Shown: in pieces, positions 1 through 47,678 of the stretch | Numbering within the stretch: the first letter of the stretch is position 1 | Layout of the letters: every line of letters begins with the position of its first letter | Origin: Roseateles sp. | Lineage (GTDB): Bacteria; Pseudomonadota; Gammaproteobacteria; Burkholderiales; Burkholderiaceae_C | Reading direction: 5' to 3' | Length of the DNA: 47,678 nucleotides | Assembly (NCBI GenBank): GCA_015657635.1 | Contig: JACDQM010000013.1 | Coordinates: forward strand, 1-47,678 | The notes under the pieces: model-generated | The model's database searches: none | Seen by the model: the letters and a program-made list of their open reading frames with translations, nothing else | What the model was told of the DNA's origin: nothing | Program-made: the position numbers and the translations under genes

Positions 1-189
1 AAGGCGCTTTCGCAGGCCAGTTGCAGCGCGGCTTGACTCGCCTGCAGCGCCTTGGCCGCGCCAGCTGGCCGTGGGGTTCTTGCCAGGCAGCCGCAGTTTC
101 TGCTCTGCGCTCAGCAACAGTTGCCGGCTCAAATCCGGCAGCCGGGCCAGCAGCAACTGGTGCAGCTTCGCGCTGTTTGACACGCTCAT
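1..189 (-). CDS. Partial hypothetical protein, N-terminal part only
   Basis: A reading frame on the minus strand starts with ATG at 189 and runs off the left edge. Its start overlaps the stop of the upstream cyclophilin gene by four bases (ATGA), which suggests translational coupling in one operon. The visible 63 codons begin MSVSNSAKLHQ and are leucine- and arginine-rich and probably helical; I recognise no family. From about position 60 leftward the codon third positions become less GC-rich, while a shifted frame gives a more protein-like helix (KALQASQAALQLACESA). This hints at an indel near 50-62, but that is inference only. Function is unknown. Confidence 0.5.
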   Translation of the reverse strand, partial: MSVSNSAKLHQLLLARLPDLSRQLLLSAEQKLRLPGKNPTASWRGQGAAGESSRAATGLRKRL

Positions 190-1166
190 GAGCCGCGGCG
201 CGCGGTGCCTGCTGCGCGTGTTGGCGGCAGACCGGTGCACAGCTCGATGCGCCCCGGGTTGTAGACCGACCAGCCGGTGCGGTTGCGGCGCACGTCCTGC
301 AGCGCGGCAAAGGTGGCGCTGTCCGGGCGCAGCAGCTCAAGTGCCGGGCGCTCGGCTTCAGGCATATCGGCCAGCATGCGCACGCGCTGGATGCCCAGGC
401 CTTGCTCAGGCTTGTCGTAGAAACCCATATTGGCGCCGCCGCGCGGCAGGCTGGCCAGGTGTTCGATGCCCTTCAGCACGCGGCCAACCGTCGTGATGTT
501 GAGGTCCAGCGCGCGCGGTGCATGGCCGATCACCGCATACAGAGAGCTGCCGGTGCTGGAATCCGCCTCGTTGCCGCGGCCTGCACCCACCATGCCGTAG
601 CAATGCGCCAGCCAGGCACGGCCGGTCTTGGGATCGGCGCCGACCGGGAAGGCGTCCACATAGCCGTTGACTGGCGCCCAGCCATCGGCGTCCTTCAGCG
701 GCGTGAAGGGCAGGCCGTCGAGTGCAGTCGAGAACTCGGCCGGCAGCTTGGCGCTGGCGGCGGTCGGCAGTGGCCGTGCACGCTCAGGCGCGCTGCCATT
801 CGGGTCGCCCCATTGCGTGACGAAGCCGTCCTGGACCCGCAGGATGGCCAGACCGTCGAAATAGCCGCCGCGCACCAGCGCGCGGATGTTGGCGGCATGG
901 CGGGGCGCAAAGCGTGCGGCCAGCGTGATCACGACCGGCCCTTGCGGCAGGTCCATCTGGAGCGTGTTCTCCAGGTCCAGCGGCTGCCAGTCGCTGGCGG
1001 GCGACTGCGCCAGGATTTCGGCGGCGCTGCGGGGCGGCTGAGGCTTGGCGGCGGGCTCGGCGTCCTTGGCGCTGGTGGCTCCCGCCAGGCCGAACAGGCT
1101 GCAGAGCAGCAGCGCTGCAGCCCGCGGGCGGGCGACGAATCTGAGGCGGGATGGGCTTGTTTTCAT
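186..1166 (-). CDS. Cyclophilin-type peptidyl-prolyl cis-trans isomerase, exported
   Basis: Predicted periplasmic peptidyl-prolyl isomerase of the cyclophilin family, 326 residues. The chosen ATG at 1166 gives a signal peptide (MKTSPSRLRFVARPRAAALL, then a hydrophobic run ending GATSA). The cyclophilin-like domain starts near residue 75 (VVITLAARFAPRHAANIRAL), followed by GGYFDGLAILRVQDGFVTQW, the family's typical strand-helix-strand with a phenylalanine/glutamine core. A C-terminal stretch of about 70 residues lies beyond the usual domain. It is divergent from dnaE across 83 bp and is followed by an overlapping unknown gene. The longer upstream extension of this frame (to 1376) is rejected because it crosses dnaE. 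Client proteins are unknown; the family call is fairly safe, activity is inferred. Confidence 0.8.
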   Translation of the reverse strand: MKTSPSRLRFVARPRAAALLLCSLFGLAGATSAKDAEPAAKPQPPRSAAEILAQSPASDWQPLDLENTLQMDLPQGPVVITLAARFAPRHAANIRALVRGGYFDGLAILRVQDGFVTQWGDPNGSAPERARPLPTAASAKLPAEFSTALDGLPFTPLKDADGWAPVNGYVDAFPVGADPKTGRAWLAHCYGMVGAGRGNEADSSTGSSLYAVIGHAPRALDLNITTVGRVLKGIEHLASLPRGGANMGFYDKPEQGLGIQRVRMLADMPEAERPALELLRPDSATFAALQDVRRNRTGWSVYNPGRIELCTGLPPTRAAGTARRGS

Positions 1167-1237
1167 GGGCTGTGAGCATAGCTGCGCCGGCCGCCGCTGG
1201 CGGGCAGGCCAAACCCGGGAAGAGGCCGGCGGCTCTC

Positions 1238-1243
1238 TACAAT
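1238..1243 (+). promoter_or_regulatory. -10-like hexamer just before dnaE
   Basis: TACAAT lies six bases before the dnaE ATG. A sigma-70 -10 here would place the transcript start at or next to the A of ATG, so the mRNA would be leaderless; no Shine-Dalgarno is visible. No convincing -35 is seen. The same arrangement recurs before yaaA, the 14728 oxygenase gene, earP, uvrC and pgsA. Confidence 0.45.
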
Positions 1244-1249
1244 CTGCCC

Positions 1250-4200
1250 ATGTCTTTTGTCCATCTGCGCACCCATACCGAATTCTCCGTCGTCGACGGC
1301 ACCCTGACCATCGACGATGCCGCCAAGGCGCGGCCAAGGACGGGCAGGTGGCCCTGGGCCTCACCGATCTGGCCAATATGTTCGGCGCGGTGAAGTTCTA
1401 CAACGCCTGCCGCGGCAAGGGCGTGAAGCCGGTGCTGGGCGCGGACTGCTGGATCGAGCCCGAGAGCGCCGACCGCCAGCCCACCCGCGTGCTGCTGCTG
1501 GTGCAGAACAGCCAGGGCTATCTGAATGTCTGCGAGCTGCTGTCGCGCGCCTGGATACAGAACGTGCATCGCAACCAGGCCTGCCTGAAGCTGGAGTGGA
1601 TGCAGGAGCTCAGCGAGGGGCTGATCTGCCTGTCGGGTGCGCAGTTCGGCGCCATCGGCCAGGCCCTGATGAACGGCGACCGCGCGCGCGCGGCGGACTG
1701 GGCGCAGCGCCTCTCGGCCATCTATCCGAAGCGCTTCTACATCGAGCTGCAGCGTGCCGGCCTGCCGGGCCAGGAGGCGCTGGTGCGCGCCTCGGTGCCG
1801 TTTGCGGCCAAGCTGGGCCTGCCGGTGGTGGCCACGCATCCGGTGCAGTTTCTTGCCGAGGAAGATTTCGAGGCGCATGAGGCGCGCGTCTGCGTGGCCG
1901 AGGGCGAAACCCTGGCCAATCCGAAACGCATCAAGCGCTTCCTGCCGGGCCAGTACTTCAAGACCCAGGCCGAGATGGAGGCGCTGTTCGCCGACATCCC
2001 CAGCGCGCTCGCCAACACGGTGGAAATCGCCCGGCGCTGCAGCCTGAGCCTGGTGCTGGGCAAGCCGCAGCTGCCCAACTTCCCCACGCCGATACAGGCC
2101 GACGGCACGCCGATGCCGATGGCGCAGTATTTCCGCGAGCTGTCCTTTGAAGGCCTGGAGCAGCGCCTGCAGCAGCTCTATCCCGACCCAGCCAAGCGGG
2201 AGGCGGAACGGCCGCGTTATGTGGAGCGCCTGGAGTTCGAGCTGGTCACCATCATCAAGATGGGCTTCCCGGGCTACTTCCTGATCGTGTCGGACTTCAT
2301 CCGCTGGGCCAAGGCGAATGGCTGCCCGGTGGGGCCGGGCCGGGGCTCGGGCGCGGGCTCGCTGGTGGCCTATGCGCTGTCGATCACGGACCTGGACCCA
2401 CTGCGCTACAACCTGCTGTTCGAGCGCTTCCTGAATCCCGAGCGGGTCTCGATGCCCGACTTCGACATCGACTTCTGCCAGGGCAACCGCGACCGCGTCA
2501 TCGATTACGTCAAGGACAAGTACGGCCGTCCGGCGGTCAGCCAGATTGCCACTTTCGGCACCATGGCCGCCAAGGCGGCGCTGCGCGACATCGGCCGCGT
2601 GCTGGGCATGGGTTTCGGCCATGTGGATTCGATCGCCAAGCTGATTCCGGCGCCGCCGGGCAAGACCGTGACGCTGGCCAAGCTGCCGCCGGACTTCGAT
2701 CCGGACAAGGCCAAGATGATCTACGCCCGCCACGAGGCGCCCGAGATCGAGGAACGCGAGGCGCAGGAAGAGGAAGTGGCTGAGCTGCTGAAGCTGGCCG
2801 CGCGCGTCGAAGGCATGGTGCGCAATATCGGCATGCACGCTGGCGGCGTGCTGATTGCGCCGGGCAAGATCACCGACTTCTGCCCGATGTACCAGCAGCC
2901 GGGCTCGACCAGCGCGGTGAGCATGTACGACAAGGACGACGTCGAGGCCATCGGCCTGGTGAAGTTCGACTTTCTGGGCCTGGCCACGCTGACCATCCTG
3001 GAACTGGCCAAGGATTTCATCGTGGCCCGCCACGCCGACCGCCAGGGCTTTGACTTTGCCAATGTGCCGCTGGACGACCGCAAGGTTTTCAAGCTGTTCG
3101 GCGATGGCTACTCGGAGAGCGTGTTCCAGTTTGAATCGCCCGGCATGCAGCGCCTGCTGAAGGACGCCAAGCCCTCGCGCTTCGAGGATCTGATCGCACT
3201 GGTGTCGCTGTACCGGCCGGGACCGATGGACCTGATCCCGTCCTTCGTGGCGCGCAAGCACGGCAAGGAAGCCATCGAATATCCGCACCCGCTGCTGGGT
3301 CAGGTGCTGGCCGAGACCTATGGTGTCTTCGTCTACCAGGAGCAGGTGATGCAGGCCGCCCAGGTGCTGGGCGGCTACAGCCTCGGTGGCGCCGACATGC
3401 TGCGCCGCGCCATGGGCAAGAAGAAGGCCGAAGAGATGGCCATGCACCGCGAGATCTTCCGCAAGGGAGCTGCGGAGAAGGGCATCGACCAGCCCAAGGC
3501 CGACGAGGTCTTCGACCTGATGGAGAAGTTCGCGGGCTACGGCTTCAACAAGTCGCACGCCGCCGCCTATGCGCTGCTGAGCTACCACACGGCCTGGCTG
3601 AAGACGCATTACACGGCCGAGTTCTACGCCGCGAACATGACGATCGAAATGGACGACACCGACAAGCTCAAGGTGTTGCTCAATGACGCCAAGATCTTCG
3701 GCATCGCCTTCCAGCCGCCCTGTGTCAACCGGGGCTTCTATCGCTTCGAGCCGATGGACAACAAGCTGGTGAACTACGGCCTGGGCGCAGTCAAGGGCAC
3801 CGGCCGGGGCGCGATCGAGGCCATCGTCGCCGCGCGTGAAGGCCGGGGGGACGGCCCTCAAGGCTCGGTGGCCGGCCCCTTCAAGAGCTTCTTCGACTTC
3901 TGCGCGCGCGTGGACCGCAAGGCCGTCAACAAGCGGGCCGTCGAGGCACTGATCAAAGCCGGCGCCTTCGACCTGATCGAGCCCAACCGCGCCAGCCTGC
4001 TCGCCAGCGTGGCGCTGGGCTATACCTTTGCCGACAAGCTGGTGCAGAACGCCGACCAGGGCGGCCTGTTCGACTTCGACGACACGCACGGCTCGTCCAC
4101 CGCCGAGCCGGATCTCGTCGAAGCGGCACCGTGGAGCATCAAGGAGCGCTTGTCGCTGGAGAAAACAGCGATCGGCTTCTACCTCTCCGGCCACCTGTTC

Positions 4201-4785
4201 GACCAGAACGGCGAGGAAGTGCGCCGCATGGTCAGGCGGCGTGTGGTTGACCTGCAAGACAGCCGCGATCCGGTAATGGTGGCCGGCATCGTCGGAGAGA
4301 TGCGCATCATCAACGGGCAACGTGGCCGGGTGGCGATCTTCAAGCTCGACGACAAGAGCGACGCGATCGAGGCCGTGGCCAACGAGGAGCTGCTCAACAG
4401 CGCGCGCGAACTGCTGGCCGAGGACGAGCTGATCATCTGTTCCGGCAAGGTGCAGAACGACCGCTTCTCCGGCGGCCTGCGCATGAATGTGCAGCAGGTC
4501 TGGGATCTGGCGGCGGCGCGCGCGCGCTTCGGCAAATTCCTCAAGCTGAAGGCCAACGGCGTCGCACCGCCGGTGGCCGAGGTGGTCAAGACCTGGCCCC
4601 CGCGACGCGTCGAATCGGAGCAGGGCACGCTGCTGCAGGGTCTGTCACTGCGGCTGGCGATCCAGCGCGAGGGCGCTTCGGCCGAGCTGGATCTGGGCGA
4701 GGCTGCCAAGTTCTGGCCTTGTGACGAGGCGCTGGAGCGCTTCGCCAACGCCAAGGACGGCGCGCCGCAGATCAGCTACGAGTGA
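1250..4785 (+). CDS. dnaE: DNA polymerase III alpha subunit (frameshifted near codon 27)
   Basis: Catalytic subunit of the replicative DNA polymerase III, about 1178 residues once corrected. ATG at 1250 gives the canonical PHP-domain start MSFVHLRTHTEFSVVDGT. The frame must shift at about 1327-1333 to continue as AAKDGQVALGLTDLANMFGA; restoring one base (for example another G or C in GGCGCGGCC) rejoins the frames. Downstream the protein is intact: the PDFDIDF motif holds the two catalytic aspartates, VKFDFLGL the third, YRPGPM and FVYQEQVMQ lie in the polymerase core, and an OB-fold region follows near the C-terminus. The length matches the betaproteobacterial family. Because dnaE is essential, a sequencing or assembly error is more likely than a true pseudogene, but a real mutation cannot be excluded here. 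Confidence 0.93.
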
Positions 4786-4889
4786 GCGGTTTGCCTGGCA
4801 GCGGCGCCTGCCGCCTGTGGTGCAGGTGTGGCATTGCCCCCTTTTTGCGGCTTACCCCGGGCTGGCGCAGGCTTTAAGCTCTGCATCCG

Positions 4890-6176
4890 ATGCCAGCCTC
4901 GCCCAGCATGAGCCGCCCGCCTTCAACCGGTCTGATCCTGACCGGCGGCGGCGCGCGCGCGGCCTACCAGGTCGGCGTGCTGGCGGCCCTGGCCCAGCTG
5001 CGCCGCGATGCCGGTTTCAGTGGCGCCAGCCCCTTTCCCATCATCGCCGGCACCTCGGCCGGCGCCATCAATGCCTCGACGCTGGCCTGCCTGGCGGACG
5101 ATTTCGATTCGGCGGTCGATGGCCTGGTACACATCTGGCAGAACATCCACGTCGATCAGGTCTATCGGGCTGATTCCTTTGGCGTGATTCGCACCGGCGC
5201 GCGCTGGATGACGATGATGAGCCTGGGTTGGGCGCTGGCGCGCTGGAAGCGATCGCGCCCGCGCAGCCTGCTGGACAACGAGCCGCTGGGCAACTTGCTG
5301 CGCCGCTGGGTGCGGCTGGAGCGGCTGGACAGCATGCTGGAGCAGGGCCATCTGCACGCGCTGGCCATCAGCGGCTCCAGCTACACCTCGGGCCAGCATG
5401 TCACGTTCTATCAGACCCACAAGCCAGTCGAGCCCTGGCTGCGCTCGCAACGGGTGGCGACGCGCGCGCGCATGACGATTGAGCATCTGATGGCCTCGTC
5501 GGCGATTCCCTTCATCTTCCCGGCCGAGCAGCTGGAACTGGACGGCCGGCTGGAATGGTTCGGCGACGGCTCGATGCGCCAGAGTGCGCCGATCTCTCCG
5601 GCCGTGCACCTGGGCGCCGACCGGGTGCTGGTGATCGGCGCCGGCCGCATGCACGAACCCACCGGCCCGCGCCATGTACAGGTCAATGGCCATCCCAGCA
5701 TGGCCCAGATCGCCGGCCATGCCTTGTCGAACATCTTTCTGGACGCGCTGGCGGTGGATGTCGAGCGTCTGCAGCGCATCAACAACACCTTGGCGCTGCT
5801 GCCCGAGGAGGCACGGCGCAACACGGCCTTGCGGCCCATCGACGTGCTGGTGATCGCACCCAGCCGGCGCCTGGACGATCTGGCCGCCGAACACCAGGGC
5901 AGCCTGCCGCCGACGATGCGCGGCCTGCTGCGCAGCGTCGGGGTGCAGGGTGAGGGCAAGGGGGCCAGCGGCTCCGCACTGACCAGCTATCTGCTGTTCG
6001 AGCCCTCGTTCACCGGCGAGTTGATCATGCTGGGCATGTCGGACACGCTGGCGCGCCGCGCCGAGGTGCAACGTTTCTTCGGCTGGCCGGCCCAGGCGCC
6101 CACGGTCGATCCGGCCATGATGCGCCGGCGATCCGCCGGCTTTGCTGACCAGCCGCCCACAGCGGCGGCGGCCTGA
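4890..6176 (+). CDS. Patatin-like phospholipase
   Basis: Predicted cytosolic or membrane-associated serine hydrolase of the patatin family (lipid acyl hydrolase), 428 residues. The glycine-rich oxyanion segment GGGARAAYQVG is at residues 19-29, the nucleophile elbow GTSAG at 54-58 with Ser56, and the catalytic aspartate in DGS at about 226, giving the Ser-Asp dyad. There is no signal peptide. ATG at 4890 or at 4908 (MSRPP) are both possible; neither has a clear ribosome binding site. It lies 104 bp after dnaE on the same strand and may be a separate unit. The substrate (phospholipid or storage lipid) is not evident from sequence. Confidence 0.87.
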   Translation: MPASPSMSRPPSTGLILTGGGARAAYQVGVLAALAQLRRDAGFSGASPFPIIAGTSAGAINASTLACLADDFDSAVDGLVHIWQNIHVDQVYRADSFGVIRTGARWMTMMSLGWALARWKRSRPRSLLDNEPLGNLLRRWVRLERLDSMLEQGHLHALAISGSSYTSGQHVTFYQTHKPVEPWLRSQRVATRARMTIEHLMASSAIPFIFPAEQLELDGRLEWFGDGSMRQSAPISPAVHLGADRVLVIGAGRMHEPTGPRHVQVNGHPSMAQIAGHALSNIFLDALAVDVERLQRINNTLALLPEEARRNTALRPIDVLVIAPSRRLDDLAAEHQGSLPPTMRGLLRSVGVQGEGKGASGSALTSYLLFEPSFTGELIMLGMSDTLARRAEVQRFFGWPAQAPTVDPAMMRRRSAGFADQPPTAAAA

Positions 6177-6207
6177 AGCCGACCGTGTGCTGGCCGCGTC
6201 TCAGCGG

Positions 6208-6236
6208 TTGACCGGCGCAGCGCGGGTGCTTACATT
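6208..6236 (+). promoter_or_regulatory. Sigma-70-like promoter of the tetR-RND unit
   Basis: TTGACC (6208-6213) and TACATT (6231-6236) are separated by exactly 17 bases, a good sigma-70 promoter. It sits 25 bp before the TetR ATG, and the operator palindrome begins at the last base of the -10. Confidence 0.65.
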
Positions 6237-6255
6237 ACTGACCAGTCAGTCAGTA
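6236..6255 (+). promoter_or_regulatory. Inverted repeat, probable TetR operator
   Basis: TACTGACCAGTCAGTCAGTA: seven-base arms TACTGAC and GTCAGTA are perfect complements around a six-base spacer. This is the style of operator bound by AcrR/TetR pump repressors. It lies over the expected transcript start, so a bound repressor would block the promoter at 6208-6236, giving autorepression and control of the pump genes downstream. Confidence 0.65.
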
Positions 6256-6261
6256 CCTTTC

Positions 6262-6966
6262 ATGTCCCGAACATTGCCTCTACCGCCCGCTGCTGCGTCG
6301 GTCGCCTGCGATCCGACCGCCGGCCCGTCGGCTGCCACGCGCCGTCGCCGCAAGGAAGCGCGTCCGCAGGAGCTGCTGGCGGCGGCGCTGGCGCTGTTCG
6401 TCGAGAAGGGCTATGCGGCCACGCGTTCCGAGGAAGTCGCGGCCCGCGCCGGCGTTTCCAAGGGCACGCTCTACCTCTACTACGCCTCCAAGGAAGAGTT
6501 GTTCAAGGCCATGGTGCGGGAATGCCTGGGCTCGCCGATCGCCGAGGCGCGCGCGATGGCCGAGCAGTTCGAGGGCAGCATGACCGAACTGCTGGGCCTG
6601 CTGCTCAAGGAATGGTGGGCACATATGGGCCAGACGGCGGCCGGCGGCATCTGCAAGATCATGACGGCCGAGGCACGCAACTTCCCCGAGCTGGCCAGCT
6701 TCTTCATCGACGAGGTCATCAACCCCTCGCACGAGCAACTGGCCGCGGTGATCCGGCGTGGCATCGCCGCTGGCGAATTCCGTCCCGTGCAGCCGGACGC
6801 AGCGGTGCACGTGCTGATCGCGCCGATGCTGCACATGGTGCTGCATCAGCATTCCTTTGGCGCCTGCCCTCTGCTCGGTCAGGCCATCGATGCCGAGGCG
6901 GTGCTCAGCGTGCAGATGGACCTGATGTTGAACGGCCTGCTGGCCGCGCCGCAGTCAAAAAACTAG
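6262..6966 (+). CDS. TetR/AcrR-family transcriptional repressor of RND pump
   Basis: DNA-binding repressor, 234 residues, probably controlling itself and the efflux genes that follow. ATG at 6262 (MSRTLPLPP) is the first start downstream of the promoter; it leaves a disordered N-tail of about 30 residues. The TetR helix-turn-helix follows at about 35-80: LLAAALALFVEKGYAATRSE, then VAARAGVSKGTLYLYYASKE, ending in the family's YYxSKEEL signature. The C-terminal half is the ligand-binding, dimerising domain with no recognisable specificity. The stop is 19 bp before the adaptor gene. The inducer is unknown. Confidence 0.88.
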   Translation: MSRTLPLPPAAASVACDPTAGPSAATRRRRKEARPQELLAAALALFVEKGYAATRSEEVAARAGVSKGTLYLYYASKEELFKAMVRECLGSPIAEARAMAEQFEGSMTELLGLLLKEWWAHMGQTAAGGICKIMTAEARNFPELASFFIDEVINPSHEQLAAVIRRGIAAGEFRPVQPDAAVHVLIAPMLHMVLHQHSFGACPLLGQAIDAEAVLSVQMDLMLNGLLAAPQSKN

Positions 6967-6985
6967 AGACAGGCAAGAACAGCCC

Positions 6986-8137
6986 ATGAAGCGCAAGACA
7001 GTCCTGATGACCCTGGTGATCCTGCTTGTGCTCGGCGCGGGCGCGGGCTGGTGGCTCAAAGGTGCCAAGGCGCCGACGGTCGTGGCGCCTACGGCCACAG
7101 CCGGCGCGGTGCTGGAACTGGGCCTGTTGGACCTGGCGCGTGCTCAGAACTTGCGGCTGGAGCGGCAGATCGAGCTCTCTGGTGGCCTGCGGGCGGTCGA
7201 CCTGGCGGTCGTCAAGGCCAAGGTGGCCGCCGAGCTGAAGACGCTTCTGGTGCGCGAAGGCGACACGGTGCGCGCCGGCCAGTTGCTCGGCGAACTGGAC
7301 AGCACCGAGCTGGCTTGGCGCCTGCGCCAGGCCGAGCAGACCGCGGCAGCCGCCAAGGCGCAGGCGGAGATCACGCGGCGCACCCTGGACAACAACCGCG
7401 CGCTGGTCGGCCAGGGTTTCATCTCGGCCACGGCGCTGGAAGCGGCGCAGTCCAGCGACGCGGCAGCCCAGGCCAACTGGCAGGCGGCACAGGCCGCGGT
7501 GGAGCTGGCGCGCAAGGGCCTGGCAGACACGCGCCTGATCGCGCCGATCGCCGGCCAGGTCTCACAGCGCTTGGCACAGCCGGGCGAGCGCGTGGCGCTC
7601 GATGGCCGCATCCTGGAAATCGTTGACCTGAGCCGGCTCGAACTCGAAGCCGCGGTGCCGGCCGACCAGGCCGCGGCGCTGCGCGTCGGGGCCAAGGCGC
7701 AGCTGAATGTGGAAGGGCAGGGCGTCGCTGCGACGCTGCTGCGCATCAATCCTTCGGCGCAGACAGGTTCGCGTGCGGTGCTGGTGTATCTGCGCCTGGA
7801 CCAGCCGCAGGGGCTGCGGCACGGCATGTTTGCGCGCGGCACGCTGGCGGTCGAGGCCCGCGAGGCGCTGGCCGTGCCGGTGCATGTGCTGCGCATCGAG
7901 AAGGCGCATCCCTATGTGCTGCGCGTGCAGGACGGGCTGGTCAAGGCGGTGACGGTGCAGACCGGCATCAGCGGTGAGGCGCTGATTGACGGGCAGCCTC
8001 AGGGCGTGGTCGAGATCCGCAGCGGGCTGACCGCCGGCGACATGCTGCTGACCGGGGCGTCCGGCCAGGTGCCCGAGGGCACGCGGGTCAAGCAGGCCGC
8101 GGCTGCGGCGCCGGCAAGTTCAGCGGCTTCGCGCTGA
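6986..8137 (+). CDS. RND efflux periplasmic adaptor (membrane fusion protein)
   Basis: HlyD/AcrA-type adaptor linking an inner-membrane RND pump to an outer-membrane channel; 383 residues. It has an N-terminal membrane anchor or signal (VLMTLVILLVLGAGAGWW). A lipoyl/biotinyl-like half follows (LKTLLVREGDTVRAGQLLGE), then an alanine- and glutamine-rich coiled-coil hairpin at about 105-175, the second lipoyl half (DTRLIAPIAGQVSQRLAQPG), and beta-barrel and membrane-proximal domains. There is no lipobox cysteine. It lies between the TetR gene and the pump gene (18-bp gap), clearly one operon. Substrate cannot be read from sequence. Confidence 0.9.
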   Translation: MKRKTVLMTLVILLVLGAGAGWWLKGAKAPTVVAPTATAGAVLELGLLDLARAQNLRLERQIELSGGLRAVDLAVVKAKVAAELKTLLVREGDTVRAGQLLGELDSTELAWRLRQAEQTAAAAKAQAEITRRTLDNNRALVGQGFISATALEAAQSSDAAAQANWQAAQAAVELARKGLADTRLIAPIAGQVSQRLAQPGERVALDGRILEIVDLSRLELEAAVPADQAAALRVGAKAQLNVEGQGVAATLLRINPSAQTGSRAVLVYLRLDQPQGLRHGMFARGTLAVEAREALAVPVHVLRIEKAHPYVLRVQDGLVKAVTVQTGISGEALIDGQPQGVVEIRSGLTAGDMLLTGASGQVPEGTRVKQAAAAAPASSAASR

Positions 8138-8155
8138 AGTCCGGAGCGCGTCGCC

Positions 8156-11100
8156 ATGTGGTTCACCCGCGTTTCGATCCAGAACCCGGTGATGGCCGTG
8201 ATGGTCATGCTGGCCTTCGTGGTGCTGGGTCTGTTCAGCTACCAGCGTCTGTCGGTCGACCAGTTTCCGAACATCGACTTTCCCACCGTGGTGGTGCAGA
8301 TGGACTATCCGGGCGCCTCGCCCGAGATTGTCGAGGCCGAAGTCACGAAAAAGGTCGAGCAGGCCGTCAACACGGTGGCCGGCATCAACTCGCTGTATTC
8401 GCGCTCCTACGAGGGCAGCTCGGTGGTGATCGTCGAGTTCAATCTCGACATCGACGGCCGCAAGGCCGCCGAGGATGTGCGCGAGAAGGTGGCGCTGATG
8501 CGCCCGACGCTGCGCGACGAGGTGAAGGAGCCGCGCATCTCGCGCTTCGACCCGGCCAGCCAGCCGATCTTCAATGTGGCCGTGCTGGCCGATGCCGGCG
8601 CGCAGATCGACACGCAGGAGCTGACGCGCTGGTCGACCCAGGTGCTGCAGAAGCGCCTGGAGAACGTGCGCGGCGTCGGCTCGGTCAGCGTGGTGGGCGG
8701 GCTGCAGCGGCAGATTCAGATCCAGCTGCGACCGTCTGCGATGGAGGCGCTGGGCATCACGGTTGACCAGGTGCTGGCCGCCGTGAAGAGCGAGAACCAG
8801 GAACTGCCGTTGGGCACGCTGCATTCGGCGCAGCAGGAGCGCGTGGTGCAGATCAATGCGCGCCTGAAGCGGCCGGAGGACTTCCGCGGCATCGTGGTGG
8901 CCCGCAAGGCCGGCGCGTCGATCAAGCTGTGGCAGGTGGCGGACGTGGTGGATGGGCCGCAGGAAGTCGAAAGCCTGGCGCTCTACAACGGGCAGCGCAC
9001 CGTGCTGCTGTCGGTGCAGAAGAGCCAGGGCGAAAACACCATCGCCGTGGTTGACGGCCTGCAGGCGGCGCTGAAGGAGGCGCAGGTGCTGTTGCCCAAG
9101 GGCGTGAAAACCGAGGTCAACCGCGACAACTCGCGCGGCATCCGCGTCTCGGTGGCCAACGTCAAGCAGACGCTGATCGAGGGCGCGCTGCTGACGGTGC
9201 TGATCGTGTTCCTGTTCCTGAACAGCTGGCGCTCCACCGTCATCACCGGCCTGACGCTGCCGATCGCGCTGATCGGCACCTTCCTGTTCATGTATGCGTT
9301 CGGCTTCACGATCAACATGATCACGCTGATGGCGCTGAGCCTGTGCGTGGGCCTGCTGATCGACGATGCCATCGTGGTGCGCGAGAACATCGTGCGCCAT
9401 GTGCAGATGGGCGCCAGCCCGCGCCAGGCGGCGCTGGATGGCACCGAGGAGATCGGTCTGGCGGTGCTGGCCACCACCTTCTCCATCGTCGCGGTCTTCT
9501 TGCCCATCGGCTTCATGGGCGGCATCGTCGGCAAGTTCTTCCACGAGTTCGGCATCACCATCGTCGCGGCGGTGCTGATCTCGATGTTCGTGTCTTTCAC
9601 GCTGGACCCGATGCTGTCCAGCATCTGGCACGACCCGCAGGCGCATGGCGCGCATCGGGGCCCGCCGGTGACGCTGTACGACAAGACGCTGGGCCGGGTG
9701 ACGCTGGCCTTCGACCGGTTCAGCGAATGGCTGTCGGCGCTGTACCAGCGCGTGCTGGCCTGGTCGCTGGCGCACAAGGGCGCAACGCTGGCCATTGCCC
9801 TGGCCACGCTGCTGGCCAGCTGCGGGCTGGCGGGCTCGCTGGGCAAGGAGTTCGTGCCCAAGGCCGATCTGTCCGAGACGCAGATCAACTTCTACACGCC
9901 GGTCGGCTCCTCGCTGGAAGTGACCGAGGCGCGGGCGCGCCAGATCGACGCGGTGCTGCGCGCACTGCCCGAGGTGCGCTACACGGTGACCACCATCAAC
10001 AGCGGTTTCGCGGCCGGCAAGATCTATGGCTCGATCTATGTGCGCCTGACGGACCGCAAGGACCGGCAGCGCAGCGTCAACGATCTGATGCTGCCGCTGC
10101 GCGAGCAGCTGGCCACGATTCCGGGCGTCACCATCACCAATATCGGCCAGACCGATCTGGGTGGCTCCAAGAGCCTGCAGTTCTCCATCCAGGGCGCCGA
10201 CCTGAAGGAGCTGGAGCGTCTGTCCAAGACGGTGATGGCCAAGCTGGACAAGATTCCCGGCCTGGTCGATCTGGACAGCACGCTGAAGCCCGACAAGCCG
10301 ACCGTGGCGATTGAGGTCAAGCGCGAGGCGGCCGCCGATGTGGGGCTCAACGTCAATGCGCTGGCGGGCACGCTGCGCACCTTGCTGGCCGGTACGACGG
10401 TGGGCAACTGGCGCGCGCCGGACGGCGAGAACTACGACGTGCTGCTGCGCCTGGCTCCGCAGGGCCGCGACAGCCTGGCTGACTTGCACAGCCTGCCGAT
10501 CAATGTGGCGGCTGCGGCCGACGGCTCACCGCGCGTGGTGCGCTTGTCGCAGGTGGCCGATGTGCATGCCGCGACTGGCGCCAACCAGATCAACCGCCGT
10601 GACTTGAACCGCGAAGTCCAGATCGACGCCAATGCGCTGGGCCGTAGCGCGGGCGAGGTGTCGGCCGACATCAAGCAGGCGCTGGACGAGACGCCGTTCC
10701 CGCCTGGCTACCGCTACAGCTTCGGCGGCTCGACCAAGAACATGACCGAGTCCTTCCAGTACGCAGTGGGCGCACTGGCACTGGCCATCGTCTTCATCTA
10801 CATGATTCTGGCCAGCCAGTTCAAGAGCTTCCTGCAGCCGCTGGCGCTGATGAGCTCGCTGCCGCTGACCTTGATCGGCGTGGTCGGTGCGCTGCTGGCA
10901 TTCCGCTCGACGCTGAACATGTTCTCCATCATCGGCATCGTGATGCTGATGGGCCTGGTGACCAAGAACGCCATTCTGCTGATCGACTTCGCCATCCGGG
11001 CCCGCGAAGGCGAGCATGGGCATGGCGTCGACAACGAACCGATGGACCGCGAGACCGCGTTGCTGCGCGCGGCGGCGGTGCGGCTGCGGCCCATCCTGAT

Positions 11101-11338
11101 GACGACGCTGGCGATGATCTTCGGCATGGTGCCGCTGGCCTTTGCCGTGTCCGAAGGCTCCGAGCAGCGCGCGCCGATGGGGCAGGCGGTGATAGGCGGC
11201 GTGATCACCTCGTCGCTGCTGACCCTGGTGGTCGTGCCGGTGATCTATTGCTACCTGGACGATCTGTCAGCCTGGTTGAAGCGCAAGTTCGCGCCGGCCG
11301 TGCCCGGCGAGGCGCCCGCAGGCCCTGGCGCGAAATAG
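8156..11338 (+). CDS. RND efflux permease, HAE1/AcrB-like
   Basis: Proton-driven inner-membrane efflux pump, 1060 residues, the usual length for hydrophobe/amphiphile RND pumps. The start MWFTRVSIQNPVMAVMVMLA forms the first transmembrane helix. TM4 carries the paired proton-relay aspartates in GLLIDDAIVVREN, and a later helix has the matching lysine in GLVTKNAILLIDFA. Two large periplasmic loops lie between TM1-TM2 and TM7-TM8, and the two halves are repeated. It forms a tripartite pump with the adaptor upstream and probably the TolC-like protein at 12459. Expression should follow the TetR operator at 6236-6255. It is an efflux system of unknown substrate, not the heavy-metal CusA type as far as I can tell. 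Confidence 0.92.
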   Translation: MWFTRVSIQNPVMAVMVMLAFVVLGLFSYQRLSVDQFPNIDFPTVVVQMDYPGASPEIVEAEVTKKVEQAVNTVAGINSLYSRSYEGSSVVIVEFNLDIDGRKAAEDVREKVALMRPTLRDEVKEPRISRFDPASQPIFNVAVLADAGAQIDTQELTRWSTQVLQKRLENVRGVGSVSVVGGLQRQIQIQLRPSAMEALGITVDQVLAAVKSENQELPLGTLHSAQQERVVQINARLKRPEDFRGIVVARKAGASIKLWQVADVVDGPQEVESLALYNGQRTVLLSVQKSQGENTIAVVDGLQAALKEAQVLLPKGVKTEVNRDNSRGIRVSVANVKQTLIEGALLTVLIVFLFLNSWRSTVITGLTLPIALIGTFLFMYAFGFTINMITLMALSLCVGLLIDDAIVVRENIVRHVQMGASPRQAALDGTEEIGLAVLATTFSIVAVFLPIGFMGGIVGKFFHEFGITIVAAVLISMFVSFTLDPMLSSIWHDPQAHGAHRGPPVTLYDKTLGRVTLAFDRFSEWLSALYQRVLAWSLAHKGATLAIALATLLASCGLAGSLGKEFVPKADLSETQINFYTPVGSSLEVTEARARQIDAVLRALPEVRYTVTTINSGFAAGKIYGSIYVRLTDRKDRQRSVNDLMLPLREQLATIPGVTITNIGQTDLGGSKSLQFSIQGADLKELERLSKTVMAKLDKIPGLVDLDSTLKPDKPTVAIEVKREAAADVGLNVNALAGTLRTLLAGTTVGNWRAPDGENYDVLLRLAPQGRDSLADLHSLPINVAAAADGSPRVVRLSQVADVHAATGANQINRRDLNREVQIDANALGRSAGEVSADIKQALDETPFPPGYRYSFGGSTKNMTESFQYAVGALALAIVFIYMILASQFKSFLQPLALMSSLPLTLIGVVGALLAFRSTLNMFSIIGIVMLMGLVTKNAILLIDFAIRAREGEHGHGVDNEPMDRETALLRAAAVRLRPILMTTLAMIFGMVPLAFAVSEGSEQRAPMGQAVIGGVITSSLLTLVVVPVIYCYLDDLSAWLKRKFAPAVPGEAPAGPGAK

Positions 11339-11404
11339 AATCCCCCCAGCTTTCGGCGGCCTGCAACTGGACAGCGTGCCGCCTGTACCCGAGGAAGAAT
11401 CGAG

Positions 11405-12058
11405 ATGAACGTCGAACAAGCCCGCTTCAACATGATCGAGCAGCAGATCCGCCCCTGGGATGTGCTTGATACCGAGGTGCTGGCCCTGTTGGCCGTGGTC
11501 AAGCGCGAGGACTTCGTGCCGGCCGCCTACCGCGCCATGGCCTTCACTGATTGCGAGCTGCCGCTGCCGGGTGGCCAGCAGATGCTGGCGCCGCGCGTGG
11601 AGGCGCGCCTGTTGCAAGAGTTGAAAGTGCAACGCCATGAGAAGGTGCTCGAGATCGGCGCCGGCTCCGGCTACATGGCAGCCTTGCTGGGCCACCGCGC
11701 CCAGCGCGTGATCACGCTGGAAAGCAATGCCGAGCTGGCACGTTTTGCCAGCGACAACCTGAAGCGCGCTGGCGCCACGAATGTGACGGTGCGCGAGGCC
11801 GATGGCGCCCACGGTCTGGGGGCCGAGTCGCCGTTCGACGTCATCCTGCTGTCGGGCTCGGTCGCCGAGGTGCCTCAGGCGCTGCTGGATCAGCTCAAGG
11901 TCGGCGGACGCCTGGCCGCCATCGTCGGCGACGAGCCGGTGATGCGCGCGATGCTCTACACCCGCAGCGCGGAGCGCGAGTTCCGCTCGGCGGTGCTGTT
12001 CGACACCGTGGCGGCGCGCCTGCAGGGCTTCGAGCAGCGCTCGGGCTTCGTCTTCTGA
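11405..12058 (+). CDS. pcm: PCMT-family methyltransferase (protein-L-isoaspartate O-methyltransferase-like)
   Basis: SAM-dependent methyltransferase of the protein-isoaspartate repair family, 217 residues. It opens MNVEQARFNMIEQQIRPWDV, typical of the short proteobacterial branch found beside TolC. The SAM-binding motif is EIGAGSGYMAALL at about residues 83-95, followed by the acidic loop LESNAEL. The ribosome site GAGGAAG lies a few bases before the ATG. Gaps to the rhodanese (13 bp) and then TolC genes suggest one transcript, an arrangement I associate with Burkholderiales. Whether this branch really repairs isoaspartate is less certain than the fold. Confidence 0.82.
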   Translation: MNVEQARFNMIEQQIRPWDVLDTEVLALLAVVKREDFVPAAYRAMAFTDCELPLPGGQQMLAPRVEARLLQELKVQRHEKVLEIGAGSGYMAALLGHRAQRVITLESNAELARFASDNLKRAGATNVTVREADGAHGLGAESPFDVILLSGSVAEVPQALLDQLKVGGRLAAIVGDEPVMRAMLYTRSAEREFRSAVLFDTVAARLQGFEQRSGFVF

Positions 12059-12071
12059 GATAACAGCGTCG

Positions 12072-12413
12072 ATGCCGACCCAGCTGAGTTGCGCCGAAGT
12101 GCTGAGCCGCTGCACCGGTGAGGCGGGCTTGCCGCCACCGCTGCTGCTCGATGTGCGCCAGCCTTGGGAAGCCGAGCTGGCCCGCATCCGCATCGAGGGT
12201 GTGACCGAGCGCCTGATCCCGATGGGCGAGCTGGTGCAGCGCCTGGATGAGCTGGATCCGCTGCAGCCTGTCGTCTGCTATTGCCATCACGGTGTGCGAA
12301 GTCTGCAGGTCGTCGCATTTCTCGAGCGCCAGGGCTTCGAATCGGTCTATAACCTCGCCGGCGGCATCGACGCCTGGTCCAGTGAGATCGATCCGTCGCT
12401 GCCTCGATACTGA
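12072..12413 (+). CDS. Rhodanese-domain protein
   Basis: Single-domain rhodanese (sulfurtransferase fold), 113 residues, cytosolic. The aspartate-valine-arginine motif LLDVRQPWE is at about 25-33 and the active loop CHHGVRS at 71-77 supplies the persulfide-carrying Cys71; NLAGGIDAW is the closing motif. It sits between the PCMT and TolC genes and is probably co-transcribed. The catalytic cysteine is present, so it could carry sulfane sulfur, but its location away from the sox genes gives no direct link to thiosulfate oxidation. Confidence 0.88.
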   Translation: MPTQLSCAEVLSRCTGEAGLPPPLLLDVRQPWEAELARIRIEGVTERLIPMGELVQRLDELDPLQPVVCYCHHGVRSLQVVAFLERQGFESVYNLAGGIDAWSSEIDPSLPRY

Positions 12414-12458
12414 ATGCCAAGACCCACAACACAACAACCCCTGCTGCGAGGAATCCTC

Positions 12459-13814
12459 ATGCCTGCTGACCACAAGACGCCCAAGCGCGCGAACGCGCTG
12501 TGGCGCATGAGCCGTCTCTCCCTGGCCCTGGCGCTGACGCTGGGCGCTGGCTCCGCGGTGCACGCCCAGAGCCTGCTTGAGGTCTACGAAGCGGCCCGTG
12601 CCTATGACGCCACCTATCTGGCTGCGCGCGCGCAGGCTGATTCGAGCCAATACCGGGCGGCGCAGGCCGATGCGCTGAACCGTCCGTCGCTGGGCGTGGG
12701 CGTCACTGGCAGTCGCGCCGAGACTGATCTGCCGCGGCCGCCGGGCCGGGTGGATACGACGACCCTGCAAGCTGCCTTGAGCGCCAAGTACGCGCTCTAC
12801 AACCGTGCCAACCGATTGAGCATCGACCAGGCTCAGCGCAGTCTGGGCATTGCGCAGGCCGACCTGGAGGCGGCTGAGCAGGATCTGATCGTGCGTGTGG
12901 CGCAGGCCTACTTCGACGTGCTGGCCGCACAGGACGTGCTGGGAACGACCAAGGCAAACAAGACGGCCATCGCCGAGCAACTGGCGTCGGCCAAGCGCAA
13001 TTTCGAGGTCGGCACCGCCACCATCACCGACACACGTGAAGCACAGGCCAGCTTCGACCGCGCCACGGCGCGCGAGATCGCGGCCGAGAACGACCTGCGC
13101 GTCAAGCGCGTGGCGCTGGACCAGATCGTGGGCCGCCTGGGCGTGTCGCCCAAACCTTTGGCCCAACCGGTGGCATTGCCGGCCATGACGCCGATGACGG
13201 TCGACCCTTGGGTGAGCCTGGCCGACGAGCAGCATCCGCTGGTGCGCAAGGCCAAGCTGGGACTGGAAGTGGCTCGACTGGAGACCGGCAAGGCCCGCGC
13301 GGCCGAAGCGCCGACGGTGGACTTGACCGGTACGCTGTCCAGCACCAACGCCCGCGGCAGCGGTGCCACCATGCCTGGCACCACCGGCGCGGCCAGCGTG
13401 GGTGTGGCACTTAATATGCCGCTCTACACCGGCGGTGCCACCGGCAATCGCATCAAGGAAACGGTGGCCCTGGAAGAGCGCTCGCGCAACGATCTTGAGT
13501 TCGCCCGCCGCAGCGTGACCGAGAGCACCAAGCGTGCCTTCTTCGGCGTGCAGTCCGGCCTGGCACAGGTGAAGGCGCTGGAAGCCGCTGAGTCCTCGAG
13601 TCGTCTGGCGCTGGAGGCCACGCAGCTGGGCTACAAGGTCGGGGTGCGCGTCAACCTGGATGTGCTGAATGCGCAGACCCAGCTGTTCTCGACCCAGAGC
13701 GATCTGGCCAAGGCCCGCTATGACGTCGTGCTGACCGGCCTGAAGCTGCGTCAGGCCAGCGGCCAGCTCAAGCCCGAGGACGTTGCAGCGGTCAACCAGC
13801 TGCTGTCCAAGTAA
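12459..13814 (+). CDS. tolC: TolC-family outer membrane channel
   Basis: Outer-membrane efflux/secretion channel, 451 residues. ATG at 12459 is preferred over an in-frame ATG at 12414 because GAGGAA stands at 12448-12453; a third ATG at 12507 would also keep the signal peptide. The signal segment is LSLALALTLGAGSAVHA followed by Q. Two OEP repeats follow, each with long coiled-coil helices (AAQADALNRPSLGVGVTGSR opens the first beta part; NRIKETVALEERSRNDLEFA lies in the second). The end LLSK is followed at once by a strong terminator. It is the likely outer-membrane partner of the RND pump upstream. Confidence 0.9.
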   Translation: MPADHKTPKRANALWRMSRLSLALALTLGAGSAVHAQSLLEVYEAARAYDATYLAARAQADSSQYRAAQADALNRPSLGVGVTGSRAETDLPRPPGRVDTTTLQAALSAKYALYNRANRLSIDQAQRSLGIAQADLEAAEQDLIVRVAQAYFDVLAAQDVLGTTKANKTAIAEQLASAKRNFEVGTATITDTREAQASFDRATAREIAAENDLRVKRVALDQIVGRLGVSPKPLAQPVALPAMTPMTVDPWVSLADEQHPLVRKAKLGLEVARLETGKARAAEAPTVDLTGTLSSTNARGSGATMPGTTGAASVGVALNMPLYTGGATGNRIKETVALEERSRNDLEFARRSVTESTKRAFFGVQSGLAQVKALEAAESSSRLALEATQLGYKVGVRVNLDVLNAQTQLFSTQSDLAKARYDVVLTGLKLRQASGQLKPEDVAAVNQLLSK

Positions 13815-13840
13815 GCCGCACAGTCCGCCTGCAAGCCCCG

Positions 13841-13882
13841 CAGGGCCGGCACCGCGACGCGGTGGCCGGCCCTGGTCTTTTT
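13841..13882 (+). terminator. Rho-independent terminator after tolC
   Basis: CAGGGCCGGC (13841-13850) pairs perfectly with GCCGGCCCTG (13865-13874), with a second inner stem ACCGC/GCGGT, followed by GTCTTTTT. It ends the pump/PCMT/TolC unit. Confidence 0.85.
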
Positions 13883-13928
13883 GAGGCCCCACAACGGCGC
13901 CGTGTCAGGGCAGGCAAAATCTGACCCC

Positions 13929-14711
13929 ATGCTCTATTTGCTTTCGCCCGCCAAGTCGCTGGACTATGAGACCGCTGTACCGCCCAAGGTGCTCAAGCAC
14001 GTCACCGAGCCGCAGTTCCTGACCCAATCGGCCGAGCTGATCGAGGTGCTCAGGCGCAAGACGCCGGCCGAGATCGCCACGCTGATGGATATGTCCGAAG
14101 CGCTGTCGGCGCTGAATATGGGCCGCTACCAGGCCTGGGAGCCGCAGTTCACCGACGCCAACAGCAAGCCAGCGGTGCTGGCCTTCAACGGCGATGTCTA
14201 TGAAGGTCTGGAGGCCGGCACGCTGAGCCTGGCGCAGCTGCAGTGGGCGCAGCAGCATCTGGCCATCCTGTCCGGCCTGTACGGCGTGCTGCGTCCGCTC
14301 GATCGCATGCAGCCCTACCGCCTGGAGATGGGCACCCGCCTGGCGACGTCGCGAGGGGGCACGCTCTACGCCTTCTGGGGCGACCTGCTGGCCGAGCACC
14401 TGAACGCAAGGGCGGCAGCCCATCAGGCGCCGGTGATCGTCAACCTGGCTTCGCAGGAATACTTCAAGGCCGCCGACCGCAAGGCCTTGCTGCCACGCGT
14501 GATCGAGTGCCAGTTCGAGGACTGGAAGAACGGTCAGTTCAAGATCATCAGCTTCTTCGCCAAGCGCGCCCGCGGCCTGATGGCTCGTTTCTGCATTGAA
14601 CACCAGATCGACACGCCGGCCGGCCTGCAGGGCTTTGACCTGGAGGGCTACCGCTATCAGCCCGAGCTGTCCACCCCGGAGCGCCTGTTGTTCCGACGCA
14701 AGCTGGTCTGA
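13929..14711 (+). CDS. yaaA: Peroxide stress protein YaaA (DUF328/UPF0246)
   Basis: Homologue of E. coli YaaA, which lowers free iron and protects DNA and protein during hydrogen-peroxide stress; 260 residues, close to the family's length. The start MLYLLSPAKSLDYET matches the conserved N-terminal signature (SPAK.LD), and internal signatures include FNGDVYEGL, GLYGVLRPLD, MQPYRLEMG and NLASQEYFKA. ATG at 13929 is eight bases after CAAAAT, a -10-like hexamer, with no Shine-Dalgarno, so a leaderless message is possible. The oxygenase gene begins 16 bp after its stop. Confidence 0.93.
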   Translation: MLYLLSPAKSLDYETAVPPKVLKHVTEPQFLTQSAELIEVLRRKTPAEIATLMDMSEALSALNMGRYQAWEPQFTDANSKPAVLAFNGDVYEGLEAGTLSLAQLQWAQQHLAILSGLYGVLRPLDRMQPYRLEMGTRLATSRGGTLYAFWGDLLAEHLNARAAAHQAPVIVNLASQEYFKAADRKALLPRVIECQFEDWKNGQFKIISFFAKRARGLMARFCIEHQIDTPAGLQGFDLEGYRYQPELSTPERLLFRRKLV

Positions 14712-14727
14712 AGGCAGAATGTTCGGC

Positions 14728-15579
14728 ATGAACACACAAGTGATCACGCCGGAGTTGCGACACTGGATCGTCGAACAGAACCAGGCCGGCGTTGCGCCGG
14801 AAAAGGTCATGGCCTCGATGCGGGCCAGCGGCTGGGACGAGACGGTGGCGCAGCGCGCGCTGGAGCAGGTGCTGGCGGGTGTCGTGCAGGAGCAGGGGCC
14901 AGGCAGCCCGGTGACTCCGGAGCAAACCTTGCCTGAGCCCGCCCTGAGCGGCCAGCCTTCGCGGATCTGGGCGGGTGACCGTGAGGTCAACATCCTGCTC
15001 ACATCGCGCAAGCCGCGTCTGGTGGTTTTTGGCGGCCTGCTGTCTGACGAGGAGTGCGACGAGTTGCGCGCGGCTGCTGCGCCGCGCCTGTCGCGTTCCG
15101 AGACGGTGGCCGAGCGCAGCGACGGCAGCGAGGTGAATGCCGCGCGCACCAGCCAGGGCATGTTCTTCGGGCGCTCCGAAAATGACATCTGTGCCCGCAT
15201 CGAAGCGCGCATCGCCCATCTGCTCAACTGGCCGGTCGAGAATGGCGAAGGCCTTCAGGTGCTGCGTTATGCCCCGGGTGCCGAGTATCTGCCGCACTAT
15301 GATTACTTCGATCCTGCGCTGGCCAGCACCGAGGCCATCATCCAGCGCGGCGGCCAGCGTGTGGCAACGCTCGTGATGTATCTGAACACCCCGACACGTG
15401 GTGGCGGCACCATCTTTCCGGATGTGGGGCTGGAAGTGGCGCCGATCAAGGGCAATGCGGTGTTCTTCAGCTATGCCCAGCCGCATCCCAGCAGCCTGAG
15501 CCTGCATGGCGGCTCGCCGGTGCTGGAGGGCGAGAAGTGGGTGGCCACCAAATGGCTGCGCTGGCGCGAGTTCGACTGA
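14728..15579 (+). CDS. 2OG-Fe(II) oxygenase, prolyl 4-hydroxylase-like
   Basis: Non-heme iron, 2-oxoglutarate-dependent dioxygenase resembling the catalytic domain of prolyl 4-hydroxylase, 283 residues from ATG 14728. ATG 14719 is also in frame with a weak AAGG before it; 14728 is preferred because CAGAAT stands seven bases before it, as in several neighbours. A helical N-terminal region of about 90 residues (ELRHWIVEQNQAG...) precedes the double-stranded beta-helix. Iron ligands are His and Asp in LPHYDYFDP and the distal His in SLSLHGGSPV; the 2OG lysine is in GEKWVATKW. The protein target is unknown. Confidence 0.85.
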   Translation: MNTQVITPELRHWIVEQNQAGVAPEKVMASMRASGWDETVAQRALEQVLAGVVQEQGPGSPVTPEQTLPEPALSGQPSRIWAGDREVNILLTSRKPRLVVFGGLLSDEECDELRAAAAPRLSRSETVAERSDGSEVNAARTSQGMFFGRSENDICARIEARIAHLLNWPVENGEGLQVLRYAPGAEYLPHYDYFDPALASTEAIIQRGGQRVATLVMYLNTPTRGGGTIFPDVGLEVAPIKGNAVFFSYAQPHPSSLSLHGGSPVLEGEKWVATKWLRWREFD

Positions 15580-15628
15580 GCTGGCCGCGGCAATAATCGC
15601 CGCTGTTTCCATCACTTCTCAAGACACC

Positions 15629-15844
15629 ATGAAAAAGCTCCTCGCTGTTCTTGCCTTGACCGGGCTGCTGGGTCTGTCGACTGCACCGGTGGCAGCCGCG
15701 ACAGCCAAGCATGGCAAGCCCGCTGCCACGCTCGCCCAGGGCAAGCACTTGAAGGCGCAGGCAGCCAAGAAGTCCACGCACAAGTCGACGGCCAAGAAAG
15801 CCAAGAAGAGCAAGAAGGCAAAGAAGGCCAAGAACAGGGCCTGA
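15629..15844 (+). CDS. Small lysine/alanine-rich exported protein
   Basis: A 71-residue protein with a clear signal peptide (MKKLLAVLALTGLLGLSTAP, cleavage likely after VAAA) and a mature part of about 45 residues that is almost entirely lysine, alanine, serine and threonine, ending in repeated KKAKK blocks. It is strongly basic and likely disordered. I recognise no family. Possible roles (nucleic-acid or envelope polyanion binding) are guesses. The gene is in an intergenic gap before the convergent Lrp gene; the signal peptide and good codon usage make it likely real. Confidence 0.65.
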   Translation: MKKLLAVLALTGLLGLSTAPVAAATAKHGKPAATLAQGKHLKAQAAKKSTHKSTAKKAKKSKKAKKAKNRA

Positions 15845-15866
15845 GCTTTGCTGCCGCTGCCGCCTG

Positions 15867-16328
15867 TTAGCGTCGCAGCGGCAACTGGCTTTGCTTGAGC
15901 TGGCGCAGCACAAAGCTGCTCTTGCTGTGGCGGATGCCCGGGATCTTGTAGAGGCGCTCGCGCAGCAGGCGCTCGTAGTCGCGCGTGTCGGCGACGGCGA
16001 TGCGCACGTAGTAGTCGTAGTCTCCTGAGACCAGGAAGGCTTCGATCACTTCAGGAATCTGCTCCAGCGCGCGGCCGAACTCGAACAGTGCCTCGTCGGA
16101 GTGGTTGTCCAGCGTCACATGGACGATGACGGTGTCCGCCAGACCCAGCTTGGCGGCATTGACGCGCACCGAATAGCCCTCGATCACGCCTGCCTCTTCC
16201 ATGCGCTTGATGCGCGTCCAGCAAGGTGAGCTGGTGAGGCCCACCTGCTGGCTGATTTCCTGCAGGCTGGTGCGGGCGTCGCGTTGCAGCACTTCCAGGA
16301 TGGATAGGTCGAATTTGTCGAGCTTCAT
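15867..16328 (-). CDS. Lrp/AsnC-family transcriptional regulator
   Basis: Leucine-responsive-regulator family protein, 153 residues, the typical length. The N-terminal winged helix is at 1-60 (LDKFDLSILEVLQRDARTSL, then VGLTSSPCWTRIKRMEEAGV) and the RAM/AsnC ligand domain at 65-150 (EAFLVSGDYDYYVRIAVADT). ATG at 16328 gives the canonical start MKLDKFD; the open frame continues upstream but without homology. It is divergent from the acetolactate synthase gene across 100 bp that holds overlapping palindromes, so it probably controls that gene and itself. The effector is probably an amino acid, inferred from family and neighbour. Confidence 0.9.
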   Translation of the reverse strand: MKLDKFDLSILEVLQRDARTSLQEISQQVGLTSSPCWTRIKRMEEAGVIEGYSVRVNAAKLGLADTVIVHVTLDNHSDEALFEFGRALEQIPEVIEAFLVSGDYDYYVRIAVADTRDYERLLRERLYKIPGIRHSKSSFVLRQLKQSQLPLRR

Positions 16329-16331
16329 GCT

Positions 16332-16352
16332 GAAGATTGTCTTCTGTGAAGA
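16332..16352. promoter_or_regulatory. Overlapping palindromes, candidate Lrp-type operator
   Basis: GAAGA (16332-16336), TCTTC (16340-16344) and GAAGA (16348-16352) are spaced by three bases each, forming two overlapping palindromes GAAGA-N3-TCTTC and TCTTC-N3-GAAGA. They lie right before the Lrp-family start codon in the divergent gap, fitting autoregulation by a multimeric Lrp protein. Confidence 0.4.
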
Positions 16353-16428
16353 AGGATTTGCTGATTCTCTGCGATTCTGCGGCAAATTAGAAAGCCTTTG
16401 CTGAGGGCTGTCGGGCACAGTGCGGGGC

Positions 16429-18183
16429 ATGTCACAAGCCCCTCTCGAAACTCTTCCGCGGCCCGCTGCGCGGCTGCCTCGCAACGGTGCCGAGGCGCTG
16501 GTGGCCAGTCTGCTGGCGCTCGGTGTCGATACCGTGTTCGGCTATCCCGGCGGGGCCGTGCTGCCGCTGTATGACGCCTTGCATGCCGAGCCGCGCCTGC
16601 GGCATGTGCTGGTGCGCCACGAGCAGGCGGCTGTCCATGCAGCGCAGGGCTATGCGCGCAGCACCGGCAAGGTTGGCGTGGTCTTCGTCACTTCGGGGCC
16701 GGGCATGAGCAACACGACGACCGGCTTGCTCGATGCCTTGTGCGACTCGATTCCGGTGCTGTGCATCAGTGGGCAGGTGGCCACCAGCGTCATCGGCACC
16801 GATGCCTTTCAGGAATGCGATGCGCTGGGCATTTCCAAGCCGGTGACCAAGTGGAATCAGCAGCTGCGCGATGTGGATGCGATTCCCGCCTGTGTCGCAG
16901 AAGCGCTGAGGTGCGCGGCTGGCGGGCGGCCGGGTCCGGTCCTGCTGGACTTTCCAAAGGATGTGCAGCTGCAGGCGCTGAGCCGCTGGTCTGCGCCATT
17001 GCCAGCGCCGCAGCTCAACCCGGCGCCGCCGGCAGCGCAGATCGAGGCGGCGCTGGCGCTGCTGCACGCCGCGCGGCGCCCGGTGTTGTACGGCGGTGGC
17101 GGGCTGATCAACTCAGGCGTCCAGGCCTGCAGCGCCTTTGCGGCGCTGGTCCGGGCCAGTGGCGCACCCTGCACCCTGACGCTGATGGGCCTGGGTGCGT
17201 TCCCGGCTGATGACCCACAGTGCCTGGGGATGCTGGGCATGCATGGCACGCTGGAAGCCAATCTGGCCATGCATCAGGCCGATCTCATCATCTGCGTCGG
17301 CGCGCGCTTTGATGACCGCGTGACGGGGCGGCTGGATGCGTTCAGCCCACACGCGCAAGTGATCCACCTCGATGTCGATCCGCGTTCGATCGGCAAGGTG
17401 CGTGCCGCTCAGGTCGGGCTGATTGGTGATTGCCATGCCAGCCTGCAGGCCCTGCTGGCCGGCTGGCGGGGCGGCCAGGACTTGTCGGCCTGGTGGGCGC
17501 GGATCGAAAGCTGGCGGCGAGAGCAGTCGCTGGCGTTCGATGACCGTGAGGATTGCATCCTGCCGCAGGCCTTGCTGAGCCGGCTAGATGCGGCACTGAC
17601 GCATCGAGACGCGATCGTGTCGACGGATGTCGGGCAGCATCAGATGTGGGCGGCACAGCATCTGAAACAGCGGCGTCCCGGGCGCTGGTTGAGTTCGGGC
17701 GGTGCCGGCACCATGGGCTACGGGCTGCCGGCTGCGATCGGCGCGCAGATCGCGCATCCCGAGGCGCTGACGGTGTGTGTCAGCGGCGATGCCTCGGTGC
17801 TGATGAACATCCAGGAGATGTCCACCGCGATGCAGCATCGCACCCCGGTCAAGCTGGTGCTGTGCAACAACGGTCGCATGGGCATGGTCAGGCAGTGGCA
17901 GGAGCTGATCCATGGCGGCCGCTTGAGCCACAGCTACACCGAGGCCTTGCCGGATTTCGTGGCACTGGCGCGGGCCTTTGGCTGGCAGGCGCGCAGGGTT
18001 GAGCGGCGGGCTGAATTGGATGCGGCGCTGGACGAGTGCTTGCACAGCGTCGGCCCGTTCTTCCTCGATGTTGTGGTGGCGGCGCAGGAAAACTGTTTTC
18101 CGATGATGCCGGCCGGTGCCGCTCACAATGAGATCTGGCTGGGGCGTGATCGGCCCTATCTCAGCCAGGAAACAGGCGGCTGA
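16429..18183 (+). CDS. Acetolactate synthase large subunit (lone copy)
   Basis: ThDP-dependent acetohydroxyacid synthase catalytic subunit, 584 residues: joins two pyruvates, or pyruvate and 2-oxobutyrate, on the valine/isoleucine pathway. ATG 16429 gives MSQAPLETL. Motifs: [15 protein letters not shown], catalytic Glu65 in [16 protein letters not shown], the FAD/ubiquinone-like middle domain, and the ThDP signature GDASVLMN...[12 protein letters not shown]. The usual GDGS is GDAS here. No regulatory small subunit (ilvH/ilvN) or ilvC is adjacent, so this is probably a paralogue separate from the main ilv operon, perhaps controlled by the divergent Lrp regulator. Ends at a bidirectional terminator. 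Confidence 0.88.
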
Positions 18184-18214
18184 TCGCCGCTTGGCAATGG
18201 CGGGCGCCGCCCGA

Positions 18215-18248
18215 AACGAAAAAAGGCAGCTGACGCTGCCTTTTCGTT
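18215..18248. terminator. Bidirectional terminator between acetolactate synthase and efp
   Basis: AAAAGGCAGC (18221-18230) and GCTGCCTTTT (18235-18244) form a perfect ten-base stem with a TGAC loop, flanked by A-rich and T-rich tracts. It can stop transcripts from both converging genes. Confidence 0.88.
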
Positions 18249-18264
18249 CCGAGCCGGGCGCGGC

Positions 18265-18819
18265 TTAGACGCGCTTGCGGTACTCGTGCGTGCGGGTATC
18301 GATTTCGATCTTGTCGCCCTGGGCCACGAAGATGGGCACGGGGATTTCGAAACCAGTGGAGATCTTGGCGGGCTTCAGCACCTTGCCCGAGGTGTCGCCC
18401 TTGACAGCCGGCTCGGTCCAGGTGACTTCGCGCACCAGCGAAGTCGGCAGTTCGACCGAGATGGCCTTGCCGTCGTAGAACACCACTTCCACGGGCATGG
18501 AGTCTTCCAGATAGGACAGGGCGTCGCCCATGTTCTCGGCTTCGACTTCAAACTGGTTGTACTCGGTGTCCATGAACACATACATCGGGTCGGCGAAGTA
18601 GGTGTAGGTGCACTCCTTCTTCTCGAGGATGATCTGGTCCATCTTGTCGTCGGCCTTGAAGACGACTTCAGTGCCCGAGTTGTTCAGCAGGCTCTTCAGC
18701 TTCATGCGCACCGTGGCGGCATTGCGGCCACCGCGGCTGTATTCGGTCTTCAGCACGACCATCGGGTCCTTGCCGTGCATGATCACGTTGCCGGCGCGGA
18801 TTTCTTGAGCGATCTTCAT
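18265..18819 (-). CDS. efp: Elongation factor P, arginine type
   Basis: Translation factor that rescues ribosomes stalled at polyproline; 184 residues with KOW, OB and C-terminal domains. The modification loop reads SRGGRNA, placing Arg32 where E. coli EF-P has its lysine. This is the form rhamnosylated by EarP, and earP lies immediately upstream on the same strand (140-bp gap). [20 protein letters not shown] is the classical N-terminus, fixing ATG 18819. The C-terminal signature [20 protein letters not shown] is intact. The pairing of an arginine EF-P with EarP is a well-known feature of beta- and some gammaproteobacteria. Confidence 0.96.
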
Positions 18820-18959
18820 AGGTGTTCCGTCAAAGGTGTCGGGAGAGGTGTCAGTTGGCGGGCGGGGAGGCTTGAACCCAAAGTCCAAGACGTAACCCGG
18901 CCGGGCACGCGCCCGAAATCCCCTGTTGACTTCCTCTCGGCGCGGCAAAGCCGGCTATT

Positions 18960-20018
18960 TTAGCCAGATTCCCTGACAAAGCCCAGCAGCTGGGTGCAGA
19001 GATCGGCCTGTAAGGCCAGCCCATCGCGCCAGCGCTCGGCATGCGCCTGCTGGGCGCGCAGGTCCGGCAGGGCCAAGTTGTCCCAGCGGCCCAGCCCGTT
19101 CCAGGCGCGCCACAGGCCCCGCATCGAATTGCCGAGCCCGGGCTCGACGCCGCGGAGCCAGAGGTCCAGAAATGCTTCCAGCTTGGGTGCGTGAGCGCCG
19201 TCGGACTGGGGGTAGAGCTGCCAGACCATCGGCCGTGCCGCCCACTGGGCGCGGACGAATGAGTCCTCGCCCCGCACCAGGTTCAGGTCGCAGGCCCACA
19301 GCAGGTGGTCGTAATCGGTTTGGCTCAGATAGGGCAGGGCCTGCCAGCGCAGGCTGGCCGGCAGCGTCAGCGACGGCAGGATGCGCTGGGCATCGCCCGG
19401 GCAAACCAGCAGCAGCGTGGGGGTGTCGGCGAGCCGTTCGAGCAGTTGCGGCAGGCCGGGATTCGGGTAGGCGAACAGGCTCAGCAGCCGTTCGCCGGCG
19501 CAGATCGCGATGCCCTGCGAAGCCAGCCAGGTCGGCCGGTCGAACTTGGCCTGTCGAGCCAACAGGTCAGGCTCGCGCAGCAGTCCGCCGGTGCGGCTTG
19601 TGAAACCGGGGTAGAAAAAGCGCTTTTCCAGACCGCGAGCCGGCCCGCTGAACTGCGGCGATGCCAGCCCGTGGCTGCGTTCGACATAGGGCTCGGCGCT
19701 GAGGTATTCGAGATTGATCCAGCGCGGCGGGACAGGGCGCGCGGCCATGCGGGCAAGAAAGGCCTCGGGCAACTCGCAGCCGAAGGTCTCGATGACGACG
19801 TCTCCGACCTCGCTGGCATGCAGGCTGTCCTGCCAGTCCAGCACTTCGATCCGCGGCGGGATGCCCGCGGGCGCCATCCAGTGCAGCGCTGACGCGTCAT
19901 CAAGCCACAACCTGACTTGCTGCCCGCGCGAGGCCAGATCGCGTGCCAGTCGCCAGCTGACGCCGATGTCGCCAAAGTTGTCGATCACGCGGCAAAACAG
20001 ATCCCAGCGAAGTTCCAT
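18960..20018 (-). CDS. earP: EF-P arginine rhamnosyltransferase EarP
   Basis: Inverting glycosyltransferase (GT104) that moves rhamnose from dTDP-L-rhamnose to Arg32 of EF-P; 352 residues. The N-terminal motif [18 protein letters not shown] includes Asp13 and Asp17, the positions described as essential in Pseudomonas EarP, and the nucleotide-sugar site [12 protein letters not shown] (Glu251 here) and [14 protein letters not shown] are present. It is followed by efp on the same strand. Its ATG at 20018 is only 40 bp from the divergent uvrC ATG, with GATAAT five bases before it. Confidence 0.94.
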
Positions 20019-20058
20019 GCGGCATTATCGGCCGGGGCTCGCGGCACAATCGCGGCCC
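20019..20058. promoter_or_regulatory. 40-bp divergent promoter between earP and uvrC
   Basis: The whole gap between two opposed start codons is 40 bp. On the minus strand GATAAT (20029-20024) lies five bases before earP ATG; on the plus strand CACAAT (20045-20050) lies eight bases before uvrC ATG. Any -35 boxes must lie in the gap or inside the opposite gene. No Shine-Dalgarno is seen for either gene, so both mRNAs may be leaderless. Confidence 0.5.
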
Positions 20059-22104
20059 ATGCAAGAGACCGAACCGTCCAAGCCCGAGACCGCCAGCGCT
20101 AGCGCTGAATTGGGGGCGCAGAAGGAGGCCGAGTGGGCCGCCGCGCGCGCCGCTGCCGAGTCGGCAGAAAGCTTGCGCGTGGCCGAAGTCGAGCGGCTGG
20201 CCCTGCTGCGACGCGAGGCGCTGCTGGCCGAGGTGGCATCCTTGTCCAGCCTGCCAGGTGTGTACCGCTACTTCGATGCGCAGGATCAGGTGCTCTATGT
20301 GGGCAAGGCGAAGAACCTGAAGAAGCGAGTCTCCAGCTACTTCCAGAAAGACCATGGCGGCACGCGCATCGGCATGATGGTGGCGCGTATTGCGCGACTC
20401 GAAACCACGGTGGTTCGCACCGAGTCCGAAGCGCTGCTGCTTGAGAACAATCTGATCAAGGCCTTGAACCCCAGGTTCAATATCCTGTTCCGGGACGACA
20501 AGAGCTACCCCTATCTGCGCCTGTCCGGCCATGCCTGGCCACGCGTCAGCTACTACCGCGGTGCGGTCGACAAGCGGCATCGCTACTTCGGTCCCTTTCC
20601 CAGCGGCTGGGCCGTCAAGGAGTCGATCCAGCTGATCCAGAAAGTCTTCAGGCTGCGCACCTGCGAGGACACGGTGTTCAACAACCGCAGCCGACCTTGC
20701 CTGCTGTATCAGATCCGGCGCTGCTCTGGTCCCTGTGTACCTGAGGGGCAGACCGAGGAGTACCGCCGCAACGTCAGCAATGCGGAGCGCTTCCTGCTCG
20801 GCGAAACCGATGAGGTGATGGCCGGCCTGCAGGCGCAGATGATGGCGTATGCCGAGGCCTATCAGTACGAGCTGGCCGCCGAGGTGCGCAACCAGATCCA
20901 GGCCTTGTCCAAGGTGTTGCAGCAGCAGTCAGTCGACGAAAACAGTGCAACCGGCCGGGACCGGGACGTCGATGTGCTGGCGGTCAAGGTGAAAGGAGGG
21001 CGCGCCTGTGTCAACCTGGCCATGGTGCGCGGCGGACGCCATCTGGGCGACCGGGCCTGCTTTCCCAAGCATGTCGAGGATGCGGCTGCTGTGCTGCTGG
21101 CTGACGATGAGCTGGATGGCGACGGTGATGCCGTGCCGGCGTCGGTGGAGCAGCAGGTGCTGGAGGCTTTCATGGCCCAGCACTATCTGGACGCACAGGT
21201 GCCGTCGCTGATCGTGGTCAGCGACGCCGTGAGCGAGGGGCTGGCCGCGGCGCTCAGTGCTCAGGCTGGCTCGAAGGTGACGGTGCAGGCGCAGCCGCGC
21301 GGCCAGCGGCGCATCTGGCAGGAGATGTGCATCAAGGGGGCCGAGCTGGCGCTGGCAAGGCTCTTGTCGGAGGAGGGCTCACAGCAGGCGCGCACTCGGG
21401 CACTATTGGAGGCGCTGGATCTCAGCGTGGCCGAACTCGACAAGTTTCGTATCGAGTGTTTCGACATCAGCCACACCGCGGGCGAGGCCACCATGGCATC
21501 CTGCGTGGTCTTCGAGGCGCATCAGATGCAGAGCAGCCAGTACCGTCGCTACAACATCGAGGGCATCACCGGTGGCGACGACTACGCGGCGATGCGCCAG
21601 GTGCTGACCCGGCGCTACAGCAAGCTGGCCGAGGCGGCCACCCTGGGCACCGGGCGCTTGCCGGATCTGGTGTTGGTCGATGGCGGCAAGGGGCAGGTGT
21701 CGATGGCGCGTGCAGTGTTCGAGGAATTGGGGCTGGACCTGAGCCTGATCGTCGGCGTTGAAAAAGGCGAGGGCCGCAAAGTCGGTCTCGAGGAGTTGGT
21801 GTTCGCCGATGGGCGGGAGAAGGTCTACCTGGGTCGCGACTCGGCAGCCTTGATGCTGGTGGCCCAGATCCGCGACGAGGCGCATCGCTTTGCCATCACG
21901 GGCATGCGGGCGAAGCGTGCCGCGGTGCGCACCGGCGGTTCGAGGCTGGAAGAGGTTCCGGGCGTCGGACCGAAGAAACGATCGCAGCTGTTGCAGCGCT
22001 TTGGCGGTGTGCGCGGCGTGGCCGCCGCGAGTGTGGACGAGTTGTGCAGCGTCAAAGGCATTTCAAGAGAGTTGGCAGAGGAAATCTATCGTGTCCTGCA
22101 TTGA
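20059..22104 (+). CDS. uvrC: Excinuclease ABC subunit UvrC
   Basis: Dual-incision nuclease of nucleotide excision repair, 681 residues. Order: GIY-YIG nuclease (LPGVYRYF at about 65-72, then [19 protein letters not shown]), the [13 protein letters not shown] segment, a UVR domain near 265-300 (UvrB contact), the RNase H-like C-terminal nuclease ([20 protein letters not shown], then [13 protein letters not shown]), and helix-hairpin-helix at the end ([20 protein letters not shown]). About 60 residues rich in Ala and Glu precede the nuclease; most UvrC proteins start nearer to it. ATG 20059 is the first start in the divergent gap. The downstream lipoprotein gene overlaps the end by 14 bases. 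Confidence 0.95.
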
Positions 22105-22666
22105 ACGACAGTGCCGTTTTGTCCCCGCTTGGCGGCGTGCCGCAGCTTGGTTGAGCCTGGGCCTGCTGGCGGGTCTGGCAGGCTGCAGCCTGCCCTCGGC
22201 AACACCACCGACGCCACCGGCCCAGTCGCCTGATGCTGGTGCCAAGGAGCGACCGGCCTCTGAGCGCCCCGCCGGGCCTTCCAAGCCAGCTGAGCCGGCC
22301 CGGCCTGCCGCAGAGCTTCGCCTCGGCCCGCCGAAGCCGGTCCGTACTGCAGCAGAGTTGCGCGCGCAGGCTGCGCAGCGTCTTGTGGCGGCCAATCCGG
22401 GGCGGGTCTATACCGGCGAAGTGCCGCAGGTGCTGCTGGCCATTCCGGTGTTGGAGGTGGAGCTGAATGCCGACGGCAGCATCAGGAAGATCGGCGTGCT
22501 GCGCAAGCCGGGGCAGGCTTTGGACACGCTGGATCTGGCGATCGCGGCTGTGCGACGTGCGGCGCCGTTTGGCGATGTCAGCGCGATGCCGAGACCGTGG
22601 AAGTTCAGTGAGACCTTCCTGTTCAACGACCAGCGCCTGTTCAAGCCCATGACGCTGGATCTGTGA
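22091..22666 (+). CDS. Predicted lipoprotein with TonB-like C-terminal domain
   Basis: Predicted lipoprotein of 191 residues, started by GTG at 22091 inside the end of uvrC. A basic N-region and hydrophobic core ([15 protein letters not shown]) end in a lipobox, so the cysteine should be acylated. A proline- and alanine-rich linker follows (about 35-85), then a domain resembling the TonB/TolA C-terminal fold ([20 protein letters not shown], then [16 protein letters not shown]). It lies between uvrC and pgsA, a place where Burkholderiales often have a short hypothetical. Function unknown; an envelope structural or transport role is only a guess. Confidence 0.7.
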
Positions 22667-22741
22667 GCGGTCCTCGGCAAATTGGCGACAGCGGCGAATA
22701 TGTGATGGGGCCGAGGCTGCGGATTTGGGCACAATGCCTGC

Positions 22742-23308
22742 ATGTTCTTCAACCTGCCAACACTGTTCACCTGGGCCCGCATCGTGGCGATCCCGCTGAT
22801 CGTCGGAGTGTTTTACCTGGATCTGTCGCCGGCTCATCAGAACCTCTTTGCGACAGTGCTGTTCGTCGTCGTCGCGCTGACCGATTGGTTGGATGGCTAC
22901 CTGGCGCGCAAGCTCAATCAGACCTCATCCTTCGGTGCATTTCTTGACCCGGTGGCGGACAAGATCCTGGTCTGCGCATCCTTGCTGGTTCTGCTGGAAC
23001 TGGGGCGTGTCAATGCACTGGTGGCGCTGGTGATCATTGGGCGGGAGATCACGATCTCGGCCCTGCGCGAGTGGATGGCGCAGATCGGAGCGTCGCGCAG
23101 CGTGGCGGTCCACATGGTGGGCAAGCTCAAGACAACGGTGCAGATGGTCGCGATCCCGTTCCTGCTGTTTGACGGCCACTTATTCGGCGTCATTCCGACC
23201 CGCCTTTGGGGCTCCTGGTTGATCGTCGCAGCGGTCATCCTGACGATCTGGTCGATGGTGTACTACCTGCAGAAGGCGATCCCGGAAATCAAGGCCCGCG
23301 CGAAGTAG
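22742..23308 (+). CDS. pgsA: CDP-diacylglycerol-glycerol-3-phosphate 3-phosphatidyltransferase
   Basis: Inner-membrane enzyme making phosphatidylglycerophosphate from CDP-diacylglycerol and glycerol 3-phosphate, first step to phosphatidylglycerol and cardiolipin; 188 residues. The CDP-alcohol phosphatidyltransferase signature is complete: Asp48, Asp51-Gly52, Ala55-Arg56, Gly65, Asp69 and Asp73 (DWLDGYLARKL, then FGAFLDPVADK). Several hydrophobic helices are present. ATG at 22742 has CACAAT six bases before it and no ribosome site. Its position after uvrC is conserved in many proteobacteria. Confidence 0.94.
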   Translation: MFFNLPTLFTWARIVAIPLIVGVFYLDLSPAHQNLFATVLFVVVALTDWLDGYLARKLNQTSSFGAFLDPVADKILVCASLLVLLELGRVNALVALVIIGREITISALREWMAQIGASRSVAVHMVGKLKTTVQMVAIPFLLFDGHLFGVIPTRLWGSWLIVAAVILTIWSMVYYLQKAIPEIKARAK

Positions 23309-23374
23309 CGGATTGGGCTGACGTCTCGCTTGCCGGAATCAGCCGGTCGTGGCGAAGGATGTATCAGGATTTTT

Positions 23375-23409
23375 CCTGTCTCAGACAGGGCTGATATTGC
23401 ATCTAGAAT
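23375..23409 (+). promoter_or_regulatory. Candidate hup promoter with palindrome
   Basis: CCTGTCTCAGACAGG (23375-23389) has seven-base complementary arms around one base, and TAGAAT (23404-23409) is a good -10 whose -35 would fall on the palindrome. This would give hup a 5' leader of about 100 bases. A regulator-binding site is possible, but no regulator is identifiable. Confidence 0.35.
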
Positions 23410-23514
23410 CCGATCCCCGCGGTACCGGCTTTGGCTTGCGTCACCGGCTTGCGCGGAATGAATTCCCGCAGCGCTGCCTTCGTGGCGACTTGCATCCATG
23501 TCAGGGAGTATTTT

Positions 23515-23787
23515 GTGAACAAGTCCGAACTGATCGAGCACATTGCCAAGCAGGCAGACATCTCCAAGGCGGCGGCTGGCCGCGCGCTGGAGGCGCTTGT
23601 AGGCGGCGTGAAGACCACGCTCAAGAAGAACGGCACGGTTTCGCTGGTTGGTTTTGGCACCTTCAGTGTCACCAAGCGCGCGGCGCGCAGCGGTCGCAAC
23701 CCGCGCACCGGTGATGCCATCAAGATCAAGTCGGCCAAGGTTCCCAAGTTCAAGCCGGGCAAGGCATTGAAGGACGCGGTGAACTGA
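23515..23787 (+). CDS. hup: Histone-like DNA-binding protein HU
   Basis: Nucleoid protein that bends DNA as a dimer; 90 residues, the standard length. GTG at 23515 is chosen because GGGAG lies seven bases before it and the protein then begins [20 protein letters not shown]. The beta-arm signature [20 protein letters not shown] contains the intercalation-region proline, and the end is [13 protein letters not shown]. tRNA-Val begins 17 bp after the stop and ppiD follows, an arrangement I associate with Burkholderiales. Confidence 0.95.
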
Positions 23788-23804
23788 TTTTTCCCGGTTT
23801 TGCC

Positions 23805-23880
23805 GGGTGCTTAGCTCAGTTGGTAGAGCGGCTCCCTTACACGGAGTAGGTCAGCGGTTCGAGCCCGTTAGCACCCACCA
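23805..23880 (+). tRNA. tRNA-Val(UAC)
   Basis: A complete 76-base cloverleaf with encoded CCA. The acceptor GGGTGCT pairs with AGCACCC; the D loop is AGCTCAGTTGGTAGAGC; the anticodon stem GCTCC/GGAGT (one G-T pair) encloses CTTACAC with anticodon TAC; the T arm contains GGTTCGAGCC. It is 17 bp after hup and may share its transcript, since no separate promoter is evident. Confidence 0.97.
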
Positions 23881-24057
23881 ATTCAGGCTTGGCTTCGTCG
23901 CGAGGCGATGTCATGCATTTGGCTACAATGGGCCAAAGCAAAGGCGAACCCCGGTTCGCCTTTGTCTTGTATGCGCCCGCAGTCCTTGCGCATCGTTTTC
24001 GGTTGGCGTGGCAGGCTCAAAGTCGCCCGTCGGCGTTCCGCCAGTCAGAGGTTATTC

Positions 24058-25965
24058 ATGTTTGAGTTCGTTCGCACGCACAACCGACTGTTTCAGATCA
24101 TCCTGCTGATACTGATCCTTCCCGCCTTCGTGTTGGTTGGCGTTGAGGGCTACAGCAGTTTCATGGCTGAAGGCAACTCGAGTGTGGCCAGCGTCGATGG
24201 GCAAAAGATCACGCAGACCGAGTGGGATGCTGCGCATCGGCAGCAAGTCGAGCGTCTGCGTGCGCAGATGCCGACTGCGGACCTCAAGCAATACGACACG
24301 CCCGAGATCAAGAAGGAGTCGCTGGACGGCTTGGTTCGCGAGCGCGTGATGCAGACGGCTGCCGTCAAGCAGCATCTGATCGTCAGCGACGAGCGTCTGC
24401 AGGCGTTGTTCCGCTCGAGCCCGGACTTCGCCTTCCTGCGCAACCCGGATGGCACGGTGAACAAGTCCTTGCTGACTGCTCAGGGCATGAGCTCCGAGAT
24501 GTTTGCGAGCCGCTTGCGGCAGGACCTGACTTTGCGTCAGGTGATGGCAGGGGTGAGCGATTCGCCGCTGGCTGTTTCGGCCAGCTCGGGCGTCGCCTTT
24601 GACGCGTTGCTGCAGCGTCGTGAGTTGCAACTCCAGCGTTTCGATCCGCGTGACTACCTGGCGCAGATCAATCCCAGTCAAGCCGACCTGGAAGCCTTCT
24701 ACAAGGATCCGGCCAACTCGGCGCGATTCCAGTTGCCGGAGTCGGCAGAAATTGAGTATGTGCTGCTGAATCTTGATGCCCTGCAAGGCGACATCAAAAT
24801 GGGTGACGAGGAACTGCGCAAGTACTACGCCGAGAACGAGTCGCGCTACACGGTGGCTGAAGAGCGCCGTGCCAGCCACATCCTGATCAAGGCTGAGAAA
24901 GATGCCCCAGCCGATGAGCGTGCCAAGGCGCGGGCCAAGGCTGCAGAACTGCTCACCCAGGCTCGCCAAAATCCGGCAGGCTTTGCTGACCTGGCCCGTA
25001 AGAATTCCCAGGACGAAGGTTCCGCCGCCAACGGCGGTGATCTGGACTTTTTTGCCCGCGGCGCGATGGTCAAGCCCTTCGAGGACGCAGCCTTCGCGCT
25101 GAAGTCTGGCGAGATCAGCAATGTGGTCGAGTCTGACTTTGGCTATCACCTGATCCAGGTGACAGGTGTGCGCGGCGGCGAGCGCAAGAGCTTCGAGACG
25201 ATGCGCCCTCAGATCGAGCAGGAAGTGCGTCGCCAACTGGCTCAGAAGCGCTACACAGAGCTTGCCGAGCAGTTCAGCAACACGGTCTACGAGCAGTCTG
25301 ACAGCCTCAAGCCTGCCGCTGACCTGGCCAAGCTGAAGCTTCAAACGGCCAGCGTCCAGCGCCAGCCAGCTCCAGGTGTCGCAGGGCCACTGGCCTCGCC
25401 CAAGCTGCTTGAGCTGGTCTTCAGCGAAGAGTCGGTGCGCAACAAGCGCAATACCGAGGCTGTCGAAGTTGGCGCCAATCAGCTGGTGGCAGCGCGAGTC
25501 GTCAAGCACATGCCTGCTCGCCTGCCGGCCCTGGCCGATGTGCAAGGCCAGGTGCGAGCACAGTTGGTGCAGAAGCTGGCTGGCGAGATGGCGGTCAAGA
25601 AGGGGCAAGAGCGTTTGGAGGCCATCAAAGCCTCGGACACGGGCGCTGGGCTGGGTGCGGCTGTCGTCGTGTCGCGCGCGGCGCTCGGTGGTTTGTCGCC
25701 GTCAGTTGTGAAGGCAATTTTGAGCGCCGATGCGTCCAAGTTGCCAGCCTACGTCGGGACGAAGGACGATGAGGGCGGCTATGTGCTGGTTCGAATCAAC
25801 AAGCTGTTGGCGCGTGATCCCGTGATCATCGATCCCAAGCGTGCTGCGCAGCAGTATGCGCAAGCATGGACGACGGCCGAGTCGCAGGCCTACTATGAGG
25901 CCTTGAAGAATCGCTACAAGACGGTGGTCAAGGCGAAAGTCGCCGCACCAGCTAGCTCGCAATGA
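24058..25965 (+). CDS. ppiD: Peptidyl-prolyl isomerase PpiD, SurA/parvulin type
   Basis: Membrane-anchored periplasmic folding helper, 635 residues. A single N-terminal transmembrane helix ([20 protein letters not shown]) anchors it, followed by a SurA N-terminal chaperone domain (about 35-220), one parvulin domain at about 272-370 ([10 protein letters not shown] at its start, [20 protein letters not shown], then [14 protein letters not shown]), and a second, degenerate C-terminal part. CAGAGG stands seven bases before ATG 24058. It handles outer-membrane proteins leaving the Sec translocon, by family knowledge. Confidence 0.92.
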
Positions 25966-26013
25966 TTTTTTATTCAGTAGTCAATTCCTGTCCCCGAACC
26001 GGAAATTTCTGTC

Positions 26014-26019
26014 TATAAT
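26014..26019 (+). promoter_or_regulatory. -10 box of tRNA-His
   Basis: A consensus TATAAT lies 12 bases before the tRNA-His gene, well placed for a start a few bases before the mature end. No good -35 hexamer is seen 16-18 bases upstream. Confidence 0.55.
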
Positions 26020-26031
26020 CTATGGCTCTGC

Positions 26032-26108
26032 GGTGGTTGTAGCTCAGTTGGTAGAGTCCAGGATTGTGATTCCTGTTGTCGTGGGTTCGAGTCCCATCAG
26101 CCACCCCA
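26032..26108 (+). tRNA. tRNA-His(GUG)
   Basis: A 77-base tRNA including the extra 5' G(-1) that marks histidine tRNAs, opposite C73 before the encoded CCA. The acceptor GTGGTTG pairs with CAGCCAC (one G-T pair); the anticodon stem CAGGA/TCCTG holds TTGTGAT with anticodon GTG; the T arm has GGTTCGAGTCC. It has its own -10 box and terminator and stands at the left border of the sulfur-oxidation genes. Confidence 0.97.
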
Positions 26109-26118
26109 AAAAATGATC

Positions 26119-26150
26119 AAAGCCCAGAAGCGCGAGCTTCTGGGCTTTTT
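26119..26150 (+). terminator. Rho-independent terminator after tRNA-His
   Basis: AAAGCCCAGAAGC (26119-26131) pairs with GCTTCTGGGCTTT (26136-26148) around a four-base loop and continues into a T tract. A thirteen-base perfect stem makes this a strong stop. Confidence 0.92.
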
Positions 26151-26399
26151 CATTTTCTGCATCGTAGGCGGCGCGCATCAGCCTGAGCGCATCTTGCGAT
26201 GCTGGGCGGTTGCCCGCCCGCGCGCCTCCCTCCTCCCTCCTGCATCCTCGTCTACGCCTCCGAGTAGAGTTCCGGCCTTCGTCAGGGTTTTCCCGCCCGC
26301 TAGTCTCTTTCGTCTGGGCGAATATTCGGGCATAGTGATATTTGGCTGAGCACTGCAAAGCATGCTGTGCATTTGCATCGACGCTTCGGGGCTGAGTGC

Positions 26400-26433
26400 G
26401 ATCCTGCAAGTCGGTTCTGTCGATCCTGCGAGT
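26400..26433 (+). repeat. Direct repeat upstream of soxC
   Basis: GATCCTGCAAGT (26400-26411) and GATCCTGCGAGT (26422-26433) differ at one base and are 22 bases apart start to start, about two helical turns. They could be tandem protein-binding sites controlling the sox operon, ending 31 bases before the soxC start. Confidence 0.4.
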
Positions 26434-26464
26434 GTTGGCTCAGCGACAAATGGAAGGAGACTCC

Positions 26465-27841
26465 GTGAGTTCAGAAACAAAACCTTCGGGCCGCCTGATC
26501 AAGGCGCCCGAGTCGTTCCTCGACCAGGCCGGCATTCGGAAGGTTGTTGCGGAAGCGAAGGCAGGGCGCCGTGGCTTCATGCGAAGCGCGTTCGCTGCAG
26601 CGACTGCGGCGGCAGCCGCGCCGGCGGTGTTGGCCACATCGAATCCATTGCAGGCCGGCGGTGGTGACCCGAATATTCTTGAGTTGCCCGAGCACACCAA
26701 GGGCCTTGGCCAGCCGGTGGTCACCGATGGCTACGGAAAGCCTTCCAAGTACGAAGTGAATGTGCAGCGTCGGCAGAGCCCGGGCTTGACACAGACCACC
26801 CAGGCTTCGGTGTCCTTTGCCCCGCTGCAATCGCTGTTCGGCATCGTGACGCCAAGCGGCCTGCACTTCGAGCGGCATCACCAGGGCTGGTGGGACATCG
26901 ACCCGTCCAAGCATCGCTTGATGGTCAACGGATCCGATTCGTCGATGCTGAAGAAGGCGTTGGTGCTGACGATGGACGAGCTGATGCGCTTGCCTTCCCA
27001 GTCGCGTTTCCATTTCATCGAGTGCGGTGCCAACACCGGCATGGAATGGGGCAATGTGGCTGTGCCGACCGTGCAGTACAGCCACGGCATGCTCAGTTGC
27101 TGCGAGTTCACCGGCGTACCGCTGCGCATCCTGCTGGACATGGCTGGCGTCGACTACAAGCGTGCGCGCTTCGTGCTGGCAGAAGGGGCTGACGGCTCGT
27201 CGATGACACGGACCATCCCGATGGAGATGGTCGAGAACGGCGAAGTGCTGGTGGCCTACGGCCAGAACGGAGAAATGCTCCGCCCTGAAAATGGCTACCC
27301 CTTGCGCCTGGTCGTGCCCGGTGTGCAGGGCGTCTCCTGGGTCAAGTACCTGCGGCGCATCGAAGTGGGGGACAAGCCCTATGGCGCCAAGGATGAGGCG
27401 ATTCACTACATCGACCTGATGCCCAGCGGCCTGCATCGCCAGTACACCAATATCCAGGAATGCAAGAGCGTTGTGACCACGCCCTCGGGCGGTCAGGTGC
27501 TGCTGGACAAGGGCTTCTACAACATCAGCGGGCTGGCCTGGTCCGGACGCGGCGCCATCAAGCGCGTCGATGTTTCCGTGGATGGAGGGCGTAACTGGCG
27601 CACTGCACGTCTGGAAGGCCGTCCGATGAGCAAGTGTCTGACGCGCTTCAACATCGATTGGGTCTGGGACGGCAAGCCGGCCCTGATCCAGAGTCGCGCG
27701 ATGGACGACACCGGTTATGTGCAGCCGACCTACGCGCAGCTGCGCAAGGTGCGTGGCACGCGTTCGATTTATCACAACAATGCGATCCAGTCCTGGCTCG
27801 TGCAGGAAGACGGTGAGGTCAAGAATGTTCAGCTCTCTTAA
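26465..27841 (+). CDS. soxC: Sulfane dehydrogenase molybdopterin subunit SoxC
   Basis: Molybdenum subunit of SoxCD, which oxidises the sulfane sulfur bound to SoxY and yields six electrons; periplasmic, 458 residues. GTG at 26465 is chosen because AAGGAG lies five bases before it. A Tat signal is present (GRRGFMRSAF with twin arginines at 35-36, then an alanine-rich core). The sulfite-oxidase-type Mo domain includes FHFIECGANTGMEW with the Mo-ligand Cys187 and HGMLSCCEFTGVPLR; the C-terminal dimerisation domain follows (YNISGLAWSGRGAIKRVDVS). soxD overlaps its end by 17 bases, fitting their obligate complex. First gene of the sox operon here. Confidence 0.95.
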   Translation: MSSETKPSGRLIKAPESFLDQAGIRKVVAEAKAGRRGFMRSAFAAATAAAAAPAVLATSNPLQAGGGDPNILELPEHTKGLGQPVVTDGYGKPSKYEVNVQRRQSPGLTQTTQASVSFAPLQSLFGIVTPSGLHFERHHQGWWDIDPSKHRLMVNGSDSSMLKKALVLTMDELMRLPSQSRFHFIECGANTGMEWGNVAVPTVQYSHGMLSCCEFTGVPLRILLDMAGVDYKRARFVLAEGADGSSMTRTIPMEMVENGEVLVAYGQNGEMLRPENGYPLRLVVPGVQGVSWVKYLRRIEVGDKPYGAKDEAIHYIDLMPSGLHRQYTNIQECKSVVTTPSGGQVLLDKGFYNISGLAWSGRGAIKRVDVSVDGGRNWRTARLEGRPMSKCLTRFNIDWVWDGKPALIQSRAMDDTGYVQPTYAQLRKVRGTRSIYHNNAIQSWLVQEDGEVKNVQLS

Positions 27842-28907
27842 GCCCTCAAGCATGCGTGCCTTGCTGGCCCTGGTGCTGAGCTGCTCAGCAGGCGCCGCGC
27901 TGGCTCAGGCCAACAACTTCCCCGGCATCGGACGTGCCGCAACACCTAAGGAAATTGCGGCTTGGGACATCGATGTGCGCCCGGACTTCAAGGGCCTGCC
28001 CAAGGGGGCCGGCTCTGTGGCGCTGGGCCAGGAGGTGTGGGAGGGCAAGTGTGCACACTGCCACGGCATCTTTGGCGAAAGCGGTGAGGTGTTTTCGCCG
28101 CTTGTCGGCGGCACCACGGCGGAAGACATCAAGACCGGCCGGGTCGCGCGTCTGACCGACGCCAGCTTCCCGGGTCGCACCACCTTGATGAAGGTGCCGA
28201 CGGTGTCGACGCTGTTCGACTACATCAATCGTGCGATGCCGTGGAATGCGCCAAAGTCCCTGAGCGTGGACGAGGTGTATGGCGTGACCGCGTTCCTGCT
28301 CAACCTCGGTGGCATCCTGCCTGACAACTACGTGATGTCGGACAAGAACATCGCCGAGGTCCAGCAGCGCATGCCCAACCGCAATGGCATGACGCTGGAC
28401 CACGCCATGTGGCCCGGCAAGGGGCTGACCACGGCCAAGGCACCGGACACCCGCAACACGGCTTGCATGACGAACTGCGACACGGGCGCGAAGATCAGTT
28501 CCTTCCTGCCTGACTACGCACGCAATGCGCACGGCAATCTGGCCGAGCAATCGCGCAGTGTGGGCGCGCAGCACGGCGTCGACACGACCAAGCCGGTTGG
28601 CGTGCCGGCCAAACGCGATGTGGCGCCTGCCAAGCCTGCCGAGCCGGCCAAGCCGAATGCAGCTGCGCTGCTGAACAAGTACAGTTGCACCGCATGTCAC
28701 GCCGCCGATGCAAAGCTGGTCGGCCCGTCCTTCAAGGAGATTGCCAAGAAGTATGGTGAGCGCGCTGATGCCGTGGCCTACCTGACCGGCAAGATCAGGG
28801 CGGGTGGTGTGGGCGTCTGGGGTCCGATTCCGATGCCGGCTCAGTCTCTGGGCGAAGCGGACGCCGCGCTGCTCGCGCAATGGTTCAAGAGCGGAGCCTC
28901 GCGTTAA
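27825..28907 (+). CDS. soxD: Diheme cytochrome c subunit SoxD
   Basis: Electron-accepting subunit of the SoxCD sulfane dehydrogenase; 360 residues from ATG 27825, which has GAGG six bases before it (ATG 27852, MRALLALV, is an alternative). A Sec signal peptide ends near ALAQA. Two haem sites are visible: CAHCH at 76-80 and CTACH at 288-292. The linker is proline/lysine/alanine-rich (PAKPAEPAKP), and an extra ACMTNC pair sits at 214-218. Both domains are complete, as in the two-haem SoxD of facultative lithoautotrophs. The presence of soxCD predicts complete thiosulfate oxidation to sulfate without sulfur globules. Confidence 0.94.
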   Translation: MFSSLKPSSMRALLALVLSCSAGAALAQANNFPGIGRAATPKEIAAWDIDVRPDFKGLPKGAGSVALGQEVWEGKCAHCHGIFGESGEVFSPLVGGTTAEDIKTGRVARLTDASFPGRTTLMKVPTVSTLFDYINRAMPWNAPKSLSVDEVYGVTAFLLNLGGILPDNYVMSDKNIAEVQQRMPNRNGMTLDHAMWPGKGLTTAKAPDTRNTACMTNCDTGAKISSFLPDYARNAHGNLAEQSRSVGAQHGVDTTKPVGVPAKRDVAPAKPAEPAKPNAAALLNKYSCTACHAADAKLVGPSFKEIAKKYGERADAVAYLTGKIRAGGVGVWGPIPMPAQSLGEADAALLAQWFKSGASR

Positions 28908-28996
28908 GCCTGCGGCGCGTGGTCCTGAAATACGGGATGACACGTATGGTGCGCCTGTATCCTTTTATTAGCATGGAGTGAACAAGGAGACTTCCC

Positions 28997-29467
28997 ATGA
29001 TCGCAAATCGTCGACAGGTTCTTAAGCAGAGCGCCACCGTGGCCTCCCTGATGGTGGCATCTGGTGTGTTGGGCCCCCTGGCTCACGCCGCTGGCGCTGC
29101 TGCTGGCAAGGGCGCCTTTGACGCCAAGACCATGGCCGATCTGGTCAAGGCTCTGGGTTACGGTGCGCCCACCGAAAGCAAGGATGTCAGCATCACTGCA
29201 CCTGACATCGCCGAGAACGGCGCCGTGGTGCCTCTGGGTGCCACCACCACACTGGCTGGCGTCAAGCAGGTCATGCTGCTGGTTGAGAAGAACCCGTCCG
29301 TGCTGGCTGCGCTGTTCAACGTGACGCCCGAGGTTGACGCGAGTTTCTCGACGCGCGTCAAGATGGGCCAGTCGTCCAACGTCTTCGCGGTGGCGGTGAC
29401 CAATGACAACAAGGTTCTGTTCGCGCAGAAGGAAGTCAAGGTCACCTTGGGTGGTTGCGGCGGCTGA
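28997..29467 (+). CDS. soxY: Sulfur carrier protein SoxY
   Basis: Periplasmic carrier to which sulfur intermediates are bound during Sox oxidation; 156 residues. A Tat-type signal (IANRRQVLKQS, twin arginine at 5-6, hydrophobic core, cleavage near AHAA) takes it out folded with SoxZ. The immunoglobulin-like core (about 40-145) ends in the swinging arm GGCGG with the substrate cysteine Cys154, the diagnostic tail. AAGGAG stands nine bases before the ATG. It is followed after 86 bp by soxZ, its partner. Confidence 0.96.
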   Translation: MIANRRQVLKQSATVASLMVASGVLGPLAHAAGAAAGKGAFDAKTMADLVKALGYGAPTESKDVSITAPDIAENGAVVPLGATTTLAGVKQVMLLVEKNPSVLAALFNVTPEVDASFSTRVKMGQSSNVFAVAVTNDNKVLFAQKEVKVTLGGCGG

Positions 29468-29553
29468 TCCCGCAAAGATCCGGTGTCAACGCAAACTCAG
29501 CTAAGCATTCAATCGAGCCGGACCTCAAGCGGTTCGCTCACAAGGAGATAAAA

Positions 29554-29865
29554 ATGGCAGATCCGATGCGCATTCGCGCTCAAGCCGCTGGCGACAAGGC
29601 AACCGTTCGTGTGCTGATGGCGCATGAGATGGAAAGCGGTCAGCGCAAGGACTCGGCAGGCAAGACCATTCCTGCCTGGTTCATCAGTGAAGTCAGCGCC
29701 TCGCTCAATGGCAAGGTGGTGATGACTGCGGAGTGGGGACCTTCGGTGTCCAAGAACCCCTTCCTGCAGTTCGCCATCAAGGGCGCCAAGGCCGGTGACA
29801 AGGTCTCGGTCACCTGGACCGACAACAAGGGTGAGAAGCGCACCGACGAGGCTGCGGTTTCCTGA
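29554..29865 (+). CDS. soxZ: Thiosulfate oxidation carrier partner SoxZ
   Basis: Partner of SoxY in the SoxYZ carrier, 103 residues, no signal of its own (it is exported with SoxY by hitchhiking, by family knowledge). The typical start MADPMRIRAQAAGDKATVRV, VLMAHEMESGQRKD and VSVTWTDNKGEKRTDEA are visible. AAGGAG at 29542-29547 fixes ATG 29554. Soon after the stop comes a 20-bp palindrome that may act as a weak terminator or mRNA-stabilising hairpin before soxA. Confidence 0.95.
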   Translation: MADPMRIRAQAAGDKATVRVLMAHEMESGQRKDSAGKTIPAWFISEVSASLNGKVVMTAEWGPSVSKNPFLQFAIKGAKAGDKVSVTWTDNKGEKRTDEAAVS

Positions 29866-29889
29866 GATTGTTGTTTGTAGATTGGAGTG

Positions 29890-29909
29890 CCGGCCCGCAT
29901 GCGGGCCGG
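29890..29909 (+). terminator. Perfect 20-bp palindrome between soxZ and soxA
   Basis: CCGGCCCGCATGCGGGCCGG reads the same on both strands, forming a strong ten-base hairpin followed by TCCCTATTTG, so only a poor T tract. It may partly stop transcription or protect the 3' end of the soxCDYZ message. Confidence 0.5.
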
Positions 29910-29977
29910 TCCCTATTTGTGCTCTCGTGCACAGACCTTATCTTTTGAGCCCAGACAATTAAAACAGGAGACGGTGT

Positions 29978-30778
29978 ATGAAGCTACTCAAGGTCCTTCT
30001 GGCCATTAGCTGCGCGTTGCCGCTGTCGATGGCTCAGGCCCAGAAAAGTGCGGCTGACGGCATCGCGGAATACCGTGCGCTGCTGGCCGATGGCAATCCG
30101 GCCGAGTTGTTTGAAGCCAAGGGCGAGGGCATTTGGAAGACCAAACGCGGGCCGAAGAAGGCGTCGCTTGAAGCCTGTGATCTGGGCAAGGGGCCTGGTG
30201 TCGTCAAAGGGGTTTTTGTCGAGTTGCCACGCTGGTTCAAGGACACGCAGCGGGTACAGGACTTGGAATCTCGCCTGCTGACCTGCATGGAAACTCTGCA
30301 GGGTCTGGATGCAGCGGCGATTGCGAAGACGCCTTTTGGCCGCGGTGAGCAGGCCAATATGGAGGCGCTGGCCGCCTGGATCTCGGCTGAGTCGCGTGGC
30401 ATGAAGATGAACCTGTCGCAGGGCCATGCGGACGAGCGTCGGATGTACGAACTGGGCAAACGAGCCTTCTTCTACCGCGGTGGTCCGATGGATTTCTCCT
30501 GCGCCTCCTGCCATGGCGAGGAGGGCAAGCGGATCCGCCTGCAGGACCTGCCGATCCTGACCAAGAATCCGGGTGACGGTGTTGGCTTCGCTGCCTGGCC
30601 GGCCTACCGGGTGTCCAGCGGAGAGATGTGGAGCATGCAGCGCCGCCTGAACGACTGCTTCCGTCAGCAACGCTTTCCTTACCCAGGCTTTGCTTCGGAT
30701 GTGACGATCGCTCTGGCCGTCTACATGGGCGTCAACGCCAAGGGTGCCGAGTCGATTGCACCGGCCATCAAGCGCTGA
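29978..30778 (+). CDS. soxA: L-cysteine S-thiosulfotransferase subunit SoxA (monohaem)
   Basis: Catalytic subunit of SoxAX, which couples thiosulfate to the SoxY cysteine; 266 residues, periplasmic with a Sec signal (LKVLLAISCALPLSMAQA). One haem site, CASCH at 175-179, is present. The first haem site of diheme SoxA proteins is missing: Cys67 and Cys103 remain, probably as a disulfide, as in monohaem SoxA. The active cysteine is Cys227 in RRLNDCFRQQRFPYPG, which carries a persulfide in known structures. AGGAGA precedes the ATG. soxX follows after 7 bp. Confidence 0.95.
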   Translation: MKLLKVLLAISCALPLSMAQAQKSAADGIAEYRALLADGNPAELFEAKGEGIWKTKRGPKKASLEACDLGKGPGVVKGVFVELPRWFKDTQRVQDLESRLLTCMETLQGLDAAAIAKTPFGRGEQANMEALAAWISAESRGMKMNLSQGHADERRMYELGKRAFFYRGGPMDFSCASCHGEEGKRIRLQDLPILTKNPGDGVGFAAWPAYRVSSGEMWSMQRRLNDCFRQQRFPYPGFASDVTIALAVYMGVNAKGAESIAPAIKR

Positions 30779-30785
30779 AGGAGAC

Positions 30786-31439
30786 ATGATGCGAAAGACA
30801 ACCATTGCAGCAGCGGCCAGCATTGCCGCCGTCGCCTTGACGCTGGCGGGATGCGCCGTCGGACCCAGCCCCGCTGAGCTCGATGCCCAGGCCGCGGCGA
30901 TGATGAAGGCCTCGTTCCGCGACGAGGGCATTGCGACGATGAAGCGGCTTGACCAGGACCTGGGGCAGCAAGCCTGCTCGTCCGACAAGCAGCCCAGTGA
31001 AGCGGTCGCGAAGAAGATCGAAGAAGAATCCATGGCCACGATCCGCTGGCCTGCCGGCGGCCAGTACATCGGCGACTGGCGCGAGGGCGAGAGGCTGGCG
31101 CAGAACGGTCGCGGCATGACCTGGACTGACCGCTCTGCGGCAGCCAGTGCCAACGGCGGCAATTGCTACAACTGCCATCAGATCAGCAAGGAAGAGATCT
31201 CCTTCGGCACCATCGGGCCCAGCCTCTACAACTACGGCAAGATCCGTGGCGTGAAGGATGTCGCCGACCCCGCAACGGCTGCCATCGTGCAGTACACCTG
31301 GGGCAAGCTGTGGAATTCCAAGGCTTACAGCGCCTGCTCCAACATGCCGCGCTTCGGCCATGCCGGACTGCTGGATGAGACGCAGCTGCGTCACATCATG
31401 GCGCTGCTGCTGGACCCGAAGTCACCGGTCAACCAATAA
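30786..31439 (+). CDS. soxX: Cytochrome subunit SoxX, predicted lipoprotein
   Basis: Electron-transfer subunit of SoxAX; 217 residues from ATG 30786, with GAAGGAG just before it (a second ATG follows at 30789). The N-terminus MMRKTTIAAAASIAAVALTL runs into AGC, a lipobox, so it is predicted to be acylated at Cys23 and membrane-tethered. The haem site is CYNCH at 127-131; FGTIGPSLYNYGKIRG and SACSNMPRFGHAGLL follow, with Met187 the likely axial ligand. Cys64 and Cys184 may form a disulfide. The order A-X is that of the soxCDYZAXB type. A UUCG terminator follows. Confidence 0.93.
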   Translation: MMRKTTIAAAASIAAVALTLAGCAVGPSPAELDAQAAAMMKASFRDEGIATMKRLDQDLGQQACSSDKQPSEAVAKKIEEESMATIRWPAGGQYIGDWREGERLAQNGRGMTWTDRSAAASANGGNCYNCHQISKEEISFGTIGPSLYNYGKIRGVKDVADPATAAIVQYTWGKLWNSKAYSACSNMPRFGHAGLLDETQLRHIMALLLDPKSPVNQ

Positions 31440-31451
31440 CCAGTCGCCACC

Positions 31452-31475
31452 AGCCCGCTTCGGCGGGCTTTGTTT
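31452..31475 (+). terminator. UUCG-loop terminator between soxX and soxB
   Basis: AGCCCGC (31452-31458) pairs with GCGGGCT (31463-31469) around TTCG and runs into TTTGTTT. It stands 12 bases after soxX and 27 bases before the soxB ATG, so it would act as an attenuator if soxB lacks its own promoter. Confidence 0.75.
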
Positions 31476-31502
31476 GAAGTTAAACATAAGCGAGCACTTA
31501 TC

Positions 31503-33236
31503 ATGAATCTCAGCAAGCGCGAATTTCTGCAGGTCATGTCGGCCGCCTCGGTGGCGGGCATGGGGCTGGGGCGTTATGCCGACGCCGACGCCGCGACGGC
31601 CGAGCAAGGCTTGTACGACTTGCCCCGCTTCGGGCAAGTGTCCTTCCTGCACATGACCGACTGCCATGCGCAGCTCAAGCCGATCTACTTCCGCGAGCCC
31701 AATGTGAACCTGGGCATCGCCGGCATGCAGGGCAACACGCCGCATGTGGTCGGCGAGAAGCTGCTCAAGAGCATCGGCGTGCGTCCGGGCACGGCACAAG
31801 CCCATGCCTACACCTATATCGACTTCGAGCGCGCCGCGCGCCGCTACGGCAAGGTGGGTGGTTTTGCGCATCTCTCCACGCTGGTCAAGCGTATGAAGGC
31901 GAGCCGTCCGGGCGCCTTGCTGCTTGACGGCGGTGACACCTGGCAGGGCTCCGCCACCTCGCTGTGGACGAATGCCCAGGACATGGTTGACGCCTGCAAG
32001 CTGCTGGGCGTGGACGTGATGACCGGCCACTGGGAGTTCACCTATGGCATGGAGCGGGTCAAGGAAATCCTGGAGAAGGACTTCAAGGGCAAGCTTGACT
32101 TCGTGGCGCAGAACGTCAAGACCAACGACTTCGGTGACCAGGTGTTCAGCCCCTATGTCATCCGCGAAATCAACGGCGTGAAGTGCGCCATCATCGGCCA
32201 GGCCTTCCCGTACACGCCAATCGCCAATCCGCGCCATATGGTGGCGGACTGGGCCTTCGGCATCCAGGACGAGAACATGCAGGCCATGGTCGACGAGGCG
32301 CGCGGCAAGGGCGCCAAGGTCGTCGTGGTGATCTCGCATAACGGCATGGATGTTGACCTCAAGATGGCCTCGCGCGTGCGCGGCATTGACGCCATCATGG
32401 GTGGCCACACGCATGACGGCGTGCCGGTGCCGGTGCTGGTCCAGAACGCAGGCGGCAAGACCATCGTTACGAATGCGGGCAGCAATGGCAAGTTCCTGGG
32501 GGTGCTGGACTTCGAGCTCAAGGACGGCCGCGTCAGCGACTTCCGCTACAAGCTGATGCCCATCTTCTCGAACATGCTGAAGGCCGATCCGGAGATGGAC
32601 GCGCTGATCAACAAGATCCGCGCGCCCTACGAGTCCAAGCTGTCGGAGAAGCTGGCCATCACCGACGGCCTGCTGTATCGGCGCGGCAATTTCAACGGCA
32701 GCTGGGACCAGTTGCTGGTGGATGCGCTGATGGATGTGCAGGGCGCGGACATTGCCTTCTCGCCAGGCTTCCGCTGGGGCACCAGCCTGCTGCCTGGCGA
32801 TGTGATCACGCGTGAGTTGATGATGGATCAGGTCGCCACCACCTACTCCTACGCGACCGTCACCGAGATGAGCGGTGCGACCATCAAGACCGTGCTCGAG
32901 GATGTCTGCGACAACCTGTTCAACCCCGACCCCTACTACCAGCAAGGCGGCGACATGGTGCGCGTCGGCGGCCTGACCTATGCGTGCGAGCCAGGTGCGG
33001 GCATGGGCCGGCGCATCCAGGACATGCGCTTGAACGGCAAGCCGATCGAGGCCGGCAAGAACTACCGTGTGGCCGGCTGGGCGCCGGTGGCTGAAGAAGC
33101 TGCCAGCATGCCCGGTACCCGCATGGTGTGGGATGTGGTCGAGCAGTGGCTCAAGTCCAAGGGCCGCGTCACGCCGCGCAAGATCAACACACCGCGCCTG
33201 ATCGGCGTGAGCGGCAATCCGGGCATCGTGCTCTGA
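31503..33236 (+). CDS. soxB: Thiosulfohydrolase SoxB
   Basis: Dimanganese hydrolase that releases sulfate from SoxY-bound thiosulfate; 577 residues, periplasmic. The N-terminus SKREFLQVMSAASVAGMGL is a Tat signal in which the usual RR is KR. The metallophosphoesterase domain carries FLHMTDCHAQ (Asp53, His55), LLDGGDTWQGS, GHWEFTYG, VVISHNGMD and GGHTHDG as metal ligands; the 5'-nucleotidase-like C-terminal domain follows (DALMDVQGADIAFSPGFRWG). It is separated from soxX by a terminator-like hairpin. Functional part of the seven-gene sox set. Confidence 0.96.
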   Translation: MNLSKREFLQVMSAASVAGMGLGRYADADAATAEQGLYDLPRFGQVSFLHMTDCHAQLKPIYFREPNVNLGIAGMQGNTPHVVGEKLLKSIGVRPGTAQAHAYTYIDFERAARRYGKVGGFAHLSTLVKRMKASRPGALLLDGGDTWQGSATSLWTNAQDMVDACKLLGVDVMTGHWEFTYGMERVKEILEKDFKGKLDFVAQNVKTNDFGDQVFSPYVIREINGVKCAIIGQAFPYTPIANPRHMVADWAFGIQDENMQAMVDEARGKGAKVVVVISHNGMDVDLKMASRVRGIDAIMGGHTHDGVPVPVLVQNAGGKTIVTNAGSNGKFLGVLDFELKDGRVSDFRYKLMPIFSNMLKADPEMDALINKIRAPYESKLSEKLAITDGLLYRRGNFNGSWDQLLVDALMDVQGADIAFSPGFRWGTSLLPGDVITRELMMDQVATTYSYATVTEMSGATIKTVLEDVCDNLFNPDPYYQQGGDMVRVGGLTYACEPGAGMGRRIQDMRLNGKPIEAGKNYRVAGWAPVAEEAASMPGTRMVWDVVEQWLKSKGRVTPRKINTPRLIGVSGNPGIVL

Positions 33237-33291
33237 TCCGCCCCCGGACTTTCCTTTCAAAGCAAGGGAAAGTACCCGGCACACAGTGCTT

Positions 33292-33315
33292 GTAGGGCCG
33301 CGGGAGCGGCCCTAC
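33292..33315 (+). terminator. Hairpin after soxB
   Basis: GTAGGGCCGC and GCGGCCCTAC form a perfect ten-base stem with a GGGA loop, followed by TATTGCTC rather than a T tract. It probably ends the soxB transcript, perhaps with help from Rho. Confidence 0.55.
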
Positions 33316-33331
33316 TATTGCTCAACACTTA

Positions 33332-33355
33332 AGAAAGTTTGATATCAAATTTTCT
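33332..33355. promoter_or_regulatory. 24-bp near-perfect palindrome, probable ArsR operator
   Basis: AGAAAG (33332-33337), TTTGATATCAAA (33338-33349, perfect) and TTTTCT (33350-33355) form a 24-bp inverted repeat with a single mismatched pair. It ends eight bases before the ArsR ATG. TTGCTC (33318-33323) and GATATC (33341-33346) are 17 bases apart, so the palindrome would cover the -10 and block transcription when bound. Confidence 0.7.
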
Positions 33356-33363
33356 AGAACGTA

Positions 33364-33786
33364 ATGAGCGACAAACGCACGCAAGCCCACCCCCAGGCCA
33401 GCACCGAGCCCGCTGCCGATGCTGCTGTGACCCGGCCCGATGTGGCCGAGATGCGCCGGCACGCGGCCGAGGCTACGGCGCTGCTCAAGGCGATGGGCAA
33501 TGAAGACCGGCTGCTGATCCTGTGCACGCTCAGCCAGGGCGAGATGACGGTGGGCGATCTTGAGGCCCGCACCCAGATTCATCAGCCCACCTTGTCGCAG
33601 CAACTCACGGTGCTGCGGGCGCAAGGCATGGTCTGCTGCCGACGCGAAGGCCGGCACGCTTTCTATTCGGTCTGCAGCCCTGCGGCGCTGGCCACCATCG
33701 ACACGCTCTACGGCCTCTTCTGCGCTCGCAGCGGCACGTGCACGCCGCCTGCGCTGAGCAAGGGTCGGGGGAGGGCGCCCAAGTGA
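33364..33786 (+). CDS. ArsR-family repressor, SqrR/BigR-like persulfide sensor
   Basis: Winged-helix repressor of 140 residues, with an N-terminal extension of about 30 residues rich in Ala and charged residues. The ArsR domain is at about 33-125: LLKAMGNEDRLLILCTLSQG, then IHQPTLSQQLTVLRAQGMV as the recognition helix. Cys54 (second helix) and Cys120 (last helix) are 66 residues apart, the same spacing as the Cys41/Cys107 pair of SqrR, which forms a polysulfide bridge with sulfane sulfur and releases DNA. No metal-binding CVC motif of ArsR is present. It probably represses itself and the genes downstream; persulfide sensing is inferred. Other cysteines: 91, 92, 104, 126. Confidence 0.85.
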   Translation: MSDKRTQAHPQASTEPAADAAVTRPDVAEMRRHAAEATALLKAMGNEDRLLILCTLSQGEMTVGDLEARTQIHQPTLSQQLTVLRAQGMVCCRREGRHAFYSVCSPAALATIDTLYGLFCARSGTCTPPALSKGRGRAPK

Positions 33787-33889
33787 GCTAGACCGAGCCC
33801 CACCCGGCCGCGAGAGCCCCTTGCGGCGGGGTCATCAACGCTAGCCGCGCATCGAACGACGGCAGCGCAACTACAACCGGAGACAAAAC

Positions 33890-35194
33890 ATGAAACGACT
33901 GACAGCAGTCGCTGTGGCGACGCTCGCCCTGCCTTTTTGTGCACAAGCCACCAATGGCATGCTGCTGGAGGGCTACGGGCCGATCAGCGCGGCCATGGGT
34001 GGGGCCGCGACGGCGGTCGAAAACGGCCTTGCCGCCGCCGCCAACAACCCAGCAACGCTGGGGCTGCAGACCGCGGGCGCTCGCCTGGATCTCGCCATCG
34101 GCCACCTCGGGCCGCGAGTGTCTTCAAGTGCCGGGCCCATGGTGGCGGATTCGGGCGGGCGCGCCTACGTGATGCCCGCCATGGGCTACGCGCGGCGCAA
34201 TGGCGATCTCACCTATGGCGTGGCCATGTTCGCCCAAGGCGGCATGGGCACCGAGTACGCGTCCAACAGCTTCCTTGCGATGGGTTCGGGCAAGGAGGTG
34301 CGCTCAGAGCTTGGCGTTGGGCGACTCATCCTGCCGCTGGCCTGGCAGGCCAGCCCGGATCTGGTGATCGGCGGCTCGGTGGATCTGGTGTGGTCGACCC
34401 TCGACCTGCAAATGGCGGCGTCCGGCGCCCAGCTCGGCCAGATGGTGACTGGAGCGGGCGGCAATCTCGCGATGGCCTTGCCGGCACTGGGCGGTGCTCC
34501 GTGGGCGCGCATTGACTTCAGTGACGGCAGCAGCTTCTCTGGCGAAGCCTTCTCGACTGGCTTCGCAGCCAAGCTCGGACTGATCTACAAGGCGTCGCCG
34601 ACGCTCACGCTGGGTGCAAGCTGGCACAGCAAGACTTCGCTGCGCGACATGAAGACGGGCAAGAACGCGGCCTCGCTGAGTGCCTTCGGTGGCTTTGCTG
34701 ATGCCGGCCAACTGACGGTGCAGGACTTCCAGATGCCGCAGCAGTTTGCGCTGGGCCTGGGCTGGCAAGCCACGCCAGAGCTGCTGTTTGCGCTGGATGT
34801 GAAGCACGTCGCCTGGTCTGACGTGATGCAGTCCTTCAAGATGCGCTACGTCAGTTCGGGCATGGGCGGTGAAGTGAGCTTCGCACTGCCACAGCAGTGG
34901 CGCGATCAGACTGTGACGGCGATGGGCGTGGCATGGAAGGCGACCCCGGCGCTGACGCTGCGCGCGGGCTACAACTCGGACTCGAACCCCATCCCGGACA
35001 GCACGGTGAACCCGCTGTTCCCGGCCACGATTCGAAAGCACTACAGCCTGGGCTTCGGCTACGAGCTGTCGGAGCGCTCGGGCATCAGCGCCGCGATCAC
35101 CAAGGCGCCAAAGGTCACGGTGCAGTCCGGCTCCGGAGTCTCGATCAGCCACAGCCAGCTGAATGCGCAGCTGATGTTCAGCCAGAGCTTCTGA
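33890..35194 (+). CDS. OmpP1/FadL/TodX-family outer membrane channel
   Basis: Outer-membrane beta-barrel of the FadL type, which passes hydrophobic molecules; 434 residues with a signal peptide (MKRLTAVAVATLALPFCAQA). The N-terminal plug signature GYGPISAAMGGAATAVENG and NNPATLGL are typical; beta-strands continue to the final aromatic FSQSF. Ribosome site GGAGA precedes the ATG at 33890. It lies 103 bp after the ArsR gene and 42 bp before the DUF302 lipoprotein, probably in one unit. Substrate unknown; the sulfur setting suggests hydrophobic sulfur species or an unrelated compound, which is speculation. Confidence 0.85.
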   Translation: MKRLTAVAVATLALPFCAQATNGMLLEGYGPISAAMGGAATAVENGLAAAANNPATLGLQTAGARLDLAIGHLGPRVSSSAGPMVADSGGRAYVMPAMGYARRNGDLTYGVAMFAQGGMGTEYASNSFLAMGSGKEVRSELGVGRLILPLAWQASPDLVIGGSVDLVWSTLDLQMAASGAQLGQMVTGAGGNLAMALPALGGAPWARIDFSDGSSFSGEAFSTGFAAKLGLIYKASPTLTLGASWHSKTSLRDMKTGKNAASLSAFGGFADAGQLTVQDFQMPQQFALGLGWQATPELLFALDVKHVAWSDVMQSFKMRYVSSGMGGEVSFALPQQWRDQTVTAMGVAWKATPALTLRAGYNSDSNPIPDSTVNPLFPATIRKHYSLGFGYELSERSGISAAITKAPKVTVQSGSGVSISHSQLNAQLMFSQSF

Positions 35195-35236
35195 ATTCCT
35201 CAGCCACTTTTTTAGCTCAAATAGCAGGAAATTCTC

Positions 35237-35815
35237 ATGAACGGATTTAAGACATCGATCATCCGAGTTATCTCGGTGGCGCTGCTGGGCGCAGCACTGA
35301 CCGGTTGCGGCACGGTTGCGACCATGGGCAAGCTCGAAGACGGGGCCGCCGCCGAGGCTGGCCGGATGTGGGACCGCTGGGTCGACAGCGGTGGCGACAT
35401 TGCCGTGGCCACCACCTGGGAGCGCAAGGTCAAGCCGGGCGTCACTCTGGACCAGATCGAGCAGGCGCTGGCCAGCGTCGCCACCGAGATGAATATTCGG
35501 CCTGTGGGCGAGTTGCCGCTGTCAAAGGAGTTGGAGGCGCGCAGCGGCAAGCCGGAGCGGCTGCTGAAGGTCTACAACTACTGCAACCCCCAGACCGCGC
35601 GCAAGATGGTCGACTTCTCGCCGCATATGGCGGCCTATCTGCCCTGCCGCATCAGCATCGTCGAGCAGGCCGACGGCCTGTGGCTCTATACGCTCAATAT
35701 GGACATGATGATCAAGATGGGCCGCAAGCTGCCACCTGATCTGAAGGCCGACGCCACCAAGGTGCGCGATGCCATCTGGATGATGATGGAAAAGGGCTCG
35801 TCAGGCGATTTCTGA
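35237..35815 (+). CDS. DUF302-domain lipoprotein
   Basis: Predicted lipoprotein of 192 residues with lipobox ALTGC (Cys24). The DUF302 domain covers roughly 85-175: YNYCNPQTARKM, then the conserved AYLPCRISIVEQADGLWLYT, which hold the two cysteines usual in this family. AGGAAA precedes the ATG. It follows the FadL-like gene by 42 bp and ends before a bidirectional terminator. DUF302 proteins are often found near sulfur-oxidation and YeeE/YedE genes, but their biochemical role is not settled; a part in handling sulfane sulfur at the outer membrane is an inference. Confidence 0.85.
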   Translation: MNGFKTSIIRVISVALLGAALTGCGTVATMGKLEDGAAAEAGRMWDRWVDSGGDIAVATTWERKVKPGVTLDQIEQALASVATEMNIRPVGELPLSKELEARSGKPERLLKVYNYCNPQTARKMVDFSPHMAAYLPCRISIVEQADGLWLYTLNMDMMIKMGRKLPPDLKADATKVRDAIWMMMEKGSSGDF

Positions 35816-35848
35816 GCCGCTGCCCTTTGATGGCCGCTGTGAAGCAGG

Positions 35849-35870
35849 AGCGGGCCGAAAGGCCCGCTTT
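35849..35870. terminator. Terminator between DUF302 and DsrE-like genes
   Basis: AGCGGGCC (35849-35856) and GGCCCGCT (35861-35868) form an eight-base stem with a GAAA loop, followed by TTTC. Located between convergent genes, it can serve both. Confidence 0.8.
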
Positions 35871-35887
35871 CAATACGGACGCCAGCG

Positions 35888-36331
35888 TCAGGGCTTGAGG
35901 TAGACGAAGCTCTCGCGTGCCTGCAGCTTGCTGACCTCGGCGACGCCGGACGGCACCACCTTGGCCTCCATCACCACGCGGTCAGCAGGGATCTTGCGGG
36001 AGACCAGGGTGTTGTTGCAGACGCGGAACTCGACACCGCGGCCGGACAACTCGCCGATGGCGCCCGCGAAAGGCTGGCCCGCCGCGTTCTCGGCACCATC
36101 GAGCAGGAAGTCGATGCCCGGGCCATGCGTCACGACGATGATCTTGGTCTTCGGCTCGGCGTTCAGGTGGTTGCGGATGTTGCCGATGGCTCTTGACGCT
36201 TGCTGCACACCTTCGCTCAGGTGATAGACCACCTTGATGCCGGCATCGTCCGCTTGCGCAGCGCTGGCCGCCGCGAGACCGAAGGTGGCGGCCAGCAGGC
36301 CGCGCAAGTGAAATCGTCGGGTGTTTGACAT
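35888..36331 (-). CDS. Periplasmic DsrE/DsrF-like protein
   Basis: DsrE-family protein of 147 residues with a signal peptide (SNTRRFHLRGLLAATFGL, then cleavage near AAQA). GAGGAG six bases before ATG 36331 fixes the start. The domain shows IKVVYHLSEG, KIIVVTHGPGIDFLLDGA and FRVCNNTLVSRKI, the last with the conserved cysteine near the active site of this family, and ends QARESFVYLKP. Cytosolic DsrE proteins move persulfide sulfur; this exported form probably binds sulfur in the periplasm, which is inferred. Divergent from the YeeE/YedE transporter. Confidence 0.85.
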   Translation of the reverse strand: MSNTRRFHLRGLLAATFGLAAASAAQADDAGIKVVYHLSEGVQQASRAIGNIRNHLNAEPKTKIIVVTHGPGIDFLLDGAENAAGQPFAGAIGELSGRGVEFRVCNNTLVSRKIPADRVVMEAKVVPSGVAEVSKLQARESFVYLKP

Positions 36332-36384
36332 ACATCGCTCCTCAACCGGATGTCCGGGGTGTAAATTAGCCATTGCGCATACTG

Positions 36385-36402
36385 GGATTTAATGCCAAAT
36401 CC
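36385..36402. promoter_or_regulatory. Inverted repeat in the dsrE-yeeE divergent gap
   Basis: GGATTT (36385-36390) and AAATCC (36397-36402) are perfect complements around six bases. The site lies about midway between the divergent starts (36331 and 36441), where a shared regulator would act. It differs from the ArsR palindrome at 33332, although both are AT-rich. Confidence 0.35.
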
Positions 36403-36440
36403 TGGCGCATGACATACGGGCTTACGCCGACATCACCATC

Positions 36441-37574
36441 ATGCCGATCGAATCCCTCATCGACTCTCTCGGGCAGTCTAAGGCCTTGGCTTTGGGAGGG
36501 CTGTTGATCGGTTTCATGTTCGGCTTCTTCGCCCAGCGCTCGCGATTCTGCCTGCGCTCGGCCACCATCGAGTTCTCGCGCCGAGTGCATGGCGGCAAGT
36601 TGACGGTCTGGCTGTTCGCCTTTGCCATCGCACTGCTGTCGACCCAGGGGCTGATCGCGCTGGGCTGGCTGGATGTCAGCAGCGCGCGGCAGCTGGCCGC
36701 ACGCGGCAGTCTGTCGGGCGCAGCGATCGGCGGCGCGCTGTTCGGCGTCGGCATGATCCTGGCGCGCGGCTGTTCCAGCCGGCTGCTGGTCCTTGCCGCC
36801 CAGGGCAATCTGCGCTCGGTGCTGTCCGGGCTGGTGTTCGCGGTGACGGCCCAGGCTGCCTGGTCGGGCGTGCTCGCGCCCTGGCGCGAACAGATCTCCG
36901 GCTGGTGGACGGTCGAAGGCGGTGCGGCCCGCGATCTGGTTGCGATCAGCGGTCTGGGGCGCACGGGCGCCTTGCTGTTCGGCGCCTTGTGGCTGATCGC
37001 CGCGGTCCGCTGGGCGCGCCATCAGCGCGTGCCCGCCTGGGGCTGGGCCGGGGCAAGCATGGTGGGCCTCAGCATCACGGCTGCCTGGTGGTACACCGGA
37101 ACGGTCGCGGCAGCCGGGCTGGAAGCCGCGGCGGCGCCGGTGCAGAGCCTGAGCTTCACCGGCCCATCGGCCGAAGTGCTGGTGCGCGTGCTGTTCGCAC
37201 CCGACAAGGCGCCGACCTTCGATCTGGGCCTTGTTCCTGGCGTCTTCCTCGGCTCCTTCGTGGCGGCGGCACTGTTCCGTGAACTCAAGCTCGAAGGCTT
37301 TGCGGGCGGGGCCAGCATGCGCCGCTATCTGATCGGCGCCGTGTTGATGGGCTTTGGCGGCATGCTGGCCGGAGGCTGTGCGGTCGGTGCGGGCCTGTCC
37401 GGCGCGGCAGTCTTCACCATCACGTCCTGGGTCACGCTGTCGGCCATGTGGGCCGCTGCAGCGCTGACCGACTGGCTGGTGGACCAACGCGGCGAGCAGC
37501 TCGGTCGGGAAGCGGCACCGGCCGATCAGGCGATGCCCAGCCGGAGCTTTTCAAACCAGGGGCTGCGTCTGTGA
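36441..37574 (+). CDS. YeeE/YedE-family sulfur transporter
   Basis: Inner-membrane protein of the YeeE/YedE (DUF395) family, whose studied members import thiosulfate or other sulfur compounds; 377 residues with about nine hydrophobic helices. Conserved cysteines lie in FAQRSRFCLRSA, LARGCSSRLL and AGGCAVGAGLSG, positions thought to pass the sulfur species along the channel. It may import thiosulfate to the cytosol or move sulfur for assimilation. Divergent from the periplasmic DsrE-like gene, and 82 bp before the SoxH-like gene. Assignment to thiosulfate rather than another thiol is not certain. Confidence 0.87.
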   Translation: MPIESLIDSLGQSKALALGGLLIGFMFGFFAQRSRFCLRSATIEFSRRVHGGKLTVWLFAFAIALLSTQGLIALGWLDVSSARQLAARGSLSGAAIGGALFGVGMILARGCSSRLLVLAAQGNLRSVLSGLVFAVTAQAAWSGVLAPWREQISGWWTVEGGAARDLVAISGLGRTGALLFGALWLIAAVRWARHQRVPAWGWAGASMVGLSITAAWWYTGTVAAAGLEAAAAPVQSLSFTGPSAEVLVRVLFAPDKAPTFDLGLVPGVFLGSFVAAALFRELKLEGFAGGASMRRYLIGAVLMGFGGMLAGGCAVGAGLSGAAVFTITSWVTLSAMWAAAALTDWLVDQRGEQLGREAAPADQAMPSRSFSNQGLRL

Positions 37575-37656
37575 GCCGCGCGGACAGCGCTGAATCGGCG
37601 CAGCAGCGAGTAGCCAGCGCGACGGCAGACGCCGCCGCGCGCCAAGCGAGATAGCG

Positions 37657-38628
37657 ATGACATTCCTCCTCCAATACGCGTTGCGCCGCCAGCGCAGCTT
37701 CGTCACCGCGCTGGCGGTGGCTGCGCTGGCTGCCGTGCAGACGCCCGCAGCACTGGCTCAGAAAGTTCAGGCCGTGCAGGTGGCGCCACAGACCTGGATG
37801 GTGCAGGGCGAGTCCGCGCTGGGCTCGTCCGCGAACCGCAATTTCATCTCGAACGCCGCTTTTGTCGTCACCGACGATGGCGTCGTGGTGGTGGATGCCT
37901 TGGGCTCTCCGGCACTGGCGCAGGAGTTGATGGCAGAAATCCGGCGCATCACACCCAAGCCGATCAAGCACCTGATCATCACGCACTACCACGCCGACCA
38001 TATTTACGGCCTGCAGGAGTTCAAGGCCGCTGGCGTGCAGTTGATCGGCCAGAAGGACGGCCAGCTGTATCTGCACTCCGAGACCGCCGAGTTGCGCCTG
38101 AAGGCCAGCCGCGAGGAGATGTTCCCGTGGATCGACGAGAAGACCCACTTGGTGCCGGCTGACCGCTGGGTGAGCGGGACCACGACACTGCGCCTGGGTG
38201 GGCTGGACTTCGTGCTGCAAGCCGCCGGGCCTGCGCATACGCCGGAGGATCTGGTGGTCTATGTGCCGCAGCTCAAGCTGTTGGTGGCGGGCGACCTGGT
38301 GTTCCGCGGCCGCGTGCCCTTTGTCGGCCAGGCGGACAGTGGCAGCTGGATCGCGGCGCTGGATCGCCTGCTGGCCTTCGACACGGCGGTGGTTGTGCCC
38401 GGCCATGGCCCGGTGTCGATGACGGCCCGCGAAGATCTGCAGCTGACGCGCGACTACCTGGCCTATCTGCGCCAGACGATGGGCAATGCCGCACGCGATC
38501 TGGAGCCTTTCGAGGAGGCCTATGCCAAGACCGACTGGTCCCGCTTCGCCAAGCTGCCGTTGTTCGGCGTGGCCAACCGCATCAATGCCTACAACACCTA
38601 TCTGCTGATGGAACAATCGGGCAAATGA
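37657..38628 (+). CDS. MBL-fold metallo-hydrolase, SoxH-like
   Basis: Exported metallo-beta-lactamase-fold protein of 323 residues. The signal peptide is RSFVTALAVAALAAVQTPAA then LAQ. The zinc motif HYHADH lies at 110-115 (His110, His112, Asp114, His115); further ligands are in AGPAHTPEDLV, AGDLVFRGRVPFVG and VVPGHGPVS. It resembles SoxH, an accessory protein of sox clusters not strictly needed for thiosulfate oxidation, and its relatives near quinoprotein genes. Its end overlaps the thioredoxin gene by four bases (ATGA), so they are probably translationally coupled. Substrate unknown. Confidence 0.83.
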   Translation: MTFLLQYALRRQRSFVTALAVAALAAVQTPAALAQKVQAVQVAPQTWMVQGESALGSSANRNFISNAAFVVTDDGVVVVDALGSPALAQELMAEIRRITPKPIKHLIITHYHADHIYGLQEFKAAGVQLIGQKDGQLYLHSETAELRLKASREEMFPWIDEKTHLVPADRWVSGTTTLRLGGLDFVLQAAGPAHTPEDLVVYVPQLKLLVAGDLVFRGRVPFVGQADSGSWIAALDRLLAFDTAVVVPGHGPVSMTAREDLQLTRDYLAYLRQTMGNAARDLEPFEEAYAKTDWSRFAKLPLFGVANRINAYNTYLLMEQSGK

Positions 38629-39125
38629 AGCTGCGTCGTCGTGAAGTTCTGCCCGTGCTCGCACTGGCCCCCTGGCTGGGTGCTGCAGAGGCGGCGTCGC
38701 TCGCGCGTGGCGATGCCGTGAGCTGGCCCGGTTCAGTGAGTTTGCTGGACGGCAGCAACTGGTCGGCCGAGCAGTGGCGGGATCGTGCTGCCGTGATCGT
38801 GTTCTGGTCCTTGCACTGCGGCTTTTGCGAGCGCCACAACGTGCATGTCGAAAAACTGCACCGGGCCGCAGCCGGCAGGCGCCTCAGCGTGCTGAGCGTC
38901 GTGGCCGAGCTTGATGCTGACGCGGTGCGGCGGCGCATGGCGCAGCGCGGCTGGACCTTCCCCGTGACCTTGGGCCGCGAGCCGCTCGCCGCGGCGCTGG
39001 GCGCGCGGCGCAGCGTGCCGCTGACTGTCACGGTCGATCGAAAGGGGCGCCTGAGCGAGGCTATCCCGGGCGAGATGTTCGAGGCGGATGTGCTGGATCT
39101 GCTGAAGCTCGCTGCCTCCGCCTGA
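38625..39125 (+). CDS. TlpA/SoxW-like periplasmic thioredoxin
   Basis: Thioredoxin-fold protein of 166 residues. A hydrophobic N-terminal segment after basic residues (KLRRREVLPVLALAPWLGAA) serves as signal or anchor. The active site is CGFC at 65-68 in VIVFWSLHCGFCERH, followed by the cis-proline in RSVPLTVTVDRKG. In sox clusters SoxW thioredoxins keep SoxY and others reduced, with electrons from SoxV; no soxV is in this window. Four-base overlap with the SoxH-like gene supports a shared role. TlpA-type assignment is firm, the SoxW function is an inference. Confidence 0.82.
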   Translation: MKLRRREVLPVLALAPWLGAAEAASLARGDAVSWPGSVSLLDGSNWSAEQWRDRAAVIVFWSLHCGFCERHNVHVEKLHRAAAGRRLSVLSVVAELDADAVRRRMAQRGWTFPVTLGREPLAAALGARRSVPLTVTVDRKGRLSEAIPGEMFEADVLDLLKLAASA

Positions 39126-39246
39126 TTCGCGCCTGGCTTGGCATACGCCGCGTGATCTGCAGGCTTCAGGGCAGCAACGCAACACGCGCCGCAATCAATC
39201 CCTCGTCTCGGTTCCACTTCGGTCTAGTTAGCGCACGGCAGTCAAT

Positions 39247-40821
39247 ATGCTCAACAACTTTCGCATCTCGCAACGCTTCATCGCCATCATGGCGATGTAC
39301 TGGACCACCTTCGGCCTGATGGCCGTGTTGGCGCTGTGGGGCCTCTTTGACGGGGCATCCAGTCTGGAGACAGTGGCCAGCCAGCGCATGGAGCGGGTCA
39401 CGCAGCTCAGCCGTTATTCGCAGAACAATCTGTCCAACCGGGCGGAGGTGCTGCTGGCCTTCCAGCATGCGCCGAGCAGCCCGCTGGCGGCCATCCACGA
39501 GCATGCGGTCGACATGCATCTGCAGGCCATCGACAAGCGCCGCGCCGAGAACGGCGAGATCTGGAAGCGCCTGCGCGAGGATGCCAGCATGGACGCGCCA
39601 GGGCGGGAACTGGTGGCGGAAGCGGAGCGCCGCCGCCAGCTCTGGGCAGCCAAGCTGGAACAGGCGACCCAGGCAGTGCGCCGCGGCGATTATTCAGAGC
39701 CGGTGATGGCCACCTTCCTGAAGGCGGGCCGCGAGGAAGGTCAGGCGCTGTTCGACGCCCTGGCACAGGCCCGCCAACACGAGGAGTCCCAGGCCAAGGC
39801 CGCCGCCGCAGCCGCACAAGGCCGGGCGCGCACGCTGCTGGCCGTGTTCGTCGGCTTCGCGCTGCTGGTCGGCCTGCCTGCGACCTGGATGTTCCTGTCC
39901 CTGCTGATGCGCATCCGCGCTGGCTTTGCCAAGGCGGACGCGCTGTCCACTGCGATTGCCGCCGGGGACTTGAGCCAGTCGGTGCAGGTTGATGGCCGCG
40001 ATGAGATCGGTCATCTGCTGGGCCAGATGGGCCTGATGCGCGAACGTTTGATGGGCTTGATCCGTGAAGTGCGCAGTGCCGCCGATGGCGTGCAGGTGGC
40101 GGCCGACGAAGTGGCCTCGGGCAATATGGACCTGTCCAGCCGTACCGAGCAGACCGCCAGCCAGTTGCAGCAGACGGCCAGCACGACCGACGAACTCAGC
40201 ACCACGGTGCGGCAGAACGCCGATAACGCGCTGCAGGCCAATCAGCTGGCCCAGGGTGCCAGCGAGGTGGCCGGGCGTGGCGGCGCGGTGGTGGGCGAGG
40301 TGGTGACGACGATGCGCGGCATCAACGACAGCAGCCGCAAGATTGCCGACATCATCGGCGTGATCGATGGCATCGCCTTTCAGACCAATATCCTGGCCTT
40401 GAATGCGGCCGTCGAGGCAGCGCGCGCCGGTGAGCAGGGCCGTGGCTTCGCAGTGGTGGCCTCCGAGGTACGCAGCCTGGCACAGCGCAGCGCCGAGGCC
40501 GCGCGCGAGATCAAGACCCTGATCACCGCCAGCGTCGAGCATGTGGAGCAGGGCACCAGCCTGGTCGACCGCGCCGGCAGCACCATGCAGGAGGTGGTGG
40601 ATGCGATCCGCCGCGTCAGCGACATCGTGGCCGAGATCAGCGTCGCCAGCCGCGAGCAGAGCGAAGGTGTCAGCCTGGTCGGCAATGCGATCACGCAGAT
40701 GGACCAGAGCACGCAGCAGAACGCCGCGCTGGTCGAGCAGAGCGCCGCGGCGGCGGCCAGCCTGCGCGAGCAGGCCAATCAGCTGGTGGCTGCGGTGGCA
40801 GGCTTCAAGCTGCCCGGCTGA
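39247..40821 (+). CDS. Methyl-accepting chemotaxis protein
   Basis: Chemoreceptor of 524 residues. TM1 is at about 12-35 and TM2 at about 193-215, enclosing a periplasmic four-helix-bundle-type sensor of about 155 residues; HAMP follows near 215-270 ([20 protein letters not shown]). The signalling tip is [20 protein letters not shown] then [20 protein letters not shown]. It ends FKLPG, without the NWETF receptor-tether pentapeptide. The ligand is unknown; its position between sulfur and CO2-fixation genes might suggest a sulfur-related or redox signal, but nothing in the sensor proves it. Its end overlaps convergent cbbR by 43 bp. Confidence 0.9.
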
Positions 40822-41753
40822 GCTGTCTGCAGCAGCGTCTGGTCGTGCGCGGTGAGATAGGTCTCGGCGTGCTCCAGCACGAAGTAACGAAAAGCCTCCG
40901 CGGCCGGTGATAGCAGCTTGCTCTGCATGCGCACCAGGTTCCAGGTGCGCATCACCGGCGTGTTCTCGACGTCCAGCAGCTTCAGCGCCCCGGCGCGCAG
41001 CTCCAGGCCCAGCGTGTGTAGCGACAGGAAAGCCACGCCCATGCCGGCGATAACGGCCTGCTTGATTGTTTCGTTGCTGGGCATCTCCATCGCAATGCGT
41101 GGCGTCAGGTGATGCTCGCGGAAGAAGGCATCCATCACATTGCGCGTGCCGGAGCCGGCCTCGCGCGCGATGAAGCGCTGATTCACCAGCGCCTCCAGCG
41201 GCACATGGTCCAGCGCGGCCAAGGGGTGCGCAGGCGCTGCAACGAAGACCTGCGGATGCGCGGCAAAGGGCTCGGCGCGGGTGGCCAGCTCCTTGGGCGG
41301 GCGGCCCATCACCGCCAGGTCCACCTCGCCGGACTGCAGCAGCGAGACCAGCTGCTCGCGGTTCTGGCAGACCGAGAGCTTGACCTCGATGCCCGGGTGC
41401 TCCTCGTGAAAGCGCGCCAGCAGCTGCGGCACGAAGTACTTGGCGGTGCTGACCAAGCCGACGGAAAGCAGGCCGCTCTCGGCGCCCTTGAAGCGCGCCA
41501 TGGCGTCGTCCGCCTCCTTCAGCGTGGCCAGCAGGCGCCGCGCGTAGACCAGGAAGTATTCGCCCGTTGTCGTCAGTGTCACCTGGCGTCCGCGCCGCTC
41601 GAACAGCGGCAGGCCGAGCTGCGATTCCAGCTCCTTGACCTGCATGGTCACGGCCGGCGGCGTCAGGTGCAGGGCCTCAGCGGCACGAGCAAAGCTCAGG
41701 CCCTTGGCCACTTCGGTGAAGACCCGCAGTTGGCGGAAGCTGATGTTGAGCAT
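40779..41753 (-). CDS. cbbR: LysR-type regulator CbbR
   Basis: LysR-family activator of the Calvin-cycle operon, 324 residues. The helix-turn-helix is at about 1-60 ([20 protein letters not shown], then [20 protein letters not shown]); the ligand-binding domain follows at 90-300, sensing RuBP, PEP or NADPH in studied CbbRs. It is divergent from cbbL across 112 bp, the usual layout for red-type cbb operons. It probably binds that gap to activate cbb and repress itself. Its C-terminal end overlaps the convergent chemoreceptor gene by 43 bp. Confidence 0.92.
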
Positions 41754-41760
41754 TCAGTGA

Positions 41761-43332
<1,572 letters not shown>

Positions 43333-43657
43333 GGAAGCTGCGGTCGACGGAGCGGGCCGCGGTCGCCGGGCGACTGGTTCCGCTCATGTCCCCCGGCCCT
43401 GGCCTGCGGCCAAGGCCTCCTCCTTTACTTCGCTTCACCAGTCACCCGACACCCGCGTCCGACACCACGGTGGCAGACCGCCCGGCGCACGCCACGGTGC
43501 AGCGCTCGGGACGGTGGGGTGTAGTGCGAAGCGAAGTAAAGGAGGAGCCGGCAGCCGCAGGCTGAAGGCGGGGGACATGAGCGCAGCACTGCACCCCGCC
43601 GGCCCGAGCCCGCGCAATACATCGAAGTAGTGAACACAGAGTGAAGGAACTCACACC
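43333..43657 (+). other. cbbL-cbbS intergenic region
   Basis: A 325-bp gap without a plausible gene, unusually long for cbbL-cbbS. It contains GTCGCC-G-GGCGAC (43362-43374) and then the long inverted repeat at 43382-43582. Reading frames starting at the ATG in each arm (43386 plus, 43578 minus) are mirror artefacts of the repeat. Confidence 0.7.
43382..43582. repeat. Long imperfect inverted repeat, 55-nt arms
   Basis: The left arm (43382-43436) and right arm (43528-43582) match in reverse complement: GCTCATGTCCCCCG against CGGGGGACATGAGC perfectly, a partly matching 21-base middle sharing GCCTGCGGC, then CTCCTCCTTTACTTCGCTTC against its exact complement. The loop is 91 bases. It may be a mobile or dispersed MITE- or REP-like element, or an RNA hairpin that stops or stabilises part of the cbbL message. 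Confidence 0.8.
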
Positions 43658-44092
43658 ATGATGACCAATCCCACCGGCCGCCTCACGCAGGGCCAGTTCA
43701 GCTTTCTGCCCGACCTGACAGACGCCGAGATCTCTCTGCAGATCGAGTACGGCCTCAAGAAGGGCTACGCCTGGAGCGTCGAATACACCGACGACCCGCA
43801 CCCGCGCAACACCTACTGGGAGATGTTCGGCATGCCCATGTTCGATCTGCAGGACGCCGCCGGCGTGCTGATGGAGCTGAACAACTGCCGCAAGACCTTC
43901 CCCAGCCACTACATCCGCCTGATGGCCTTCGACTCGACGCGCGGCGTGGAGAGCATCGTGATGAGCTTCATCGTCAACCGCCCCGCCAAGGAGCCCGGCT
44001 TCCACCTGGTGCGCCAGGAGATCCAGGGCCGCAGCCTGCGCTACACGATCACCGGTTACGCCGCCGATCGTCCTGAGGGCGAGCGCTACTGA
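43658..44092 (+). CDS. cbbS: RuBisCO small subunit, red-type
   Basis: Small subunit that caps and stabilises the L8S8 enzyme; 144 residues. It opens MMTNPTGRLTQGQFSFLPDL; GAAGGA before 43658 supports this start (43661 also possible). The typical IEYGLKKGYAWSVEYTDDPH and YWEMFGMPMFDLQDAAGVLM are visible, as is the red-type C-terminal extension (about the last 30 residues, RYTITGYAADRPEGERY) that forms a beta-hairpin in the central solvent channel. It is followed by cbbX after 27 bp. Confidence 0.96.
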   Translation: MMTNPTGRLTQGQFSFLPDLTDAEISLQIEYGLKKGYAWSVEYTDDPHPRNTYWEMFGMPMFDLQDAAGVLMELNNCRKTFPSHYIRLMAFDSTRGVESIVMSFIVNRPAKEPGFHLVRQEIQGRSLRYTITGYAADRPEGERY

Positions 44093-44119
44093 GCGATTGA
44101 GAAGTAGACCGGAGCCGAT

Positions 44120-45085
44120 ATGAGTGCACCTCTGTATTCGATCCCTGGCAGCTCAGCGCCGACGGCGGCCGCTCCGGCGGCTGGCGCGGCAGCCGAGCCA
44201 GTGGCGCGCACGGTGTCGGAGGTGCTGGCGCAAAGCCAGGTCGAGGAGGTGCTGGCCGAACTGGAGCGCGACTTGATCGGGCTGGCCCCGGTCAAGCAGC
44301 GCATCCGCGATATCGCCGCGCTGCTGGTGATCGACAAGCTGCGCGCCCAGCATGGCCTTTCGGCCAGTGCGCCTTCGCTGCATATGTGCTTCACCGGCAA
44401 CCCCGGCACCGGCAAGACCACGGTGGCGATGCGCATGGCCGAGATTCTGCACCGCCTGGGCTATGTGCGCAAAGGCCATCTGGTGGCGGTGACGCGCGAC
44501 GACCTGGTGGGCCAGTACATCGGCCACACCGCGCCCAAGACCAAGGAAGTGCTCAAGAAGGCCATGGGCGGCGTGCTCTTCATCGACGAGGCCTACTACC
44601 TCTACCGCCCCGAGAACGAGCGCGACTACGGCCAGGAGGCGATCGAGATCCTGCTGCAGGTGATGGAGAACCAGCGCGACGACCTGGTGGTGATCCTCGC
44701 TGGCTACAAGGACCGCATGGACACCTTCTTCCAGTCCAACCCGGGCATGAGCTCGCGCATCGCGCACCACCTGGACTTCCCCGACTACGCGACACCTGAG
44801 CTGCTGCAGATCGGCGACCGCATGATCGAGAGCTCGCATTACCGCTTCGGTGCGGGCGCTCGCGAGGCCTTCGACGCCTATCTGCAGCGCCGCATCGCAC
44901 AGCCGCATTTCGCCAATGCCCGCAGTGTGCGCAACGCGCTGGACCGGGCGCGCTTGCGTCAGGCCAGCCGCCTCTATGCCGACCGCGACCGCGTGCTCAG
45001 CGCGGACGACCTCAGCACGATCACCGCCAGCGACATCCTGGCCAGCCGCGTCTTCAGCAAGGACGCCGACAAGGAAACCCCATGA
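44120..45085 (+). CDS. cbbX: Red-type RuBisCO activase CbbX
   Basis: AAA+ ATPase that remodels inhibited red-type RuBisCO by pulling on the CbbL C-terminus; 321 residues. Walker A is GNPGTGKT at 93-100, Walker B VLFIDE at about 152-157, the pore-loop motif YIGHT at about 133-137, and arginine fingers lie in the SRIAHHL region. The N-terminal 30 residues are alanine- and proline-rich. The stop overlaps cbbY by four bases (ATGA), which suggests coupling. Confidence 0.96.
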
Positions 45086-45831
45086 CGCTGCGCGCCCTGA
45101 TCTTCGATGTGGACGGCACGCTGGCCGACACCGAGAACGCCCACCGGGCTGCCTTCAACCAGGCTTTCGCCGAGGTGGGGCTGGACTGGCAGTGGGACGA
45201 GCCGCTCTACGAGCGCCTGCTGGACATCTCGGGCGGCAAGGAACGCATCACGCATTACTGGAAACAGGTGCGGGGCGATGTGGTCGACATCAACGGCAGC
45301 GCGCTGGCTGAAACGGTGCAGCGCATCCACGAACTCAAGACCGCGGCCTATGAGCGCCGTGTGCAGCAGGGTGGCGTGCAGCTGCGCCCCGGCGTGCTGG
45401 CCCTGATCGAGGCGGCAAGAGCCGCCGGCCTGCGCCTGGCCATCGCCACCACCACATCGCCAGTCAACATCGCGGCGCTGCTGTTACGCGCCATCGGGCC
45501 GGACTGGGCGCAGCGCTTCGACGTGGTCGAGGACGCCTCGACCGCGCCGCTGAAGAAACCGCATCCCCAGGTCTATCTGCAGACGTTGGCGCGCCTGCGC
45601 CTGCCTGCGGCTGACTGCCTGGCCATCGAAGACTCCTTCAACGGCCTGCAAGCGGCCACCCGGGCCGGCCTGGCGACGCTGATCACCCCTAACGCGTTCA
45701 CTGCAGACCACGACTTCGCCGGCGCGCTGCGCGTGCTGGAGAACCTGGACGGCCTCGGCATCGAGCCGCTGCGCCGCTGGCACGCCGAACGCCCCGCCAA
45801 GCCTGCTGCACCGATGGCGCGGCGCGCCTGA
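45082..45831 (+). CDS. cbbY: HAD phosphatase CbbY (xylulose bisphosphate phosphatase)
   Basis: Haloacid-dehalogenase-fold phosphatase, 249 residues. [20 protein letters not shown] gives the catalytic Asp9 and Asp11; [11 protein letters not shown] is motif [13 protein letters not shown] supplies the lysine, and [13 protein letters not shown] the acidic motif IV. CbbY removes xylulose 1,5-bisphosphate, a misfire inhibitor of RuBisCO. Overlap with cbbX fits a joint activation/repair role. A phosphoglycolate phosphatase (CbbZ) is the alternative; the long cap region and the AHRAAFN context favour CbbY. Confidence 0.88.
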
Positions 45832-45856
45832 CCGAATCCAAGACTGCCGAGAGCAC

Positions 45857-46954
45857 ATGATGGCCTTGCCCCACCGCCTGACCCTGACCCAATACCTGAT
45901 CCAGCAGCGCCGCCGTTTTCCTGGCGCCAGCGGCAATTTCAATGCGCTGATGCTGGACGTTGCACTGGCCTGCAAGTCGATCGCCCGCACGGTGGCCTTC
46001 GGCGAGCTGGCCCAAGCACCGTCGGCTGCCGCCAACGAACTGGGCGGCGCGATCAATGTGCAGGGCGAAACCCAGAAGCCGCTGGATGTGATCAGCAACG
46101 AGGTCTTCACGACCTTCAATGACTGGAGCGGACAGTGCGCCGGTCTGGCCTCTGAGGAGATGGAACAGCCCTACCAGATCCCGGCGGGCAACAAGCGCGG
46201 CAAGTACCTGCTGGTGTTCGACCCCTTGGATGGCTCCAGCAATATCGACGTCAACGTCTCGGTGGGCAGCATCTTCAGCGTGCTGCGCGCGCCCGACGAG
46301 GTGGTGGCCAGCGGCCGCGATGTCACCGAGGCCGAATTTTTGCAGCCCGGCAGCCGGCAGGTGGCGGCCGGCTATGCGCTCTACGGCCCGACCACGATGC
46401 TGGTGCTGACGGTGGGCTCGGGTGTGGTGGGCTTCACGCTGGACCCGAACCTGGGCGAATTCATGCTGACGCACCCGGACATCCAGGTGCCGACGCAGAC
46501 GCATGAATTTGCGATCAACGCCTCCAACAGCCGCTTCTGGGAAGCGCCGATCAAGCGCTATGTCGATGAGTGCCTGGCCGGCAAGACGGGGCCGCGCGAC
46601 AAGGATTTCAATATGCGCTGGATCGCCTCGATGGTGGCCGAGGCGCATCGCATCCTGATGCGCGGCGGCGTCTTCATGTACCCGCGCGACACCAAGGACC
46701 CGAGCAAGCCCGGTCGCCTGCGCCTGCTGTACGAAGCCAACCCGATCGGTTTCCTGATCGAGCAGGCTGGCGGCCGCGCCAGCACCGGACGCCAGCCGGT
46801 GCTGGGCGTCACGCCCAGTTCGCTGCATCAGCGCATCGGCCTGGTGTTCGGCTCCAAGTGCGAGGTCGAGCGCATCGAGCGCTACCACGCCGAGCCTGCC
46901 AAGTCCGAGCAGGTCAGCCCGCTGTTTGCCGAACGCAGCCTGTTCCGCGACTGA
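45857..46954 (+). CDS. cbbF: Fructose-1,6-bisphosphatase class I
   Basis: Class I fructose-1,6-bisphosphatase, 365 residues, cytosolic; in the CBB cycle it regenerates fructose 6-phosphate and in many bacteria acts also on sedoheptulose 1,7-bisphosphate. Metal-binding signature [20 protein letters not shown] is complete, LASEEME supplies the earlier glutamates, and [20 protein letters not shown] is the substrate-site motif. ATG at 45857 gives [14 protein letters not shown]. It is 25 bp after cbbY and 47 bp before cbbP. It belongs to the operon from cbbL. Confidence 0.95.
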
Positions 46955-47001
46955 GTCTTCGTCGCGCCGCAGCCAGAGATTTCCAGCCTTGAGGAACTTC
47001 C

Positions 47002-47678
47002 ATGTCTGAACGACACCCCATCATTGCCATCACCGGTTCGTCCGGCGCCGGCACCACCTCGGTGACACGCACCTTCGAGAACATCTTCCGGCGCGAGAAC
47101 GTCAAGGCCGCGGTCATCGAGGGCGACAGCTTTCATCGCTACGACCGGCTCGAAATGAAGAAGCGCCAGGCCGTGGCCGAGAAGGCCGGTGACAAGAACT
47201 TCAGCCACTTCGGCCCCGAGAACAATCTGTTCGCCGAACTCGAGCAGCTGTTCCGCAGCTATGGTGAAACCGGCACCGGCCAGCGCCGCAAGTATCTGCA
47301 TGACCATGAAGAAGCCGCGCCCTACAAGCAGGAGCCCGGCACCTTTACGCCCTGGGAGGCCGTGCCGGCCGACACAGACCTGCTGTTCTACGAAGGCCTG
47401 CATGGCGCGGTGGTCACGCCCGAGGTCGACATCGCCCGCCACCCCGATCTGCTGATCGGCGTGGTGCCGGTGATCAATCTGGAGTGGATCCAGAAGCTGT
47501 GGCGCGACAAGAGCAAGCGCGGCTATTCCACCGAGGCGGTGACCGACACCATCCTGCGCCGCATGCCTGACTATGTGCACTACATCTGCCCGCAGTTCGC
47601 GCACACCCATGTGAACTTCCAGCGCGTGCCGATGGTGGACACCTCCAACCCCTTCATCGCGCGCGACATCCGCGCCGG
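47002..47678 (+). CDS. cbbP: Phosphoribulokinase, partial (cut by window end)
   Basis: Phosphoribulokinase makes the RuBisCO substrate ribulose 1,5-bisphosphate from ribulose 5-phosphate and ATP. The first 225 residues are present. The N-terminal P-loop GSSGAGTTS is at 12-20, then EGDSFHRYDRLEMKKRQAVA with active-site aspartate, and LLFYEGLHGAVV. This is the class I proteobacterial form of about 290 residues. GAGGAA before the ATG fits a ribosome site. About 65 residues should lie beyond the window. Confidence 0.95.
   Translation, partial: MSERHPIIAITGSSGAGTTSVTRTFENIFRRENVKAAVIEGDSFHRYDRLEMKKRQAVAEKAGDKNFSHFGPENNLFAELEQLFRSYGETGTGQRRKYLHDHEEAAPYKQEPGTFTPWEAVPADTDLLFYEGLHGAVVTPEVDIARHPDLLIGVVPVINLEWIQKLWRDKSKRGYSTEAVTDTILRRMPDYVHYICPQFAHTHVNFQRVPMVDTSNPFIARDIRA

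Follow-up and report, generated by a model that had tools for sequence, protein, structure and literature searches.

A gene module downstream of the sox genes

The window (the whole 47,678-nucleotide stretch of Roseateles sp. contig JACDQM010000013.1) contains soxC-D-Y-Z-A-X-B followed by genes for an ArsR-family repressor, an outer-membrane channel, a DUF302 lipoprotein, a DsrE-like protein (on the opposite strand), a YeeE-like transporter, a SoxH-related hydrolase and a thioredoxin. An earlier note on this DNA, made from the sequence alone, had described the last seven genes as a sulfur module beside the Sox system. Indeed, all seven reading frames are present at the positions it gave, with sox upstream, and their products match the Pfam families ArsR HTH, Toluene_X (OMPP1/FadL/TodX), DUF302, DsrE, Sulf_transp, Lactamase_B and Redoxin above the cut-offs. 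Among the sox genes, soxD is named from its position, its only profile match being a weak one to c551. The features are listed in Table 1.

Table 1. Features of the sox and downstream region, with positions in the window
Feature	Position	Strand	Basis
soxC, soxD, soxY, soxZ, soxA, soxX, soxB	26396..33236	+	NCBIfam above cut-off for SoxC, Y, Z, A, X, B; SoxD by position
24-bp near-palindrome AGAAAGTTTGATATCAAATTTTCT, candidate ArsR operator	33332..33355	.	11/12 pairs
ArsR-family repressor, SqrR/BigR-type C54 + C120	33364..33786	+	Pfam HTH; alignment to solved relatives
TodX/TbuX-like outer-membrane channel (Toluene_X family)	33890..35194	+	Pfam PF03349, 122 bits
DUF302 protein, predicted lipoprotein (lipobox LTGC24), conserved C116 + C137	35237..35815	+	Pfam PF03625
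DsrE-like protein	35888..36373	-	Pfam PF02635; C119 within DsrE-family stretch
YeeE/SoxT-like transporter	36441..37574	+	Pfam PF04143; conserved C37, C111, C313
SoxH-related metallo-beta-lactamase-fold hydrolase	37657..38628	+	Lactamase_B; TIGR04559 188.4 bits; HYHADH motif read by eye
TlpA/ResA-like thioredoxin, CGFC (C65, C68)	38625..39125	+	Redoxin/AhpC-TSA

Several of these proteins resemble named families at scores below the family cut-offs, and we named them accordingly. The hydrolase falls short of the cut-off of 280 bits for TIGR04559 (SoxH / quinoprotein-relay hydrolase 2), and is thus called SoxH-related only. Similarly, the YeeE-like protein scores 91.6 bits against the TsuA equivalog NF052577 (cut-off 400), and is therefore not filed as TsuA; its three conserved cysteines all align with those of 6leo. 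The DsrE-like protein matches MTH1491 (1l1s, 2.8e-9), which has a Cys in the same column as C119, and is probably exported, judging from a leader peptide read by eye.

The two cysteines of the ArsR protein, 66 residues apart, align with both cysteines of 13ct/6o8l, a chain titled ArsR family which we take to be SqrR, and with both of BigR (3pqj, titled biofilm growth-associated repressor). This alignment supports the assignment to the two-cysteine SqrR/BigR type that the earlier note had proposed. The score against the BigR equivalog NF040642 is 95.9 bits, below the cut-off of 155, and we therefore file the protein as a predicted repressor of the two-cysteine type and not as BigR itself. A low-scoring ArsR is found between the channel gene and soxC in many of the related loci, with its cysteines mostly 59 apart.

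The near-palindrome upstream of arsR had been placed over the gene's own -10; the palindrome itself stands, but no sigma-70 promoter match was found within 33150-39300. Four palindromic 24-mers of this kind occur in the window, compared to 0 to 2 per shuffle in 20 Markov shuffles, and the one at arsR recurs in three related loci (L003, L004 and L005), each with 10 of the 12 pairs intact. Its core, TTTGATATCAAA, is found at a single place in the window at ≤2 mismatches, and a search of the window at that threshold found no repeat before yeeE/dsrE or soxC. Since the window holds one copy of the palindrome, regulation is supported for arsR, the channel gene and the DUF302 gene only.

The channel and the DUF302 lipoprotein

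The channel belongs to the TodX branch of the FadL superfamily and differs in type from E. coli FadL. Its score against PF03349 is far above the cut-off of 29.7 bits, its sequence matches TodX (3brz) over nearly its full length (2.4e-58), and its predicted structure (pLDDT 87.4) aligns with TodX with TM scores of 0.85/0.89 at 32% identity. For three partner channels, that of the window and two diverged ones, TodX, TbuX and CymD are the closest solved structures, with TbuX not listed for the channel of L016. We rejected the name ‘long-chain fatty acid’ channel, as E. coli FadL is absent from the PDB matches of the window protein at E ≤0.01; a mixed profile (A2) does reach E. coli FadL at about 1e-21, and in a fold search with the channel model E. 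coli FadL ranks after TodX, TbuX and CymD. The FadL-type channel of the earlier note is thus narrowed to a Toluene_X protein that is specifically TodX/TbuX/CymD-like.

The DUF302 protein scores 46.7 bits against PF03625 (cut-off 23), and a fold search places it with the DUF302 fold. Both C116 and C137 are present in all 98 rows of the DUF302 alignment, and in more distant DUF302 rows they are found in 62/64 and 63/64, the missing residues falling in fragments of a single broken gene. A further alignment (A1) holds 33 DUF302 homologues, many of which are probably also among the 80 loci considered below. Thermus TT1751 (1j3m, E 0.046) carries both cysteines as well, and the cysteine pair is therefore no hallmark of Sox. 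The titles of the solved DUF302 members 1q9u and 1j3m call them uncharacterized or hypothetical; the fold match with the best Z, 7tj1, is titled putative fluoride transporter CrcB, which is presumably a wrong label.

The lipid Cys is present in 96 rows, but in 19 of them position -3 is T, A or G, which makes for a weak lipobox, while most of the class-level DUF302 forms have no aligned lipobox Cys. Lipidation and the channel go together among 61 order- and class-level DUF302 genes: a channel adjoins 4 of the 6 lipidated and none of the 55 unlipidated genes. In the set of 80 genes, the lipobox rule failed to recognise 20 in which the Cys is aligned, whereas in the 61 distant genes the rule and the alignment column concur (6 genes).

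Conservation of the pair and association with SoxB

The most conserved unit is the channel and DUF302 pair, and not the whole list of genes. In 72 of 80 DUF302 loci, a channel gene adjoins the DUF302 relative on the same strand, lying downstream in 66 and upstream in 6, and the two matches are 19-207 bp apart; an adjacent channel is missing in the other eight, one of which is cut by a contig end. High-scoring ArsR (>100 bits to a profile made for this analysis) is found in only 4 of these loci, YeeE in 24, DsrE in 21, and YeeE with DsrE in 20. The order ArsR-channel-DUF302-DsrE-YeeE-MBL occurs only in L003, L004 and L005, with TlpA adjoining in L003 only, although contig ends truncate some of the loci. 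Thus, the comparison of neighbourhoods bears out the link between channel and DUF302 but not a general link to YeeE or DsrE, and the idea of all seven genes as one ArsR-headed, persulfide-responsive set fails on the rarity of ArsR and on the single operator-like site in the window. Twelve of the 15 channel-bearing loci of a family sample (L151-L165) duplicate records of the 80-locus set, as does L085, and these samples are therefore not independent.

The pairing is largely absent from class-level loci, in which a channel adjoins DUF302 in only 2 (L111, L112) of the 40 fetched, which cover 41 of 70 DUF302 places. In these two loci the neighbours are non-sulfur genes. Among ten proteins neighbouring class-level DUF302 genes, we found no sulfur-related Pfam family, the matches being ParA-like, dynamin-like, AcrB-like, TPR, DUF1538, CBS and integrase.

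DUF302 is strongly associated with SoxB in the class of the window. A DUF302 match is present in 57 of 229 genomes, 53 of which have SoxB; the four genomes without SoxB have a lower-scoring match. The higher-scoring DUF302 type (at least 116 bits, a threshold set after the list was seen) occurs in 37 genomes from 27 families, and all 37 have SoxB, compared to 94 of all 229 (p 3e-17, which ignores kinship). Among the genes at or above this threshold, a few align only from residue 48-54, and those of G257 and G345 have internal stop codons. Similarly, in the order sample SoxB is found in 22/22 DUF302 genomes versus 97/200 overall, an overlap read by eye.

RuBisCO genomes served as a control for autotrophy as the sole basis of this association. 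The higher-scoring type is found in 35 of the 81 RuBisCO genomes with SoxB and in none of the 36 without it, which rules out autotrophy alone as the full cause. RuBisCO does go with a higher frequency within SoxB genomes: the higher-scoring type is present in 35/81 with RuBisCO versus 2/13 without (p 0.05), and any DUF302 match in 50/81 versus 3/13 (p 0.01); all enrichment p values ignore kinship, and the class lists were entered by hand.

The association extends to gene position, with sox near DUF302 in 57 of 80 loci. SoxD-profile matches of ∼134 bits near DUF302 are probably other cytochromes, and sox was therefore counted by tblastn. The 23 loci without nearby sox include seven with little flanking sequence that were left out (L015, L028, L034, L040, L050, L072, L078); the 16 genomes of the remainder have a full SoxB elsewhere (13), a fragment at a contig end (2) or none (1). 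One MAG (G201 = G497) carries the pair but lacks SoxB. The adjacency and the SoxB association together uphold the suggestion that the channel and the DUF302 lipoprotein form a conserved, Sox-associated step with no assigned function.

Possible roles of the pair and comparison with known systems

We tentatively favour a role for the pair, predicted to reside at the outer membrane, in importing hydrophobic zero-valent sulfur (S8/polysulfanes) and delivering it in cysteine-bound form to Sox in the periplasm. The lipoprotein would sit beside the channel on the periplasmic side of the outer membrane, as its lipobox and the Gly after the lipid Cys suggest, and the channel would pass small hydrophobic sulfur species as TodX does toluene. 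C116 and/or C137 would be the site at which the sulfur chain is opened and carried, and from which sulfane sulfur is given to SoxYZ; part of the sulfur may reach the cytosol by way of YeeE, possibly together with the DsrE-like protein. The cytosolic ArsR would leave its operator once C54 and C120 are bridged by sulfur, as published for SoxR persulfide-sensing repressors (PMC12423496) and relatives. A more specific version is doubtful: the pair might be a dedicated entry gate for elemental sulfur in the outer membrane, in which the TodX-type channel takes S8 or long polysulfanes and the cysteine pair of the lipoprotein opens them and loads Sox, with such DUF302 proteins in general being periplasmic sulfane-sulfur carriers of Sox bacteria. 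An argument against sulfur import is that SoxC is part of this Sox system, which thus may leave no sulfur globules to re-import.

The homology to TodX equally suggests an aromatic or organosulfur cargo. The channel might import small organic hydrophobics (aromatics, methylated or cyclic organosulfur), maybe feeding sulfide or thiosulfate to Sox, with the lipoprotein as a helper, and the closest solved relatives are indeed titled toluene or monoaromatic channels. We consider this unlikely, since no aromatic or organosulfur catabolic family was matched among the 20 window proteins scanned and since DUF302 tracks SoxB genomes across families. Still less probable is a periplasmic polythionate-acting DUF302 enzyme, e.g. 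a trithionate hydrolase, with the channel as a chance or general neighbour. PMC5037610 speculates on such a role for a DUF302 between soxA and soxB, an arrangement also found in L146; the window type, however, adjoins a channel in most loci (72 of 80), and the titles of the three solved DUF302-fold matches name no such enzyme, the latter being a weak argument. Equally improbable is that the pair expels or sheds surplus hydrophobic sulfur produced when Sox or sulfide oxidation overruns, protecting the periplasm under ArsR control: the window ArsR is of the persulfide-sensor type and BigR-type regulators elsewhere control detoxification, but TodX relatives are import channels and ArsR is seldom kept with the pair.

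According to PMC10045233 (2023), membrane proteins for S0 transport are without experimental confirmation, and the passage of water-insoluble sulfur across the outer membrane is an open question. With sulfur import as the preferred reading, a conserved two-gene, Sox-associated candidate makes outer-membrane sulfur entry testable by knockouts, and DUF302 gains a functional hypothesis with two named residues.

The channel resembles the monoaromatic channels TodX, TbuX and CymD in nearly full-length sequence match and in predicted fold, but differs in its neighbours: the genes of TodX and TbuX are set in a hydrocarbon operon, whereas that of the window lies beside sox and DUF302. The repressor shares its cysteine spacing and alignment with SoxR, SqrR and BigR, but falls below the BigR equivalog cut-off and is placed with a channel and DUF302. 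The YeeE-like transporter is like SoxT/TsuA in its three cysteines and in lying near a SoxR-like gene, as PMC11582611 describes for SoxT, but scores below the TsuA cut-offs and is divergent from a DsrE-like gene. A DUF302 gene of unknown function in or near sox is described, for Acidithiobacillia and Sulfitobacter, in PMC5037610, PMC5248467 and PMC11034169, and none of the published work that we found on DUF302 in sox clusters links it to a channel. Compared to the DUF302 genes described there, that of the window encodes a predicted lipoprotein, has a TodX-like channel partner and lies outside soxA-soxB; what is new here is this orphan pair of TodX-like channel and DUF302 lipoprotein as a conserved Sox-linked unit.

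DUF302 genes and the Sox system

The sulfur genes of the window begin with a sox cluster and continue as listed in the table. The source genome is a 4.6 Mb draft in 191 contigs; among the named relatives found, a Methylibium MAG comes closest (DUF302 identity 94%).

Features of the sulfur region, in order along the window
Feature	Coordinates	Strand	Remark
soxC-soxD-soxYZ-soxA-soxX-soxB	26396-33236		
24-bp palindrome	33332-33355		5' of arsR
arsR			after soxB
Toluene_X-family channel	33890-35194	+	
DUF302 lipoprotein	35237-35815	+	
DsrE-like gene			strand opposite to rest of sulfur module
YeeE			
SoxH-related hydrolase			
Thioredoxin			
Chemoreceptor, CbbR-like regulator, RuBisCO large subunit	39247-43332		directly 3' of module

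Of 119 confirmed loci we took the best 80; sox genes flank the DUF302 gene in 57 of these. For the other 23, we searched 16 genomes for SoxB and found 13 full genes, two fragments at contig ends and one genome with none. A DUF302 match was present in 18 of the 200 family-sample genomes, 17 of which had SoxB; in the order sample all 22 genomes with a match (of 200) had SoxB, compared to 97 of 200 overall; and in the class sample SoxB was present in 53 of the 57 matching genomes (of 229). The higher-scoring type (116 bits or more, a threshold set after the list had been seen) occurred in 37 class-sample genomes from 27 families, counted by hand, and all 37 had SoxB, compared to 94 of 229 overall. 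When only genomes with RuBisCO are considered, 35 of the 81 that have SoxB carry this type, compared to none of the 36 that lack SoxB. Thus, the DUF302 protein is tied to Sox even away from sox genes.

A second DUF302 gene lies elsewhere in the same genome in the case of locus L001 (G000:C32:14384-14575), scoring 97 bits with the Pfam model, above the window gene. At L109 (8999-10460) two diverged DUF302 genes adjoin in opposite directions, one with the aligned lipobox Cys and one without.

A TodX-like channel beside the DUF302 lipoprotein

The earlier note named conserved linkage in related genomes as a check on its reading. Such linkage is seen for the channel and DUF302 gene, which adjoin on the same strand in 72 of the 80 loci, but of the 40 class-level loci fetched, just L111 and L112 have a channel next to DUF302. 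The family sample agrees, with an adjacent channel at 15 of 16 high-scoring loci besides the window, although 12 of the 15 repeat records of the 80. Scanned neighbors in L111 and L112 include a 2-hydroxyacid dehydrogenase and an epimerase, with HMG-CoA reductase in L112.

The channel does belong to the FadL superfamily, as had been noted, but its closest relatives in a search of solved structures are TodX (2.4e-58), TbuX (7.2e-55) and CymD (3e-41), near full length, while E. coli FadL gave no match at E 0.01. Its model (pLDDT 87.4) superposes on TodX with TM 0.85/0.89, and on E. coli FadL entries with 0.64-0.74 by query length. TodX is also the best match of partner channels from two further groups, those in L016 and L112 (33% and 25% identical to the window channel). 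The source genome has two Toluene_X genes, the second on a separate contig (314 bits).

The DUF302 model (pLDDT 80.6) folds like the DUF302 structures 1q9u and 1j3m. Lipobox Cys24, Cys116 and Cys137 are common to the window protein and 33 homologues; in 98 alignment rows drawn from the loci fetched (those of the 80 loci and 18 genes of the family sample, two sets that overlap), neither Cys116 nor Cys137 is ever missing and Cys24 is in 96, the two exceptions being low-scoring genes. Of 64 more distant rows, 62 have Cys116 and 63 have Cys137 (the misses are pieces of one broken gene), and just 6 have an aligned Cys24. The channel stands beside 4 of 6 lipidated but none of 55 unlipidated order- and class-level genes, which suggests that the lipid anchor accompanies the channel. 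In the sole lipidated family-sample gene without an adjacent channel, that of L166, the lipid Cys is followed by Asp (LAGCDV), the classical inner-membrane signal; the other 95 rows with this Cys have Gly. The L166 gene is a DUF302 paralogue, and SoxY- and SoxZ-like genes lie nearby.

In L063 (5916-13917) the genes around the pair encode a multicopper oxidase, a DUF4395 protein and an oxidoreductase whose SQR match falls below cut-off; a 66-spaced ArsR lies ~3.7 kb upstream, and the flanks lack sox. In L019 and L027 (Undibacterium) a single sox cluster has the channel gene at its soxB end and, at its soxC end, a divergent DUF302 gene. In L017 (8578-9818), DNA read by eye shows a rhodanese-like and two small c-type-cytochrome-like genes 5' of DUF302.

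The ArsR regulator and its candidate operator

The expected alignment of the ArsR protein at its two cysteines was borne out: both are in register with 13ct/6o8l, which we take to be SqrR, and with BigR 3pqj, although the protein misses the BigR equivalog cut-off (95.9 versus 155 bits). Three relatives (L003, L004 and L005) carry the stretch GAAAGTTTGATATCAA unchanged, and the core of the palindrome has no further copy in the window. The earlier note placed it over arsR's own -10, but a search around the module found no consensus promoter. Because the palindrome is single in the window and largely kept in relatives, this ArsR likely controls the arsR-channel-DUF302 unit through this candidate operator; we see no support here for its acting on sox, yeeE or dsrE. 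The cysteine pair common to these repressors forms a sulfur bridge, according to PMC12423496. In many loci (including L010, 4576-4947, and L013, 5125-5460) a second, low-scoring ArsR-like gene lies between channel and soxC, its cysteines mostly 59 apart, versus 66.

A proposed route and its precedents

We infer a route in which the channel would import hydrophobic zero-valent sulfur, the DUF302 cysteines would capture it and the protein would then deliver it to Sox; we prefer this account. By analogy with the role published for SoxT (PMC11582611), YeeE would serve in import to the cytosol or in signalling; all three cysteines of 6leo, a TsuA-type structure, are conserved in the window's YeeE. 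The DsrE-like protein and MTH1491 have one Cys in common.

In published work, DUF302 in sox clusters is without assigned function, with speculation on trithionate (PMC5037610, PMC5248467); lies between soxF and soxH in Sulfitobacter, with a YeeE/YedE gene alongside in some strains (PMC11034169); and is called a sox operon protein (PMC10512742). PMC5061849 mentions a DUF302 gene that resembles one in the Synechocystis sqr operon. PMC10045233 calls the proteins for S0 transport unconfirmed and names OprD-type porins as candidates in other systems. A literature search, light on subscription papers, found no publication joining DUF302 to a FadL/TodX channel. The finding holds up: while the regulator, YeeE and hydrolase belong to familiar classes, what is new is the combination of a TodX-like channel with a DUF302 lipoprotein tied to Sox.
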